Assembly (NCBI GenBank): GCA_016780775.1
Contig: JADHLI010000002.1
Location: 1-64,000, forward strand
Source of the DNA: Alphaproteobacteria bacterium
GTDB lineage: Bacteria; Pseudomonadota; Alphaproteobacteria; Puniceispirillales; Puniceispirillaceae
Reading direction: 5' to 3'
Length of the DNA: 64,000 nucleotides
Position numbers and translations under genes: made by a program. Under the pieces are notes generated by a model that saw nothing but the letters and a program-made list of their open reading frames with translations, did no database searches and was not told where the DNA came from. Of the stretch, positions 1 through 64,000 are shown piece by piece (the first letter of the stretch is position 1; each line of letters begins with the position of its first letter).

Positions 1-251
1 TCACCTACTGTAAAACAAACTGAGAAACATTTGTGCATGTTGACAGCACAAGTGCTTCACATAAACTGGCAGTATAGCTGTAGTTCAATTGGAAATGGTG
101 CTTCAGTGTAGCGCAGACCTACTCTCCACCAGCACCATTCTTTCAAAAAATGTTTTTTTTTCAGTGTTTTATGGAAAATTGAGCACCATGAAAATATAGG
201 GCGTGGTACACATTTACCATTTCACACTGCGCAAATCAGAAATCTTTAGAA

Positions 252-1376
252 TTATTGGGATAACCGCTCTGTAATTTTTCCAATGTCTGAAAATAAATTG
301 CCAACTTTATATTTCTCATTCACCGAAATAGTTAGCAATAATGTACTTGTTGTCTCATCTAGCACAATGAATTGTCCGCTATGCCCCTGAAGCACCATCG
401 CTGCTTCACCATTCACGGGGAAAACCCAAGATTGATATCCATATTTAGAACGATTTTTCTTTCCCGTAGCTACAGCTTTTTTCACGCCTTCATTAAAATA
501 TCTACCAAGACAGGAATTTGACTATTTTTGCCTCATTAGATATTGGCCAAAATTTGCCCAATCCTGTGCCGTCATTACGAGATCAGAAAATGATACCGTT
601 GTTCCGGATTTATCACTTGTCCATTGCATGAAGCCGCTTTTGCCAAATTGGCTGTAAATTTCACTATGAAAATATTTGGCGAGGGATTTTTGCGCAATCT
701 CTTCTACCAAAATTGATAAAGCCAGACTATCCGTAGAGTGGTAATTCATTTTTTGGCCAGCATTTCTGGCAGCAGATTTATAAAAATTTAGAGCTTCTCT
801 GACATTGCCATTACCATCAAAATTTTGCATTCCCCGTGACTTCTGATTGAACCTTTTCTCATCAGACCGGCCTAACGGGCTAACACCGCTATTCATCTGC
901 AGAATGTTTCGAATGGAGACCTCTCCATAGGGCGTAGACGCTAAAAACTTTGAATAACTTCCTGCTTTGTCATTCAATGATTTAATTTTACCAGAGCAAA
1001 GCAACCCACCAACAGATGCTGCGATGGCAGTCTTGCTCATAGACATGCCCAATAGTGGGGTATTACTGTCAATTTTTCGCTTCTTATTATATCGCTCATA
1101 AATGACTTTCCCATCCCGCATCACTATGGCTTCAGGGTTAAATTTATCCCCAAGCCATTTATCAAATTTTTTGTTTCCAACAGAAGTTTTAGATGCATTA
1201 GGAATTTCACCAAATTTATCATAATTCACATCAAATGGGCCGAGTTTACCCGTCACGCTAAGCTGCGCATAGGCCTTAACATTTCTCATCATTTTTTTCG
1301 GTGAGTGATCTGCAAATGCCTCAATGGCAAAAAGACTTAAAGTTATTAGGACTAAGCCCGACGTAATATGTCTCAT
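252..1376 (-). pseudogene. Serine beta-lactamase-family hydrolase split by an in-frame amber codon
   Basis: Two adjacent reading pieces lie in the same frame: residues 1-284 (1376 down to 525) and, after a single TAG at 522-524, about 89 further codons ending at 252. The first piece has a signal peptide (residues 1-22), the nucleophile motif S112-M-S-K115 and the second motif Y212-H-S214. The second piece carries the third motif H-S-G, in the slot of the KTG/HTG triad. Together (~374 aa) they match the class C beta-lactamase / 6-aminohexanoate-dimer hydrolase fold and its usual length. No base is gained or lost, so one substitution (for example CAG or AAG to TAG) explains the break. The open remainder and intact catalytic motifs suggest a recent lesion, a sequencing error or amber readthrough. 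The upstream leader is duplicated at 4264-4373. Confidence 0.85.
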
Positions 1377-1476
1377 TTTTGCACCTAGTGTTCTGTAGAC
1401 AAAAGCCAGTGATCTGTAAACACAGGAAAGCGAAGCTCTTCCCTTTTTTCATAGCAAAGGTTATATCAGGGAATCT
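1365..1476. repeat. ~110-bp direct repeat, copy 1 (leader of the broken hydrolase)
   Basis: This stretch matches 4264-4373 at most positions and in the same orientation. It covers the first codons, ribosome-binding region and upstream leader of the minus-strand hydrolase gene. It contains two 15-bp direct repeats at 1387-1401 and 1408-1422 (minus strand TGTYTACAGAWCACT), 21 bp apart, as expected for two operator half-sites on one DNA face. The rest of the 446-bp gap 1377-1822 is AT-rich; I see no other gene in it. Confidence 0.85.
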
Positions 1477-1822
1477 AGCTTTATTCCCAAATTTTAAAAA
1501 CTTGCATTAATTTACTTTTAGGCTGATAGTGATTTGTGGAGAATCTTAACTGTTTTGCGACAACAGTTAAAAATACAATTCCAAGCTCTCCGGTTTCGCA
1601 CCTTTTTAACTTAGTACCATGCCCACCTAATGTTCTGTTAACATTAGTCCTTTGTTTTATTTGTTACCACAAATTTGCCTAAAATAAACGTCGGTCTTTT
1701 TAAATGGCTGTGCGCTTTAGTGCTTTGCATAATTACAATTTTATACAACTACCTAAACTGTATTGCCAACGCTATTTAAGCTTCATTTTTAGCGATTAAC
1801 TATGCCTGAAAAAGGAAAAACA

Positions 1823-1957
1823 ATGTCAAAAGGAAATAATAAAAAAGGGAATAGAGAAGCAAGAAAACCGAAAAAGGTTTCTACAAATACCCTTGCAACA
1901 GCAAACTTTTCATCAAAACTCTCGGAGGTAAAACTTGGCTCAAAGAAACAAAAATAA
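1823..1957 (+). CDS. Small basic conserved protein (44 aa)
   Basis: A 45-codon frame starts with ATG at 1823 behind an A/G-rich stretch (AAAAAGGAAAAA) and ends at TAA 1955-1957. The product begins MSKGNNKKGNREARKPKK, continues with TLATANF, and ends in GSKKQK. This pattern (short basic N-terminus with GNREARKPKK, a neutral middle, a lysine-rich tail) resembles a small uncharacterised protein family that I recall from many alphaproteobacterial genomes. Function is unknown; the charge suggests nucleic-acid or ribosome association, which is inference. The next gene starts one base after its stop, so the two are probably translationally coupled. Confidence 0.72.
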   Translation: MSKGNNKKGNREARKPKKVSTNTLATANFSSKLSEVKLGSKKQK

Positions 1958-1958
1958 T

Positions 1959-2210
1959 ATGAAATTCTTAGTCTTAACTATTCTTATTTTTTCATCGGTG
2001 TCATTTGCAAACGCTACTGAATATAAGTTGACAAAGCCAGCGGTTGAAACTAGCTCGCTTAACGAATGTTTGTATGCCTTCTCTAAGGGGACAAAGTTAT
2101 CAAGCTCTTTGGGTGACACCTTCATTTATAAAAAAGAATTATGGCGTGTGTCTTACCACGAAGATGATGAACTTATTAGCTGTGAGTTGATTGGAGTATT
2201 TGGTGAGTAA
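1959..2210 (+). CDS. Small exported hypothetical protein (83 aa)
   Basis: ATG at 1959 follows the previous stop by one base (TAAtATG). The product opens with a typical signal peptide, MKFLVLTILIFSSVSFANA, leaving a mature domain of about 64 residues with two cysteines (in NECLYAF and ISCELIG) that could form a disulphide in the periplasm. An upstream TTG at 1935 has a good Shine-Dalgarno (CGGAGGT) and would add eight residues before this Met, but that stretch lies inside the smaller gene upstream, so I prefer 1959. I do not recognise the family. Confidence 0.6.
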   Translation: MKFLVLTILIFSSVSFANATEYKLTKPAVETSSLNECLYAFSKGTKLSSSLGDTFIYKKELWRVSYHEDDELISCELIGVFGE

Positions 2211-2289
2211 TACTTGCAAAATACGTAAAATTTCCACCGCTTAATTCCAGTTTTCTGCAGCATAAACTTACCTGTAAGGAAAAATTCTA

Positions 2290-3357
2290 ATGGCATTTCT
2301 CCACTGGCTTACAAATGCAAAAATCAAACAACCACCAATTTCTATTTTGCCTAAAACTCAGGCTAGACAGAAAATCCTAAAAAAGATGCCTGATAAAAGC
2401 AGTAAGTCCATAGAAATTCTTATAGTGCCAAAATCAGCCGACAAATATAGTCAAAAAAATGTTGGTATTACGCTCGACCAAAATCTAATTAAAACCATTC
2501 TCTCAGCAGCCTATAAGTCAGTATCAATAACGGAAATAAAAACTGAAATTGACCTGAGAGAACTTGCAGCTAGGAAGCCAGACCTTGTCTTTTCAGGCGT
2601 GAAGTACTTCAATTTTGGTAATGAAGAAATTTGGTTAAATGATTTTTTGGATGGCCACCATATTTCCTATATTGGTTCAAGCAAGAAAGCTTTAGATAGA
2701 GAACATGATAAAAGCATTGCCAAAAAAATCGTAAAAGAAGCCGGCATTGCAACAGCAGAATATTTTACAAGTGCACCAGGCGAACATCCACTCAGAGTTT
2801 CTGTACCTCTTGCCTTCCCTCTATTTATAAAGCCTATCAAGGGTGGCGACAGCATTGGAATAGATGCTCGTTCCATTGTAAATGACATGGAAGGCATGAC
2901 TGCAAAGATAGCGGAGATATTTGCTACACAAAAATCACGTAGCCTTGTTGAAACGTATCTCCCCGGTAAAGAATACAGTGTTGGAATATTTGAAAATGAG
3001 GTCACTAAAGAGCTCACTGCAATGCCTATTGAAATTGAGGTAGGCGAAAATGAGAATGGGTGCTTTATTCTTGATTTTGATACAAAGCAAAACGATACAG
3101 AACTTGTCCATAAAGTCGTTAATAAGCAAATTTATAGTCAATTATCAAAGGTAGCCAAAGCAGCTTTTCTAGCTCTTGGTGGTAAATCTTTTGGACGAAT
3201 TGATTTTAAAATGAGCATTGATAACATACCGTATTTTATAGAGGCAAATCTTATGCCTGGACTGAGCAAAGGGTATTTCTACAGATGTTGTTCTCTTAAC
3301 CTTGGTATAAGTTATGAACAGATGATTTTAAAAATAGCCCAAAATCGAGTGCGTTAG
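2290..3357 (+). CDS. Orphan ATP-grasp ligase, D-Ala-D-Ala-ligase-like
   Basis: The 355-residue product has ATP-grasp fold features seen in D-alanine-D-alanine ligases: a lid/glycine-rich loop GGDSIGID (around residue 186), ETYLPGKEYSVGI (around 219), GRIDFKM (around 301) and the Mg-binding E318-A-N-L-M-P-G-L. It has about 50 extra N-terminal residues without recognised motifs. It likely joins an amino acid or peptide carboxylate to an amine using ATP; the substrate cannot be read from sequence. The housekeeping ddl is at 49613-50521, so this is a divergent paralogue. It is AT-rich like its surroundings, is not next to murein genes, and may have been acquired. SD TAAGGA sits 10 bp before ATG. 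Confidence 0.75.
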   Translation: MAFLHWLTNAKIKQPPISILPKTQARQKILKKMPDKSSKSIEILIVPKSADKYSQKNVGITLDQNLIKTILSAAYKSVSITEIKTEIDLRELAARKPDLVFSGVKYFNFGNEEIWLNDFLDGHHISYIGSSKKALDREHDKSIAKKIVKEAGIATAEYFTSAPGEHPLRVSVPLAFPLFIKPIKGGDSIGIDARSIVNDMEGMTAKIAEIFATQKSRSLVETYLPGKEYSVGIFENEVTKELTAMPIEIEVGENENGCFILDFDTKQNDTELVHKVVNKQIYSQLSKVAKAAFLALGGKSFGRIDFKMSIDNIPYFIEANLMPGLSKGYFYRCCSLNLGISYEQMILKIAQNRVR

Positions 3358-3642
3358 TTTGTAGGTGAAGATACTTCCCGGAATAATCAATTATTCTCTA
3401 GATTGACAAACAAACCACAGCTGAAACTTTAGATATTTATCTCTATGAGCGCTAACCCATTTTTAGCAAAAGATACCCCCGGTGGGTAAAAACATAACAG
3501 CAAGCACAGTTTCAAAAAAGGGCAAACAGAACAAGAAAACGGCCCGCTTGATCCGCACTCCAGAACCTATCGTAAATAACTCACAAGCGGGCTATCTTGC
3601 CCCCTTTAACCTTTGAGCTTCATAGCTAGGGAACACCCTGAT

Positions 3643-4131
3643 ATGATACGTAGAACATTCATTGCTGCAGTGGCAGCCACCACTATCTCTATGTCTGCAT
3701 TTGCTGGCGGGCACGGACCAAAAGATATTGTCGATACCGCAGTTTCAGCGGGCAACTTTAACACTCTCGTTGCTGCGGTGAAGGCCGCCGGGCTGGTTGA
3801 GGCTCTAAAGGGCGATGGTCCATTGACCGTATTTGCCCCAACTGACGAGGCGTTTGCGGCTTTGCCAGCGGGTACAGTGGAAAGCCTATTAAAGCCAGAA
3901 AACAAGGACAAGCTTATCAATATCCTGACCTACCATGTCCTTCCCGGGAAAGTAATGTCTGGAGACATTGCGGGCAAATCTCTAGAAGCCAAAATGCTGA
4001 ATGGCTCTATGGCAAAAGTAGATGCGACATCTAGCGTTAAAATTGATGCGGCTAATGTAGTAGCAGCTGATATTGAGGCAAAGAATGGCGTTATACATGT
4101 GATCGACGCTGTTATTATCCCATCCAACTAA
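3643..4131 (+). CDS. Secreted fasciclin (FAS1) domain protein
   Basis: The 162-residue product has a signal peptide (residues 1-22, ending SAFA) and one complete FAS1 domain. Family hallmarks are visible: [12 protein letters not shown], the H1 motif [14 protein letters not shown], and the H2-region YHVLPGKV, ending with [15 protein letters not shown]. Bacterial FAS1 proteins are extracellular or periplasmic and act in adhesion or surface interactions. An upstream TTG at 3613 is in frame, but ATG 3643 gives a proper signal peptide and is preceded by AGGGA. A hairpin terminator follows directly. Function beyond adhesion is not deducible. Confidence 0.9.
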
Positions 4132-4139
4132 ACAAGAAT

Positions 4140-4172
4140 ATGAGGGGTGGCAGATGAAGGCCGCCCCTCATC
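4140..4172 (+). terminator. Hairpin after the fasciclin gene
   Basis: GAGGGGTGGC pairs with GCCGCCCCTC across an 8-nt loop, 10 bp after the stop codon. The run of T after it is weak (ATCATTT), so termination may be partial. Confidence 0.6.
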
Positions 4173-4263
4173 ATTTGACTGTTTCTGCGAAGCCAGCCGG
4201 TCCTCGCCGATACCTTGGAAATGCCCAACCAGCAAGGCTCTAAGAGCATCCCAACTGACTGGA

Positions 4264-4373
4264 ATATATCTCATTTTTGCACCTAGTGATCTGTAGACAA
4301 AAGCCAGTGATCTGTAAACACGGGAAAGCGAAGCTCTTCAATTCTTTCATAGCAAAAGTGATATTAAGAAATC
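4264..4373. repeat. ~110-bp direct repeat, copy 2 (orphan leader)
   Basis: This is the second copy of 1365-1476, with a few substitutions. It retains the ATG equivalent (minus strand, 4272-4274) and the two 15-bp direct repeats at 4285-4299 and 4306-4320. Beyond the first four codons the reading frame is unrelated to the hydrolase and ends after about 48 codons inside the fasciclin terminator, so it drives no recognisable gene. The whole gap 4132-4869 (738 bp) holds this copy, two short tandem repeats, a palindrome and the promoter region of the next gene; I see no CDS in it. Confidence 0.85.
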
Positions 4374-4508
4374 TCGTTTTATCTAGAAAGTTAAATAAAC
4401 AGCTATTAAACCCATCAGGGCTAGCAGCGAGCCTAACATCAACTGTTTGATAAAGTTATTTTTTGTCGCTTGGTTTTATATGTTGTGAATAGCTGAAGAG
4501 ACCTAGCC

Positions 4509-4538
4509 CCCCCTAGCCTATTACCCCCTAGCCTATTT
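4509..4538. repeat. Two tandem copies of a 15-bp C-rich unit
   Basis: CCCCCTAGCCTATT plus one base occurs twice in a row at 4509-4523 and 4524-4538 in non-coding sequence. Confidence 0.8.
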
Positions 4539-4633
4539 ATTGTCGTCATCATCTTGCCTTTTTTGTTAAGCCTGGGCTGGTGGCGAACCAGGCGCGATAT
4601 ACCAGATATAGTGTATACGAGCTTTTAAAACCA

Positions 4634-4677
4634 CAAGATTAATTTACTGGCACGGCAAGATTAATTTACTGGCACGG
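4634..4677. repeat. Two perfect tandem copies of a 22-bp unit
   Basis: The unit starts CAAGATTAATTTACTGG and ends CACGG; copies lie at 4634-4655 and 4656-4677 with no difference between them, implying a recent duplication. Non-coding. Confidence 0.9.
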
Positions 4678-4798
4678 ATAGATGTTATCATGCGCTCACG
4701 CTTCTGAACTTCTGAAAGATAATAGCGGCTCTCATATCTTCATGCTCAACATACTGTTTTGAGAGGTGGCGGAGACCAGACTATGAGCATCTTTCAAA

Positions 4799-4828
4799 AG
4801 TTTTATAAAACTGAAATCGAAATGTAAC
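4799..4828 (+). promoter_or_regulatory. Palindrome and weak Pho-box-like site upstream of the beta-propeller gene
   Basis: AGTTTTATAAAACT at 4799-4812 is a perfect 14-bp palindrome. It abuts CTGAAAT-CGAA-ATGTAAC (4811-4828), two heptamers with the 11-bp spacing of a Pho box (CTGTCAT-N4-CTGTCAY), each with two mismatches. A 7-bp inverted repeat (ATGCTCA 4742-4748 / TGAGCAT 4784-4790) lies further upstream. No site is proven. Confidence 0.3.
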
Positions 4829-4869
4829 GAATTAGAAGGACTGTAATTCTCCAACCATCGGAGAAGAAC

Positions 4870-6366
4870 ATGATCAGACAAAAAAATATTAAAGTAGCTT
4901 TTATGGCTACCAGCCTATCGCTCTTCACAGCTTATTCAGCAAACGCGCTAGAGATGAAAGAGATAGGTAATTTCAAAATTGGAGACGGTGAGGGTTATGC
5001 AGAGATGCTGCGTTATCATGCGCCATCCAAGAGCCTAATGGTAACAGCATCTGAAACAGGTACGATCGAAAGACTATCAATCAAGGACGCTGCTAACATC
5101 ACCAAAATGGAAGCCTTAGATTTATCTGGCGGCGACGTTACGGCAGTTGCAGTCCATGGGGCTATGGTCGCTGCGTCCATTAAAGCAGATGCAGCAGATG
5201 CAGCAGGTATGGTGAAACTGTTTGATGTTAACGCAGGCGAAATAGCCACTTACACAACAGGAGCCCTTCCCGACAACCTAGCCTTTTCTCCAGATGGTCG
5301 CTATCTGTTGACCGCAAATGAAGGCGAGCCATCAGACGATTACAGCGTAGATCCCGAGGGGAGCTTCACGCTAATCGATTTAAAATCTAGCCCTAAAAAT
5401 GCAACGGTCACACAATTGAGTTTAAATGGCTTTAACACCCCTCGTGGCGGCAGAACAGTTAAGCCCGGCGCCAACTTTGCAGCTGATGCAGAGCCTGAAT
5501 ATGTTGCTTTTGATGCAAGCGGGAAAACAGCCTATGTGACTTTGCAGGAAAACAACTCTGTAGCTGTCATTGATATTGAAAAGGCTGAAGTTGCAGGCAT
5601 TGTTGGCCTTGGTGTTAAAAATGTCTCACGCACAAGCCATGATATGTCAAATAAAGACAACGCCATTAATATGAAACGCTGGCCTGTCCTGATGATGTAT
5701 CAACCTGACGCGATCGCCACATATGAAGTCAATGGGGCAACCTATTTGGTTACCGCTAATGAAGGGGATGCGAAAGATTATGATGGGTTTTCAGAGGAAA
5801 CGCGTGTTGCAAAACTCACCCTCGATAAAACGATGTTTCCAAATGCGGACATGCTTCAAAAGCCAGAGAATCTTGGCCGTCTGAAAACCACCACTACCAT
5901 GGGCGATACCGATGGTGATGGGGATCATGATATGATTTACGCCTATGGCGGCCGGTCATTTTCAATCTGGGGTGCAGACGGAACTTTGGTTTTTGATAGC
6001 GGCAATGCTTTTGAAAATATTATCGCAAGCCGCTCACCTGAAGTCTTTAATGCAAATGGTGGCAGCTCCGAATTTGACGACCGTTCTGATGATAAAGGTC
6101 CTGAACCTGAAGCCCTAGCGTTAGGGAAGATGGATGGCAGAACATATGCCTTCATCGGCATGGAACGAAATAATGCTATTTTTGCTTATGACATCACACT
6201 ACCTTCCGACCCGCATATAGTTGGATATATGATGCCTAGTGAGGCGCATAATTCACCGGAGGGGCTAGAATTTATTGCGGCAAAAGACAGCCCAACTGGA
6301 AAGCCTTTATTAGCTGTTGCCTATGAAATGACAGGCACAGTTGCTTTGTATGAAGTACATAAATAA
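4870..6366 (+). CDS. Secreted choice-of-anchor I beta-propeller protein (phosphatase/phytase-like annotation)
   Basis: The 498-residue product has a signal peptide (residues 1-26, ending SANA) and then a seven-bladed-propeller style repeat pattern. Recognisable family stretches are FSPDGRYLLTANEGEPSDDY (around residue 140), DAEPEYVAFDASGKTAYVTL, YLVTANEGDAKDYDGF, an acidic loop DTDGDGDHD likely to bind calcium, YGGRSFSIW, and KGPEPEALALG. These match the choice-of-anchor I family, often annotated as alkaline-phosphatase-like or phytase-esterase-like; enzymatic activity is not established from sequence. GGAGAA lies 5 bp before ATG. The neighbouring lipid-remodelling and arsenate genes fit a phosphate-stress role, which is inference. 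Confidence 0.8.
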   Translation: MIRQKNIKVAFMATSLSLFTAYSANALEMKEIGNFKIGDGEGYAEMLRYHAPSKSLMVTASETGTIERLSIKDAANITKMEALDLSGGDVTAVAVHGAMVAASIKADAADAAGMVKLFDVNAGEIATYTTGALPDNLAFSPDGRYLLTANEGEPSDDYSVDPEGSFTLIDLKSSPKNATVTQLSLNGFNTPRGGRTVKPGANFAADAEPEYVAFDASGKTAYVTLQENNSVAVIDIEKAEVAGIVGLGVKNVSRTSHDMSNKDNAINMKRWPVLMMYQPDAIATYEVNGATYLVTANEGDAKDYDGFSEETRVAKLTLDKTMFPNADMLQKPENLGRLKTTTTMGDTDGDGDHDMIYAYGGRSFSIWGADGTLVFDSGNAFENIIASRSPEVFNANGGSSEFDDRSDDKGPEPEALALGKMDGRTYAFIGMERNNAIFAYDITLPSDPHIVGYMMPSEAHNSPEGLEFIAAKDSPTGKPLLAVAYEMTGTVALYEVHK

Positions 6367-6380
6367 CCCCCTAAATTAGA

Positions 6381-6410
6381 GCTGGGGCAGATGGGATCTG
6401 CCCTGGCTTC
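6381..6410 (+). terminator. Hairpin after the beta-propeller gene
   Basis: GGGCAGAT and ATCTGCCC form an 8-bp stem with a 3-nt loop at 6385-6403, extended by GCT/GGC bases. Only a short pyrimidine run follows, so it may be a weak terminator. Confidence 0.5.
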
Positions 6411-6576
6411 TATCATTAATAAGCGCTGCAATTATCTGAAAATTGCCCGAAAAGCTATCCAAAAATTTGCCTGAAAAATGACGAGTAGATGGTGGGTAAT
6501 TTTTCTTGGAAATGGCGGGTAATAACCGCACGGCAACTACCCCACATTTTTTCTGAAGAAAATAAACGATACGCCA

Positions 6577-6594
6577 TTGTTATAAAAACGTCAT
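6577..6594 (+). promoter_or_regulatory. Candidate Pho box upstream of the plcP-like gene
   Basis: TTGTTAT-AAAA-ACGTCAT places two heptamers 11 bp apart, 53 bp before the start codon. Each matches the PhoB half-site CTGTCAT at 5 of 7 positions. The spacing and location are right but the match is moderate. Confidence 0.35.
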
Positions 6595-6646
6595 CTAGAG
6601 CAACTATACCAATTCTAGGGATAATCACCGGATATAGGCTCACCTT

Positions 6647-7531
6647 ATGGACGAGAATCAAGCGCCTTTTGCCGCTCAAAAGAATGATGACCCAGCCCGC
6701 GTTGAAGACAGAAAAACAAAGCGTTCATCATATAAATATCGCACAATTTTTATTTCAGACACACATTTAGGGAGTGCCGGCGCACAACACCGAGCATTGC
6801 TGGATTTTATAAAATATAATGAGTGCGATAAACTATATCTTGTTGGCGATATTGTGGATGGCTGGCAATTGAAACGAAAATGGTTTTGGCCGCAACCTCA
6901 TAATGATGTGATCCAAAAACTGCTTCGAAAAGCACGAAATGGAACAGAGGTTATATATATTCCAGGAAATCATGATGAGTTCGCACGCCAATTCCTCGGG
7001 CTTTCTTTCGGCGGTGTATTGATCAGCAATTCAGATATTCATGAGACGGCAAATGGAACAAGGTTTTGGGTCGTGCATGGAGATTTTTTTGACAATGTTA
7101 TCCAGCATGCACGGTGGCTAGCTTATGTTGGTGATTTTGCCTACACAAAACTTTTGACACTTAACAGGTGGTTAAATCTAATTCGGCGTAGATTTAATCT
7201 GCCCTATTGGTCGTTTTCGCAATATTTAAAGCTGAAGGTAAAATCAGCTGTTTCTTTCATTTCTGCTTTTGAATCTGTGATGATAAGAGAGACAAAAAAG
7301 CACCAATGTGACGGGGTAATCTGCGGTCATATCCACAAAGCAGAGATTAAAATAATTGATGATATAATTTATGCGAATTCTGGCGACTGGGTCGAAAGTT
7401 CCAGCGCACTAGTTGAAAATTTTGATGGGCAACTGGAAGTCATATATTGGAACGAGGCAGGGTTGGTATCCAAACATAGCTTGGATGAGATGTCAGCAGA
7501 TGCCATGAGCTTGGCCCCGAGCGCGCTATGA
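6647..7531 (+). CDS. plcP: PlcP-like metallophosphoesterase (phospholipase C for lipid remodelling)
   Basis: The 294-residue product is a calcineurin-type phosphoesterase with all five metal-site motifs: SDTHLG (D38, H40), GDIVDG, GNHDE, HGDFFD and GHIH. General pipelines call this family UDP-2,3-diacylglucosamine diphosphatase. In marine alphaproteobacteria, members paired with a GT4 glycosyltransferase are PlcP, which cleaves phosphatidylcholine or phosphatidylethanolamine to diacylglycerol at the inner membrane under phosphate starvation. The overlap with the following glycosyltransferase gene (ATGA, 4 bp) supports that reading over lipid A synthesis, and no lpx gene is adjacent. LpxH-type activity cannot be excluded from sequence alone. 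Confidence 0.78.
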   Translation: MDENQAPFAAQKNDDPARVEDRKTKRSSYKYRTIFISDTHLGSAGAQHRALLDFIKYNECDKLYLVGDIVDGWQLKRKWFWPQPHNDVIQKLLRKARNGTEVIYIPGNHDEFARQFLGLSFGGVLISNSDIHETANGTRFWVVHGDFFDNVIQHARWLAYVGDFAYTKLLTLNRWLNLIRRRFNLPYWSFSQYLKLKVKSAVSFISAFESVMIRETKKHQCDGVICGHIHKAEIKIIDDIIYANSGDWVESSSALVENFDGQLEVIYWNEAGLVSKHSLDEMSADAMSLAPSAL

Positions 7532-8940
7532 TAGATGGTAAAAAACTTGTTCATTTGCTGATTGTAACAGATGCTTGGTTTCCGCAGGTCAATGGTGTGG
7601 TTCGCTCGCTAACCCATACCAGAGAGGAGCTCATCGCACGGGGCCACAAAGTGTCGATGCTGACACCTGAAGAATTCAAAACCTTCCCCTGCCCTACCTA
7701 TCCAGAAATCAGATTGTCCTTATTTCCGAGAAGCCGTGTTGCAAAAATTATTCGCCAACATAAACCTGATGTTATCCATATAGCCACGGAAGGGCCTTTG
7801 GGGATAGCAGCGCGCAATTTTTGCATCCGAAATAATATGCTCTTTACCTCGGCATATCATACGCGTTTTCCAGAATATATTTATTCAAGGATTAAATTAC
7901 CTTTGTTTATAAGTTATGCCTTTATAAGGTGGTTTCATAAACCCAGCGAAGCCGTCATGACACCAACATTACAGGTAATATCCGAGCTTAAAGATTGGCA
8001 AATATCTAACACTGCTTTGTGGCCACGGGGGGTAGATTTAACCCTATTCAGCCCACCCAAAAGACGAACACGTAACGCCAAACCTGTGCTGCTATATGTC
8101 GGAAGAGTAGCGGTAGAGAAAAATATTGAGGACTTTTTAAATATAAAAATTGACGCTGAAAAGTGGATTGTAGGGGATGGACCAGCTTTGACGTCTCTCA
8201 AATCTCGCTTCCCTGATGCTAAATTTTTCGGAATGAAAGCAAAAGAAGAATTACCTGAATTTTACGGCAAAGCAGACATATTTGTTTTTCCTTCCAAAAC
8301 AGACACCTTTGGACTTGTATTGCTTGAAGCAATGGCCTGCGGCCTGCCGGTTGCGGCCTATCCAGTGTCTGGACCTATTGACGTGGTTCGCAACTCAGAT
8401 GCTGGTATATTGGACGATAATCTAGAAATTGCAGTAAAAAAGGCATTAAGGATACCACGTAAGAATGCCAGAACTCACGCTGAAAAATTTTCTTGGACTA
8501 CAGCCACAGACATTTTCGAGAGTTATCTTGTATATCGGCAAGACAAAGATGAATATTCCTCTTTAAATAATCCCCACAAAAATAACTCGGGCATAACACG
8601 GGCATTCAAGGCTTTTGCAAATTCTTACACTGGTTTACGTTTCGCAATTAATGAAGAGAGCGCCTTTCGTCAGGAGTTGCTTTTGGTAGCTATTATGCTT
8701 CCCATCACATTTTGGCTTCCAGCGTCATCATCACAAAAATTATTAATGATAGGCTCATTACTGCTCATTTTGATAACTGAATTATTAAACTCAAGTATTG
8801 AAGCGGCTATAGACCGTATTTCTTTTGAGCAACACGGCCTGTCAAAAAGGGCAAAAGATTATGGAAGTGCGGCGGTATTTCTATCCTTAATATTTAGCGC
8901 CATTGTTTACATTACCGTAATTTATCAAATTATGTTTTAG
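7528..8940 (+). CDS. Diacylglycerol glycosyltransferase (Agt-like GT4) fused to a DgkA-type diacylglycerol kinase
   Basis: Residues 1-~345 form a GT4/GT-B glycosyltransferase: the N-terminal loop TDAWFPQVNGVVRS, the central KN(I)ED segment after LLYVGRVAVEKN, and the donor-site motif EAMACGLPVAAYPVSGP. Residues ~352-470 align along their length with E. coli DgkA: GITRAFKAF, NEESAFRQE, then three membrane segments with ELLNSSIEAAIDR and the catalytic-site RAKDYGSAAVFLSL. The gene overlaps plcP by 4 bp. The likely role is to turn PlcP-released diacylglycerol into glycolipid, while the kinase domain could convert surplus diacylglycerol to phosphatidic acid. Agt and PlcP pairing is known in phosphate-starved marine bacteria; the function of the fused kinase is inference. 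Confidence 0.82.
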   Translation: MIDGKKLVHLLIVTDAWFPQVNGVVRSLTHTREELIARGHKVSMLTPEEFKTFPCPTYPEIRLSLFPRSRVAKIIRQHKPDVIHIATEGPLGIAARNFCIRNNMLFTSAYHTRFPEYIYSRIKLPLFISYAFIRWFHKPSEAVMTPTLQVISELKDWQISNTALWPRGVDLTLFSPPKRRTRNAKPVLLYVGRVAVEKNIEDFLNIKIDAEKWIVGDGPALTSLKSRFPDAKFFGMKAKEELPEFYGKADIFVFPSKTDTFGLVLLEAMACGLPVAAYPVSGPIDVVRNSDAGILDDNLEIAVKKALRIPRKNARTHAEKFSWTTATDIFESYLVYRQDKDEYSSLNNPHKNNSGITRAFKAFANSYTGLRFAINEESAFRQELLLVAIMLPITFWLPASSSQKLLMIGSLLLILITELLNSSIEAAIDRISFEQHGLSKRAKDYGSAAVFLSLIFSAIVYITVIYQIMF

Positions 8941-9016
8941 AAAAAAACAAGCTACCTGCCAAAATAACAGCTTAAAGCTTAAGAAATATCTAGCCGTTCT
9001 GGATAGCTTATCTTTT

Positions 9017-9034
9017 ATGTAATCAAACTGTAAT
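9017..9034 (+). promoter_or_regulatory. Candidate Pho box upstream of arsC
   Basis: ATGTAAT-CAAA-CTGTAAT gives two nearly identical heptamers with the exact 11-bp spacing of a PhoB site, 45 bp upstream of the start codon. Each differs from CTGTCAT by one or two bases, and TGTAAT half-sites are tolerated in alphaproteobacterial Pho boxes. It is the best of the three candidates in this window. Confidence 0.5.
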
Positions 9035-9079
9035 ATTACGGAACTAGGATCAATTTCTATTTAGTTAGGATGATCGGCT

Positions 9080-9490
9080 ATGCAAAAAATTTTATTCCTG
9101 TGTACAGGTAACTCCTGTCGCTCACTGATGGCAGAGGCGCTAGCGAACCAGCTGGGCGACGGGCATCTGCACGCTGAAAGCGCTGGCAGTATTCCGGCTG
9201 GTTTTGCGCACCCAAAAGCGCTAACCACGCTTAAAAAGCATGGCGTGAAAGCTGGTGGCCTGTTTAGCAAATCTTGGGATGTTTTTGAAAAACAACGTTT
9301 TGACTATGTGATTACTGTTTGTGACTCAGCTGCTTCAGAGACCTGTCCTGTATTCGCTGGTGGCTTTAAAAAACTGCATTGGAGCTTGCCTGATCCAGCT
9401 GGTGTTACCGGCACTGAGACAGTGATCACCGCTGCCTTTGAAGATACTTTTGCCGCGTTAAAAAGTAGAATTGAAAGCGAATTATTATAG
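9080..9490 (+). CDS. arsC: Thioredoxin-dependent arsenate reductase
   Basis: The 136-residue product belongs to the low-molecular-weight tyrosine phosphatase fold. It has the P-loop C10-T-G-N-S-C-R-S and, downstream, the resolving pair in VCDSAASETCP, the cysteine triad of thioredoxin-coupled (pI258-type) arsenate reductases. It reduces arsenate to arsenite in the cytoplasm. No arsenite pump or ArsR gene lies next to it. The Pho-box-like site upstream makes sense because phosphate-starved cells import arsenate through phosphate transporters. A protein tyrosine phosphatase role is possible but the three cysteines argue for ArsC. Confidence 0.88.
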   Translation: MQKILFLCTGNSCRSLMAEALANQLGDGHLHAESAGSIPAGFAHPKALTTLKKHGVKAGGLFSKSWDVFEKQRFDYVITVCDSAASETCPVFAGGFKKLHWSLPDPAGVTGTETVITAAFEDTFAALKSRIESELL

Positions 9491-9544
9491 CCGCATCAAC
9501 GCTATCTCTTCGCGCTCACACCGCGATGACAGAGCCATAGATCT

Positions 9545-9574
9545 GAAAAAAAAGCACAGCCACTTTGCCTGTGC
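9545..9574 (-). terminator. Hairpin terminator between arsC and the ABM gene, stronger on the minus strand
   Basis: GCACAG/CTGTGC stem with a 9-nt loop at 9554-9574. On the minus strand it is followed by eight T residues, so it terminates the gene ending at 9671; the plus-strand side (GTTTGTTATT) may serve arsC. Confidence 0.65.
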
Positions 9575-9670
9575 GTTTGTTATTATCTGCCCTCACGCGA
9601 TCTTTATATCCAAGGCACATCTGTGACAGTGAGGGTTGTCTGCGTGTTGCAATGCCTGCCTAACAGGATA

Positions 9671-10024
9671 TTAGAACCTTGCAATTGTAGAAAAGAAATT
9701 TGCATTCATGCCATTTAAGGCTTTTTTGACTTCTTGCCCCACATCTCCATAGACATCCAATTTCTGGACGTCAAACAGGCTCAAAAATTCTGCTGCCACC
9801 TTAGCTGAGAAAAAATCAAAATGGCGTTGATATGCGTCTGCATTCTCAAACCGCTCATGCAAATGAATAACCCCATCTAATTCATAATATTCATAGAGAA
9901 ATGCATTGCCTTTATGTTGGTTCACTAAAACCAAATTCTCAATAAAGCTTCTCCAATTTTGCTGCCCATCTTTAGGCTTCATAACAATGTTAATTCCAAT
10001 CACTTCATTGTTTAAAACCACCAT
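9671..10024 (-). CDS. ABM-fold (antibiotic biosynthesis monooxygenase-like) protein
   Basis: About 117 residues from the ATG at 10024, which is preceded closely by GAGGA. An in-frame upstream ATG at 10090 would add an unlikely leader. The sequence has the dimeric alpha/beta-barrel pattern: VIGINIVMKPKDG (strand 1), FLYEYYELDGVIHLHERFENADAYQRH (strand-helix with the family's ERF-N-A-H pattern), then FDVQKLDVYGD. Such proteins act on quinones or reactive carbonyls, or only bind small molecules; the substrate is unknown. It is transcribed with the GST gene upstream (97 bp away), suggesting a detoxification role. Confidence 0.7.
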   Translation of the reverse strand: MVVLNNEVIGINIVMKPKDGQQNWRSFIENLVLVNQHKGNAFLYEYYELDGVIHLHERFENADAYQRHFDFFSAKVAAEFLSLFDVQKLDVYGDVGQEVKKALNGMNANFFSTIARF

Positions 10025-10121
10025 TTCCTCTACCCATGCTCCAATGAAACAAATTTTCAAAAATTGCAACCCAAGACGCCAGCTATGCACCCTCCACTAT
10101 CCAAATTTTGCGCCATGTTAT

Positions 10122-10802
10122 TCACGTTTTCTTCATGCCTGTGGGATGGGCAACATCTTCTATTACCAGCTTGGGCGCAGTACCAACATCAATAAGCTTT
10201 GGTCGCTTGGAAAGGTAGCTTGCCATGCCCGGCAGGCTTTCCATATCACTTATGAAAGCCATCAACCTTGGAAATTCTTGCACCAAGCTAGGGTCAAGTA
10301 ATTTAGATAGATCTAAATGATGATAGGTCGCAAATTCTGCGGCGCGGGCTGTATCATCTGTGAAAAATTTTCCACGCCCGCTCTCCAGACATCTAGCAAG
10401 ATCAGAAAAGCGACCAGATAAGCTAGGCCGCATCGCCTCCTTCTTAGCCATAAAATCATCACCGATGGCAAAATTAATGGCTGGGTTTAAAGGGGCAAAT
10501 AACTCCTGTGCTGACTGCAATATAGCACTCGCTTGAGCCGCCTTCACAGGGTCGGAAATAGCTATGCCTGCCCGATTTTCCAAATATTGCAGAATTGCCA
10601 CACTCTGGCAGATCTGCGCCTCGCCATCCACTTCCAGCATCGGCAGCTGTTGAAAGGTGATAGTTGGTTTTACATTTGCCCAAACATCATCAAAATGTTC
10701 CCAAGACATTAGATATTGGTAATCTATATCATAGCAATGCATCAGCATTTGCGGCGCTTCTGCCAGCGCACGCATTTTAAAGTAAATAAGTTTTAAAGAC
10801 AT
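10122..10802 (-). CDS. Glutathione S-transferase family protein
   Basis: From ATG 10802 (preceded by GGGGAT) the product has 226 residues. The thioredoxin-like N-terminal domain shows LIYFKMRALAEAPQMLM at the glutathione site, TITFQQLPMLEVDG with the cis-proline, and QSVAILQYLE, which includes the glutathione-binding S in the QS pair. An all-helical C-terminal domain follows (FSDLARCLESGRGKFFTDD). This is the sigma/alpha-like layout. The catalytic Tyr is probably Y7 in LIYFK. It conjugates or reduces electrophiles with glutathione in the cytoplasm; the specific substrate cannot be told. Confidence 0.82.
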   Translation of the reverse strand: MSLKLIYFKMRALAEAPQMLMHCYDIDYQYLMSWEHFDDVWANVKPTITFQQLPMLEVDGEAQICQSVAILQYLENRAGIAISDPVKAAQASAILQSAQELFAPLNPAINFAIGDDFMAKKEAMRPSLSGRFSDLARCLESGRGKFFTDDTARAAEFATYHHLDLSKLLDPSLVQEFPRLMAFISDMESLPGMASYLSKRPKLIDVGTAPKLVIEDVAHPTGMKKT

Positions 10803-11056
10803 ATTATCCCCTTTGATGCACCAGAGTCGCATTCAGTATTTCGATTTAAAATAGAATACTAAAATTAAGAAGCAGGGCAGATAAACTCTAAATTTAAAAC
10901 CAGTATAAGAATAGGAGTGGTAGGATGCGCATGGGAAGGGCATATCATCCTAAAAATTGAACAGCCCACTTCACTGAACCTTCCCTTAGTTGAAATAGCA
11001 CGGAATTCCCTTTATATATATGGGCGTTATATACCAGCATTTAGGCGGAGATCATC

Positions 11057-11503
11057 ATGGGCTTAACCTTGTATCTATCAGGCGAAATTCATACCGATTG
11101 GCGTGAGCAAATTATTGCTGGTTGTGCAGATATGGATGTTGAATTTACCGCACCGGTAACTGATCACGCAGCTAGTGATGACTGCGGCGTGGCTATTCTA
11201 GGCGCAGAACCTGATAAATTCTGGCATGACCATAAGGGGGCAAAGATTAATGCCATTCGCACGCGCAAAGCCATTTCGGATGCAGATATTGTTGTCGTGC
11301 GCTTTGGCGAGAAATATAAACAATGGAATGCCGCTTTTGATGCTGGCTATGCTGCAGCGCTAGGCAAATCGCTTATCATCATGCATGGCGCTGATCATCA
11401 GCATGCCTTGAAAGAAGTAGATGCAGCCGCGCTTGCAGTAGTAGAAACCCCGCAAGAAATTGTCAAAATTCTACGCTATATACTGGACGGGAAGTTAGTT
11501 TAG
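11057..11503 (+). CDS. ytoQ: YtoQ family protein
   Basis: A 148-residue protein with the YtoQ pattern: LYLSGEIHTDWREQI at the start, EFTAPVTDHAASDDCGV, FWHDHKGAKINAIRT, SDADIVVVRFGEKYKQWNAAFDAGYAAALGK and IIMHG. The fold resembles nucleoside 2-deoxyribosyltransferases, so a nucleotide or nucleoside ligand is likely, but no activity is established for the family. It starts at ATG 11057 behind GGCGGAG. It is convergent with the small barrel-protein genes downstream and shares a hairpin with them. Confidence 0.85.
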   Translation: MGLTLYLSGEIHTDWREQIIAGCADMDVEFTAPVTDHAASDDCGVAILGAEPDKFWHDHKGAKINAIRTRKAISDADIVVVRFGEKYKQWNAAFDAGYAAALGKSLIIMHGADHQHALKEVDAAALAVVETPQEIVKILRYILDGKLV

Positions 11504-11510
11504 ACTAAAA

Positions 11511-11533
11511 GAAAAAGCCCATTAACCAATGGG
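11511..11533 (-). terminator. Hairpin terminator of the minus-strand barrel-protein run
   Basis: CCCATT and AATGGG form a 6-bp stem with a 4-nt loop (11518-11533). Read on the minus strand it is followed by CTTTTTCTTTT, 13 bp after the stop of the gene ending at 11546. Confidence 0.7.
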
Positions 11534-11545
11534 TAGGAACAAATA

Positions 11546-11842
11546 CTAGCTTTTTAAATCCTGACCAAGATGCAGGATGCGCTCACCTTCCATAAGTTTT
11601 ATCTTATTAGTGCCTTTAATTTCATCTAGTGCCGATTTCATAATCGCCATGATTTTATCAGCCTCAGACTTTGAGGTAAATCTGGAGACAACAAAGCAGG
11701 CATTGTTCGACAATTTGAAAATTTCGCCGCTTAGCTGGCCGGCTTCGATATTTTTGGGCAGCAGCTCTTTTTCGATGAAGGCCATTATCATCTTAAACTG
11801 GATATCCGAGCTTCCAATAATTTCAGCCACACGCACATACAT
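11546..11842 (-). CDS. Small ferredoxin-like barrel protein (ABM-type), 98 aa
   Basis: From ATG 11842 the product runs MYVRVAEIIGSSDIQ to ILHLGQDLKS. The order strand-helix-strand-strand-helix-strand is suggested by VRVAEII, FKMIMAFIEKELLP, FKLSNNACFVVSRF and ADKIMAIMKSALDEIK. This fits the dimeric alpha/beta barrel fold, but no catalytic residue stands out. An upstream in-frame start at 11920 would overlap the preceding gene and is less likely. It is the last gene of four on this strand and is followed by a terminator. Family assignment is tentative. Confidence 0.6.
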   Translation of the reverse strand: MYVRVAEIIGSSDIQFKMIMAFIEKELLPKNIEAGQLSGEIFKLSNNACFVVSRFTSKSEADKIMAIMKSALDEIKGTNKIKLMEGERILHLGQDLKS

Positions 11843-11897
11843 AATTTCTATTCTCCGCGTTATGCTTGTTTGGGATGGGGAATTAAGCAGGCCTGCA

Positions 11898-12152
11898 TTA
11901 TAACAACTCACCCTCAGCAACGGTTACCTTTGCCATCGCCTGTTCATGCAAGGACTGCACCGCTTTCAAAGCTTCCAGCTTTTGCGATGCCCCACTTTTA
12001 TCCTCAAAAACCTCAAAGACAACACCTGAATTATTGTTTGTTTTCATTAAATAACGACTATAGCCAGGCTCAGAGATTTGTCTGGCTGCTGTCTCAAGAA
12101 CCGGCCAGATAGAGGGAGCTAATAAAGTGAAAGATATTTTACGTGCATACAT
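11898..12152 (-). CDS. Small ferredoxin-like barrel protein, 84 aa
   Basis: Starts at ATG 12152, 14 bp after the preceding gene. The product opens MYARKISFTLLAPSIWPVLE, with central SRYLMKTNNNSGVVFEVFEDKSGA and helical KLEALKAVQSLHEQAMAK. The pattern (two beta-hairpins each followed by a helix) resembles ABM/stress-responsive barrel proteins and its neighbours. I do not recognise a named family and give no function. Confidence 0.6.
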   Translation of the reverse strand: MYARKISFTLLAPSIWPVLETAARQISEPGYSRYLMKTNNNSGVVFEVFEDKSGASQKLEALKAVQSLHEQAMAKVTVAEGELL

Positions 12153-12166
12153 TTTACTCAGCCCCG

Positions 12167-12517
12167 TTATTCTATGCCAGCAACCTGCATCGAGGATACA
12201 TAAGCATTCATCTTGTCATGGCCTTTCTCAAACACCTTCATATAGGCATCAGACTCATAGGCTTTGGACCAAGAAATATTTGAAAAATTACCAGATGAAT
12301 AGACGATATTCACCATCGCCTCAACGTCATCATCATTGCCTGCACCGACAACAGAAACGAAATTAAAATCAATACCGCTGGTAAATAAAAACTCAAAAAC
12401 TGTGATATTAAAGCGTTCAAAAAAGGGGTTTAAGATAACGCGCCTATCCTGAGGTTTATTTAGCATTGCAGCAGCAAAGTCACTACTTGTCTTACCATGG
12501 ATAATATATTTCATCAT
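12167..12517 (-). CDS. GYD-domain-like protein, 116 aa
   Basis: Begins ATG-ATG at 12517 behind GGAAG. The region ITVFEFLFTSGIDFNFVSVVGAGNDDDVEAMVNIVYSSGNF resembles the GYD domain pattern (a strand, a short G-x-D-x turn, a valine-rich strand, then an alanine-rich helix and an S-G-turn). The fold would again be ferredoxin-like and oligomeric. GYD proteins have no settled function. Conserved tail WSKAYESDAYMKVFEKG is notable for aromatic residues that could line a ligand pocket. First gene of a run of three close minus-strand genes. Confidence 0.55.
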   Translation of the reverse strand: MMKYIIHGKTSSDFAAAMLNKPQDRRVILNPFFERFNITVFEFLFTSGIDFNFVSVVGAGNDDDVEAMVNIVYSSGNFSNISWSKAYESDAYMKVFEKGHDKMNAYVSSMQVAGIE

Positions 12518-12630
12518 TTCTGCTTCCTCTTCCTATTTCATAAGTTAAAAATAAAATAAAAACTGATCAGACAAAAAGATCACTGCGGTTAAGCGGCAAA
12601 GCACACATACGCCCACATATCTAGACCGTA

Positions 12631-12927
12631 TCAGCTTTCCAGATGAATGGTTCGGTCGCCTGAGAATGACATTGTTTTTGGTGACAAAGTTTGCGTAAAT
12701 CTCTGTATATTGTCATCAATGAGCTGTTCAATTTTTGCTTGCGCTTCAGCGTCTGGAAATTCCCATACAACAGTTGAAATATTAGGCGCCTGCTTGTTTC
12801 GATAAGCGTTAAAAGTTACGCCTGGCACTGTTTTGATCAGATCTGGCCATCTAGTTTGCAAAATCGATTCAAATAAGTCACATTCTTCAGTTGAAGGGAA
12901 TGTACGAATAAATATTTTACAGTGCAT
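12631..12927 (-). CDS. Small ferredoxin-like barrel protein, 98 aa
   Basis: From ATG 12927: MHCKIFIRTFPSTEECDLFE, then VPGVTFNAYRNKQ, STVVWEFPDAEAQAKIEQLID, ending FSGDRTIHLES. The alternation of strands and helices is as in ABM-fold proteins, and its length (98 aa) equals that of the gene ending at 11546, whose C-terminus ERILHLGQ resembles DRTIHLES here; the two may be paralogues. It is separated from the GYD-like gene by 113 bp and is divergent from nrtS (46 bp). Confidence 0.6.
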   Translation of the reverse strand: MHCKIFIRTFPSTEECDLFESILQTRWPDLIKTVPGVTFNAYRNKQAPNISTVVWEFPDAEAQAKIEQLIDDNIQRFTQTLSPKTMSFSGDRTIHLES

Positions 12928-12973
12928 ATGTTACCTCAAAATTTATTGACTACACCTAATTTAGGAAAAAACT

Positions 12974-13213
12974 ATGGATAAATTAAACATTGCACTGCCG
13001 ATTTTCTTTAGCAAGTCAGTAGCAAAACGCGCTTTTAAAGTTGCCTTAATTGTTGGCACTATCCTAGCTTTCATCAATCATGGCGATGTCATTTTGTCTG
13101 GCGGACTAACTTCAGAATGCTGGGTTAAAATAATTTTAACCGCCTTTGTTCCTTATTGCGTCTCATCCATTACTGCAACGCTAGCAATCATAGAACAAAA
13201 GGCGGCAACCTAG
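12974..13213 (+). CDS. nrtS: NrtS-like nitrate/nitrite transporter subunit
   Basis: A 79-residue membrane protein with two predicted transmembrane helices. The stretch KRAFKVALIVGTILAFINHG followed by GDVILSGG, WVKIILTAFVPYCVSS matches the NrtS family, small proteins linked to nitrate/nitrite transport in cyanobacteria and found in many marine bacteria. AGGA lies 7 bp before ATG. No other nitrate gene is visible nearby, so its role here is open. It is the only plus-strand gene inside a minus-strand block. Confidence 0.75.
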   Translation: MDKLNIALPIFFSKSVAKRAFKVALIVGTILAFINHGDVILSGGLTSECWVKIILTAFVPYCVSSITATLAIIEQKAAT

Positions 13214-13229
13214 CTGTTTTAAGGTTGGT

Positions 13230-13598
13230 TTATGCTGTCTTCCAGGGACCAAAATCTTTGCCAGCGCCAACGATTTCATAAGCAATAACTGTATCATCGC
13301 CCTCAACCCAGCCATCATGTCCTGGCGCGAAATAATAGGCATCACCTGCTTCAGCTAGAACTTGCGTGCCATCATTATGGACACACATTAATTTGCCCTG
13401 AACAATCACGCCAACATGCCCGGCCTGACAGCTATCCCCCCCGACAATTGGCTGAATACATTCAGACCATTTCCAGCCCGGCTCCAAGATCAGCTTTGAG
13501 GCATTCATGTCACCAAGCTTCACCACAGATACATGTGCATTTGGGGGATTTTTCACCTCATCAGCGTCATCAAAAGATTTTTTATACATATTCGTCAT
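13230..13598 (-). CDS. Cupin-domain protein
   Basis: The 122-residue product has a single small cupin barrel. Motif 1 region: GWKWSECIQPIVGGDSCQAGHVGVIVQG, and motif 2: EAGDAYYFAPGHDGWVEGD. The metal-binding histidines of classical cupins are reduced (H in QAGHVG and PGHDGW), as in cupins that act as sensors or binding proteins. It starts at ATG 13598 behind GGAGA and lies 12 bp downstream of the next ABM-like gene, so the two form an operon divergent from the HxlR regulator. Ligand unknown. Confidence 0.8.
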   Translation of the reverse strand: MTNMYKKSFDDADEVKNPPNAHVSVVKLGDMNASKLILEPGWKWSECIQPIVGGDSCQAGHVGVIVQGKLMCVHNDGTQVLAEAGDAYYFAPGHDGWVEGDDTVIAYEIVGAGKDFGPWKTA

Positions 13599-13610
13599 AT
13601 TAATATCTCC

Positions 13611-13901
13611 TTAAAGAACCAGATCGCCAGTTAACGGAATTGTATGCCGGTCAATTGGATTATATTCCTGCAGCATGTGCCGCACCGTATCGAGAAATTC
13701 GACGCCTTCTTTCGCACTTTTTTCCAGCATATCTGCATCTCGTATCACAACGCTGAACACCTCATCATCTTTGGTCATCACATATTGTTCGTGAATACCC
13801 TCACGCTTATGCGTGGAGATGAAGTCGGTTATCGCTGCAACATATTCATCAAAATATTCGGGCTTTGGCTTGAACCGAATAATGGACATTTTCTTCATTG
13901 A
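13611..13901 (-). CDS. ABM-like small barrel protein, 96 aa
   Basis: The likely start is the ATG at 13901 (MKKMSIIRFKPKPEY), preceded by AGGAGAAATTCA; a 13922 start would add seven residues. Strand MSIIRFKPKPEYFDEYVAAITDF, then EGIHEQYVMTKDDEVFSVVIRDADMLEKSA, give the ABM-like order of strand, helix, hairpin, helix. The two-gene operon with the cupin lies head to head with the HxlR regulator gene (162 bp gap), so the regulator is a good candidate to control it. Confidence 0.65.
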   Translation of the reverse strand, partial: SMKKMSIIRFKPKPEYFDEYVAAITDFISTHKREGIHEQYVMTKDDEVFSVVIRDADMLEKSAKEGVEFLDTVRHMLQEYNPIDRHTIPLTGDLVL

Positions 13902-13996
13902 ATTTCTCCTATCTTCAGCCAAGTAGCTTTATAGGTCGCTAATATTCTGCATCACATTATTTAGTGTTTTGTTATTTAGCATTCCATAATAAAAGG

Positions 13997-14017
13997 TTTG
14001 ACTCTGTTTGAGTAAAC
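13997..14017. promoter_or_regulatory. Candidate HxlR operator in the divergent promoter region
   Basis: ACTC-TGTTT-GAGT (14001-14013) is an inverted repeat with partly symmetrical T/A flanks (TTTG / AAAC), 46 bp upstream of the regulator start. HxlR-type dimers bind such short inverted repeats with a 5-bp centre. Prediction only. Confidence 0.35.
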
Positions 14018-14063
14018 TTCCAGTATTTCTACTAAACAGGTTTAAATTTTAAAGTGGTTCTAA

Positions 14064-14606
14064 ATGTTAAGAGATTTAGAATATTTTCAAAAATGCCCCA
14101 TTGGCATGGCAGCAGATATTATAGGCGATAAATGGTCTTTAATTATCTTGCGCGACATCGCCATTTTCCATCGGCAAACCTTTAGCCAAATATTGCGTGA
14201 AAATATCGAAGGTATTTCATCTGCAACACTGGCAAATAAGCTAAAGCGTCTGTGTGATATCGGTTTTCTGACTGTCAGAGATTATAAAGGTCATAAGCAG
14301 AAGAAACTCTATTGCCTGACCGAACCAGCAATAGATTTTGTACCAGTTCTTTTTTATCTCGCCAGCTGGACTGCTCTGCACCAAGAACCTAACAAGGATT
14401 ATGTGAAATTATTAAAACCTTTTTTGGATAATGAGCAAGGTCGGATTGATAAATTGCTAGAAGGCTTGCATGACATTCACATAAATCATCAGCCAAAAGA
14501 GGCCCTCTGGTGGACAAAAACTCTCAACGCTGGCGATAGACACCCTTCTGGCAGTCACCCTTCTGGCACTCATCCTTCTGGCACTCATCCTTCTGGCACC
14601 CATTAA
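14064..14606 (+). CDS. HxlR-family winged-helix regulator with an HPSGT-repeat tail
   Basis: The 180-residue product has the HxlR domain near the N-terminus: the conserved cysteine in FQKCPIG, then IGDKWSLIILRDI and FSQILRENIEGISSATLANKLKRLCDIGFL (recognition helix and wing). HxlR proteins are dimeric sensors of aldehydes, quinones or oxidants. A second helical domain (residues ~95-150) and a tail of HPSGS-HPSGT-HPSGT-HPSGT-H follow; the tail is a 15-bp tandem repeat at 14541-14600 and is not part of the normal family. Gene position suggests control of the divergent cupin/ABM operon. Confidence 0.88.
   Translation: MLRDLEYFQKCPIGMAADIIGDKWSLIILRDIAIFHRQTFSQILRENIEGISSATLANKLKRLCDIGFLTVRDYKGHKQKKLYCLTEPAIDFVPVLFYLASWTALHQEPNKDYVKLLKPFLDNEQGRIDKLLEGLHDIHINHQPKEALWWTKTLNAGDRHPSGSHPSGTHPSGTHPSGTH
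14541..14600 (+). repeat. Four tandem copies of a 15-bp unit encoding HPSG(S/T)
   Basis: Units such as CACCCTTCTGGCAGT and CATCCTTCTGGCACT repeat four times in frame and end directly before CAT-TAA, so they form the last 21 codons of the regulator gene. Confidence 0.95.
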
Positions 14607-14678
14607 ACTAGGCCAATTTTTGAGTTGAATTTTAGTGCGACAACCAGATGCCAGCCATAATAAAATAGGGAGAAGAAA

Positions 14679-15041
14679 ATGCGCATAATTGGATTGATTA
14701 TTTGTTTGGCCCTAGTTGGCGGCGCGCTCGTAATCATTGGCCCGGCTCTCTATTTCGATTTGAACAGCTTTTTGGTTGTTCTAGGCGGGGGTGTTGGCTA
14801 TGCGCTTCTAAAGGGCAGCAAAGAGCCTTTCATTAAATTATTTGGTGACGGTGCGGCATATTTTGGCTGGATAGGCAGTCTTATCGGCCTGATTGCTATC
14901 ACTGGCGGCCGATTTGATACATGGGGGGATGTTGAAAAGATGGGGCCTGCGTTAGCAGTTGCTATGTTAACACTTTTTTATGGCTATATGGCGCGCCTAA
15001 TCGCCCTATCTTTTACGCCCTTAGACACGCTGGAAGATTAG
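14679..15041 (+). CDS. MotA/TolQ-like small membrane protein
   Basis: The 120-residue product has four hydrophobic segments: GLIICLALVGGALVIIG, SFLVVLGGGVGYALL, YFGWIGSLIGLIAITGG and PALAVAMLTLFYGYMARLIAL. The arrangement DLNSFLVVLGGGVGYALLKG followed by a G-rich segment and PALAVAMLTLFYG resembles the first and last helices of MotA-type stator subunits, but the long cytoplasmic loop of MotA is missing. It could be a short member of the MotA/TolQ/ExbB family or an independent protein. No MotB/TolR partner is adjacent. AGGGAGAAGA precedes the ATG. Confidence 0.6.
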   Translation: MRIIGLIICLALVGGALVIIGPALYFDLNSFLVVLGGGVGYALLKGSKEPFIKLFGDGAAYFGWIGSLIGLIAITGGRFDTWGDVEKMGPALAVAMLTLFYGYMARLIALSFTPLDTLED

Positions 15042-15121
15042 CTGGAAAATTAACTGGTAGCTTAACTGGCAGATGATCTAGCAATTTAAATGGCAAATTA
15101 AATGGCAACTTAGCTGGCAGG
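15038..15121. repeat. Seven degenerate tandem copies of a 12-bp unit
   Basis: Units of the type TTAACTGGCARN begin at 15038, so the first contains the stop codon of the preceding gene and each further unit repeats a T-TAR stop-like pattern. Copies at 15038, 15050, 15062, 15074 (diverged), 15086, 15098 and 15110. The remaining gap to 15361 is AT-rich and holds the csp leader; no gene is seen. Confidence 0.85.
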
Positions 15122-15361
15122 CAAGAAAGAGAGCATATCCCGATAGGTTTCGTATTTTTGTGAAATTTTGTCCTCTACTAGGGCTTAATAATGAGACATT
15201 TCGACCCATTTAGGTAAAAAAATGAAAGAAAAAAGTGGTAATTTGGCGACAGTCATGACATATGGGTAGGGTATTCTCAAAAACTTAGAATACAGCTTAA
15301 CAATTTTTGACATTTATAAGATGCGAGTTGTCAGGCTTAAACGATACTTTAGGAGACGAAG

Positions 15362-15568
15362 ATGGCAACTGGCACTGTCAAATGGTTTAACACCACAAAA
15401 GGCTACGGTTTTATTGCACCTGAGGATGGCTCAACAGATGTGTTTGTGCATATTTCAGCTGTGCAGAATTCTGGCATGACAGACCTGCAAGAAGGTCAGC
15501 AAGTTGAATATGAACTTGAAGCTGGCAAAAACGGCAAAACAGCAGCTGTAAATCTAAAAGCTGTTTAA
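15362..15568 (+). CDS. Cold-shock domain protein (CspA family)
   Basis: The 68-residue product is one cold-shock domain with both RNA-binding motifs: [11 protein letters not shown] (RNP1) and DVFVHISAV (RNP2), beginning [18 protein letters not shown]. It binds single-stranded RNA or DNA and acts as an RNA chaperone. TAGGAGACGAAG gives a strong ribosome-binding site. A long AT-rich untranslated leader with a TTGACA at 15307-15312 precedes it, as is common for cold-shock genes, and a hairpin terminator follows. Which of several Csp paralogues this is cannot be told. Confidence 0.95.
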
Positions 15569-15579
15569 AAAAATACCTC

Positions 15580-15616
15580 AGACTAAGCTGGGTTTTAACC
15601 AGCTTAGTCTAGTCCT
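15580..15616 (+). terminator. Terminator of the cold-shock gene
   Basis: AGACTAAGCTGG pairs with CCAGCTTAGTCT over a 7-nt loop (15580-15610), 12 bp after the stop. The following T content is modest. Confidence 0.75.
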
Positions 15617-15671
15617 TCTAGTCTTTTCCGGCTAATCTGGCCCGGCTGGTTTTTTCCGGCTAATCTAGCCC

Positions 15672-15722
15672 GCATAATCTGGCCCACATAATCTGGCCCA
15701 CATAATCTGGCCCACATAATCT
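15672..15722. repeat. Tandem 14-bp repeat ACATAATCTGGCCC
   Basis: Three full units at 15672, 15686 and 15700 and a partial fourth, with related degenerate copies (CCGGCTAATCTRGCCC) just upstream. Non-coding, between the cold-shock terminator and the small lipoprotein gene. The gap 15617-16009 also holds a perfect palindrome CTTGCATGCAAG; I see no gene there. Confidence 0.9.
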
Positions 15723-16009
15723 AAATAGGCTGATCTGAACTGGCTAATCTGGCGGACGAACCCCTTCCCTAACTTTTCATTATTTAGGCTCAGACTTTCT
15801 GCGCAACAGCCCTTGCATGCAAGAACGTACAGCTATTGCCCTTTTTAAGGCACGACCCCTTAGCCTAATCGCGTGGCTGGGCAAGGGATATTCGCGCGCG
15901 CTTCTAAAGAACACTACCGCAGACAAAAATGCAGCGGAATAAATTTAATGAGGTGACACTATGATTTTTAGTAATTAGACTATCGGTAATTTATGTATGG
16001 GAGTTTTCA

Positions 16010-16123
16010 ATGAAAAAAATTGTTTCTGTTTGCCTGATTGCCTTTGCACTAACCGGCCTCTCTGCTTGTTCAAGCTACCCAACTTGGGTACCGGAATGGG
16101 CTCAGGTTGGCGCTGATAATTAA
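16010..16123 (+). CDS. Very small lipoprotein (37 aa)
   Basis: A 38-codon frame from ATG 16010 to TAA 16123 encodes MKKIVSVCLIAFALTGLSAC and then a 17-residue mature peptide rich in W and P (SSYPTWVPEWAQVGADN). The signal sequence ends in a clear lipobox, L-S-A-C20, so the mature peptide would be a lipid-anchored 18-mer, comparable in size with entericidin-type lipoproteins. GGGAG lies before the start and a strong terminator follows, so it is a stand-alone transcript. Function unknown; the conserved-looking VPEWA core is worth comparing in related genomes. Confidence 0.7.
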   Translation: MKKIVSVCLIAFALTGLSACSSYPTWVPEWAQVGADN

Positions 16124-16149
16124 TTTATAGCACTTATGGTTATTTAAAT

Positions 16150-16189
16150 AGGCATCGTTTTTTAAAAAAGACGGTGCTTGTTTTTTTTC
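16150..16189 (+). terminator. Strong rho-independent terminator of the lipoprotein gene
   Basis: GGCATCGTTTTTT pairs with AAAAAAGACGGTGC, followed by TTG and eight T residues. Confidence 0.85.
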
Positions 16190-16272
16190 TGCCTCACAAA
16201 AATATCAGAGAAAAAACCCCCAGAATAAGAATCCCAGAGCTAAAAGCCCGAAGCCAAAGGTAGACAAATCAG

Positions 16273-17040
16273 ATGTGTGATAAATATGAAGATAATCTGG
16301 CAGCTCTGATTATCGGCTCTGGCCCAGATGCTAAACGCGCCGCCACCCTGCCGCTCGATAAATTTAATTATATTATCACTATTAATAATGCATGGCAGGT
16401 CAGCGATGCATGGACGCATCTTGTCTACCCATATGACTTCGCGCCCGAGCGAATGCCGCCGATTGTCCGCACAGAACAGACATTAATAGATGAAACAGCC
16501 TTTGTTCCCGCCCAGAACCGATTTGGCGGCTTTGTCTATGCAGGCGGCACCATGGCCTATACAACCGCCTATTGGTGTCTTGATGCCTTGCGCCCAAAAC
16601 ACATACTGCACCTAGGGTGTGATATGCATTATCCAAAAACTGGGGCAACACATTTTTATGGCACAGGCACGCCAGACCCGCTGCGTGATGATATTTCATT
16701 AACCTCTCTTGAGGCCTGTTCGGCACGCTTTTACTGTTTGGCATATTTACAAGGCAGCTCTGTATGGAACCTCTCACAAGGGCCCTCACGCCTGTTATAT
16801 CCGCGCACGCAGCTAGATGATTTCTTTGCAACTGGCCAACAACACCAGCCTACTCCTGATATAAAGAAGCCTACTCCTGATATAAAGAAGATAGAGGCTT
16901 GCTTGGAAATGGAAGCAGCGCTTGATTATGTCATCGAAGATGGCCGCTACTGGAAACACGCTGATAAATTTGACCGCAAAAAGCTGATGGCACTTGACCA
17001 AAAATGGCTGGAGGCAGCATCCCTTTTGCCTGCAAAGTGA
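16273..17040 (+). CDS. Hypothetical Rossmann-like protein, possibly glycosyltransferase-42/MAF-like
   Basis: The 255-residue product opens with AALIIGSGPDAKRAATLP and NYIITINNAW, a nucleotide-binding start and an asparagine pair that recall sialyltransferase-like (GT42) and motility-associated (DUF115/MAF) proteins, which identify a surface sugar donor site by N-G-P/S-G-P and N-N motifs. GGFVYAGGTMAYTTAYWCLDAL and HILHLGCDMHYP continue the alpha/beta pattern. Residues ~193-206 are a duplicated PTPDIKK, a 21-bp tandem repeat at 16849-16890. The assignment is low confidence; no sugar gene is adjacent. Confidence 0.55.
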   Translation: MCDKYEDNLAALIIGSGPDAKRAATLPLDKFNYIITINNAWQVSDAWTHLVYPYDFAPERMPPIVRTEQTLIDETAFVPAQNRFGGFVYAGGTMAYTTAYWCLDALRPKHILHLGCDMHYPKTGATHFYGTGTPDPLRDDISLTSLEACSARFYCLAYLQGSSVWNLSQGPSRLLYPRTQLDDFFATGQQHQPTPDIKKPTPDIKKIEACLEMEAALDYVIEDGRYWKHADKFDRKKLMALDQKWLEAASLLPAK

Positions 17041-17081
17041 CAAGGCTTTGGGCTCAAACAACCAAATGCTTATCCAGATAG

Positions 17082-17243
17082 AAACACAAAAATAAGAACG
17101 CCTCTCGCCATGAAGAAGCGGTACGCAATATTATAAAATTGCAGACAAGCGTGGAAATAGTGGCACCTGCCTGCCGACCAAATGATGGCAAGGTCATTGA
17201 TGATATCGGCAAAATTGGCTACTCTAAAAAACCACATTTTTAA
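17082..17243 (+). pseudogene. Possible gene remnant (C-terminal coding-like fragment)
   Basis: Between 17082 and TAA 17241-17243 a frame without ATG reads like protein: KNASRHEEAVRNIIKLQ, then VEIVAPACRPNDGKVIDDIG, ending KIGYSKKPHF. It is bounded upstream by a stop at 17079. A TTG inside would give only about 34 residues. It may be the decayed end of a gene or chance; the rest of the 17041-17306 gap shows nothing else except the acyl-CoA dehydrogenase ribosome-binding site. Confidence 0.25.
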
Positions 17244-17306
17244 AGGCCAAAGCCTCTTAAGCCAAGTATTTTAGCAAGCAGGCAATTTTTGAAATCAGGT
17301 AGGGTT

Positions 17307-18455
17307 ATGGATTTTTCACTATCAGAAGAACAACAAGCTGTATTGGATATGGCCATAGATTTTGGGGCGGAGAAAATTGCCCCGCATGCGCTAAAGTGGG
17401 ATGAAGAAGAGCGGATGCCGCGTGAGATGCTGCAAGCCGCAGCAGAGCTTGGATTGGCCGCAATTTACGTGCCTGAAGAAGATGGCGGCTCTGGCCTAAC
17501 ACGGCTAGATGCCACGTTGGTATTTGAAGGGCTGGCAATGGCCTGCCCTACGATATCTTCTTTTTTATCTATTCATAATATGGTCGCATGGATGGTTTCT
17601 AGCTTTGGCAGTGAAACCCTAAAAGACCGGCATCTTGCCCAGCTTTGCTCAATGCAGAAGATCGCTTCTTATTGTCTAACTGAACCTAGTTCGGGTTCGG
17701 ATGCAGCAGCCTTGCAGACAAAGGCAGTGCGCACAAATGAGGGCTATGAGTTAACCGGTACAAAAAGCTTTATATCTGGAGCTGGCTTTTCAGACTTATA
17801 TGTGGTGATGGCGCGCACAGGCGATGATAGTCCGGGCGGCATTTCTGCGCTGATGGTTGAAGATGGGCTAGATGGGCTATCCTTTGGGGCGCAGGAAAAA
17901 AAGATGGGCTGGCGTGCCCAGCCAACTGCACAAGTAATAATGGATAATTGTACGATAAACGCAGATAGCCTGTTGGGGGCTGAGGGCGAGGGATTTCGCT
18001 ATGCCATGATGGGGCTAGATGGTGGGCGGTTAAATATCGCTGCCGCGGCTCTTGGCGGGGCGCAGTTTGCCTATGATGCGGCACTTGCCTATGCCAAAGA
18101 CAGGCAAGCCTTCGGCCGATCTATCGACCGTTTTCAGTCTCTGCAATTCAAGCTGGCAGATATGCATACAAGTCTAGATGTAGCGCGTAGCTATTTGCGG
18201 CAAGCTGCATGGAAGCTGGATAATCAAACCCCAGATGCGACATGCGCCTGTGCAATGGCCAAACGCTATGTCACAGATAGCTGTTTTCAAGTAGCGAATG
18301 AGGCATTGCAAATACATGGCGGCTATGGCTATCTGGCCGATTATGGAATTGAGAAGATCGTGCGTGATTTGCGCGTGCATCAAATTCTGGAAGGTACAAA
18401 CGAAATTATGCGGGTGATTATCAGCCGATCAATTATGACGGAGCGAGACAGTTGA
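17307..18455 (+). CDS. Acyl-CoA dehydrogenase, probably isobutyryl-CoA dehydrogenase
   Basis: From ATG 17307 (preceded by AGGTAGGG; the upstream TTG is not needed) the 382-residue flavoprotein has the acyl-CoA dehydrogenase signatures YCLTEPSSGSDAAALQTKA (FAD/substrate loop), KSFISGAGFSDLYVVMAR, and GRSIDRFQSLQFKLADM, with IHGGYGYLADYGIEKIVRDLRVHQ and the terminal LEGTNEIMR. It would oxidise a short branched acyl-CoA and pass electrons to ETF. Its place before a 3-hydroxyisobutyryl-CoA hydrolase and 3-hydroxyisobutyrate dehydrogenase makes isobutyryl-CoA (valine breakdown) the best guess. Confidence 0.87.
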   Translation: MDFSLSEEQQAVLDMAIDFGAEKIAPHALKWDEEERMPREMLQAAAELGLAAIYVPEEDGGSGLTRLDATLVFEGLAMACPTISSFLSIHNMVAWMVSSFGSETLKDRHLAQLCSMQKIASYCLTEPSSGSDAAALQTKAVRTNEGYELTGTKSFISGAGFSDLYVVMARTGDDSPGGISALMVEDGLDGLSFGAQEKKMGWRAQPTAQVIMDNCTINADSLLGAEGEGFRYAMMGLDGGRLNIAAAALGGAQFAYDAALAYAKDRQAFGRSIDRFQSLQFKLADMHTSLDVARSYLRQAAWKLDNQTPDATCACAMAKRYVTDSCFQVANEALQIHGGYGYLADYGIEKIVRDLRVHQILEGTNEIMRVIISRSIMTERDS

Positions 18456-19468
18456 GTGAAATAAAAATTTATGTTGAGGGTTCTACTGGCCGAATTACGC
18501 TGACCCGTCCTGAGGCCTTAAATGCGCTAAGCTATGCGATGTGTGAGGCGATGGAAGAAGCTTTGCTTGCTTGGCAAGATGATGCAGCAATTACCCAAGT
18601 CATCATTGACGCACAAGGCGAGCGTGCCTTTTGTGCTGGCGGCGATATTGCCAAATTATATGAATATGGCCTGCAAGGCGACTTCGATTATGCCCGTAAA
18701 TTCTGGAAAGATGAATATCGCTTAAATGCGCTCATCGCGAATTATCCAAAGCCTTATATTGCGTTTTTGCATGGCTTTGTGATGGGTGGCGGCGTTGGGA
18801 TTGCGTGTCATGGCAGTCACCGTATTGTATGTGAAACTGTTAAAATCGCCATGCCAGAATGTGCTATAGGCCTGATACCAGATGTTGGCGGCACAGCTTT
18901 GTTATCACGTGTTCCGGGTAAGATGGGTCTGTATCTAGGGCTGACAGGCTACCGTATGAACGCTGCCGATAGTCTTTATGCCGGCTTTGCAGATTATTTT
19001 GTTCCCGAAAGCAGCTATGATGCGCTGAAAGATGCCTTGATTAAAGCTGGCAACACCAGCCCTATTGAGGCATTTTCTAGTGCCGCATCTGGGGAAAGTG
19101 TGCTGGCGGACTGGCAGGAGAAATGTGATAAATTCTTTGCCAGCGATAATCTAGCTGAGCTAGCTAAAGCACATCCGGGTCATGCAGATATGGATAAGTT
19201 CTGGAGCAAGGCAATGATGCATAACGCGCCCTTGTCTATGCTTTGTACAGCAGAAATTTTAAAGCGGCTAAATCCGGGCGATGATATCGAAACAGCCCTC
19301 GAGCTTGAATATCGTTTCACCTACCGCTCTATGGATGAAGGCGAGTTTTTAGAAGGCACGCGCGCTGCCGTCATTGATAAGGATCGCAATCCTAATTGGC
19401 AGGCTAAGTCGATGATGGATATTAGCGATATGAAAATTGAAAGTATGCTGGCTGAAGTGCCGCACTAA
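18452..19468 (+). CDS. 3-hydroxyisobutyryl-CoA hydrolase (crotonase superfamily)
   Basis: The 338-residue length and the order of motifs fit HIBCH rather than a 260-residue enoyl-CoA hydratase: NALSYAMCEAMEEAL, the oxyanion-hole FCAGGDIAKLYEYG, HGFVMGGGVGIACHGSHRIV, and PECAIGLIPDVGGTALLSR with the catalytic acid. The C-terminal part LELEYRFTYRSMDEGEFLEGTRAAVIDKD is typical of HIBCH. It releases 3-hydroxyisobutyrate from its CoA ester. It starts at TTG 18452, overlapping the stop of the dehydrogenase gene (TTGA), so the two are coupled. Confidence 0.88.
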   Translation: MSEIKIYVEGSTGRITLTRPEALNALSYAMCEAMEEALLAWQDDAAITQVIIDAQGERAFCAGGDIAKLYEYGLQGDFDYARKFWKDEYRLNALIANYPKPYIAFLHGFVMGGGVGIACHGSHRIVCETVKIAMPECAIGLIPDVGGTALLSRVPGKMGLYLGLTGYRMNAADSLYAGFADYFVPESSYDALKDALIKAGNTSPIEAFSSAASGESVLADWQEKCDKFFASDNLAELAKAHPGHADMDKFWSKAMMHNAPLSMLCTAEILKRLNPGDDIETALELEYRFTYRSMDEGEFLEGTRAAVIDKDRNPNWQAKSMMDISDMKIESMLAEVPH

Positions 19469-19498
19469 CATCAGCATAAAATAAAGGGAGGTTAAGGC

Positions 19499-20374
19499 AT
19501 GAAAATCGGGTTTATCGGATTAGGGAATATGGGCTTGCCAATGGCCATTAATCTGGCAAAAGCTGGCCATAAGGTAACCGGCTTTGATACAGCAGATATT
19601 CCCCTGCCAGACTTTATTGAAAAAGCCAGCGATGCCAGCAGCTGCGCCACTGACCAAGATGTGGTTATCACCATGCTTCCAAATGGCACAATATTGCAGC
19701 AGGTTGCAAAAACAATTATTCCAGTGATGCAAAAGGGGGCTGTTTTATGTGACTGCTCAACTGTGGATGTACGCGCCGCAAGACAGGTTGGCAAAAGCGC
19801 AGAAGAAGCTGGTCTTATGGCATTGGACGCCCCTGTATCGGGGGGTATTAGCGGCGCTGAAGCAGGCACACTCACCTTTATGGTCGGCGGCAGTGAAGCC
19901 GGGTTCGCCATTGTCGCCCCCCTATTTGAGATTATGGGCAATAAGGCGGTATTATGCGGCGAGGCTGGCGCTGGTCAATCGGTAAAAATCTGCAATAATA
20001 TGATTTTGGGCGTCACTATGATCGCAACCTGTGAGAGCATCGCCCTTGGAGATAAGCTTGGCTTAGACAGAGAGAAACTATTTGAAGTTTTAAGCACCTC
20101 TTCTGGAGCAAGTTGGACGGTTAATACCTATTTTCCAGCACCAAATGTAGGGCCAAAATCCCCTGCGGATAATGACTATAAGCCAGGATTTGCAGCAGAA
20201 CTAATGGTAAAGGATTTAGGCCTTTCCCAAGAAGCAGCCCAAGATGTGGATGCCGATACCCCTATGGGGGCAGCAGCCCTGACGCTTTATAAAAAATTTG
20301 TTGATGATGAAGATGGGTTGGGGCGCGATTTCTCGGCCATGTTACCGCGTTTTTCATCCCGCAGCCGTGGCTAA
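19499..20374 (+). CDS. mmsB: 3-hydroxyisobutyrate dehydrogenase
   Basis: The 291-residue product has the NAD-binding start IGFIGLGNMGLPMAINLAKAG, the substrate-site DAPVSGGISGAEAGTLTFMVGG, and the catalytic-lysine segment GAGQSVKICNNMILG, all of the beta-hydroxyacid dehydrogenase family. Residues around GASWTVNTY and NDYKPGFAAELMVKDLGL distinguish 3-hydroxyisobutyrate dehydrogenase from tartronate semialdehyde reductase. It oxidises 3-hydroxyisobutyrate to methylmalonate semialdehyde. GGGAGG sits before the ATG. The next step (mmsA) is not in this window. Confidence 0.9.
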   Translation: MKIGFIGLGNMGLPMAINLAKAGHKVTGFDTADIPLPDFIEKASDASSCATDQDVVITMLPNGTILQQVAKTIIPVMQKGAVLCDCSTVDVRAARQVGKSAEEAGLMALDAPVSGGISGAEAGTLTFMVGGSEAGFAIVAPLFEIMGNKAVLCGEAGAGQSVKICNNMILGVTMIATCESIALGDKLGLDREKLFEVLSTSSGASWTVNTYFPAPNVGPKSPADNDYKPGFAAELMVKDLGLSQEAAQDVDADTPMGAAALTLYKKFVDDEDGLGRDFSAMLPRFSSRSRG

Positions 20375-20406
20375 ATTCTGCCTGAAATAAAGGGGGAGGA
20401 AAAAAA

Positions 20407-21189
20407 ATGTCAGATAAAGATTATCAGACAATTGAAGTTACCAAGCATGAGCGTGTTGTGCTGGTGACATTAAACCGTGAGAATGCCTTAAATGCGCTGA
20501 ATATGCAGCTGACTGACGAGGTTATAGAGGCGCTAGCAGACTTTGACCGTGATCCAGAGATTGGCTGTTTTGTTCTAACAGGCAAGGGTAAGGCTTTCGC
20601 GGCTGGCGCAGATATAAAAGAGATGGCAGACAAGTCTTACGACCAAACATTTTATGAAAATATGTTTGCTAAATGGGATCTTTTCGCGCAGATGCGCACC
20701 CCAAAAATTGCAGCTGTAAACGGCTTTGCCCTTGGCGGTGGATGCGAATTGGCGATGATGTGCGACATTATTTTTGCCAGTGAAACAGCAAAATTCGGCC
20801 AACCTGAAATTAAGCTTGGCGTGATACCAGGTATGGGCGGCTCGCAGCGGTTAGCAAGGCTGATAGGGCGCGCAAAAGCAATGGATATGATCCTAACTGG
20901 CCGTATGATGGATGCCGAAGAAGCTGAACGTTCTGGGCTTGTTGCGCGCATTTTTGAAAGCGATAATTTGCTGAGTGAAACTCTAAAAGTGGCGGCAGAA
21001 ATTGCCGGATTTGGACGTATGGCCGCAATGGCAGCCATTGAGGCGGTCAACCGTGCAGAGCAAACCAGCCTATATGAGGGTATTTTGTTTGAGCGCCGCC
21101 TGTTCCATTCCCTATTCGCTACAGCAGATCAAAAAGAAGGCATGGCAGCCTTTATGGCTAAGCGCGCCGCTGAGTTTAAAAATAAATAA
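20407..21189 (+). CDS. Enoyl-CoA hydratase
   Basis: The 260-residue crotonase has [19 protein letters not shown], the oxyanion-hole [36 protein letters not shown] with catalytic Glu, and [24 protein letters not shown] with the second Glu. It adds water to a 2-enoyl-CoA, and in valine breakdown would hydrate methacrylyl-CoA. It also fits general short-chain beta-oxidation. GGGGAGG precedes ATG; 32 bp separate it from mmsB. Confidence 0.9.
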
Positions 21190-21213
21190 GGCACTTCATA
21201 AAATTAGGGGCTA

Positions 21214-22401
21214 ATGAGCATGCAAGACGAGATTGTCATTACTGGCGCAGCCCGCACCGCGATAGGCGGATTTCAAGGGGCATTAAGGAGCAAAACCGCG
21301 CCAGAGCTTGGCGGCCATGCCATAAAGGCAGCACTAGCAGATGCACGTAACATCATCCCTCTTATTGATGAGGTCATTATGGGATGCGTGCTACCGGCAG
21401 GGCTGGGGCAAGCACCCGCACGCCAAGCAAGTTTTCATGGCGGACTAAGCGAGGCTATACCGGCTACAACCGTCAATAAAATGTGCGGGTCAGGCATGAA
21501 AGCGGTGATGCTAGGCGTTGACCAATTGCGGTGTGGTGAGGCTGATTTCATTGTTGCAGGCGGCATGGAGAGCATGACCAATGCCCCCTATTTAAGCGAT
21601 GGGGTGCGCGGTGGTGCGCGGCTTGGCCATCAGATAATGCGGGACCATATGTTCCTTGATGGGCTAGAAGACGCTTATGATAAGGGCACATTAATGGGCA
21701 GTTTTGCAGAAGATTGTGCAGCCCATTATCAATTCTCCCGCGCGGCACAAGATGAATTCGCGCTTGCCTCCCTTTCTAGAGCGCAACAAACGCAGAAAGA
21801 TGGCGTCTTTGAGACGGAAATCACCCCGGTTCCGGTAATGATTAAAAAACAGGAACATATCATCACCATTGACGAGCAACCGCAAACTGCACGGCCAGAT
21901 AAAATCCTGCATCTAAAACCAGCCTTTCGCTCTGATGGCAGTGTTACAGCAGCTAATTCTTCGTCTATCTCAGATGGGGCCGCAGCCTGCTTATTAGCAC
22001 GCAAGACAGCTGCCAAAAGAAATGGCCTGCCTATAAAAGCATGTATCTTAGGGCATGCAAGTTTTGCCCATGCGCCGGGCTGGTTTACAACCGCGCCAGT
22101 AACAGCGGCAAAAAAACTACTAGATAAAATTGGCTGGCAGATAACAGATGTTGATATCTGGGAAATAAATGAAGCCTTCGCCGTTGTGCCTATGGCCTTT
22201 ATGCGCGAGTTGGATATCAGCCATAATATTATGAATGTACATGGTGGCGCCTGTGCGTTGGGCCATCCGATAGGCGCCTCTGGCGCACGGATTATTGTAA
22301 CACTTTTGAACGCGCTAGAAGTAAGGGGCAAGCAGCGCGGCGTGGCTGCAATTTGTCTTGGCGGCGGCGAAGGTATTGCAGTTGCGATTGAACGTCCATA
22401 A
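21214..22401 (+). CDS. Acetyl-CoA C-acyltransferase (thiolase)
   Basis: The 395-residue product is a degradative/biosynthetic thiolase. The nucleophile cysteine lies in VNKMCGSGMKAVMLG (around residue 92), the NEAFAVVP segment and GGACALGHPIGASGA (His) follow, and the second cysteine is in AICLGGGEGIAV. It cleaves or condenses 3-ketoacyl-CoA with CoA. Last gene of the five-gene operon; its presence suggests the operon serves acyl-CoA breakdown in general and not only valine. Two ATGs three codons apart are possible starts; I keep the first. Confidence 0.9.
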   Translation: MSMQDEIVITGAARTAIGGFQGALRSKTAPELGGHAIKAALADARNIIPLIDEVIMGCVLPAGLGQAPARQASFHGGLSEAIPATTVNKMCGSGMKAVMLGVDQLRCGEADFIVAGGMESMTNAPYLSDGVRGGARLGHQIMRDHMFLDGLEDAYDKGTLMGSFAEDCAAHYQFSRAAQDEFALASLSRAQQTQKDGVFETEITPVPVMIKKQEHIITIDEQPQTARPDKILHLKPAFRSDGSVTAANSSSISDGAAACLLARKTAAKRNGLPIKACILGHASFAHAPGWFTTAPVTAAKKLLDKIGWQITDVDIWEINEAFAVVPMAFMRELDISHNIMNVHGGACALGHPIGASGARIIVTLLNALEVRGKQRGVAAICLGGGEGIAVAIERP

Positions 22402-22435
22402 TTCTGGCGTTTTCATGCCTATCCGCAGATAGCTA

Positions 22436-22903
22436 TTAGCCGCCCGGCTTCCAGTCAGGTGGCACTTCAACATGCGCAAGAGACGAAGTCATCGCCGCGA
22501 TCAGGCGTCTTTCTTCGCCCTCTTCATTAGCTTCATAGGCTTTGGACTCGCAAAAGCTGACCCGCCTGCCAGATTTTAAAACCACCCCTTCAATGATGAT
22601 TTCTTCACTGCGGGCAGGTGCCATGAAAGAGGTTTTAAATTCGATAGATAAAACTTCTGTAGATTTTGCTGACAGCGATAAAGCCGCAAAGCCACACGCA
22701 CTATCTAGGGCAGAGGTTATCACCCCGCCATGAATAAAACCCTGCTGTTGCAAGAAGTTTGGGCTGCGGTTCAGGCGCATCAAAATATGGCCGGGCGCAA
22801 GCGATAGCAGCGATATCTGCATAGATGACATTGCGGTTTGCGCCGCAAAGCTTGTTCTAACGCGCGCCTGATAATCTGGGTCTATTGGGTTCTGAGCAGT
22901 CAA
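22436..22903 (-). CDS. PaaI-type hotdog-fold thioesterase
   Basis: The 155-residue product shows the hotdog pattern: LRLNRSPNFLQQQGFIHGGVITSALDSACGFAALS (helix with HGG and an acidic D, the catalytic region of PaaI-like enzymes), then VEFKTSFMAPARSEEIIIEGVVLKSGRRVSFCESKAYE. It likely hydrolyses a small or aromatic acyl-CoA. It starts at TTG 22903 with GGGGG 8 bp upstream. It is convergent with the thiolase gene, 34 bp apart, and might clear by-products of the operon. Confidence 0.85.
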   Translation of the reverse strand: MTAQNPIDPDYQARVRTSFAAQTAMSSMQISLLSLAPGHILMRLNRSPNFLQQQGFIHGGVITSALDSACGFAALSLSAKSTEVLSIEFKTSFMAPARSEEIIIEGVVLKSGRRVSFCESKAYEANEEGEERRLIAAMTSSLAHVEVPPDWKPGG

Positions 22904-23017
22904 TTTTTATGCCCCCTATATTGCTGTCACTAGCGAGCGTGCAAATAATGTTTTGCAGGCGCCTCCCCTAGCAGGTTAGGCTTTTATAAGTGCTAGTATA
23001 GCCATGGAGATAAGAAG

Positions 23018-23593
23018 ATGACCAGCCCTGCCATTAGCCGTTTTGAGGTGCCTGAATTCAAAAACTTGCCTGAGGATATCCAGAGCCGCATGACCGAAAT
23101 TCAGGAAAAAGCTGGCTTTATTCCCAATGTATTTTTAGCCCTCTCTTATCGTCCAGACGAGCTACGCGCCTTTATGGCTTATCATGATGCGCTGATATTA
23201 CGTGATAGCGGTCTGAGCAAAGCAGAAAAAGAAATGATTATTGTTGCAACCTCAGCAAAAAATGACTGCTTATATTGTGCTGTCGCTCATGGTGCGATTT
23301 TACGCATTTATGCTAAGGATAGCAAAATATCTGACCAGATAGCCACCGATTACACCAAAGCAGATATCACCGACAAACAAAAAGCGATGCTAGATTTTGC
23401 CATTAAGACAGCCACAAATGCCGCAGAGATTTCTGAGGCTGACCTCAAGCAGCTTCGCGCATTTGGCTTCAGCGAAGATGATATCTGGGATATTGGTGCG
23501 ATTACGGCCTTGTTTGCCCTCTCCAACCGGATGGCAAGTCTAGCAGCGATGCGCCCAAATGATGAATTTTATACTATGGGGCGCAATTTTTGA
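23018..23593 (+). CDS. Peroxidase-related (AhpD-like) protein
   Basis: The 191-residue product matches uncharacterised peroxidase-related enzymes of the carboxymuconolactone decarboxylase/AhpD superfamily: PNVFLALSYRPDELRAFMAYHDALIL, LSKAEKEMIIVATSAKNDCLYCAVAHGA with the redox pair C-L-Y-C and the following His, and FALSNRMAS at the C-terminus. It probably reduces peroxides through the CxxC, with an unknown donor. GGAGATAAGAAG precedes the ATG. It stands alone. Confidence 0.85.
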   Translation: MTSPAISRFEVPEFKNLPEDIQSRMTEIQEKAGFIPNVFLALSYRPDELRAFMAYHDALILRDSGLSKAEKEMIIVATSAKNDCLYCAVAHGAILRIYAKDSKISDQIATDYTKADITDKQKAMLDFAIKTATNAAEISEADLKQLRAFGFSEDDIWDIGAITALFALSNRMASLAAMRPNDEFYTMGRNF

Positions 23594-23613
23594 ACCTGCG
23601 CCCATTAGCAGAA

Positions 23614-23877
23614 CTAAGAGCCTAATTTAATCAGCTGCTGCTCGCGGTAATCTTCAAGTAAGGTTAACTCGCGGCCAAGATAGGAGCGCAAGCCTTGTGG
23701 ACCTGCGTCGCGCCAAACACGGCGCACAGTATCGTGAAACATACCATCCGAAATTTCATCTGTTGCCAAAATAAACAGGAACAGGCTGGATGAAAATCTG
23801 GTCTGTAGCTCTGTGTCAAAATCATAGAGAATTTTTGATACAAGGGCTTCATTCAGATCCAGTACATTTTTTTTCAT
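23614..23877 (-). CDS. Hypothetical protein, 87 aa
   Basis: The product begins MKKNVLDLNEALVSKIL and continues with ILATDEISDGMFHDTVRRVW, RDAGPQGLRSYLGRELTLLED. It is soluble, mostly helical and acidic/basic mixed. AGGAAGAT lies a few bases before ATG 23877, supporting a real gene. I do not recognise it. A second frame on the same strand (23664-23852) is a shadow. Confidence 0.55.
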   Translation of the reverse strand: MKKNVLDLNEALVSKILYDFDTELQTRFSSSLFLFILATDEISDGMFHDTVRRVWRDAGPQGLRSYLGRELTLLEDYREQQLIKLGS

Positions 23878-24018
23878 GATAATATCTTCCTAAGAAACTA
23901 GGGCAAGAATGCCAGCGTGATTTGCGCCTTTGGTTACAAGAACCATACCAGTTTGGCTCGGTTTGTCTGCGGAAGGTAAAAAATTTTGATTTATTTATTA
24001 GGCTCGGCAATACCCTGT

Positions 24019-25077
24019 CTAACTTTCTTCCAGAATCTGAGATATCGCGTCAAAAACAACAGATTGAAATCTGTAATCTACAATCTCATAAAAAGTTTTG
24101 TCCTTTAACATTTGCCGTACAAGTTCAGGAAAAGGGCACATGCGCAGCTTCTTACCTTCGACCACCTGCATCCATTTCCCGGCCATATCCATCTTGCAAT
24201 GCCCCCCACTTTCAGTTTTTACCTCAGACAGGCTAACCACTTTTGGGCGAATACCAATACGGCTTAGAACAGCTGCTGCTGTCTGATAGTCAAACCCAGA
24301 AATTTCATAAATATCTGCCTCAGATGTCAGCAAAATTGTTTCCTGCTCAAAAGGTAAGCCGCCTTGCTTGTGCGGAATAAAAATATAGACCTCGCTTACC
24401 TCACTATCGATGATGCCGCCCATCGCAGAAAACGCTAGCAATGCCATTTCTGACATAGAGTTTAACGGGACTTTATCGGTACTAATAAATTGGGTGCGTA
24501 AATAATCTGGCATCATTCGGACAATCACATCCTCATTCAAGGCCAGATCATTTTCCAGAATTTTAATTACTTCGGCAAAGTTAAGAGATTTAGGCGTGAG
24601 CTGACTAATCGCAAATTCGATGATGGATTCATTATTGGTTCGGATACCAAGGGCAATAAGATCCATAATTTCATCAAATGACGCTTCAAACGCACCAACC
24701 AGTCTGCTGCGATAGAGATTAATCAAGCTGCAATTTGGACCAATGACAGTGATTTTGCTTTCAAAATTTTCTAGGGCGGTCTGGTTGTTTTCAGTAACCG
24801 CCGCAAAGCGTTCCATCGTGATGGAAACAGGTACGTAATCACGGTACTCAGCAAAATAATGCTGAGACTTTTGAACAAATAGGTCGTTCTCTGCTAAGAG
24901 CGGCACACCATTTCTGTCCAGCGCAGGAATATAGGCTTGAACCGCGGCGTTTATCAGCTCGAAAAACTTGTCTGGATTAGTTTCTGTGCAGGCATCATTA
25001 GCAAGGGCGGGTAGCGGTGCTAACATCAAAAGGCCTACCCATAACCCCCTCTTCACTCTTGTTATTATAGACTGCAT
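24019..25077 (-). CDS. Secreted hypothetical protein, 352 aa
   Basis: From ATG 25077 (GAGGGA upstream) the product has a signal peptide MQSIITRVKRGLWVGLLMLA-PLPALA, cleaved before NDACTETNPDKFFELINAAV. The rest is soluble, with repeated helical segments (TENNQTALENFESKI, LIALGIRTNNESIIEFAISQL) and a C-terminal domain with ICGHC-like HCKMDMAGKWMQVV and CPFPELVRQML. The two parts suggest an all-alpha periplasmic protein with a small cysteine-bearing C-terminal region. No family recognised. Confidence 0.7.
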   Translation of the reverse strand: MQSIITRVKRGLWVGLLMLAPLPALANDACTETNPDKFFELINAAVQAYIPALDRNGVPLLAENDLFVQKSQHYFAEYRDYVPVSITMERFAAVTENNQTALENFESKITVIGPNCSLINLYRSRLVGAFEASFDEIMDLIALGIRTNNESIIEFAISQLTPKSLNFAEVIKILENDLALNEDVIVRMMPDYLRTQFISTDKVPLNSMSEMALLAFSAMGGIIDSEVSEVYIFIPHKQGGLPFEQETILLTSEADIYEISGFDYQTAAAVLSRIGIRPKVVSLSEVKTESGGHCKMDMAGKWMQVVEGKKLRMCPFPELVRQMLKDKTFYEIVDYRFQSVVFDAISQILEES

Positions 25078-25240
25078 TTTTGATCTTCCCTCAAGCATCT
25101 GAGCCAACCGCTATTCCGCTACCAAGGATGGTAACGACATAAACCCTTCAATTATAGCACAGCATGCAAATGATTGAGAAAAAGTTAATCTAACACATCA
25201 AGGTAAAGAGGCGAAAAATTCAGTCGTTTACCCCTTTGTT

Positions 25241-25456
25241 ATGCTGCAAGATATGTTCAAAATTCAGGCTGCACTGGGCGGCTCATCTGGACAGGGAGGA
25301 TTTGGCATGTATCAAGGTCAAAAAGAGGATATCCCTGTAGATGAAGAAGCCACAGATTACGGATTGGTTGGCAAAGACCCTGATTGCCGAACCTATCTTG
25401 TTACAGGTGTGACCACCATGGACTGGCTGAAAAGCCATCATTTGCTGTTTGTTTAA
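25241..25456 (+). CDS. Hypothetical protein, 71 aa
   Basis: A glycine-rich N-terminal half (LGGSSGQGGFGMYQGQ) is followed by an acidic stretch and GLVGKDPDCRTYLVTGVTTMDWLKSHHLLFV. There is no clear Shine-Dalgarno for ATG 25241, and ATG 25253 is an alternative. It precedes the OmpA-type lipoprotein gene by 36 bp and could be co-transcribed. Might be spurious; nothing more can be said. Confidence 0.35.
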   Translation: MLQDMFKIQAALGGSSGQGGFGMYQGQKEDIPVDEEATDYGLVGKDPDCRTYLVTGVTTMDWLKSHHLLFV

Positions 25457-25492
25457 GCTATAGCTTGTTGGCCGCTAGGAGGCCGGATTTAG

Positions 25493-26188
25493 ATGCGCTA
25501 CCCCCATACCTATTCTTTATTGGTGGTTTTATCTATTTTTGCTGCATTCGCCCTTAGTGCTTGCGAGCGCGTTTCCTTGCGCCCCTACCCCGAAGAGGCG
25601 GTACTGCCAGATATTCCGTCTACCATTATCGATATCGTGCCAGAGGATGAAGTGCTTCCAGCTCCTGATGGGATGCAAGAACAAAGAACAGAGGCAACGC
25701 CAGATGAAGGCGCACATAACAGCATAGATGATAGCGATGCCGCAGCAGGGACACCAGAAGCGCAAGAAACGCCAGCCAAAGCGTCCATTCAAGAAGAACA
25801 GATGAAAGAAGAGGCTGAACCAGAAACACCGATAGAGCGCCTGATAAGCCCTGTCTATTATGCGCTAGATGATTATCGGGTCAGCTTTGATGATAAAATG
25901 CGCCTGAATGAGCTGGCGAAGCGGCTGAACCAGCCAGAGAATAGACATCTGAGCTTGCGTATTGAAGGTCATTGTGATGATAGAGGCACAAGAGATTATA
26001 ACTTTGCCCTTGGCGAGCGCCGCGCAGCAGCAGTTGCACAGTTCCTAAGAGCGCAAGGGATAGATGGCGTGCGCATTACGACAATTTCCTATGGTAAAGA
26101 GCGTCCGGTTGCCCTAGGCACCAGTGAAGCTATTCGCGCCCAAAACCGGCGTGCGCAAATTATCATTATGGTCGGGGCTAAAAACTAG
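25493..26188 (+). CDS. OmpA-family/Pal-like lipoprotein
   Basis: The 231-residue product has a lipoprotein signal (lipobox L-S-A-C25), a ~90-residue acidic, proline- and glutamate-rich linker and a C-terminal OmpA-like domain: PVYYALDDYRVSFDDKMRLNELAKRL, RIEGHCDDRGTRDYNFALGERRAAAV, and SYGKERPVALG with QNRRAQIIIM. The D and R of GHCDDRGTRDYN and NRRA are the peptidoglycan (mDAP)-binding residues. It would tether the outer membrane to murein. AGGAGG lies 10 bp before ATG. The linker is longer than in Pal, so it is a Pal-like paralogue. Confidence 0.87.
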   Translation: MRYPHTYSLLVVLSIFAAFALSACERVSLRPYPEEAVLPDIPSTIIDIVPEDEVLPAPDGMQEQRTEATPDEGAHNSIDDSDAAAGTPEAQETPAKASIQEEQMKEEAEPETPIERLISPVYYALDDYRVSFDDKMRLNELAKRLNQPENRHLSLRIEGHCDDRGTRDYNFALGERRAAAVAQFLRAQGIDGVRITTISYGKERPVALGTSEAIRAQNRRAQIIIMVGAKN

Positions 26189-27051
26189 CGGGCACGGATC
26201 ATCAGAACATTTCCAGCGATCACAAGTGTGATGCCAACCGCAGCTGGCCAGCTCCATTGATAGGCTTCGAAAAAGGTGGATATTAACAGCGCAAAGACTG
26301 GGAATACCACTGTTGCATAGCCCGCCCGTCCTGCGCCAATACTCCCAACAAGGCTAAGGTAGCTGAAAAAGGCAACAACTGATCCCAATATTGAAAGCCA
26401 CAGTAAGCTGCCTAGATACAAAGCAGAGGGTTCAATAATAAAGGGATGCCCCCGCACCAGTGCAACCACCGCCAAAATACAGCAGCCATAAATCATGCCC
26501 CAACTATTTGCGCTCAAGACGCTGATACCCTGCTTTTGAATATGGGCTGAGACAAGATTGCCGGAACAAAAGCTCAAAGTGCCAACAATACATAAAGCAA
26601 GCGCCGTTAAAGCATATTTTGAGATTTCTAATTCTGGCCAGAAGATAAGGGCGATACCGCATAATCCGGTAGCGGATGCGATGAGTTGGCCAAATTGAGG
26701 GCGGGTGCGATAGATAACCGATATCAACAGAATATTCACCATAGATGCTGTGGAGAAAACCACCGCCAGCAATGCCGAGGTTACATATTGGCCAGCATAG
26801 TAAAATAGGGTGAAATTAGTGCTGAAAATAAACAGTCCTAACGCCAAAAAATAACCATGTGTTTTGAGATCAAAGCGCAATCGCGTACGCCGAAAAATCG
26901 CTATAGCCATGCAAATACTAGCAGCAATCATAAAGCGCCATAAAATAGACACTTCAGGATCAACAACGCCAAGCTGCCATTTTAAGGGCAACCAGCTAGT
27001 CGACCAAACAAAAATAATACTGGCATATAATAGATAATCACGCGAACTCAT
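26185..27051 (-). CDS. EamA/DMT-family membrane transporter
   Basis: The 288-residue product has ten hydrophobic segments arranged as two EamA halves; the first begins LLYASIIFVWSTSWLPLKWQ, the second LSILGSVVAFFSYLSLVGSIG, with the EamA-type GRAGYATVVFPVFALLISTF near the end. Drug/metabolite transporters of this type export amino acids or other small molecules. Substrate unknown. Its stop overlaps the stop of the OmpA-type gene by 4 bp in a convergent pair. Confidence 0.85.
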   Translation of the reverse strand: MSSRDYLLYASIIFVWSTSWLPLKWQLGVVDPEVSILWRFMIAASICMAIAIFRRTRLRFDLKTHGYFLALGLFIFSTNFTLFYYAGQYVTSALLAVVFSTASMVNILLISVIYRTRPQFGQLIASATGLCGIALIFWPELEISKYALTALALCIVGTLSFCSGNLVSAHIQKQGISVLSANSWGMIYGCCILAVVALVRGHPFIIEPSALYLGSLLWLSILGSVVAFFSYLSLVGSIGAGRAGYATVVFPVFALLISTFFEAYQWSWPAAVGITLVIAGNVLMIRAR

Positions 27052-27095
27052 CGCACGCTTCTAGCACAATTTTTGATCAAAGATAGAGTGTTTTG

Positions 27096-28100
27096 CTAGC
27101 AATAGCGTTCTGGGCCAATCCATTGTGCCGCAGAATAACGATCGCCATGCGCCCAGCCAATCGGCAGAAGCTCCATAATCTCTTGGCTCATCTGGGCGGT
27201 TAGCTCAATCTCACACCCCTTTACAAGCTCTTTTAAATGCGCGACCGAGCGCGTACCAGGAATAGGCAGAACCTGCTCACCTTGTGCCAATAGCCAAGCA
27301 ATAGCCAGGGAAGCAGTCGGCAGGCCATGATCACCAGCATAGGCTCTAAATTTATCAGTAATAGCTAAATTGGCAGTAATATTTGGTTCAAGAAAGCGCG
27401 GATTACCTTTTAGGAAATCAGAGGTCTGTGCCCGCGCATAGTCCATTGGCGTATCCGTCAAAAAGGTTCGCCCAACCGGACTAAAGGCTACTAATGTCGT
27501 ACCAAGCTCAGCACAAGCTTGCAACATACCCATCTCCGCATTGCGGGTGGAAAGCGAATATTCAGACTGGACGGCCGCTACCGGATGAACAGCATGCGCA
27601 CGCCGAAGTGATGATGGAGCAATCTCTGAAAAGCCAAAAGATTTTGTCTTGCCCTTCTCCACAAGCCTGCCAAGCGAGCCAGCCACCTCTTCGATAGGTA
27701 TTTCTTGCTGCCGGCGATGTACATAAAATAAATCCACACAATCAATACCCATCCGTGCAAGGCTTTTATCTAACTCTTCTTCAAGATGTGCTGCTTCATT
27801 ATTGAAGCCGCGTGTACCTGTTTCTGGATCCCGGCAAATACCCGCCTTTGTGGCGATAGAAAACAACGTATCTTTTTGCTGCCCTTGCTGGCTAAGAAAC
27901 GCGCCAATACGCTGCTCAGATACGCCCATGCCATAAACATTGGACGTGTCGATATGGGTAATGCCCATATCAAGGCAGGCTGATAGCACTTCAGCTGATT
28001 GTGCATCACTGCAAGGTCCATAAAAATTGGTAAAAGACATTGCCCCTAACCCGATAGCCGATGTTTGTATCCCGGTATTACCTAATTTTCTAATCTTCAT
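27096..28100 (-). CDS. Aldo/keto reductase
   Basis: The 334-residue product has the AKR catalytic signatures: GLGAMSFTNFYG, ITHIDTSNVYGMGVSEQRIG with catalytic Asp (D50 type) and Tyr (Y55 type), KSFGFSEIAPSSLRRAH, VAAVQSEYSLSTR, and the cofactor-binding PIPGTRSVAHLKE. It reduces carbonyl compounds with NADPH in the cytosol (AKR13-like). Gene starts at ATG 28100. It is divergent from the nucleosidase gene with a dyad between. Confidence 0.9.
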   Translation of the reverse strand: MKIRKLGNTGIQTSAIGLGAMSFTNFYGPCSDAQSAEVLSACLDMGITHIDTSNVYGMGVSEQRIGAFLSQQGQQKDTLFSIATKAGICRDPETGTRGFNNEAAHLEEELDKSLARMGIDCVDLFYVHRRQQEIPIEEVAGSLGRLVEKGKTKSFGFSEIAPSSLRRAHAVHPVAAVQSEYSLSTRNAEMGMLQACAELGTTLVAFSPVGRTFLTDTPMDYARAQTSDFLKGNPRFLEPNITANLAITDKFRAYAGDHGLPTASLAIAWLLAQGEQVLPIPGTRSVAHLKELVKGCEIELTAQMSQEIMELLPIGWAHGDRYSAAQWIGPERYC

Positions 28101-28168
28101 GGCTTTTTATTAACTCTCAAAAAAAGGGGTTGTTTGTTCATGAGCGCTCAGAACATGTGAAAAATTAT

Positions 28169-28200
28169 CCATCTTATAAGAGCATTGTGATATAAGATGG
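28169..28200. promoter_or_regulatory. Perfect 10-bp dyad in the AKR/nucleosidase divergent region
   Basis: CCATCTTATA and TATAAGATGG are perfect inverted arms separated by 12 bp. Nearby is a perfect 10-bp palindrome TGAGCGCTCA (28141-28150). Either could be a regulator site for the divergent pair; no regulator gene is adjacent. Confidence 0.45.
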
Positions 28201-28287
28201 TCAAGAAATTGCGCGGCTTAGCTTTTTATCTCTAGCTTGATAACAACATGCTTTGCAAAAAAACGAAATAGCTACGGTGTTAGTCCT

Positions 28288-28887
28288 ATGCCTGCCAATC
28301 CTTTATTGCCTGCCAATCCTTTATTGCCTGCCAATCCTTTATTGATTGTAGCGCTTGAAACAGAAGTCCCAGCAGAAATTGCTAGCCGTTGGCAAATTGT
28401 CTTTACTGGCGTTGGCAAAATTAACGCAACCTTTCATTTGAGCAAAGCTATTGCGGCCTATCGCCCGGATTTCTTAATCAATTATGGCAGTGCGGGCGCG
28501 ATTGCTAAAGGCTTGGACGGCGTGGTTGAAGTTGGCAGTGCTGTGCAAATAGATATGGATGTACGCCCCCTTGGGCTAGAACTTGGCCAAACCCCCTTTG
28601 ATAGCTGCCCAGCTACCATCCAGCTATCAGATAGTCCGGTGCGTTGCGGTAGTGCCGATAGATTTAGTGATACACCGCCAGAACTTGCCTGCGATATTGT
28701 GGATATGGAGCTTTTCGCGCTGGCCAAAATCGCTTGGCATGAGCAGATCCCGCTTCGCGCTTTTAAATTTATTTCAGATGCTGCTGATGATAAAGCCGCC
28801 GGAGCTTGGAAAGACAGCTTGCCATCTTGTGCCCGCGCTTTCTTGGAATTTGAGAAAACACTCCTAGATTTAGCGGCGGCAGACTAA
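28288..28887 (+). CDS. Nucleosidase/purine phosphorylase-like protein with an N-terminal repeat
   Basis: From ATG 28288 the 199-residue product starts with three copies of PANPLL (54 bp, 18-bp units 28291-28344), then LIVALETEVPAE, the phosphorylase-type VFTGVGKINATFHLSKAI, FLINYGSAGAIAKGL and CDIVDMELFALAKIAWHEQIP, in which the ribose-binding DMEL/E pattern and FKFISDAAD resemble MTA/SAH nucleosidases. It would cleave a purine nucleoside. The repeat lies in the first codons and is not part of the family. Confidence 0.8.
   Translation: MPANPLLPANPLLPANPLLIVALETEVPAEIASRWQIVFTGVGKINATFHLSKAIAAYRPDFLINYGSAGAIAKGLDGVVEVGSAVQIDMDVRPLGLELGQTPFDSCPATIQLSDSPVRCGSADRFSDTPPELACDIVDMELFALAKIAWHEQIPLRAFKFISDAADDKAAGAWKDSLPSCARAFLEFEKTLLDLAAAD
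28291..28344 (+). repeat. Three perfect tandem copies of CCTGCCAATCCTTTATTG
   Basis: The 18-bp unit is repeated without change from the second codon of the nucleosidase gene, encoding PANPLL three times. Perfect identity suggests a recent expansion. Confidence 0.97.
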
Positions 28888-28933
28888 TTTAACGGCATAA
28901 GCTTCCACAATATGGAATACTGCTAAATCTTGG

Positions 28934-29065
28934 TGGGGAAGTTTCTTTCAGCTAGTCCAATTCTAGACATGCATCGTAGAAACAACGTGTCCCTTGATTG
29001 AGTAATCCTAGCCGGTCCCAACTCAACAGGGGGCACCCCCTATCAGCTTTCAAAAAACTTCCCCA
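28934..29065 (+). ncRNA. Possible 6S-like structured RNA
   Basis: A 132-bp region in a 306-bp gene gap can fold into one long rod. TGGGGAAGTTT at 28934 pairs with AACTTCCCCA ending 29065. Inside, TGTCCCT and AGGGGGCA flank TTGAGT and ACTCAA, which close a 17-nt loop. The plus strand has TGTCCCTTGATTGAG, which recalls the conserved TCCCTTGAGCCGA segment of 6S RNA. 6S RNA is a ~150-180-nt rod that mimics an open promoter. Strand and identity are tentative: the length is short for the family and a promoter is not clear. The rest of the gap shows nothing else. Confidence 0.35.
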
Positions 29066-29193
29066 ATTATAGGCTAACACAGGCTTGTCAGGGGTAGAAG
29101 GCTAAATTTCAGTTTATTCTAAATTATCAAGAAACGTGGCAGTAAAGGTGTGAGGGCAGCATAAAACCTGACCGATTGGCACAATATCAAAGC

Positions 29194-29385
29194 TTATAAC
29201 CCAAGAACTGTTATACACATATCCGCAAGGGCGCGCACAAGTGCCCCTTCGCGTACGATAAAAGGTAGCAGCGCAACCGCGACTACCATCAATCCCATCC
29301 AGACAAACCATAAATGCCTGTCAGAGGCCGCGCCTCTATCAGAGGCACGCTCTTTCTCTTCTTGTTTTGCCAGTCTGAGTGCCAT
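29194..29385 (-). CDS. Small membrane protein, 63 aa
   Basis: From ATG 29385 the product has a charged N-terminus (MALRLAKQEEKERASDRGAA) and one hydrophobic segment HLWFVWMGLMVVAVALLPFI, followed by a second weaker one. It is a likely single-span or hairpin membrane protein with a cytoplasmic N-terminus. No family recognised; an overlapping frame on the same strand is a shadow. Confidence 0.5.
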   Translation of the reverse strand: MALRLAKQEEKERASDRGAASDRHLWFVWMGLMVVAVALLPFIVREGALVRALADMCITVLGL

Positions 29386-29435
29386 TTTTTTCAACAGCCC
29401 TTATTTATTTCCACTTATTAATCCGAATAAGCCAA

Positions 29436-29825
29436 TTAATCTGCGGCATGTGCCTTTAGATCATCAAGGTTAAGAAGAGCCAATGCAGCTCTGTTAGTCG
29501 CTTTCAAAATCACCTTTGGTGCCACCCCCGCTTGGCGGGCTTGTTCCCATCTTGCGGCGCATAAACACCATCTATCACCAGACTTCAGGCCGGAGAAATG
29601 AAACTCTGGGCGCGGCGTGGACAAATCATTTCCAGCCCGCTGGCTATAGGTAAGAAATTCATCACTCATAATAGCACAAACTGTATGCGAGCCGGCATCC
29701 TGCGGACCGGTATGACAACAACCATCACGAAAAAACCCCGTTAAAGGCTTGGTTGCGCAAGATACAAGTCGCCCGCCCAGCACATTCAACTGGCGGTTTT
29801 CATTGAAATTTTCACCATCCATCAT
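29436..29825 (-). CDS. DUF2237 family protein
   Basis: The 129-residue product matches the DUF2237 pattern closely: NVLGGRLVSCATKPLTGFFR followed by DGCCHTGPQDAGSHTVCA, MSDEFLTYSQRAGNDLSTPRP, and GLKSGDRWCLCAARWEQA with a cysteine pair and DDLKAHA at the end. Several conserved cysteines suggest metal or redox chemistry; the function is unknown. A 15-bp tandem repeat lies directly upstream of its start. Confidence 0.9.
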   Translation of the reverse strand: MMDGENFNENRQLNVLGGRLVSCATKPLTGFFRDGCCHTGPQDAGSHTVCAIMSDEFLTYSQRAGNDLSTPRPEFHFSGLKSGDRWCLCAARWEQARQAGVAPKVILKATNRAALALLNLDDLKAHAAD

Positions 29826-29835
29826 CGTCTCCAGC

Positions 29836-29925
29836 TAATTTATGTGCGGCCAATTTGTGAGCGGCCAATTTGTGTGCGGCTAATTTGTGTGCGGCCAATT
29901 TGTGTGCGGCCAATTTGTGAGCAGC
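29836..29925. repeat. Six tandem copies of a 15-bp unit (CAATTTGTGTGCGGC)
   Basis: Six units from 29836, with single-base variants (TAATTTATGTGCGGC, CAATTTGTGAGCGGC, CAATTTGTGAGCAGC). They fill the gap between the plsC-like and DUF2237 genes, within the DUF2237 leader. Confidence 0.95.
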
Positions 29926-29942
29926 CCAATTTTGGCCACTCT

Positions 29943-30659
29943 TTATATATGAGGGCGCAAAGGCGTAGCTTCAAGCTCTGCATTACGCGTCTCAATCGCT
30001 GTTTCCAGACTTTTCATAAACTCTTTACGTTTTAACCCTGCTGCTATCACAGGCAAATAGCTTACACAAATCCGCCCTGGTTTTTTGGTAAAGCCGCGCC
30101 GCCCCCAAAACTGGCCCGAATTTAGCGCCACTGGCAATACAGCCAGCCCGGTTTGCTCATAAAGAGCAAAGACACCTATCTGATAGGGCCGGGAGGTGCC
30201 AGGCTCAACCCGTGTGCCTTGCGGAAAAATTAAAATTGAACGTCCAGAGCTGCGGGCAATATCAGCTTGTGTGCGTAAATGCCGCAATGCCGCCATTCCC
30301 GCCCCTCGATCGAGAGCAATACAGCCTGCTTGGGCAAAAAACCAACCAAGAATAGGGATCATCATCAACTCTTTTTTCAACACCACCACAGGCGCGCCAA
30401 GCTGCCAGTATAAGATCAGTGTTTCCCAAGCCGATTGATGCTTCACCGCATAAATCACTTGAGTGCCACGCAAGCTGTCACCATCATTCTGATGGGATAG
30501 TCCAGCAATAAAAAGCAGTTTATGCGTAATCCAACCCCAAAAGCAGCCTGCAGCCTGGGCACTGCGCGGCGTTATAATCAGCGGCAGTAGCAAGAAAGCC
30601 AGAATAGTGGTGAGGCCGTAAAAAGCCAAATTGAACAGAAGTGAGCGTAGAAAGGTCAT
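29943..30659 (-). CDS. plsC: 1-acyl-sn-glycerol-3-phosphate acyltransferase (PlsC family)
   Basis: The 238-residue product has an N-terminal membrane segment (LLFNLAFYGLTTILAFLLLP) and the acyltransferase blocks: block I VKHQSAWETL, block II around GAPVVVLKKELMMIPILGW, block III LIFPQGTRVEPG and block IV VLPVALNSGQFWGR. Block I is H-X4-E, not the usual H-X4-D, a variant also seen in some proteobacterial members. It acylates lysophosphatidic acid to phosphatidic acid at the inner membrane. Confidence 0.88.
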   Translation of the reverse strand: MTFLRSLLFNLAFYGLTTILAFLLLPLIITPRSAQAAGCFWGWITHKLLFIAGLSHQNDGDSLRGTQVIYAVKHQSAWETLILYWQLGAPVVVLKKELMMIPILGWFFAQAGCIALDRGAGMAALRHLRTQADIARSSGRSILIFPQGTRVEPGTSRPYQIGVFALYEQTGLAVLPVALNSGQFWGRRGFTKKPGRICVSYLPVIAAGLKRKEFMKSLETAIETRNAELEATPLRPHI

Positions 30660-30769
30660 AGGAAAAGGCTTACAATAGAACCACCTCCAAGCTCAAGAAA
30701 AAGTGCCTAATATAAAGATATCGCCTGATCCAAATATGTTGCCGGATCCAAATATATTGAAAGTAATCT

Positions 30770-31126
30770 ATGGTAAGTAATGATGATACTAGCTGGCATA
30801 TCCGTGCCGAAATCGCCCTTCTTGCGGCTCTTAGAGCTAGCCAGCCCATCACTTATGAAGCGCTAGCAAGTGCAGCTGAGATCCCGGCACCGCACCGCAT
30901 TCATAAACTTACCCTGTGGCTAGAGGCGAGCATGGCAGAAGATGTTGCTGCAGGCAGGCCACTTCGCGCTGCCATTGTTATCTCGCGCCTACATGACAGG
31001 CCAGCAAGGGGCTTTTTCGATATGGCCATCACACTTGGCTTACTTGATGCAGAAACCCCGCAAGAAACACAATGGCAATGGTACCAAACACACAGAAACC
31101 ACGCTTGTAAAACCTATTCCCAATAA
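30770..31126 (+). CDS. Hypothetical protein, 118 aa
   Basis: The product begins DDTSWHIRAEIALLAALRASQ and PITYEALASAAEIPAPHRIHKLTLWLE, a helix-turn-helix-like arrangement (YEALASAAEIPAPHRIHKL), then AAGRPLRAAIVISRLHDRPARGFFDMAITLGLL. Similar short proteins occur in alphaproteobacteria without assigned function. A DNA-binding role is a guess from the helical pattern. Confidence 0.6.
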   Translation: MVSNDDTSWHIRAEIALLAALRASQPITYEALASAAEIPAPHRIHKLTLWLEASMAEDVAAGRPLRAAIVISRLHDRPARGFFDMAITLGLLDAETPQETQWQWYQTHRNHACKTYSQ

Positions 31127-31139
31127 AGCCTACGCCGCG

Positions 31140-31403
31140 CTAGGACGCACCTTTTATAATGGTAAAACGGAAATAGCCGTCTAATTCATCACAGACTTCT
31201 AGCTGATGACCTTCTGTATCACAAAAATGCATCATATCGAGGGGAGCGGCTGGATCATCTGCCAAAATCTGAATTCCCTCACCTTTCTGATGCGCCCCAA
31301 GCGCACGCCGCGCCTTTAATACAGGCAAAGGGCATTTCAAGCCACGATAATCAAAATAGGGCAAGTCATTACCTTGAGCTGGCTGGTTGGAAGTTTGTTT
31401 CAT
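31140..31403 (-). CDS. TusA/SirA-family sulfurtransferase-like protein
   Basis: The 87-residue product has the family motif DYRGLKCPLPVLKARRAL, in which the Cys of CPLPV carries persulfide sulfur, followed by IQILADDPAAPLDMMHFCDTEGHQLE. TusA-type proteins relay sulfur for tRNA 2-thiouridine and other pathways. Which pathway applies here is unknown. It overlaps no other gene and starts at ATG 31403. Confidence 0.88.
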   Translation of the reverse strand: MKQTSNQPAQGNDLPYFDYRGLKCPLPVLKARRALGAHQKGEGIQILADDPAAPLDMMHFCDTEGHQLEVCDELDGYFRFTIIKGAS

Positions 31404-31575
31404 TATCTTAAACTCTGTATAAGCTCTGGAAAATCTGTATATGCTTTCGAAACTCGGTACATCTATTCGGATAGCTTATAAAGCATCTGATATCTGCTCA
31501 GCGGAGTATAAATCTGCACGAGGATAGATAGCAAATTCTATTTAACGCCCATAGATATAAAGGAGCGGCGGTTAC

Positions 31576-32304
31576 ATGAATATCTGGGGGTTAATCATTG
31601 GCGGGGCAGCCGGCCTAGCGGTTGGCGGGCCGATAGGCGCGCTACTTGGCGCGGCCGCTGGTATGGTCGCCGAACATCAGATCCGCCGCCGTAGCGATCC
31701 TGAGCAAGCCAGAAAAGTGGCCTTTACCGTTGCTGTTATCGCCTTATCAGCCAAAATGGCGAAAGCAGATGGCATCGTTACAAAGTCGGAAATAGAGGCG
31801 TTTCGCTCCCGCGTGGATATCCCACAAAAAGATGTTAAACGCGTAGGTGAGTTCTGGGATTTAGCGCGGCAAACACCGACAGGCTTTACAGCCTATGCCC
31901 AGCAAACTGTTGACCTGTTTGGCCCACGTTCTGCGATTTTAGAGCAATTGCTTGACCTGTTATTTACAATTGCCCGGGCGGATGGGGATATCACGTCCGA
32001 AGAATGGAGCTACCTATCTGAAGTTGCAGGCATTTTTGGCTATGATGAGGCTGGCTTTAGCCGCCTTTCTGATATCCATAGCGGTGCCAGCCCTCCTCCC
32101 CATCTGGTATTAGGAATTTCCCCAGATGCCAGTTTGGAAGAAGCTAAGGCGGCATGGAAAGCGCTGGCTAGAACCCATCATCCAGACCAGCTTATCGCCG
32201 CTGGCATGCCAGAAGAATTTATTTCAGCAGCAACCGATAGGCTGGCACAAATAAATAATGCCTATCAGACATTGGCTGGACAAATTCGCAGCCGCACGGC
32301 ATAA
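31576..32304 (+). CDS. djlA: DjlA-like co-chaperone (TerB-like + J domain)
   Basis: The 242-residue product starts with a glycine-rich membrane segment (IWGLIIGGAAGLAVGGPIGA), followed by a TerB-like helical domain (VAVIALSAKMAKADGIVTKSEIEAF and FTIARADGDITSEEW) and a C-terminal J domain (PHLVLGISPDASLEEAKAAWKALARTHHPDQL) with the H-P-D tripeptide. It is the DjlA arrangement: a membrane-anchored co-chaperone that stimulates DnaK. AGGAG lies 10 bp before ATG. Its stop codon lies within a 13-bp tandem repeat. Confidence 0.9.
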   Translation: MNIWGLIIGGAAGLAVGGPIGALLGAAAGMVAEHQIRRRSDPEQARKVAFTVAVIALSAKMAKADGIVTKSEIEAFRSRVDIPQKDVKRVGEFWDLARQTPTGFTAYAQQTVDLFGPRSAILEQLLDLLFTIARADGDITSEEWSYLSEVAGIFGYDEAGFSRLSDIHSGASPPPHLVLGISPDASLEEAKAAWKALARTHHPDQLIAAGMPEEFISAATDRLAQINNAYQTLAGQIRSRTA

Positions 32305-32356
32305 CCGCACGGCATAATCGGACGGCATAATCGCACAGCATAATCGCACAGCAAAA
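32292..32356. repeat. Five tandem copies of a 13-bp unit spanning the djlA stop codon
   Basis: CCGCACGGCATAA at 32292 ends with the TAA stop of djlA. Four more units follow, at 32305, 32318, 32331 and 32344, with few changes (TCGGACGGCATAA, TCGCACAGCATAA). The unit length is not a multiple of 3, so any expansion falls outside the coding frame. Confidence 0.95.
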
Positions 32357-32430
32357 ATAGTGAAGCTGGAAAAAAACTGGTGCTAATCTGAAAGCGGCAC
32401 ATGAACCAGATGAAGAGGTAATATTAGAAT

Positions 32431-34308
32431 ATGGCCCCGCCACTGATGAGCATATCGGAAATGGGTGTCAATCTGGGTGACAGATGGCTATTGCGGGGTG
32501 TCGATTTATCCGTTTCCGCAGGGGATAGGCTGGCCTTGGTTGGCCGCAATGGCGCTGGTAAATCCACCTTGATGAAACTTATAGCAGGCCAGTTAGAGCC
32601 AGATGAAGGTAGCCGCTGGACAGCACCTGCTACGGAAATTGCCTATCTGCCGCAATCGCCTAAATTCAAAGGCAGTATGAGCTTATCATCCTATGTCATG
32701 AAGGGGCTGGATAATCACAGCGAGCTAACCGTATCGGAGCGGGTAAAACAAGCCCACCGCGCAGACGCGATGCTGGACAGAATGGGCATGGATCCAGCGC
32801 AAATGACAGATGGATTATCTGGCGGGGAGCGCCGACGTGCCTCACTTGCCCGTGCCCTTATAACAGAGCCTCAAGTACTTCTGCTGGATGAGCCGACAAA
32901 CCATCTTGACCTGCCGACCATTGAATGGCTTGAAGATATGCTGCGGGCACGTTCAGGTGCGCTTATTCTGATCAGCCATGACCGTGCTTTTCTGCGCGCT
33001 TTGGGAACTGGAATGATCTGGATACATCAAGGAACTTTGCGCAGACGTGAAGGCGCGTTTGAGCAGTTTGAAGACTGGTCAGAAGGTATTCTAGCAGAAG
33101 AGGCCGTGCGCTTGCATAAGCTAGATAGGAAAATTGCCGAAGAGACAAGATGGTCCCATCAAGGGATTAGCGCACGCCGGAAACGCAATCAGGGACGGCT
33201 TCGTGAATTACAGGATTTACGCCAGCTTCGCGCCCGCCAAGGTGGACAGGTTATTACCCAAATGTCGATGAGCGCAGGAAAGGCTGAAGGGGGCGGTCAA
33301 ATTGTTTTAGAAGCGCGCGATTTAACCGTTAATATTCCGAATACTGGCCCTGACGCATCAGAACCATGCGCCCTTGTCACCCATTTCAACACGATTATCC
33401 GGCGCGGTGACAGGCTGGGCATTGTCGGGCCAAACGGTATTGGTAAATCCACCCTTATTCGCACATTACTGGGGGAGCGTGAAGCGGATAAAGGCCATGT
33501 AAAAACCGGCTATGGCCTGCTATCAGCTTATTTTGATCAAAACCGGGAAAGGCTAAACCCTGAGCAGACGCCATGGACAACACTTTGCCCAGATGGCGGG
33601 GATGTGGTGGAAATTGATGGCAAGCCGCGCCATGTAACTAGCTATCTACGGGATTTCCTGTTTAATGATTTTAAGATGACTCAGCGTGTTGGCACCCTAT
33701 CTGGCGGTGAGCAAAATCGGTTGCTGCTGGCACGTATCTTCTCTGAGCCACATAATTTTCTGGTGCTAGATGAGCCTACTAATGATCTGGATATGGAAAC
33801 CATTGACCTGTTGCAAGAAGTGATAGCAGATTATGATGGCACCGTGTTGATTGTTAGCCATGATAGAGATTTTCTAGACCGCACCGTTACCAGCATTCTG
33901 GCCTTTGAAGAAGATGGCAAAATTGTTCCCCATGCTGGTGGTTATAGCGATTATCTAGGCCGGCTACGCAAGCGAAAAAGCAAAGATAAAGAGGCTGTGA
34001 AAAATGCCAAGAAAGCTGGCAAAACAAAGCAGGGTGATAGCGGCAACAGCAAAACCAAAACCCAAAAAGACAGGCTTAGCTATAAGCAGGTCTATCAGCT
34101 AGAACAGTTGCCAAAGGAAATGGAGTGTTTGCGCGCAGCCATTGCTAAAGGGGAAGCAAAACTGGCAGATATGGGGTTTTTCGAACGTGACCCTGAAGGG
34201 TTTGAAAAACTCGCAACACAAATAACAACAGACAAAGCAAACCTTGCCACCATGGAAGAGAGCTGGCTAGAGCTAGAAATCTTAAAAGAGGCGATCGAGG
34301 CAGATTAG
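32431..34308 (+). CDS. ABC-F ATPase (Uup-like)
   Basis: The 625-residue product has two ABC domains in one chain and no membrane segment: Walker [21 protein letters not shown] and [17 protein letters not shown], signatures [15 protein letters not shown] and [15 protein letters not shown], and Walker [14 protein letters not shown] and [12 protein letters not shown]. The linker between them is rich in charged residues, and the tail (~95 residues) has coiled-coil-forming segments ([27 protein letters not shown]), as in Uup. ABC-F proteins act on the ribosome; Uup is linked to DNA-repair phenotypes. Confidence 0.92.
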
Positions 34309-34356
34309 CGCGCCCCCTCTGTCTTGCGCATTATTTCCTACGCCCGATGCCATAGA

Positions 34357-34476
34357 GATTTGACTGGTGATTTAAATAGAGATTTGACAGGTCATTTGAC
34401 TAGAGATTTGACTAGTGATTTGACTAGTGATCTAACTGGTGATTTGACAGGTCATTTGACTAGTGATTTGACAAGG
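34357..34476. repeat. Ten tandem copies of a 12-bp unit (GATTTGACTRGT)
   Basis: Ten units of 12 bp run from 34357 to 34476 with substitutions (GATTTAAATAGA, CATTTGACTAGA). In one frame they would code DLTG/DLTS repeats, but no ribosome-binding site or start is convincing, so I treat them as non-coding. They separate the ABC-F gene from rnpB and lie 30 bp upstream of it. Confidence 0.95.
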
Positions 34477-34505
34477 ACGCGGCAACCGCGTTATCCCCTG
34501 ATGCG

Positions 34506-34900
34506 TGAGCAGACAGCCGGATAGCTGCTGGCCCCTTTTTTTTAAAGGAGCTGGAGGAAAGTCCGGGCTTCACAGGATCAGGATGCTGGATAACGTCCAG
34601 CGAGGGCGACCTCAGGGAAAGTGCCACAGAAAACAAACCGCCTGTTCTTTTGAACAGGTAAGGGTGAAAAGGTTGCGGTAAGAGCGCACCGCAGTTCTGG
34701 TGACAGAGCTGGCAGGGTAAACCCCATCCGAAGCAAGACCATGTAGGGACATGGCTGTTCTACAGCACTGGCGATCCTGCCAGAGATGTCCGGGTAGGTT
34801 GCTAGAGGCGTCTGGTAACAGGCGTCCCAGACGAATAGCTATCGATAAAAAGAGCACGCTCTTTTTTTCACAGAACCCGGCTTACAGGCTGTCTGCTCAT
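34506..34900 (+). ncRNA. rnpB: RNase P RNA (bacterial type A)
   Basis: The ends pair as helix P1: TGAGCAGACAGCC at 34506 with GGCTGTCTGCTCA near 34888-34900. Conserved core segments are present: GAGGAAAGTCCGGGC near the 5' end (34552-34568), and ACAGAACCCGGCTTAC near the 3' end (34869-34885), which form P4 and the catalytic core. AGGGTGAAAAGGTGC-like and GTAAACCCCATC regions fill the specificity domain. Length about 395 nt. It cuts the 5' leader of pre-tRNAs with the RnpA protein. Confidence 0.97.
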
Positions 34901-35022
34901 ATTTTCCGATGCTAGCTAAATTAAGCGCAGATCCAGTTTTGCCCTATTTGTGCCTCATTTAAAAAATAAGGTTCAAGATGCGCACATGAACGTATCGCGT
35001 ACGGACAACGGTCTGAGATAAA

Positions 35023-35087
35023 GTCAGCAGGGCTGCATGACTGAAAGTAAGACTTTCTTCACGCACACTCTCCCCCTCCCTGCTGAC
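35023..35087 (+). promoter_or_regulatory. Inverted repeat in the leader of the spondin-domain gene
   Basis: GTCAGCAGGG (35023-35032) and CCCTGCTGAC (35078-35087) are perfect 10-bp inverted arms. Their 45-bp loop holds a smaller hairpin (GAAAGT / ACTTTC). It sits 34 bp upstream of the ATG and could be a structured mRNA leader; no known riboswitch class is recognised. Confidence 0.35.
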
Positions 35088-35120
35088 CCTCAGAAAGCTG
35101 CCGCAAAGGAGAACTACTTG

Positions 35121-35639
35121 ATGCGCGCCCTCATAATATTGCTGTCAGCAATGCTGACGATAATCCCGTTCACAAGCTTTGCTGGTGACGATTACACCGT
35201 TACCATAACAAACCAGATGAAAGATGAGCTGCTTGCCCCTGTCCTGATTGCACCTGTGCGTAAGGATAAACATATTTTTGATGGCGCGTATGTAACAAAG
35301 GCGGCCGAACATCAAATTCTAACCGGTGACCCCGCCATGCTAAAGGAAAAGATTAGTCGCAAAGCGATGGTAGGGCATGGCAGTGACGGCCCACCAGGCG
35401 TTCTTTTGGCACCGGGCAAATCCATTAAGATTGAGGTGCGTGGCGGCAAAGCTAATGTTGTACGCATCATTGCTATGGTTGCACCGACAAAGGTACCAGA
35501 TAATTATGTCTCTGGGCTGATAAGTCTTGGTATGGATAGCCGTCCAATCACCCTTGATAGATATGATATCGGGCATGATGAAGCCCGGAAAACCACCGAG
35601 CTGGTTAGCGCTGGGGCGGTACTGGTTACGGTAAATTAA
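35121..35639 (+). CDS. Secreted spondin-N-domain protein
   Basis: Starts at ATG 35121 (AAGGAG upstream; an earlier in-frame start lacks one). The 172-residue product has a signal peptide (MRALIILLSAMLTIIPFTSFA) and then a spondin-N-like domain: DYTVTITNQMKDELLAPVLIA, GHGSDGPPGVLLAPGKSIKIEV and RIIAMVAPTKVPDNYVSGL. In bacteria this domain occurs in exported proteins of unknown role, often linked to adhesion. It is followed by a hairpin terminator. Confidence 0.78.
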   Translation: MRALIILLSAMLTIIPFTSFAGDDYTVTITNQMKDELLAPVLIAPVRKDKHIFDGAYVTKAAEHQILTGDPAMLKEKISRKAMVGHGSDGPPGVLLAPGKSIKIEVRGGKANVVRIIAMVAPTKVPDNYVSGLISLGMDSRPITLDRYDIGHDEARKTTELVSAGAVLVTVN

Positions 35640-35672
35640 CTTAGCCTTATTACTAGCACGCAAATGACTATG

Positions 35673-35707
35673 ACAGCTCTATTGTGATGATAGGGCTGTT
35701 TGTTTTT
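35673..35707 (+). terminator. Terminator of the spondin-domain gene
   Basis: ACAGCTCTAT pairs with ATAGGGCTGT (one G-U pair) over a 7-nt loop, followed by TTGTTTTTC. Confidence 0.75.
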
Positions 35708-35864
35708 CTAGCGCCTCTATTTTAGCCACCCTTCACACCGATTCTGTAGCCTTAAAATATGGGAAAAAACGCCTTAAAAACAGAACATAACATGAACAAT
35801 TTAGTATAAATTCATGCAAAATAGATACTTATCTGTTTTTCTTTAAGTCGTTTCTTATAAACTG

Positions 35865-35892
35865 TTGAAAAACCTTAATTTTTCCATAAATT
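35865..35892 (+). promoter_or_regulatory. Putative sigma-70 promoter of the dcw cluster
   Basis: TTGAAA (35865-35870) and TAAATT (35887-35892) with a 16-bp spacer lie directly upstream of the MraZ boxes, so the boxes would cover the transcription start. The upstream remainder of the gap (35710-35864) is AT-rich with no gene. Confidence 0.45.
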
Positions 35893-35901
35893 GGGGTGCT
35901 T

Positions 35902-35946
35902 TCCCATTGACTACCATAAAATCCCATGATATCCCATAATGACCCG
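35902..35946. promoter_or_regulatory. MraZ operator: five pentamers at exact 10-bp spacing
   Basis: TCCCA at 35902, TACCA at 35912, TCCCA at 35922, TCCCA at 35932 and ACCCG at 35942 are direct repeats with a 10-bp period (minus strand TGGGA). MraZ binds such TGGGN repeats separated by 5 bp upstream of its own operon and represses it. Three pentamers are perfect. Confidence 0.85.
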
Positions 35947-36086
35947 TTTTCTGCGGGGAAATGGGGTATTTTTGGTTAATTCACTGTAATTGCTGAAAAT
36001 TCCTCAAAGATGAAATGCTTATGGCGGCTCTACAAAGCGACTATGTGGCCAAACATTGGCGATAAAATTTTTTTAACGAGGGGCAG

Positions 36087-36554
36087 TTGGATTTATTTTT
36101 ATCCACCTACGAAAATCGGATAGATGCAAAAGGCAGGGTCTCTGTGCCTGCGTCCTTCCGTGCGGTTTTGGAGCGCAATCGTAGCCCCCTTTATGTCTAT
36201 AAATCGCTGACCCATGCGTGTTTGGAAGGGTGCGGGCCAGAACGCATCAGCCAGATTGTCGATGCGATTGACCAGATGGATAGCCTGTCAGAAGAGGCTG
36301 AAATCCTGCAAACGATGCTGTTTAGCGCCCAAGAGATGAAAATTGATGCAGATGGACGCATGTTGCTGCCGGCCGAGTTTATTGAGTTTGCAGCCCTAGA
36401 TGGTACCGCTTTATTTTCTGGTATTGGTCGCTCCTTTCAAATCTGGCGTCCTGACCAGCATCAAAAACGCGAGACAGATTTCCGTGACCGTGCGGCCAAA
36501 CAAGGCGTGCCCCGTCTTACCCTTGGTCGGCGTCCGGTGCCAGGAGAGCGGTAA
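36087..36554 (+). CDS. mraZ: Transcriptional regulator MraZ
   Basis: The 155-residue product has two AbrB-like MraZ domains: FLSTYENRIDAKGRVSVPASFR (residues ~2-23) and AQEMKIDADGRMLLPAEFIEFA (residues ~80-100), each with the D-x-K/D-GR core. It starts at TTG 36087, behind GAGGGG. It autoregulates the dcw operon through the boxes at 35902-35946 and may counter RsmH activity. rsmH starts inside its stop (TAATG). Confidence 0.96.
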   Translation: MDLFLSTYENRIDAKGRVSVPASFRAVLERNRSPLYVYKSLTHACLEGCGPERISQIVDAIDQMDSLSEEAEILQTMLFSAQEMKIDADGRMLLPAEFIEFAALDGTALFSGIGRSFQIWRPDQHQKRETDFRDRAAKQGVPRLTLGRRPVPGER

Positions 36555-37528
36555 TGTCAGAGTCCAGCTTGCATATACCGGTCATGCTGGACGAGGTCAT
36601 CGCCGCCCTGACACCTTCGCCGGGCAAAGTCTTTCTTGATGCAACCTTCGGAAATGGCGGTTATACCAAAGCCTTGTTAGACACAGCAGATTGCCAAGTC
36701 GCCGCAATAGACCGTGACCCAGACGCAATTTTGCGCGGCCAGCCTTTGCTATCAGCCTACCCCGGACGCCTGCAATTGCTAGAAGGTCCTTTTTCAGAAA
36801 TGGCGCGCCTGACCGCAGCGGCTGGTATCAAAAAACTTGACGGCATTGTCTTTGATTTGGGCGTTTGTTCAACCCAGCTAGATGAGGCAGAGCGCGGCTT
36901 CTCGTTCCGCCAAGATGGGCCGCTGGATATGCGGATGTCAAAGCAAGGGTTAGATGCAAGTGATATCGTCAATGAGCTAGATGAGGCTGCCCTCGCAGAT
37001 ATCATTTGGCGTTTTGGTGAGGAGCGCGCTTCACGCCGTATTGCCAGAGCCATTACCCGTGCCCGCCTTGATGCCCGTATTGAGCGCACCAGCCAGCTTG
37101 CTGATATCATCCATTCGGTAATGCCGCGACCCAAGCCCGGACAAGCCGATAGCGCCACTCGCACTTTTCAGGCGTTGCGCATTTATATTAATGGGGAGTT
37201 AGACGAGCTGGAAAAAGCGCTGGCAGCCGCTGAAGATTTGCTCACCCCAGATGGTGTATTGGCCATTGTCAGCTTCCACTCGCTAGAGGATCGCATCGTT
37301 AAAAACTTCCTGAACGTCAAAAGCGGTAACATGCCTGCCCCATCGCGCCATCGCCCCGATATACGCACTAAACAGCCGGCCATTTATGCGCTGACCCCGC
37401 GGAAGCCCCTGCTGCCATCAGATGCAGAAATTGCCATTAATGCACGCGCGCGTTCAGCAAAATTGCGCGTTGCCCGCCGACTTGCCGATGCCGGGCTTAA
37501 AACAAACTCTATAGAGGAGAGCGTTTAA
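36554..37528 (+). CDS. rsmH: 16S rRNA (cytosine1402-N4)-methyltransferase
   Basis: The 324-residue product has the RsmH motifs HIPVMLDEVIAAL, DATFGNGGYTKALL (AdoMet site), GIVFDLGVCSTQLDEAERGFSF and FHSLEDRIVKNFL, with the helical insert IARAITRARLDARIERTSQLAD. It methylates N4 of C1402 in 16S rRNA. It overlaps mraZ by one base and is followed without a gap by ftsL. Confidence 0.97.
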   Translation: MSESSLHIPVMLDEVIAALTPSPGKVFLDATFGNGGYTKALLDTADCQVAAIDRDPDAILRGQPLLSAYPGRLQLLEGPFSEMARLTAAAGIKKLDGIVFDLGVCSTQLDEAERGFSFRQDGPLDMRMSKQGLDASDIVNELDEAALADIIWRFGEERASRRIARAITRARLDARIERTSQLADIIHSVMPRPKPGQADSATRTFQALRIYINGELDELEKALAAAEDLLTPDGVLAIVSFHSLEDRIVKNFLNVKSGNMPAPSRHRPDIRTKQPAIYALTPRKPLLPSDAEIAINARARSAKLRVARRLADAGLKTNSIEESV

Positions 37529-37867
37529 ATGCTTCGCGTTATTCTAATATTGTGTTTTGTCCTAGCGGTGAGCGGCAGTGCGCTCTATATGACAAAATTA
37601 TCGGTAGATGGGCGTTATGATCGCCTGAGCCAGCTGCAAACTGAAATCAAGGCAGCAGAGAACCGCGCCATTATTCTAGAAGCTGAATGGGCCTTTTTAA
37701 GCCGCCCAGATAGATTGCTCAATCTATCTTCATCGCTCTTATCTATGCGCCCGATAACCCAGAACCGGGTATTGCCCCTGGAATCTATTCCATTGCGCCA
37801 GCCAGCCAGCGCGCCAAGTGATAGCAAAGCAAGCGACACCAATGATAGGGGGGATAATGCGCAATAA
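37529..37867 (+). CDS. ftsL: Cell division protein FtsL
   Basis: The 112-residue product has one N-terminal membrane helix (VILILCFVLAVSGSALYMTKLS) followed by a short coiled-coil region (RLSQLQTEIKAAENRAIILEAEWAFLSRPDRLLNLSSSL) and a variable tail. This is the bitopic FtsL pattern. It forms the FtsQBL complex that activates FtsWI. Identification rests on position between rsmH and ftsI and the coil, since FtsL sequence is poorly conserved. Confidence 0.88.
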   Translation: MLRVILILCFVLAVSGSALYMTKLSVDGRYDRLSQLQTEIKAAENRAIILEAEWAFLSRPDRLLNLSSSLLSMRPITQNRVLPLESIPLRQPASAPSDSKASDTNDRGDNAQ

Positions 37868-39602
37868 CACCCCTTTTTCACCTGCAAATTCAAGTGTGAT
37901 ATCTGCGCTTTGGCGGCGTGTCTGGCCATCGCGCCCAGATCCAGACAAGTCGCGGCGCATAGCCAGAGCCCGCTTGCTTGTAGCGGGGGTGGTAGCGACC
38001 AGTTGTTTTATGGGCATCAGCGCCAAAGCCGTTTGGCTGGTCAGTGGCCAAGATGGCGCAAAATCTGGGCAGCTACAAACACAAGCTAGTGCAGCACGCG
38101 GCGCAATCTATGACCGCAAGGGTCGGCTTTTAGCAAGTACTATTCCTATTATGCGCCTGCACCTTGACCCGAAAATGGTGTTAAACCCCTTTGAGGTGGC
38201 AACTAAATTAGCCCCGCACCTGCCTGGCAAGTCTGAGCAAGATATTTTAAAAGCGCTGGCACGAAATAGCCGCTATGTCGAATTAGACAGAAAAATCACC
38301 CCAGCACGGCACGCCGCTATTATGGGGCTTGGCCTGCCGGGTGTAAATATTTCTGCCACCTCGCTTCGCAGCTATCCACATGGGTCAGAAGCCGCACATC
38401 TTATTGGTCAGGTAGACCGGGATGGTCAGGGTATTGCCGGTATAGAAAAGAGCATGCAAGCCAAGCTAGCCGCTGGCGAGAATGTCAATTTATCAATTGA
38501 TTTAGGCGTACAGGCAATTGTGCGCCAGTCTCTTCGCCACCAGATTGAGCGTTTCGAAGCTGTTGGCGGAGCTAGCCTTGTCATGGACATCAAAAATGGC
38601 GAGATTATCAGCCTTGTATCTTTGCCAGATTTTGACCCTAATCATTTCGCCCAAGCTAGCGATAATGCCAGATTCAACCGCGCCACTAAAGGCGTGTTTG
38701 AAATGGGCAGTATTTTCAAGGTGCTTAACACAGCTATTGCACTTGAAAGCGATGCTGCCTCGCTTGTCTCTTCTTATGATGTTTCCAAGCCCTTGCGTAT
38801 TTCTGGCTATTCCATAAGAGATTTTCACCCTCGCAAACGCGCATTAAACCTATCTGAGGTACTGGTCTACTCGTCCAATATTGGTTCAGCAAAAATTGCC
38901 GAAGCGATTGGGCCTGAGGTACAACACAGCTATATGGAAAAGCTTGGGCTCCTAAACCGCCCTGCCTTGGAATTACCAGAAACAGCACAACCCCTTATTC
39001 CGCGCAAATGGGGACGGCTCTCCACCATTACTATCTCATATGGCTATGGGCTATCTGTATCACCAGTGCATGCGGTAGGCGCCATAGCTGCGGCCGCTGG
39101 GAATGGTGAATTTATTGCCCCTACCCTGCTACTAAGAGAGCCCGATGAGGTGTTTGAGCGCACCCGCATCTTCTCATCCGAGACCAACCGTAAGGTGCGT
39201 ACTATGATGCGCCTTGTTGTCTCACATGAAGATGGAACAGCTAATTTTGCGGACGCCCCTGGCTATCTGGTTGGCGCCAAAACAGGCTCAGCTGAAAAGC
39301 TGAAAGTTGGCGCACGCGGCTATAATGAAAAGGCTAATTTAACCTCTATTGTGGCCGCCTTCCCTATTCATGACCCGCGCTATTTGATCTTTGTGATGGT
39401 GGATGAGCCAAAGCCGCAAAAATTTTCTTATGGATATGCCACTGCAGGTTGGGTGGCCGCCCCTGTAATCGCTGAAATTATAAAAAAAGCGGCGCCTGTG
39501 CTGGGGGTTCTTCCTGTTGACATAAAGGCGCCAGAAATCCGCCAAAATCTTGAGCCAAACCTGAATATTGGTGGCAAGGGAGCTATTTTTGCATCTTTCT
39601 GA
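37857..39602 (+). CDS. ftsI: Division transpeptidase PBP3
   Basis: The 581-residue product from ATG 37857 (behind AGGGGGGAT, overlapping ftsL by 11 bp) has a membrane anchor (LLVAGVVATSCFMGISAKAVWLV), the pedestal motif ARGAIYDRKGRLLASTIP, and the transpeptidase triad S-I-F-K (in EMGSIFKVLN), S-S-N (VYSSNIGSAK) and K-T-G (VGAKTGSAEK). It cross-links septal peptidoglycan with FtsW. Confidence 0.97.
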   Translation: MRNNTPFSPANSSVISALWRRVWPSRPDPDKSRRIARARLLVAGVVATSCFMGISAKAVWLVSGQDGAKSGQLQTQASAARGAIYDRKGRLLASTIPIMRLHLDPKMVLNPFEVATKLAPHLPGKSEQDILKALARNSRYVELDRKITPARHAAIMGLGLPGVNISATSLRSYPHGSEAAHLIGQVDRDGQGIAGIEKSMQAKLAAGENVNLSIDLGVQAIVRQSLRHQIERFEAVGGASLVMDIKNGEIISLVSLPDFDPNHFAQASDNARFNRATKGVFEMGSIFKVLNTAIALESDAASLVSSYDVSKPLRISGYSIRDFHPRKRALNLSEVLVYSSNIGSAKIAEAIGPEVQHSYMEKLGLLNRPALELPETAQPLIPRKWGRLSTITISYGYGLSVSPVHAVGAIAAAAGNGEFIAPTLLLREPDEVFERTRIFSSETNRKVRTMMRLVVSHEDGTANFADAPGYLVGAKTGSAEKLKVGARGYNEKANLTSIVAAFPIHDPRYLIFVMVDEPKPQKFSYGYATAGWVAAPVIAEIIKKAAPVLGVLPVDIKAPEIRQNLEPNLNIGGKGAIFASF

Positions 39603-41073
39603 ATTAATGACATATTTGCCTTCTGCACAGCTAATCTCTGGCCATCAAGAGCTGGAGATAAGCTCGGTTAGCGCCAATTCAGCTACCATCCAGATGGGCG
39701 GGTTATTTGCTGCCCTTAAGGGTGCAAAACAGGATGGCCATGATTTTATTGATGCTGCCATCAAAGCAGGAGCTGTCGCAATTTTAAGTGATCAGGCCAC
39801 GATTTCACTACCAACGGGGATTGCCCATATCAAATCTGATGATACGCGCCATGCTTATGCGCAAATTTGTGCGGCTATTTATGCTTCGCGGCCGGGCATG
39901 CTGGTTGGTGTTACTGGCACTAATGGCAAAACATCTGTCGTGGAATATATGCGCCAGATTTGGACACGTGCCACTTGGCCTGCCGCCACCATCGGCACGC
40001 TGGGCGTTGCCTGTCCAGTGCTTGAGCTAGCCAGCAGCTCTGCTATGTTAACTACGCCTGCACCTGAAAGCCTTTATGCCCTGCTGCACCAGATGGCCAA
40101 ATCAGGGATTACCCATACCGCCTTTGAAGCTTCTAGCCATGGGCTGGATCAGCAAAGGATGGCAGGGCTTGGCGTCAATGTGGCTGTCTTTACTAATCTT
40201 AGCCAAGATCATCTTGACTGGCACGGCGATATGGATAGCTATTTTGCAGCTAAAGCCAAGCTTTTTCATCAGAATCTGCTTGATGGTGGTACGGCGGTTC
40301 TAAACGCAGATGATGCGCAAGTAATGAAGCTAAAAGAGCAGCTAGAAAAGCGGCAGATTGTTATTTGGACGGTAGGTAGCAATCCTGAGGCTGATTTCTG
40401 TATCCAGAAGATCGAATCTCATCCCTTTGGGCTAGATGTACAAATCACTGCAAAAGGGCAGGCTTTCCGCTTTCCTGTTGCCTTATCTGGTACTTTTCAG
40501 GCGGTTAATGCAGTAATGGCAGCAGTGGCTGCTTATGCATCTGGCATGCCTTTGCAAGACTCGTTGGGTGCGCTGCCGTCTCTTACGCCCGTGCGCGGAC
40601 GCATGCAGCCTATCCATGAACACCCTGCTGGGGGGCGCATCATAATTGATTTTGCGCATACTCCTGACGCGCTAGAGGCTGCCCTTATTGCCTTGCGAGA
40701 CCAAACCCCTGACAAATTAAAGGTGATTTTTGGCTGCGGCGGTGACCGTGATAAGGGTAAGCGCCAAAAAATGGGCGCGATAGCGGCCAAGCTAGCAGAC
40801 CATATCATTATCACAGATGATAATCCGCGCAGTGAAGACCCCAGCGCTATTCGGGCTGAAATTTGCAAAGGCTGCCCAGATGCTAAAGAAATCTCGCCAC
40901 GTGATGCCGCAATAAAGGCTGCAATTGCTGGTCTAGATGGTGGCGATACCCTGCTGATAGCGGGTAAAGGGCATGAAACCTCACAGATGATCGGCACCGA
41001 AACCTTGCCGTTTGATGATGCCAGCGTAGCACGCCATGCAATAGCCCAACTAGGCACAAAGGAGGCAGGATGA
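39589..41073 (+). CDS. murE: UDP-MurNAc-L-Ala-D-Glu:meso-diaminopimelate ligase
   Basis: The start is chosen by the ribosome-binding site: AAGGGAG lies 6 bp before TTG 39589, giving MHLSELMTYLP; the later ATG 39607 has none. The product has the ATP site GVTGTNGKTSVVEYM, the Mur lysine region EASSHGLDQQRM, TNLSQDHLDWHG, and the mDAP-specificity motif TDDNPRSEDP. This last motif shows that the murein has meso-diaminopimelate. Overlaps ftsI by 14 bp and murF by 4 bp. Confidence 0.95.
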   Translation: MHLSELMTYLPSAQLISGHQELEISSVSANSATIQMGGLFAALKGAKQDGHDFIDAAIKAGAVAILSDQATISLPTGIAHIKSDDTRHAYAQICAAIYASRPGMLVGVTGTNGKTSVVEYMRQIWTRATWPAATIGTLGVACPVLELASSSAMLTTPAPESLYALLHQMAKSGITHTAFEASSHGLDQQRMAGLGVNVAVFTNLSQDHLDWHGDMDSYFAAKAKLFHQNLLDGGTAVLNADDAQVMKLKEQLEKRQIVIWTVGSNPEADFCIQKIESHPFGLDVQITAKGQAFRFPVALSGTFQAVNAVMAAVAAYASGMPLQDSLGALPSLTPVRGRMQPIHEHPAGGRIIIDFAHTPDALEAALIALRDQTPDKLKVIFGCGGDRDKGKRQKMGAIAAKLADHIIITDDNPRSEDPSAIRAEICKGCPDAKEISPRDAAIKAAIAGLDGGDTLLIAGKGHETSQMIGTETLPFDDASVARHAIAQLGTKEAG

Positions 41074-42548
41074 GCTTATCTGAACTGCATCCAACCAAAA
41101 TAGCAGAGATTTGCAACGGCTATTGGCTGAACGGGAACATTCCTCAATTTGCATTTCATAGCACGGTCATTGATAGCCGCCAGATGGCTGTCAACACCTT
41201 GTTTATTGCCCTGAAAGGCACGCATAATGATGGTCATGATTTCCTTGCAAGCCTTGCTGACCACCCAGAGCAGGGTGCAATGGTCAAGAACGCCAATCCA
41301 GAAATTAGGTTGCCCCAATTAGTTGTCCGCGATGTAGAGGCTGGCTTTCAAGCGCTGGCAAAATTTATCGCACATAATAGCCGTGCCCGAAAAATTGCTA
41401 TCACCGGGTCTGTTGGCAAAACAGGCACCAAAGATATGATAGCGGATATGCTGGCAGTTGCAGGGAATGTACATGCAACAAAGGGCAATCTTAATAATCA
41501 TTTAGGGGTACCCCTAACGCTGAACAGCATGCCAGAACATACAGATTTTCTAGTTGCTGAAATGGGGATGAATAGCGCAGGCGAAATCACCCTGCTGTCT
41601 GAAATTGTGCGCCCCGATTTAGCCATTATCACCCGCATTTCAAACGCACATGCTGGATTTTTCAATAATCTATCTGAAATCGCTGAGGCAAAGGCAGAAA
41701 TCTTCTTGGGCACAGACGCCTTTGGTACAGCTATTCTTCCACGCGATGATGAATTTTATGGTCAGCTTGCTGGCTCAGCGCGCTTATCAGGCCTGAAAAA
41801 CATTGTCAGTTTTGGCATAGATGAAGATAGCACTATCCGGCTTGAGGGCATGGAAGCGCATGAAAACGGTCTAGAAATTACAGCTAGCCTGCCACACCCT
41901 GAACAGCAAGGCAGGCGACAGATACTACAATTCATCCTTGGCATGCGTGCCAAACATTATGCGATGAACGCGCTATGTGCGCTTGCCGCCGCATATGCAT
42001 TAAAGCTGGAATTAGAGCCGCTTTTGCCTGCCTTTGCCCACATGCGTGAAGGGACAGGCCGCGGCCGGCTTCACCTGCTAAATTATGCAGGGCGCGAAAT
42101 AACCTTAATTGATGATAGCTATAATGCCAGCCCAGCTTCGATGCAGGCCGCTCTTGACGCCGCCGCTTCTTATAATGCTGACAATCTGCTGGTTATCGCT
42201 AGCGACATGCTGGAGCTTGGCGAGGCGGCAATCGCTGAGCATAAAGCGCTAGCAGCCGTTATCGAAAAGGCTGGGGCAAAATCAGTGATTGCTGTCGGGG
42301 CGTTAATGCAAAGCTGTTACCAGCAATTGCCAGAGACAATTTCCGCCACGCATTTTGCAGAGGCAGAGGCAGCTTGTGCCAGCTTTAATAACGATTTAGA
42401 GGCTCTGATAGGCGCAGCTGATCTTATCCTCATCAAAGGCTCACAGGGCTCTGGTGCACATAAAATTAGCGCCTATCTGCTGGACAGACTAAGCGGCAAA
42501 CATAACGGCCCTTCCACCCCGATGAGAGGTGTTTTCCATGCTGCCTGA
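41070..42548 (+). CDS. murF: UDP-MurNAc-tripeptide:D-Ala-D-Ala ligase
   Basis: The 492-residue product has [26 protein letters not shown] (N-terminal domain), the P-loop [16 protein letters not shown], the NHLGVPLTL segment, and [18 protein letters not shown] in the C-terminal domain. It adds the D-Ala-D-Ala dipeptide to complete the pentapeptide precursor in the cytoplasm. Starts at ATG overlapping the murE stop (ATGA). Confidence 0.97.
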
Positions 42549-43626
42549 TTTGCTTCTAGCCTTTTCTGATGAGTATAAAATTCTGAATTTATTCAGATAT
42601 ATCACCTTCCGTTCCGGCGGTGCCTTTATGACAGCTTTGATTGTGTCCCTGCTATGTGGAGAGCGCTTTATCGCTTGGCTAAAAGCCCATCAAGCAGAAG
42701 GTCAGCCTATTCGACAAGACGGGCCAGAAAGCCATATTCTAGCCAAGGCTGGCACGCCCACAATGGGCGGCTTGTTAATTTTATTCAGCTTTATTTTTGC
42801 AACCCTTTTATGGGTGCCCCTATCCAATGCCTATCTATGGCCAGTACTGCTGGTAGCCGCCTCTTTTGGAATGATCGGCGCAGCAGATGACTGGCTAAAG
42901 CTGAAAAAACGTTCAAGCGATGGGATGAGTGGCCGGCAAAAGCTGGTTCTGCAATTAGGGGCAGCATTGCTAGCTAGCTTGATTTTTATCCAGCTTTCAC
43001 CAGAAGAGTTGCGCTATGGTGTGGCCCTGCCCTTTTTCAAAGATTCCCTAATTTATCTGGGCTTGTTTTATGTACCCTTTGCCATGCTGGTCATTGTCGG
43101 CGCATCGAACGCCGTTAATTTAACCGATGGTTTAGATGGGCTAGCGATTGTACCTGTGATGATCGTGTGCGTGTGTTTTGGCATGATAGCCTATCTAAGT
43201 GGCAATATTAATTTCGCCAATTATTTACAAATTCATTATGTGCCTGGTACCGGCGATCTGGCGACCCTGCTTGGGGCTATTATTGGGGCTGGTCTTGGCT
43301 TTCTTTGGTTTAATGCGCCGCCTGCAAAGGTGTTTATGGGCGATACAGGCTCACTGGCACTAGGCGGAGCATTGGGGGCTGTTTCAGTAGCCACCCGCCA
43401 TGAGCTGGTTCTGGCTATTGCGGGCGGGCTGTTTGTGGTTGAAACCTTGTCTGTCATTTTGCAAGTGGCCTCTTTCAAGCTAACCGGAAAGCGAATTTTC
43501 CTGATGGCACCTTTGCATCATCATTTTGAAAAAAAAGGTTGGGCAGAAAGCACTATTGTTATCCGGTTCTGGATAATTTCTGTGGTTCTGGCACTTATCA
43601 GCCTGTCGACCCTGAAGCTGAGATAG
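42538..43626 (+). CDS. mraY: Phospho-MurNAc-pentapeptide transferase
   Basis: From ATG 42538 the product has 362 residues and ten predicted membrane helices. MraY signatures are seen: [34 protein letters not shown] (the DDxxK Mg site), [36 protein letters not shown] and [16 protein letters not shown]. It makes lipid I on undecaprenyl phosphate. GAGAGGTG lies upstream of the ATG, within the end of murF (11-bp overlap). Confidence 0.97.
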
Positions 43627-43637
43627 GATAACAGCAG

Positions 43638-45023
43638 ATGGCACAGACAAACACAAAAGCATTTAACCACATAGCCATTTTAGGGTTAGGCCGTTCTGGC
43701 CAAGCGGTGCTGGATGCGTGTATTTGTGATGGTATTACTGTCAGCCTATATGATGACCAACTTTTTAAAAATACTCCCACAGACAAGAGAGCAGAAACCT
43801 ATCTTGAACATTTTGATAATTGGGAAATGGATAAGCTGGACGCGCTTATTATCAGCCCCGGCATTCCCCATAATCACCCAAAGCCGCATCCAGCGGCAAA
43901 GGCGTGCGCCAAAGCTGGCATTCCTATTTTAAGTGAAGTGGAATTTGCCCTGAGGCGCGGCCGCGAAGGGCGCTGGGTATCCATAACAGGTACAAACGGC
44001 AAATCTACAACCACCGCTCTGGTCGGCCATATCCTAGAACAAGCAGGTATTGATTGTGCTATTGGCGGGAATATTGGTGCGGCTATCACAACATTACAGA
44101 ATGTTGGGGCAGACGGCGTGAATATCATTGAGCTATCTTCTTACCAACTAGAGATTACACCCTCTCTGCGCTCAGATATCGCGGTTATTATGAATATTAC
44201 GCCTGACCATCTAGACAGGCATGGCGGCATGCAAGGCTATATTGCTGCCAAAGAACAGGTGCTAACCTCGCTTACCCCTGAGGGGCTAGCCATTTTAGGT
44301 GATGGCGAAGCCCTAGATGATTTAAGCAAAAAATATGGCGAAAAATCTGATGGGCAGCTCCGCATCTCCCGCCTTGCAAAAAGTGCGGTTGCGGCTGAGG
44401 CACGCCATATTGCCGGTTTTAAAAACCTTGCTTTGAGGGGCCTGCATAATGCGCAAAACTGCCTCGCTGCCAGAGAAGTCTGCCGCGCCCTCGGCCTGTC
44501 TAACGCGCAGATAGATGCTGGGATTGAGAGCTTTTCTGGCTTACCGCATCGCCTGCAACCTGCCGGCCAGATAGATAATATTTTGTTTGTAAATGACAGT
44601 AAGGCCACCAATGGCGAAGCAGCAGCGTATGCGCTGGCTAGTTTTGAGAATATCCATTGGTGTGCTGGCGGCATTGCCAAAGAAGACGGTCTTGATGCGT
44701 GTATGCCGCATTTGGGGCATGTTGTTCAATCCTATCTATTTGGTGCTTGTGCTCATGCTTTTGCCAATAGCCTGCAGGGAAAGGTGCCAGTTAGCTGTTT
44801 TGAAACACTGGAAGAAGCCATAGAGGCGGCAAGCGCATCTGCACAAAATAGCCCACCTTCCCGCCAACAGGTTATCTTGCTCTCGCCGGCAGCAGCCTCT
44901 TTTGATCAGTTCTCAAGCTTTGAAGCACGGGGCCAGCATTTTTGCGTCCTTGCTGCTGCAGAAGTCGCAAAACGCACATCAAACCCTTCCTCACCAGACA
45001 GCATTGGGGGGCGCCATGTTTAA
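43638..45023 (+). CDS. murD: UDP-MurNAc-L-Ala:D-Glu ligase
   Basis: The 461-residue product has the N-terminal ILGLGRSGQAVLDACI, the ATP site SITGTNGKSTTTALVGHIL, ELSSYQLEITPSLRSDI, MNITPDHLDRHGGM and the C-terminal FVNDSKATNGEAAAYAL and WCAGGIAKEDGLD. It adds D-glutamate to UDP-MurNAc-L-Ala. It starts 11 bp after mraY and overlaps ftsW by 8 bp. Confidence 0.97.
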   Translation: MAQTNTKAFNHIAILGLGRSGQAVLDACICDGITVSLYDDQLFKNTPTDKRAETYLEHFDNWEMDKLDALIISPGIPHNHPKPHPAAKACAKAGIPILSEVEFALRRGREGRWVSITGTNGKSTTTALVGHILEQAGIDCAIGGNIGAAITTLQNVGADGVNIIELSSYQLEITPSLRSDIAVIMNITPDHLDRHGGMQGYIAAKEQVLTSLTPEGLAILGDGEALDDLSKKYGEKSDGQLRISRLAKSAVAAEARHIAGFKNLALRGLHNAQNCLAAREVCRALGLSNAQIDAGIESFSGLPHRLQPAGQIDNILFVNDSKATNGEAAAYALASFENIHWCAGGIAKEDGLDACMPHLGHVVQSYLFGACAHAFANSLQGKVPVSCFETLEEAIEAASASAQNSPPSRQQVILLSPAAASFDQFSSFEARGQHFCVLAAAEVAKRTSNPSSPDSIGGRHV

Positions 45024-46164
45024 TCGTACAGACAGATCACGCCTTGGCATATGGTGGTGGACCGTAGACAGAATGATGCTGACCTGCACGTTGTTATTAA
45101 TGGTGCTAGGGGCAGTGCTCGTAATGGCGGCCAGCCCACCAGTAGCAGAACGTATTGGCCTTGCTGAACATCACTTTGTTTCTCGCCAGATATTTTTTAT
45201 GCTGCCAGCTTTGTTTGTAATGCTGGTTACCTCTATTCTAAGTGGGCGCACTATCCGTATTTTATGTCTGCTTGGCGGCATGGTTATTACTGGCCTGATG
45301 CTGGCTACGCTTGCTATTGGGCCGGAGGTAAAAGGGGCAACTAGATGGCTGATGCTAGGCGGTTTGCGCCTGCAACCTTCTGAATTTATAAAGCCGATAT
45401 TGGTGATTATCTCCGCCTGGCTATTGGGGCTATGGCGTGAGCAGGAAGGCTTTCCGGGCTGGGCATGGGCATCAGTTGTAGTTGGCATTATTGTTGCCAT
45501 CCTAATCTTGCAACCAGATGTCGGCATGACTGCGGTAGTGGTGTTAACTTTTGGCTTCCAGATGTTCTTAGCTGGCCTGCCTTTATTGCTAATTGGGGTT
45601 GCGCTCGCTCTTGCTCCGCTAGCGGTTATCATGGCCTATAGCTTTTTGGATCATATGCGCTTGCGCGTTGATAAGTTTTTTACCGGGGGCAATCTGCAAA
45701 CTGAACGCTCTATCCAGTCCTTTGTTGAAGGTGGATGGTATGGGGTAGGCCCTGGTGATGGCCGCGTAAAGCTGCACCTGCCAGATGCACATGCCGATTT
45801 TATTTTCTCAGTGGCGGCTGAAGAATATGGGCTTATCGCGTGTTTATTCCTGATAGGGCTGTTTGGGTTTATTGTTATCCGCGGCTATGCCCAGTCTCTT
45901 ATTGCCAAAGATATGTTCTCAATGTTGGCTGTATCTGGCCTTGCCACACAGTTTGGCGTGCAGGCGGCTATCCATATGGCCTCATCTCTAAACCTTATCC
46001 CAACCAAAGGAATGACCCTGCCCTTTATTAGCTATGGCGGCTCTTCGCTCGTTGCAAGCGGTCTGACATTGGGGCTTATTCTTGCCCTCAGCCGCAAAGA
46101 ACACCCTTCTGAGCAAGGGAACATTGCCCGCCATGAACAGATGATGCCGGAGGCCAGCCGATGA
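45016..46164 (+). CDS. ftsW: Division glycosyltransferase FtsW
   Basis: The start at ATG 45016 gives MFNRTDRSRLGIWWW; a longer upstream frame belongs to murD. The 382-residue SEDS protein has about ten membrane helices, the periplasmic loop GATRWLMLGGLRLQPSEFIKP with the catalytic-Asp region LILQPDVGMTA, and YGVGPGDGRVKLHLPDAHADFIFSVAAEE-YG. It polymerises septal glycan strands from lipid II with FtsI. Overlaps murG by 4 bp. Confidence 0.96.
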   Translation: MFNRTDRSRLGIWWWTVDRMMLTCTLLLMVLGAVLVMAASPPVAERIGLAEHHFVSRQIFFMLPALFVMLVTSILSGRTIRILCLLGGMVITGLMLATLAIGPEVKGATRWLMLGGLRLQPSEFIKPILVIISAWLLGLWREQEGFPGWAWASVVVGIIVAILILQPDVGMTAVVVLTFGFQMFLAGLPLLLIGVALALAPLAVIMAYSFLDHMRLRVDKFFTGGNLQTERSIQSFVEGGWYGVGPGDGRVKLHLPDAHADFIFSVAAEEYGLIACLFLIGLFGFIVIRGYAQSLIAKDMFSMLAVSGLATQFGVQAAIHMASSLNLIPTKGMTLPFISYGGSSLVASGLTLGLILALSRKEHPSEQGNIARHEQMMPEASR

Positions 46165-47273
46165 GCCTCAGCACTAAAAAACCACAATATATCTGTCTAG
46201 CAGCCGGTGGTACAGGTGGACATGTGATGCCAGCTATCTGTATAGCTGAACGTCTGCTAGCAGATGGCCACCAGATATTATTACTGACAGATAAGCGCGG
46301 CGCAAAGCTTATTCCAGCCCATCTACCTTACAAGAGGCTAGCTTCTGCCTCACCCTTTGCTGGCTCTGTAGTGCGCAGGATTGGCGCGATGATACAGCTA
46401 GCTGGCGGCCTGATGAGCTGTCTTATAACACTGGCTGGAAGGCGCCCTGCGGTGATCCTTGGTTTTGGTGGTTATCCGGCAGCTGCGCCAATTTTTGCCG
46501 CATGGTGTTTGAATATACCCGCAGTTATGCATGAGCAAAATGCGGTCATTGGCCGGACAAATCTGATGCTGGCACGCTTTACCAAAGCGCTATTGACGAG
46601 CTGGCCTGAAAATAAAGAAAGTCTGGGGCAAACCCCTGTTCTGTGTACAGGCTTGCCAGTGCGTGAGCGCTTTACCGCGATTAAACCCTACAAGCCTAGG
46701 ACAGCTGCCTCCCCCTTTCAGCTAGCAATATTTGGCGGCTCATTAGGTGCAGCATTATTCGCAGAAATCATTCCTGCCGCCCTTGCACAACTTCCCGCCA
46801 GTTTACGTCGCCGCCTGAAAGTTACCCAGCAGGTAAGAGAAGAGCAGAAAGAGAAGTTAGACGCATACTACCAAGCCCATGAAATCAACGCTGAAACACG
46901 TATTTTCTTTGATGATGTAGACGCTGTGATGGCGCATTCCGACCTTATAATCAGCCGCGCTGGCGCATCGTCAGTAGCAGAGATCGCCTGTGCCGGCAGA
47001 CCTGCCATTTTCATCCCCTTTGCAAAGGCTATGGACAATCACCAAGAGGCTAATGCCCAAGAGCTTTGTGCCCATAAAGGGGGGCTATTGCTGCAGGAAG
47101 CAGATTTGAAGGCCAGCAAATTGTCACAACACATAGCAGAGCTAATAGAAAATAAAAGCTTGCGGCTGGAGATGGCACAAAATGCACGCTGCCGTGCAAA
47201 AAAAGATGCCGCGACTATGATTACCGACCACATCCTTTCTTATGGCGATGCCCAGAACAAGGAGGCCGCATGA
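46161..47273 (+). CDS. murG: UDP-GlcNAc:undecaprenyl-PP-MurNAc-pentapeptide GlcNAc transferase
   Basis: The 370-residue product has the glycine-rich AAGGTGGHVMPAICIAERL, GFGGYPAAAPIFAAW, HEQNAVIGRTNLMLARF and the UDP-GlcNAc site SRAGASSVAEIACAGRPAIFIPFAKAMDNHQEAN. It makes lipid II at the inner face of the membrane. Overlaps murC by 4 bp (ATGA). Confidence 0.97.
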   Translation: MSLSTKKPQYICLAAGGTGGHVMPAICIAERLLADGHQILLLTDKRGAKLIPAHLPYKRLASASPFAGSVVRRIGAMIQLAGGLMSCLITLAGRRPAVILGFGGYPAAAPIFAAWCLNIPAVMHEQNAVIGRTNLMLARFTKALLTSWPENKESLGQTPVLCTGLPVRERFTAIKPYKPRTAASPFQLAIFGGSLGAALFAEIIPAALAQLPASLRRRLKVTQQVREEQKEKLDAYYQAHEINAETRIFFDDVDAVMAHSDLIISRAGASSVAEIACAGRPAIFIPFAKAMDNHQEANAQELCAHKGGLLLQEADLKASKLSQHIAELIENKSLRLEMAQNARCRAKKDAATMITDHILSYGDAQNKEAA

Positions 47274-48709
47274 CTGCCCTTCCCCTTTCCATTGGCAGAA
47301 TTCATTTTACCGGTATCGGCGGTATCGGGATGAGTGGTATTGCCGAAATTCTGCATGAGCTTGGCTATCAGGTGCAAGGGAGTGATATTGCTGAAGGTGC
47401 AAATGTTCGCCGCCTGCGTGAACGGGGAATTGAGGTATCTATCCCGCAGAAAGCCGAAAATCTGGAAGGGGTATCTATTGTTGTTATTTCCACCGCGATC
47501 AAGCCAGACAACCCCGAGCTTGTAGCGGCGCGGACACGTTTCTTGCCTGTTGTACATCGTGCTGAAATGCTAGGCGAATTGATGCGCTTGCGCTGGTCAG
47601 TTGCGGTAGCTGGTACGCATGGCAAAACCACAACCACCTCGCTTGTGGCCACTTTGCTAGACGCTGCTGGTATTGATCCCACCGTTGTTAATGGAGGCAT
47701 CATTTCAAGTTGGGGCAGTAATGCCCGGCTTGGAAGCGGCGACTGGATGGTGGTAGAGGCTGATGAAAGCGATGGGTCTTTCTCGCGCCTGAAACCTACA
47801 GTAGCGATCGTCACCAATATTGATGCTGAACATCTAGACCATCATGGCTCTTTTGAAAATCTAGAAACCGCGTTTGAAAATTTCATTACTTCTATTCCCT
47901 TTTATGGCTTTGCCGCTTTATGTATTGACCATCCATCGGTGCAAAAGCTGTTGCCAGCGGCTTCTGATAGACGTGTTATAACCTATGGGCTGTCAGCGAA
48001 TGCAGATGTGCGGGCGTTAAATCTGCGCCATAAGGCTGGCCAGATGATGTTTGATGTCCAGCTATCTGATAGGCTGGATATCGCTGTTGACAGACTAGAA
48101 GATGTGCAATTCCCAATGTTGGGTGAGCATAATGTGCAGAATTGTCTTGCCGCGATATCTATCTGTCTTGAAATGGCAATTGACCCTGATGTGATCTTGT
48201 CTGGCCTGCGCCAATTCAAGGGTGTTGGCAGGCGCTTTGATTTCAAGGGCGAGACAGATGGCATTACCATCATTGATGATTATGGCCACCATCCAGTGGA
48301 AATTCGTGCCGCTTTATCTGCCGGGCGTATGCGCGCTGAGCAGAATAAATTAATCGCTGTTGTGCAGCCGCACCGTTATACCCGTCTCCGCGATTTATTT
48401 TCAGATTTCTGTGCCTGTTTCAATGATGCTGACCATGTGATTGTCTCAGATGTTTATGCAGCAGGTGAGGCGCCTATTAAAGGGTTTGAGCGAGACGATC
48501 TGGTTGAGGGATTGCGCGCATGGGGACATCGTTCTGTGCATCCTATGCAAGACCCGGATAGTCTGGCTGCACAAATAAATGAATTAGCAACAAGCGGCGA
48601 TCTGGTCATGTGTTTAGGGGCTGGTACCGTTACCCAATGGGCATCTTCTTTGCCACAAGAGCTAGCTGGCCTGCGCAACACTTCTCCTAGCAAGGAGGAC
48701 AGGCAATGA
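47270..48709 (+). CDS. murC: UDP-MurNAc:L-Ala ligase
   Basis: The 479-residue product has IHFTGIGGIGMSGIAEILHELGY (UDP-binding), the P-loop AVAGTHGKTTTTSLVATLL, EADESDGSFSRLKPTVAIVTNI, HHGSFENLETAF and DDYGHHPVEIRAAL. It attaches the first amino acid (L-Ala) to UDP-MurNAc. It overlaps murB by 4 bp. Confidence 0.97.
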   Translation: MTALPLSIGRIHFTGIGGIGMSGIAEILHELGYQVQGSDIAEGANVRRLRERGIEVSIPQKAENLEGVSIVVISTAIKPDNPELVAARTRFLPVVHRAEMLGELMRLRWSVAVAGTHGKTTTTSLVATLLDAAGIDPTVVNGGIISSWGSNARLGSGDWMVVEADESDGSFSRLKPTVAIVTNIDAEHLDHHGSFENLETAFENFITSIPFYGFAALCIDHPSVQKLLPAASDRRVITYGLSANADVRALNLRHKAGQMMFDVQLSDRLDIAVDRLEDVQFPMLGEHNVQNCLAAISICLEMAIDPDVILSGLRQFKGVGRRFDFKGETDGITIIDDYGHHPVEIRAALSAGRMRAEQNKLIAVVQPHRYTRLRDLFSDFCACFNDADHVIVSDVYAAGEAPIKGFERDDLVEGLRAWGHRSVHPMQDPDSLAAQINELATSGDLVMCLGAGTVTQWASSLPQELAGLRNTSPSKEDRQ

Positions 48710-49626
48710 CAGTGCGCCTAGATAATAACATTAAAGGCTTGCGCGGCATCCTGATAAAGGCAGCACCCTTGGCAAAACTGACATGGCTGCGTGTTGGCGG
48801 GATTGCGGACTGGCTATTCACCCCAGCAGATGCAGATGACTTACAAAACTTCCTGCGCCAATGCCCGAATGACCTGCCTGTTATGCCGTTAGGTGCAGGG
48901 TCTAACACGCTGGTGCGTGATGGCGGCGTAGAGGGCGTGGTTATTCATCTTGCCAAGCATGTGAATGCTATTAGCCACAAAAAGGGTGAGCTGCGCGCAG
49001 AAGCAGGATGCAGTGATGCTGAAGTTGCACGATATGCCGCAAAGGCTGGGCTTTCAGGTCTAGAATTTATGGTCACGATACCTGGCACTATTGGCGGTGG
49101 TTTGGTGATGAATGCAGGCTGTTATGGCAAAGAGTTCAAAGATGTTTTGATACAGGCTGAGGGCTTTCAGCGCGATGGCACCCCCTTTAGCATCACACCA
49201 GCAGAATTTGAGATGCGCTACCGTAAAACTAGCCTGCCAGAAGGGTGGATTTTTACTGCCGCTAGCTTCCGTGTAGAAGATAGTGAGGGTGAGGATATCC
49301 GGAGCCGCATGAAAGAAATGATCGCTGCCAGAGCCGATAGCCAACCCGTAGGGGTACGCACTGGCGGCTCAACCTTTGCAAACCCTGATGGCACCAAAGC
49401 ATGGCAGGTAATAGATGCCGCAGGTTGCCGCGGCCTGCAGCGCGGCGATGCCAGCATTTCTGAAAAACATTGCAACTTCCTGATTAACAAAGGCAGCGCT
49501 TCTGCGGATGACCTAGAACAGTTGGGCGAGCAGGTGCGCGATGCAGTTGAGACGAGTAGCGGAATTCGTCTGCGCTGGGAAATTAAACGCATAGGCCGCA
49601 AGGGAGACACAGATGCCAGCATTTGA
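48706..49626 (+). CDS. murB: UDP-N-acetylenolpyruvoylglucosamine reductase
   Basis: The 306-residue flavoprotein has TWLRVGGIADWLFTP, the FAD-site PLGAGSNTLVRDGG, SGLEFMVTIPGTIGGGLVMNAG, RYRKTSLPEGWIFTAASF and GGSTFANPDGTKAWQVIDAAGCRG with the catalytic serine (GGSTF), plus ISEKHCNFLIN. It makes UDP-MurNAc. The tyrosine-loop of type I MurB is absent, so it is type II, as in other alphaproteobacteria. Overlaps ddl by 14 bp. Confidence 0.96.
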   Translation: MTVRLDNNIKGLRGILIKAAPLAKLTWLRVGGIADWLFTPADADDLQNFLRQCPNDLPVMPLGAGSNTLVRDGGVEGVVIHLAKHVNAISHKKGELRAEAGCSDAEVARYAAKAGLSGLEFMVTIPGTIGGGLVMNAGCYGKEFKDVLIQAEGFQRDGTPFSITPAEFEMRYRKTSLPEGWIFTAASFRVEDSEGEDIRSRMKEMIAARADSQPVGVRTGGSTFANPDGTKAWQVIDAAGCRGLQRGDASISEKHCNFLINKGSASADDLEQLGEQVRDAVETSSGIRLRWEIKRIGRKGDTDASI

Positions 49627-50521
49627 CCGAAAAGTAGCGGTATTGATGGGTGGCTGGACGTCTGAGGCGGCCGTTAGCCGTGTTTCAGCCAGCTTCTGTA
49701 GCAAAGCTGCCCGCCTTGCTGGCTGGGATGCGATTGAAGTGGAGCTAGACAGAGATATTATTGCCAAGCTTGAAGATATCAGGCCTGACCGTGTCTTTAA
49801 TGCATTGCATGGCCAAATTGGCGAGGATGGCTCGGTTCAAGGGATGTTGAATATCTTGAATATTCCCTACACCCATAGCGGTGTTCTAGCCTCAGCAACT
49901 GCGATGGATAAAATCAGCTCGCGCCTAATCTTTGCCTCTATTGGTATAGCAGTACCGCCGCTCCTCGCACTAGAACAAGATAGCCATGTCTATCCATCTG
50001 ACTACACAGGCGCACATGTAATTAAGCCTCGTAATGATGGCTCCAGCTTTGGGGTGGTGATTGTCAACGAAGGAAGCAGCGCTCCTGAACGCAGCCTGTG
50101 GCCTGCTGAAACCGATCTGATGGCAGAGATGTATATTCCAGGCAAAGAGCTGACCGTATCAGTACTGGATGGACGGGCGCTATGTGTAACCGAAATCAAA
50201 GTAGATGAGAATTTCTACGATTTTGATGCGAAATATAAGCCGGGCGGCTCGCACCATGTTCTGCCTGCTGAGATACCAGAACATATCACTAATCAGGCGT
50301 GTGAATGGGCGGAACGCGCCTTTCAGATTTTAGGATGCCGCGGGGTTGCGCGCGCAGATTACCGTTGGGATGAGGACGCAGATCAACTCTATATGCTGGA
50401 GGTGAATACCCAGCCCGGTATGACGGCAACATCCTTAACCCCAGAACAAGCAGCTTTTGTCGGCATTTCTGGTGAAGAGCTGGTTAATCATTTGCTGGAG
50501 ATTGCACAATGCGACGACTAG
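49613..50521 (+). CDS. ddl: D-alanine-D-alanine ligase
   Basis: The 302-residue ATP-grasp enzyme has KVAVLMGGWTSEAAVS with the catalytic Glu, ALHGQIGEDGSVQGMLNILNIPYTHSGVLASATAMDK, HVIKPRNDGSSFGVV and the Mg-site LEVNTQPGMTATSLTPEQA. The usual GG-WS-E-x-x-V-S start is kept. It supplies the dipeptide for MurF. It overlaps ftsQ by 13 bp. A distant paralogue lies at 2290-3357. Confidence 0.96.
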   Translation: MPAFDRKVAVLMGGWTSEAAVSRVSASFCSKAARLAGWDAIEVELDRDIIAKLEDIRPDRVFNALHGQIGEDGSVQGMLNILNIPYTHSGVLASATAMDKISSRLIFASIGIAVPPLLALEQDSHVYPSDYTGAHVIKPRNDGSSFGVVIVNEGSSAPERSLWPAETDLMAEMYIPGKELTVSVLDGRALCVTEIKVDENFYDFDAKYKPGGSHHVLPAEIPEHITNQACEWAERAFQILGCRGVARADYRWDEDADQLYMLEVNTQPGMTATSLTPEQAAFVGISGEELVNHLLEIAQCDD

Positions 50522-51300
50522 CCGAGCTTAATATCTTTGCAAAGCAGGGCAAAACCCTCTCGCTAAAGGCGAGCATAATGGGCTTTTTGGGAATTTTAGT
50601 GGGCGTATCAGCTATAGCTGGCTATTGGCGGGCTGATCTGTTGCAAGCCGAATTCCACCAGCTTGCCATAGCCCAAGGTTTCACGCCAAAAACTATTGAA
50701 ATTACTGGCCGTAACCATACCAAAAAGCAAGAAATTGTTGCCATCGCTAATGAGATGAAAGGCCGTTCTATCCTAGCTATTGATCTGATTGAGCTGCGCA
50801 AAAATATCCTAACGCTTGGGTGGGTAGAAGATGCGGTGATCATCCGCACCCTGCCCGATAAGCTGGAAATTCGTTTGATTGAACGTCAGCCTATTGCGCT
50901 GTTACAAACCCCAAATGGTCATCAGCTGATAGATGCAAGCGGGGCGATAATAACAGGGGCAAGCCCGTCTGACTTTACGCATCTGGTTGTTGCCTCTGGC
51001 GGTGGTGCTGCAACGCGTGTTTCTATGATTATTGATATTCTGCGCTCCGAGCCTGAGTTATTCGCGGATGTGTGGGCCGTGCAATATGTCTCTGAGCGGC
51101 GCTGGGATATTCATATGCGCTCCGGCTTAGCTATTCGCCTGCCAGAACAAGACCCTGTGCTAGCGTGGTCGCGGCTAGCCAAGCTAGAGCAGGAAACCGC
51201 TATTACTGAGCGAGATCTGGCAGCCATAGATTTGCGCGTGCCAGGACAGCTTGTTGTCGAGCCCAATATTCCTATTCGCGGCAAGGGAAGGAAGACCTGA
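50509..51300 (+). CDS. ftsQ: Cell division protein FtsQ
   Basis: The 263-residue product has a cytoplasmic N-terminus, one membrane helix (SIMGFLGILVGVSAIAGYW, about residues 23-43), a POTRA domain (TPKTIEITGRNHTKKQEIVAIANEMKGRSILAIDLIELRKNI) and the beta domain WVEDAVIIRTLPDKLEIRLIERQPIA. It is the FtsQ layout and links early and late division proteins. It overlaps ftsA by one base (TGATG). Confidence 0.95.
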   Translation: MRRLAELNIFAKQGKTLSLKASIMGFLGILVGVSAIAGYWRADLLQAEFHQLAIAQGFTPKTIEITGRNHTKKQEIVAIANEMKGRSILAIDLIELRKNILTLGWVEDAVIIRTLPDKLEIRLIERQPIALLQTPNGHQLIDASGAIITGASPSDFTHLVVASGGGAATRVSMIIDILRSEPELFADVWAVQYVSERRWDIHMRSGLAIRLPEQDPVLAWSRLAKLEQETAITERDLAAIDLRVPGQLVVEPNIPIRGKGRKT

Positions 51301-52592
51301 TGGCAACACGTTATAAAGCTGGCAAATCCCCCTTTGCAGTGATTGATTTAGGTTCTTCACGCTTTGCTTGTTTGATAGCAGAGTTTGGCCCGGAAGCTAT
51401 GCCAAAATTACTTGGCCAAGCTATTCATGCCGCCGAGGGGATCAAGCAAGGCGAAATCACCGATATGGCGCGCTTTAGCACTACTCTGGGGCGGGTGGTT
51501 GAGTCTGCAGAAAGTAATGCTGGCTTGACCATAGATACTATTCATATTGTTACCCCTGCTGGTCAGCCACGCTTATTAGAACAGCTTGCTGAAATACCGA
51601 TTGGAAATCATGTCATTAATCGGCGCGATATCCGCAGGCTAGCTGAAAAGCAACATGAGCATGCCGGCATGCCCGGATTTACCGTCTGCCAACGCCAGAC
51701 ACGCGAATATCTAATAGATGGGCTTGGCCAGATAGATAACCCACTCAGCATGACAGGGGAGCGACTGCAACTCGCCTATCACGACCTGATAATTGCCCAA
51801 GCAAGCTATAATAACCTGTGTGAAGCTGCCCAGCAAAATCATCTAAAATCTGCCCATGTGTATCATAGCGCAGCCGCTGCTGGCCTTGCCTGTCTGTCTG
51901 CTGATGAACGCGAGCTTGGTACGATGATGATTGATTTTGGCGGCGGCACTACCTCGTTTGCCATATATGCAGAGAATAAATTACTGCATGTCGGCAGCAT
52001 TCGCATGGGTGGGCAAAACATTACCCGCGATATTGCAAAAATGCTGTCCATTCCAACTAATGATGCAGAGCGCCTGAAGGCTGTTGAAGGGTCTGTTCTG
52101 CCAGAAATGGCTACTAGCCTAGCTTTAGGTGGCGGTTTTCCAGCAAATGGGGATAATTTTATCCTCTCTAAAAGCCTGCATGAGCGCGATATGCTGACCC
52201 TCTCTTCTGGTCAAACGATTGAACGTGCTTTTTTAAATGACATTATTCGAACCCGGCTTGAAGAGATTTTAGAACTGATAGACCAACATCTGAAGGGGGC
52301 TGGCATGCGCCCTGCTGCTGCTTTCAATCTGGCGATAACCGGCGGGGCTAGCCAGCTTACAGGTCTATCTGATTTTGCTTCTGCCTATTGGGGCAAGCCA
52401 GTGTCGATAAAAATACCGCAAACACTATTTGCCCATGACAGCCAAATTTCAGGCGGCTCATTCGCTGCTGCAATCGGCATGGCCATGTTTGTACAACGCC
52501 TAGAGGAAACCCGCGCCGAAGATGTGGCAACCCGCTATTCCGGTGATGGATTTGGGGCACGATTACGCCTCTGGTTCAAACAGAATTTGTAA
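51300..52592 (+). CDS. ftsA: Cell division protein FtsA
   Basis: The 430-residue actin-like ATPase has the phosphate-1 loop VIDLGSSRFACLIAEFG, the 1C-domain region around GEITDMARFSTTLGRVVE, the phosphate-2 IDFGGGTTSFAIY, and the adenosine motif NLAITGGASQLTGLSDFAS, with a C-terminal amphipathic helix FGARLRLWFKQNL that would bind the membrane. It anchors FtsZ. A 158-bp gap without a seen gene precedes ftsZ. Confidence 0.96.
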   Translation: MATRYKAGKSPFAVIDLGSSRFACLIAEFGPEAMPKLLGQAIHAAEGIKQGEITDMARFSTTLGRVVESAESNAGLTIDTIHIVTPAGQPRLLEQLAEIPIGNHVINRRDIRRLAEKQHEHAGMPGFTVCQRQTREYLIDGLGQIDNPLSMTGERLQLAYHDLIIAQASYNNLCEAAQQNHLKSAHVYHSAAAAGLACLSADERELGTMMIDFGGGTTSFAIYAENKLLHVGSIRMGGQNITRDIAKMLSIPTNDAERLKAVEGSVLPEMATSLALGGGFPANGDNFILSKSLHERDMLTLSSGQTIERAFLNDIIRTRLEEILELIDQHLKGAGMRPAAAFNLAITGGASQLTGLSDFASAYWGKPVSIKIPQTLFAHDSQISGGSFAAAIGMAMFVQRLEETRAEDVATRYSGDGFGARLRLWFKQNL

Positions 52593-52750
52593 TGTTTTTA
52601 ATAGTTTAAAGTAATTTAGCATAAGGAGCCCATATGTTAACCCTCTTCATCTACCAACCTGCTGGGATGTGTTTTACGCAGCCAGCTCCTCTTCACGCTG
52701 CACGGGCTGACAGCGCGATTTCAACCTCCAAATAAAAAAGGGAGATTATC

Positions 52751-54559
52751 ATGACTATCAACCTCACAGTCCCACAAACAATGCAGGAATTGCGTCCGCG
52801 TATCACCGTCGTTGGTGTTGGCGGGGCAGGCTGTAACGCTGTCAATAATATGATCGATGCCAATCTTGAGGGTGTTGATTTTCTGGTTGCTAACACAGAT
52901 GGCCAGTCGCTAGCGCATTCTATGGCTAGTCGGAAATTACAGCTAGGCACTAGCCTAACCGGCGGTCTTGGTGCTGGCTCCAAGCCAGATGTTGGCCGCA
53001 AAGCAGCAGAAGAAAGCCTTGATGATGTGCTAGCTGAGCTCGCTGATTCTAACATGGTGTTTATCACCGCAGGCATGGGCGGCGGTACAGGTACTGGTGC
53101 AGCACCTGTTATTGCCAAAGCGGCTAGGGAGCGCGGTATTCTGACTGTTGGCGTGGTAACCAAACCGTTTGATTTTGAAGGCAAGCGCCGGATGGAACAG
53201 GCAGATGAAGGCATTCAAGCTATGCAGGGCTATGTAGATACGCTGATTGTTATTCCTAATCAGAATCTGTTCCGGCTAGCGAATGAGCGGACCACACTTG
53301 CTGATACCTTCCACATGGCTGATGCGGTTCTGCATCAGGGCGTGTGCGGGGTTACTGATCTGATGATAAAGCCAGGTATTATCAATCTAGATTTTGCTGA
53401 TATCAGAGCGGTTATGTCTGAAATGGGTAAAGCTATGATGGGCACAGGCGAAGCTTCAGGTGAGACCCGCGCTATTGAAGCTGCAGAAGCGGCTATCAAT
53501 AACCCGCTGTTAGATGACACCTCTATGAAAGGCGCAAAAGCGGTGCTGATCAACGTTACGGGCGGCATGGATATGACCCTGTTTGAGGTGGATGAAGCCG
53601 CTAACCGTATCCGCAGTGAAGTAGATCAGGATGCGACCATTATCTTTGGGTCTGCGTTTGATGAGAAGCTTGAGGGTGTGATGCGGGTATCGGTCGTGGC
53701 CACAGGTATTGAATCAATGGAACAAACAAGCCCATTGCCCTTTATCAATGAGCCAACAATGATGCCAGCTCAGCCTGTTATCCAGCCTGCTGCACAACCT
53801 TCTGCTGTTGCACAGCCGCAAATGCGGGTAAATGCCTTTACAGCCCCTGTGGCAGAGACAGCAAATATGCCTGCAAACGAAATGCCGGTTGCACCAGCAC
53901 AAGCAGAAGAGCCATCTGCAGATATTGCTCAAATACAAGCACTCGAAGCAGAAACAGCCGCAGCAGCTGAAATGCCTACAATGGAAATGGGGGCACTCAA
54001 AGCAGAAGAGCAGCTAGATCTGGTAAATGCTGTTAAGTCTGCTGAAGCCTCTGACCATAAAATGGATGGCACAGGAGCAATAAGCACAGGAGCGATAAGC
54101 GCAGAAAATGCTTCTAGCGAAACAACAGCCTCAGCAGAAGAAGCAACCCCGGCAATAGCGTCAAAAGTGTCTAATGGACATGAGCAAGCTACCATCATTC
54201 GCCGGCCGCTCTTTATTCCAGATGCTCCGCGTGATGTTGGCCTTGATGAGGAGTTGACGCAAACAGACCCGGTACCAGAAGGCACGCAGCGTGCTTCGCT
54301 TATCCACCGGATATCAGGTCTATGGTCAGGCAAGACAGAAACGCCTGCAACAGAAGCAGGGGCGACACCAGCAAAAGAAGAGCCCCAGCTAAGTCGCAGC
54401 AATCTTACCCTGCCAAAAGTTGAAGAACCAGCGATCATGGATTTGCCAAAGGCAGATATGGTTCAGACTAGCCTGCCAGTAGACCCGGTTACCAAAGAAG
54501 ATGATACAGAAGATGATGACCTGGATATTCCAGCCTTCTTAAGACGGCAAGCTAACTAA
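52751..54559 (+). CDS. ftsZ: Cell division GTPase FtsZ
   Basis: The tubulin-like GTPase core covers residues ~15-320, with [15 protein letters not shown], the tubulin signature [16 protein letters not shown] and [11 protein letters not shown] ~260-residue linker rich in A, E, P and M follows, and the tail ends in the conserved [14 protein letters not shown], the FtsA/partner-binding peptide. The total of 602 residues is long even for alphaproteobacteria. GGGAG lies before the ATG. A terminator ends the cluster. Confidence 0.98.
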
Positions 54560-54589
54560 ATAAAATAATTGGCAAAAACCAATAAAAAG

Positions 54590-54626
54590 AGCCCGTTCTG
54601 GCCAATCAGACGGGCTTTTTTAATTT
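54590..54626 (+). terminator. Rho-independent terminator after ftsZ
   Basis: AGCCCGTTCTG pairs with CAGACGGGCT around a short loop, followed by TTTTTTAATTT. It closes the dcw operon. Confidence 0.92.
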
Positions 54627-54728
54627 AATCGACAGTTTTTTGGAATTACAACAATTCGTAACTAAATGTGATTTGTGTTTACGCGCAACGCTTCTTAAGT
54701 TGACGGTGAGATTTTTTGGTGAACGGTT

Positions 54729-55766
54729 ATGAACGCACACACATCACACGATATGACTGCACAAGATATGACTGCACAAGATATGACTGCACAAGATATG
54801 CGCAAGCACAACGATACTGCCAATAGCAATAACAACCTAGATAATAACTGGCAGCATACGCTTGCCCAGCCAATTGAAATTGGCGGCATCGGTGTGCATT
54901 CTGGCCGATTCATAGAAGTTATTTTGCATCCCGCACCTGCAGATCACGGCATTGTATTTGAACGCAGCGATGTATCTGATTGCGATAGCATCATTCCAGC
55001 TACAATTGAATTTGCCGTTCCGCATAAATTATGTACCCGCATCGAAAATAAAGATGGGGTCGGCGTAAACACCATTGAGCATTTCATGGCCGCTTTTCAC
55101 GGCATGGGCATCGATAATCTGCGTATTGAAATAGATGGCCCTGAAATGCCGATTTTAGATGGCAGTGCCACCCCAATTTTCAACCTTTTAGAACGGGCTG
55201 GTCTTATTCAACAAGATAAGCGGCGTCAGGTTATCACTATCCTAAAAGAAGTTGAGGTAGATATGGGAGATGGCGTCATTGCTAAACTATCACCTGCGGA
55301 TAGCCTTGAGATAGATGTCAGCATCCAGTTTGATGATCAGCTTATCGGTCAGCAATCTATTTCGTATACAAATAACAGCCAAGCCTTTATCGACGAGCTA
55401 GCAGATGCACGTACCTTTTGCATGCTAAGAGATGTGGAAGCAATGCGTAATTCAGGGCTTGCGCGTGGCGGGTCTCTAGATAATGCGCTGGTAGTACATG
55501 ATGGTACAGTGCTGAACGAAGGCGGCTTGCGTACAACAGATGAATTTGTCCGGCATAAGACCCTAGACTGTCTTGGTGATTTGTTTTTGCTAGGCATGGC
55601 CATCAAGGCACGCCTGACCGCTAGCAAGCCAGGTCATGCGCTTAGCACTACCCTGCTGAAAACCTTGATAAATACACCAGATGCTTTCCATATTGAAGGG
55701 CATCAGAATGCGCCTACCCATGGCCAGTGGGCCTATCCAGAAACAGCCGTTGCAGCACATAGTTAG
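54729..55766 (+). CDS. lpxC: UDP-3-O-acyl-N-acetylglucosamine deacetylase
   Basis: The 345-residue product has the LpxC core: LAQPIEIGGIGVHSGRFIEVILHPAPADHGIVF, the zinc-site EHFMAAFHGMGIDNLRIEIDGPEMPILDGSA, GGSLDNALVV and the second zinc-site FVRHKTLDCLGDLFLLG. It commits UDP-GlcNAc derivatives to lipid A. The first 40 residues are non-homologous and contain MTAQD three times from a 15-bp repeat; initiation could occur at any of several in-frame ATGs there. Confidence 0.95.
   Translation: MNAHTSHDMTAQDMTAQDMTAQDMRKHNDTANSNNNLDNNWQHTLAQPIEIGGIGVHSGRFIEVILHPAPADHGIVFERSDVSDCDSIIPATIEFAVPHKLCTRIENKDGVGVNTIEHFMAAFHGMGIDNLRIEIDGPEMPILDGSATPIFNLLERAGLIQQDKRRQVITILKEVEVDMGDGVIAKLSPADSLEIDVSIQFDDQLIGQQSISYTNNSQAFIDELADARTFCMLRDVEAMRNSGLARGGSLDNALVVHDGTVLNEGGLRTTDEFVRHKTLDCLGDLFLLGMAIKARLTASKPGHALSTTLLKTLINTPDAFHIEGHQNAPTHGQWAYPETAVAAHS
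54750..54794 (+). repeat. Three perfect 15-bp tandem copies in the lpxC start region
   Basis: GATATGACTGCACAA occurs at 54750, 54765 and 54780 and the fourth begins GATATG. Each unit carries an in-frame ATG (MTAQD), so expansion would multiply possible start codons without changing frame. Confidence 0.95.
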
Positions 55767-55936
55767 GGATAGCACGCCCCTTTTTTGGTAAAATAGCTTC
55801 TGCTTTAAGGTAATCTTCCTCTTTCCAGTTGCATCACGACCCGCTATTGTAGGGCGTGCAATTTAACTATCGATAAGGCTGCTTTATCTATGCGCCTTGC
55901 GTGTTTCATCTTTTGACAGACAGATATGGTGTAGTG

Positions 55937-56800
55937 ATGCGTAAGTTAAACCTTTTAGTTTCTTCATCATATAGGCGTGTGCCAGCGCGTATCACGCGTT
56001 TTGCCCTGCTTACTGGGCTAATAATGATGGTTTCTGCTTGTAGCAATAAAGACGCCGCTGATTTAAATGCGCAAACCGAAGCACCTGTTGACCAGCTTTA
56101 TAATGAGGCATTAAACACCGTGCTTTCGGGTGATGTGGATCTTGCCGCACCAAAATTCGAAGAGGTGGAACGCCAGCATCCCTATTCTATTTGGGCAGTT
56201 CGTGCGCAGATTATGGCGGCTTGGTCCTTTTATCAATCCAATCAATATACACAAGCCGAAGCTAGCCTTGAGAGATTCATTCAATTATATCCGGCTGACC
56301 CGCTAACCGAATATGCCTATTATTTAAAAGCGCTGTCTTATTACGAGCAAATCGTGGATGTAGAGCGGGATGCCGATATGACTTATAAGGCGCTAAACGC
56401 GTTTGAAGATGTGTTGCGCCGATATCCAGACGGGCCTCATGCGCGCGATTCTCAATTAAAGGCAGACCTAGCCAGCTCGCATCTAGCTGGCAAGGAGATG
56501 GCGGTTGGCCGGTTTTATTTAAATAAAGAGCATTATTCTGCGGCGTTAAAGAGATTTGCTGTTGTCGTGCGTGATTATGACCGCACTAATCAAGTATCTG
56601 AAGCGCTATATCGTATGGGAGAGGCTTATCTCTCTCTTGGGCTGGATAGTGAAGCTGAGCGCGTCTTGCAGGTCGCCATCTATAATTACCCTGATTCTGT
56701 CTGGACAGAAAGACTAACTGAGGTGGTTGGCAATCCGTCACGCCCTGGTCCGCAAGGGGTTTTGGCGACCGTTGCTGACCGTGCCTTATCTCTGTTTTAA
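55937..56800 (+). CDS. bamD: Outer membrane protein assembly factor BamD
   Basis: From ATG 55937 the 287-residue product has a lipoprotein signal (ending M-V-S-A-C), then five TPR repeats, including VDQLYNEALNTVLSGDVDLAAPKFEEVERQHPYS and WSFYQSNQYTQAEASLERFIQLYP, the classic BamD/ComL pattern. As part of the BAM complex it folds outer-membrane beta-barrels. An earlier GTG frame start at 55901 would block the signal sequence. Confidence 0.93.
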   Translation: MRKLNLLVSSSYRRVPARITRFALLTGLIMMVSACSNKDAADLNAQTEAPVDQLYNEALNTVLSGDVDLAAPKFEEVERQHPYSIWAVRAQIMAAWSFYQSNQYTQAEASLERFIQLYPADPLTEYAYYLKALSYYEQIVDVERDADMTYKALNAFEDVLRRYPDGPHARDSQLKADLASSHLAGKEMAVGRFYLNKEHYSAALKRFAVVVRDYDRTNQVSEALYRMGEAYLSLGLDSEAERVLQVAIYNYPDSVWTERLTEVVGNPSRPGPQGVLATVADRALSLF

Positions 56801-56812
56801 TAAGCGCTGCAC

Positions 56813-60579
<3,767 letters not shown>

Positions 60580-60601
60580 CCAATATCTAATTCTATCCGC
60601 C

Positions 60602-62359
60602 TTAAATGGCGCTGCATTTACCTTTTAGCCAGTCTGTTAATTGCGGGTTTAGATGGGGGCTAAGATGGTGATATACCCAGCTATGATAGGCATTTAGCCA
60701 TGTTTTTTGCTCTGCAGTCAAAAGTGCCGGTGCAAGCAGGTTTGTATCAAACGGAAAACAGGTCAGCGTCTCAAAGGCGAGGAAGCTGTCTGACTGCTCT
60801 ATGGCTAACACTAAATTTTCATGACGTATGCCATAATTATCTGGCTTATAGAACCCAGGCTCATTCGATAGCACCATACCTGCCTCTACCGGCAGCTGGC
60901 AGCGCTTAGAGATGGAAACAGGCCCTTCATGCACAGACAGGATATGGCCAACACCATGCCCAGTGCCATGCCCAAACTCTAGCCCATTTGCCCAAAGTGG
61001 CGCGCGGCAAATACCGTCTAGCTGGGCACCTGTTACCCCCTTTGGAAACCGCACACGCGCCAGTTCAATATGCGCTGCTAGCACATAGCTTGCATGGTAA
61101 ATCGCTTCTTGCGGCGGGGATTTATTCTCAGGTCCATAATAAAAAGTGCGGGTGATATCTGTTGTCCCCATCTGGTAATGCGCACCAGAATCAACCAGCA
61201 ACACCCCATCGCCGTCCAGCTGTTTATCTTCGCCCTTTATCGCGCGATAATGCACTACAGCCCCATTGCCGCGAAAGCCTGCAATCGTATCAAAGCTATC
61301 ACATATATAGCCATCATTGGTGCGTCGCAATTCAGTTAGTTTCTCGGCTAGCTCTGCTTCACTTACCCCCTTATTCGGCGCTTCTTCCTCCAGCCAGTAC
61401 CAGAACTGACATAAAGCTAGCCCATCACGTAAATGAGCTTCGCGGAATCCGGCTATTTCAGTATCATTTTTAATCGCTTTTCGAGCTAGCAATGGCTCTG
61501 GTCGCAGGAATATTTCAAGCCCTGCATCTGTTAGTAATTCCCGCATGGCAGCTGGTAGGCTAGCAGGATCACAAGCGATTTTTTCCCCTTGAAAACTGGT
61601 TAGATAATCTGGCAGTTCTTTCCAGTCTAAGGTCTTATAACCAGCCTCTTGTGCCTGATTACTGCCAATAAAGACGAGCTCACCATCATCCTGTAGCAGG
61701 CCAAAACATAAATGAAATGGGGTGTTACGCAAATCGCGCCCTCGAATATTAGCCAGCCAGTTTACGCAATCAGGTGCGGTTATCAGGCAAAGGCGGCAAT
61801 CTGCAGTGTGCAACCCATCCCTAGCCTCTGCCTGTTTGGCATATGCTGTTTTGCCGGCTACAGCTTCATCTAGGATAAAGGTCTCTGCATTGATATAGGC
61901 TGGCCTGCCAGACCAAATCTGGTTTAACGGGTTTTGGTCACAAGCTATCCAGTCAATTTCAGCTGCGCCACATTTTTTTGGCAAGCTATCGAGGCAGCTA
62001 ACTGTTACTGCCCAGCTATCATAGCCAAGCACCAGCTTTCCCTTTACAGGCTGTTCTGCCATCCACTGATTTAAGTTTTTATCTGCGGTATCAAAAGTTT
62101 GATAAAGGCGGTTATCGGTTTGCTGGGTGATTTGTAACTGGTAACGCCCATCGGTAAAGAGTGCGGCTGTTTCCTGCAAGATAAGACCGACGCCAGCAGA
62201 ACCCGTAAAGCCCGTTAGATAGGCTAGATATTCATCACCGGCGCGTACCTCTTCGCCTTGAAAGCGATCAGCTCTCGTCAGATAAAAACCATCCAGCGAT
62301 TGCGCCGTCAATATTTGGCGAAACTGTGCAAGCTTAGATGCAGCATCAAACGCAGTCAT
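60602..62359 (-). CDS. pepP: Aminopeptidase P family metallopeptidase (M24B)
   Basis: The 585-residue product has three domains: two N-terminal creatinase-type domains (residues ~5-310) and a C-terminal pita-bread domain with the metal site: DSGAHYQMGTTDITRTFYYG (Asp pair), GHGTGHGVGHILSVHEGP (His) and NEPGFYKPDNYGIRHENLV (two Glu). It removes N-terminal residues before proline. The size suggests the eukaryotic-type (XPNPEP1-like) branch also found in bacteria. Its ATG overlaps the prmA stop by 4 bp. Confidence 0.93.
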   Translation of the reverse strand: MTAFDAASKLAQFRQILTAQSLDGFYLTRADRFQGEEVRAGDEYLAYLTGFTGSAGVGLILQETAALFTDGRYQLQITQQTDNRLYQTFDTADKNLNQWMAEQPVKGKLVLGYDSWAVTVSCLDSLPKKCGAAEIDWIACDQNPLNQIWSGRPAYINAETFILDEAVAGKTAYAKQAEARDGLHTADCRLCLITAPDCVNWLANIRGRDLRNTPFHLCFGLLQDDGELVFIGSNQAQEAGYKTLDWKELPDYLTSFQGEKIACDPASLPAAMRELLTDAGLEIFLRPEPLLARKAIKNDTEIAGFREAHLRDGLALCQFWYWLEEEAPNKGVSEAELAEKLTELRRTNDGYICDSFDTIAGFRGNGAVVHYRAIKGEDKQLDGDGVLLVDSGAHYQMGTTDITRTFYYGPENKSPPQEAIYHASYVLAAHIELARVRFPKGVTGAQLDGICRAPLWANGLEFGHGTGHGVGHILSVHEGPVSISKRCQLPVEAGMVLSNEPGFYKPDNYGIRHENLVLAIEQSDSFLAFETLTCFPFDTNLLAPALLTAEQKTWLNAYHSWVYHHLSPHLNPQLTDWLKGKCSAI

Positions 62360-63333
62360 ATCCCTGCCTTTCTGGTATATGTATCCTTGTGTTTTAGAGC
62401 AGATCTAACACGGCGATGCACAAGCACCAAACAGGACCATTCACCAATAATGATATGTTTTTTCAGGCGCATACCACGCGGCAGATAGGCTTGCATGACC
62501 CAATTTACCTGTGATGTTAACAGCCCAGACAAGATAAGCTGGCCACGGGGGCTAAGATGGGCCGTCAAATCTTGTGCCATCTGACGCAAAGGGCGGGCAA
62601 GAATATTCGCCAAAATTACATCATAAGAGCCAATGCGGGAGAGCGCGCGATTAGAAAAACCTGCGGAATGAACCGTCTTCATCTGCCGCCGCGACACGTT
62701 GTTGAGCTGCCTGTTTTCAGCTGCGGTGCGCACGGATATCGGGTCGTTATCTGCGGCCATCACGCATGCATTTGGAAATAAGTGACTAGCAGCAATTGCC
62801 AAAATCGCACTACCGCATCCCATATCAAGAATATTTTGTGGGCGGGTTTTTAGGGTTTTTATATCACCAAGAGCCAGCAAACATCCATGGGTGGTGGGAT
62901 GGGTGCCAGAGCCAAAGGCCTGTGCAGCATCAATTAAAATCGGGTGCAAAGTTTTAGGCGGCGTTTGCGAAATATGGCTTCCATAAATCCAAAACCGGCC
63001 AATTTTCAGCGGCAGAAAACTTTTTCGATTCTCTGACAGATAGTCGTGCTCTGCCACAAATTCCATGTAAATATCTGCGTCCTGCGGAGCCTGTAGCGCA
63101 CGCGCGGCAATCTGGTGGATAGCGGATATATCTGGCGCATTTTGAAACCAGACTTGTAGTTTTGCTGGTTGGCAATCTTCTCCCTCAAGCGACAGCGCAT
63201 CAGGGGCGCAAAGCGCGTCAATCGCTGTTTCCATTGCAATAAGATTCTCCGTGCTGGTGATGGTTAACACCCAATGACCAGCTTTGCCGCTCCCCTCAAT
63301 TGAACCTTTATGTGTATCTGTGCTTGCGGCCAT
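62356..63333 (-). CDS. prmA: Ribosomal protein L11 methyltransferase
   Basis: From ATG 63333, 13 bp after the helicase stop, the 325-residue product has an N-terminal substrate domain and a Rossmann methyltransferase domain: QAFGSGTHPTTHGCLLAL, ILDMGCGSAILAIAA (AdoMet site), ADNDPISVRTAAENRQLN, and DVILANILARPLRQMA with the catalytic-type N-I-L-A motif. It trimethylates L11. Upstream ATGs at 63360 and 63387 lie inside the helicase gene and are less likely. The C-terminal tail is basic (VHRRVRSALKHKDTYTRKAG). Confidence 0.9.
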   Translation of the reverse strand: MAASTDTHKGSIEGSGKAGHWVLTITSTENLIAMETAIDALCAPDALSLEGEDCQPAKLQVWFQNAPDISAIHQIAARALQAPQDADIYMEFVAEHDYLSENRKSFLPLKIGRFWIYGSHISQTPPKTLHPILIDAAQAFGSGTHPTTHGCLLALGDIKTLKTRPQNILDMGCGSAILAIAASHLFPNACVMAADNDPISVRTAAENRQLNNVSRRQMKTVHSAGFSNRALSRIGSYDVILANILARPLRQMAQDLTAHLSPRGQLILSGLLTSQVNWVMQAYLPRGMRLKKHIIIGEWSCLVLVHRRVRSALKHKDTYTRKAGI

Positions 63334-63346
63334 TATTATTGCCCGA

Positions 63347-64000
63347 TCATTCCATCTCATCTGGCAGAGTGACAAAACTGGCAACAACTTTTTTCAAGCC
63401 TGCTTTATCAAATGCGATTTCGAGCTTATCTGCATCAACAAGCTCAATCGTTCCCATACCAAATTTTTGATGAAAGACACGCATGCCCTTATTAAAATTA
63501 TGCCGCCCCTTATCGGGAAGCCAGCCGTCACGGTCACGTTGCGGGGCAGATGGGCTGTTCAACTGGTTGCGTGCCATACGCCCCCAAGCAGGGCCGTAGC
63601 CAGGTTTACCAACACGCCCGCTAACATCGCCCAGCATTACCGGCTCTGCTCTGCCTAGCCCCAGCCCTTGTGCCATATCCTCTTCGATATGCTGAGCGGG
63701 TAATTCAGCAATAAAACGCGAAGGAATAGAAGATTGCCACAAGCCATGAATACGCCGATTGGCCGTAAAGCTAATATAAACATTTTTGCGCGCTCTGGTG
63801 ATGCCAACATAGGCAAGGCGCCGCTCTTCTTCGAGCCCTGCCCCGCCATTTTCGTCCAAAGAGCGCTGGCTTGGAAACACACCTTCTTCCCAACCCGGCA
63901 AAAAGACAGAATCAAATTCTAGCCCCTTAGCCGCATGCAAAGTCATCAAGGATACCTCACCCTCATCTGAGCTGGTTTCATTATCCATCACAAGCGATAT
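63347..64000 (-). CDS. UvrD/PcrA-type DNA helicase, 3' part only
   Basis: The gene enters from the right edge and stops at 63347. The ~217 visible residues contain helicase motif V ([28 protein letters not shown]) and motif VI ([21 protein letters not shown]) of superfamily 1A, then a C-terminal extension with [30 protein letters not shown], the Tudor-like RNA-polymerase-binding domain typical of UvrD/PcrA. The frame is open to the edge, so the start lies outside. prmA follows within 13 bp. Confidence 0.93.

Follow-up and report, generated by a model that had tools for sequence, protein, structure and literature searches.

A diacylglycerol kinase domain fused to the Agt-like glycosyltransferase of a plcP operon in Puniceispirillales

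Marine bacteria trade phospholipids for glycolipids when phosphate is low. In the PlcP-Agt pathway, known from Sinorhizobium, the Roseobacter clade, SAR11, Pseudomonas and Methylosinus, plcP stands directly before the gene for an Agt-like GT4 glycosyltransferase. In Pseudomonas putida BIRD-1, the diacylglycerol kinase DagK rises with PlcP on phosphate depletion in a PHO-dependent manner (PMC5082522). The PlcP-Agt papers that we found say little about how the lipid exchange is reversed or what becomes of surplus diacylglycerol. A second described system is the DgkA kinase of E. coli (PF01219), which acts as a trimer, has its N-terminus facing the cytosol and recycles diacylglycerol from the decoration of periplasmic glucan or lipopolysaccharide. 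Gram-positive homologues of DgkA use undecaprenol as substrate.

The window (the whole stretch of DNA that was analysed, 64,000 nucleotides of contig JADHLI010000002.1, assembly GCA_016780775.1) comes from an alphaproteobacterium of the order Puniceispirillales, which we take to be the SAR116 clade. The locus is laid out as follows:

6577..6594, + strand: weak Pho-box-like site TTGTTATAAAAACGTCAT (4 mismatches in 14; shuffle P ~0.23)
6647..7531, + strand: plcP-like gene for a calcineurin-family phosphoesterase, 294 aa (ORF; Pfam Metallophos PF00149, E=8e-13)
7528..7531, + strand: ATGA overlap of the plcP stop with the agt-dgkA start (read from the sequence)
7528..8535, + strand: Agt-like GT4 glycosyltransferase domain, residues 1-336, GT-B fold (Pfam, AlphaFold2, Foldseek)
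8536..8580, + strand: linker, residues 337-351, ending in NPHK, with low pLDDT (flexible)
8581..8937, + strand: DgkA domain, residues 352-470 (Pfam PF01219, phmmer, residue alignment, AlphaFold2)

The first-pass annotation had described a glycosyltransferase fused to DgkA behind plcP, and this description was borne out: the open reading frame runs exactly from 7528 to 8940 on the + strand (470 aa), the Pfam domains are found and a calcineurin-like phosphoesterase is encoded upstream. Translational coupling of plcP with agt-dgkA through the ATGA overlap is likely. The PlcP translation carries five metal-site motifs (SDTH, GDIVDGW, GNHDE, HGDFFD and GHIH), and by homology its putative activity is the cleavage of phospholipid headgroups to leave diacylglycerol. 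An LpxH identity for this protein was rejected: the cut-offs of the NCBIfam LpxH models are 134 and 190 bits, and it reaches 41-45. Among relatives, a plcP orthologue (61-70% identity) lies immediately 5' of every fused gene. Pho boxes with at most 3 mismatches were found 5' of plcP on the coding strand at 5 of 18 loci of the order, against 0.19 expected from shuffles.

Immediately upstream of plcP, positions 4870-6366 encode a secreted choice-of-anchor I (PF22494) beta-propeller protein. Right 3' of agt-dgkA lies a low-molecular-weight phosphotyrosine phosphatase-like gene (9080-9490), with a Pho-box-like site ATGTAATCAAACTGTAAT (9017-9034, 3 mismatches) ~46 bases 5' of its start; the region 3' of agt-dgkA is conserved in the genome G002 (L131). 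Farther along, 37818-54559 holds an ordinary cell-division/murein cluster (penicillin-binding protein, Mur ligases, MurG-like, MurB, FtsA and FtsZ).

Within the 470-aa protein, Pfam places Glyco_transf_4 at residues 21-172, Glycos_transf_1 at 178-295 and DAGK_prokar (PF01219) at residues 365-464 (E=2e-29). The last match covers model positions 2-101 of 102 and scores 101.9 bits, the cut-off being 22.3. The best relatives of the glycosyltransferase domain outside the order are Agt genes adjoining plcP: identity is about 44-61% to ~80 Agt-like loci of other bacteria, most of them beside plcP. The C-terminal ~120 residues align by phmmer to structures of E. coli DgkA without a gap (95 bits), and the motifs ELLNSSIEAAIDR and RAKDYGSAAVFL, which the first-pass annotation had quoted from its match to E. 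coli DgkA, are both there. The loss of catalytic residues that it had named as a refuting outcome is not seen: E377, E418, N421, E425, D429, K443 and D444 (E28, E69, N72, E76, D80, K94 and D95 of E. coli DgkA) are all present. The domain has an A14-to-F change that is found in free-standing DgkAs too. An AlphaFold2 monomer built from 18 sequences (pLDDT 78.6), the kind of model that had been proposed as a check, shows a GT-B fold followed by a flexible linker (340-367) and the helices of DgkA, one on the surface (355-376) and three in the membrane (378-396, 401-430 and 440-469). Foldseek neighbours of the glycosyltransferase part are GT4 enzymes, e.g., BshA, PimB' and PimA. Since the N-terminus of DgkA is cytosolic, the arrangement fits a glycosyltransferase domain that draws on cytosolic UDP-sugars.

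We read the 470-aa protein as an enzyme of PlcP-dependent lipid remodelling that is bifunctional and embedded in the membrane, and whose fusion came about by loss of a stop codon; we give this reading a probability of about 0.7. Both activities are predicted from the families to which the domains belong: the glycosyltransferase domain would glycosylate diacylglycerol and the DgkA domain would phosphorylate it. By removing phospholipid headgroups, PlcP would create inner-leaflet diacylglycerol. As a putative Agt, the GT4 domain in the cytosol would transfer glucose or glucuronate to this diacylglycerol, with a UDP-sugar as donor, and yield a phosphorus-free glycolipid, and the DgkA domain, with its complete active site, would use ATP to convert surplus diacylglycerol to phosphatidate. 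The return of phosphatidate would serve phospholipid resynthesis once phosphate allows, or when glycosylation lags. Against this reading, phosphatidate synthesis in phosphate shortage partly cancels the saving, the Pho box of this genome is weak, and several plcP genomes of the order have no diacylglycerol kinase.

Because E. coli DgkA is trimeric, the fusion should put three glycosyltransferase domains round a kinase trimer at the cytosolic face, with the same local diacylglycerol open to both activities. The two domains may share a pool of diacylglycerol or compete for it, and the kinase may serve to relieve an excess of diacylglycerol or, once phosphate recovers, to lead it back to phospholipid. 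A shared pool is the cautious interpretation; to propose channelling or a switch would go past the evidence. In its full form (a trimeric GT-DgkA complex, unreported so far, that holds the sole diacylglycerol kinase of SAR116-type bacteria and partitions or channels PlcP-derived diacylglycerol as the supply of UDP-sugar and ATP dictates), we offer the idea tentatively and with more doubt than confidence. The earlier interpretation, in which one polypeptide may decide the fate of diacylglycerol, is plausible and better supported now, if unproven.

The DgkA domain could instead serve chiefly to anchor Agt in the membrane and to scaffold its trimerisation, with a kinase activity that is incidental or lost. 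As a presumed peripheral GT-B enzyme, Agt would be kept on the membrane by a three-helix anchor; characterised Agt proteins elsewhere work without one (PMC8528852). On average, pairs of fused copies are 67% identical in the glycosyltransferase domain and 61% in DgkA. Within DgkA, the catalytic-face columns are the best conserved, at 79% identity on average versus 39% for the remainder; the freedom of the membrane-helix columns to vary is what an anchor would permit, while the invariance of every catalytic residue argues against it. In E. coli numbering, R9, S17, G20, E28, E34, E69, N72, E76, D80, H87, K94, D95 and G97 are unchanged in all full-length fused copies. The dN/dS is well under 1 in both domains and for DgkA lies at ~0.05-0.19 in the better-resolved pairs, L009/L017 and L018/L019 having been left out for their very few synonymous changes. 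These comparisons point to purifying selection on DgkA as an enzyme and not as a mere anchor. Moreover, DgkA of the same lineage is elsewhere a separate gene beside plcP-agt, where it is unable to anchor Agt. We thus regard the anchor as an unlikely explanation.

The textbook role of E. coli DgkA suggests another possibility, that the kinase has a housekeeping task, recycling the diacylglycerol that arises when periplasmic glucan or lipopolysaccharide is decorated, and is fused to Agt incidentally. The distribution of kinases makes this very unlikely. The host genome has one PF01219 match, no PF00781 kinase by profile search, and no MdoG/OpgG. In a sample of 61 relatives there is no free-standing DgkA. 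PF00781 is absent from every fusion-bearing genome of this sample and occurs in family f3 alone, one member of which (G044) has plcP and an unfused Agt. Families f1, f2 and f4 have no diacylglycerol kinase of either kind besides the fused domain, and their sampled genomes without the operon have none at all. To judge from sequence, then, the cell possesses no other recognisable diacylglycerol kinase. Among the 61 relatives, 20 have DgkA and plcP, 7 plcP alone and none DgkA alone, so that DgkA occurs in 20/27 genomes with plcP versus 0/34 without it (Fisher P=1.4e-10); this association is partly a product of the shared operon, and its informative part is the missing free DgkA. DgkA is lacking in 41 of the 61, nearly all of which lack PF00781 as well, and hence there is no sign of a housekeeping need.

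The pathway can do without the kinase, since the plcP genomes of genus g8 and that of G017 combine an unfused Agt with the lack of any diacylglycerol kinase. All five g8 genomes (G014, G022, G027, G032 and G036) have Agt without DgkA and neither kinase family; plcP is distant from Agt in this genus and was not found in G027. An assembly gap was rejected as the explanation for G017, as its 10-N gap precedes the glycosyltransferase tail, which then reaches a stop; the absence of DgkA there looks real.

A further alternative is that the kinase has a substrate other than diacylglycerol (undecaprenol, a sphingoid base or ceramide, or a glycolipid), and so does not compete for it. It is established that the substrate varies across the family, and the sequence here cannot tell which it is. 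Against this stand the gapless alignment to E. coli DgkA and the operon partners, which are predicted to make and use diacylglycerol, and we consider a different substrate very unlikely.

How widespread the fusion is was surveyed in 136 genomes of the order, as had been proposed at the outset. Of 47 DgkA-bearing genomes, 46 from three families have the fused frame (464-503 aa), and in the separate sample of 61 relatives all 20 DgkA genes are fused, each right behind plcP. This recurrence means that the fusion is neither chance nor an assembly error. A frameshift (feared from the start), chimera or mis-assembly, made thinkable by the betaproteobacterial loci L051 and L052, where a single in-frame stop parts the neighbouring genes, is refuted by a joined frame common to 46 genomes, three of them single-contig (G013, G020 and G037).

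A few loci of the order depart from the common form. In G018, an in-frame TAA (L016, 2638-2640) lies within the DgkA domain of one fused gene and may reflect decay or sequencing error. The order's only unfused DgkA frame (L165, 2005-2499, in G706) encodes a free DgkA of the plcP-linked/fused DgkA sub-clade, with an outer-membrane porin-like gene and a glyceraldehyde-3-phosphate dehydrogenase-like gene as neighbours; it comes from a genome with 5% contamination and may be a contaminant. A 28-aa stub in G002 was rejected as a relic because contig L131 ends there, and this genome most likely carries the fusion.

Farther out, DgkA was found in 33 of 240 genomes of the class and is fused in just two, both of the window's family. 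For 211 DgkA-bearing genomes of a phylum sample, the four longest frames among the matches listed, a set whose weak end is missing and that a rare fusion could escape, were two spurious ones and two from plcP-agt-dgkA loci with separate genes. The former (G499 and G488) were rejected as other fusions because they have no second Pfam domain and are spurious high-GC frames, and the latter (G601 and G599) because plcP, agt and dgkA are separate, overlapping genes. These last two loci (L163 and L164) are Burkholderia-like and belong to genomes of 6.9 and 7.8 Mb from one family outside the window's class. A search of viral contigs for the fusion gave one match, to an Agt without DgkA. On a 7-kb contig of the viral collection (IMGVR_UViG_3300017914_002713) there is a plcP-agt pair (L160, 2268-4017), which is either virus-borne or mis-sorted bacterial DNA.

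Outside the order, 80 Agt loci were compared: 11 have a dgkA no farther than ~5 kb away, in four or more arrangements, where chance would give ~1 such locus or fewer (a rough binomial at an assumed 0.5% per locus, the loci not being independent). It is 3' of plcP-agt in betaproteobacteria (L051, L052 and L057), and the alphaproteobacterium G201 (L132) has plcP-agt-dgkA as separate genes. Other layouts are dgkA upstream of agt in SKW220 (L059), dgkA divergent from plcP-agt in gammaproteobacterial symbionts (L094, L105, L111 and L114), and dgkA-plcP pairs with dgkA first in Litoricola-like bacteria (L095, L098 and L108). As judged by comparison, this clustering in other lineages ties DgkA of this type to the PlcP-Agt pathway, as does the place of the fused domain as the sole diacylglycerol kinase.

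In the DgkA tree, the fused domains and the plcP-linked DgkAs of betaproteobacteria and G201 form one clade (96/98) that stands apart from most other free DgkAs. In the glycosyltransferase tree, all fused genes group with G017, genus g8, G201 and PS1-clade Agts, and the betaproteobacterial genes, the same ones as in the DgkA clade, are the supported sister of this whole group (100/98). After the agt stop of L051, the same frame continues MNEKYSIEQNPHKGNKGI; the fused linker of the window reads DEYSSLNNPHKNNSGI, and its NPHK is the tail that is conserved at the N-terminus of free-standing DgkA proteins linked to plcP. The match of the linker to the N-terminus of separate DgkA means that DgkA was kept whole, tail included, and that the difference is the lost separating stop. 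Comparison thus supports an origin from a plcP-agt-dgkA operon in which the neighbours agt and dgkA would have lost the stop codon that parted them.

The conserved Agt-DgkA fusion and the repeated clustering of dgkA with plcP-agt suggest that diacylglycerol phosphorylation is part of the pathway. The fused protein can probably direct the common lipid intermediate to either fate, sugar or phosphate, and the fusion offers a single protein for testing the balance of glycolipid and phosphatidate. The open papers searched hold no description of an Agt-DgkA fusion, which may be listed in UniProt or InterPro with no paper behind it. The searched passages of the PlcP-Agt papers PMC4796936, PMC9239053 and PMC8528852 make no mention of it (PMC4796936 has none of the words "fused", "fusion" or "kinase"), nor do those of the SAR116 genome papers PMC8547437 and PMC12262181. 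Each part is known, and the Agt-DgkA combination appears undescribed.

Compared with the described systems, the locus has (i) the gene order of the PlcP-Agt pathway, to which it adds a C-terminal DgkA domain on Agt; (ii) the 100-residue domain of E. coli DgkA, with the surface helix, three membrane helices and all active-site residues, although here it sits behind a glycosyltransferase, is the sole kinase and is tied to plcP and not to periplasmic glucan; (iii) a diacylglycerol kinase in the company of PlcP, as under phosphate depletion in P. putida BIRD-1, where DagK is a separate protein and not part of the glycosyltransferase (PMC5082522); and (iv) the functions, order and DgkA sub-clade of the plcP-agt-dgkA clusters (L051, L052 and L057; L163 and L164; L132), in which the three are separate genes.
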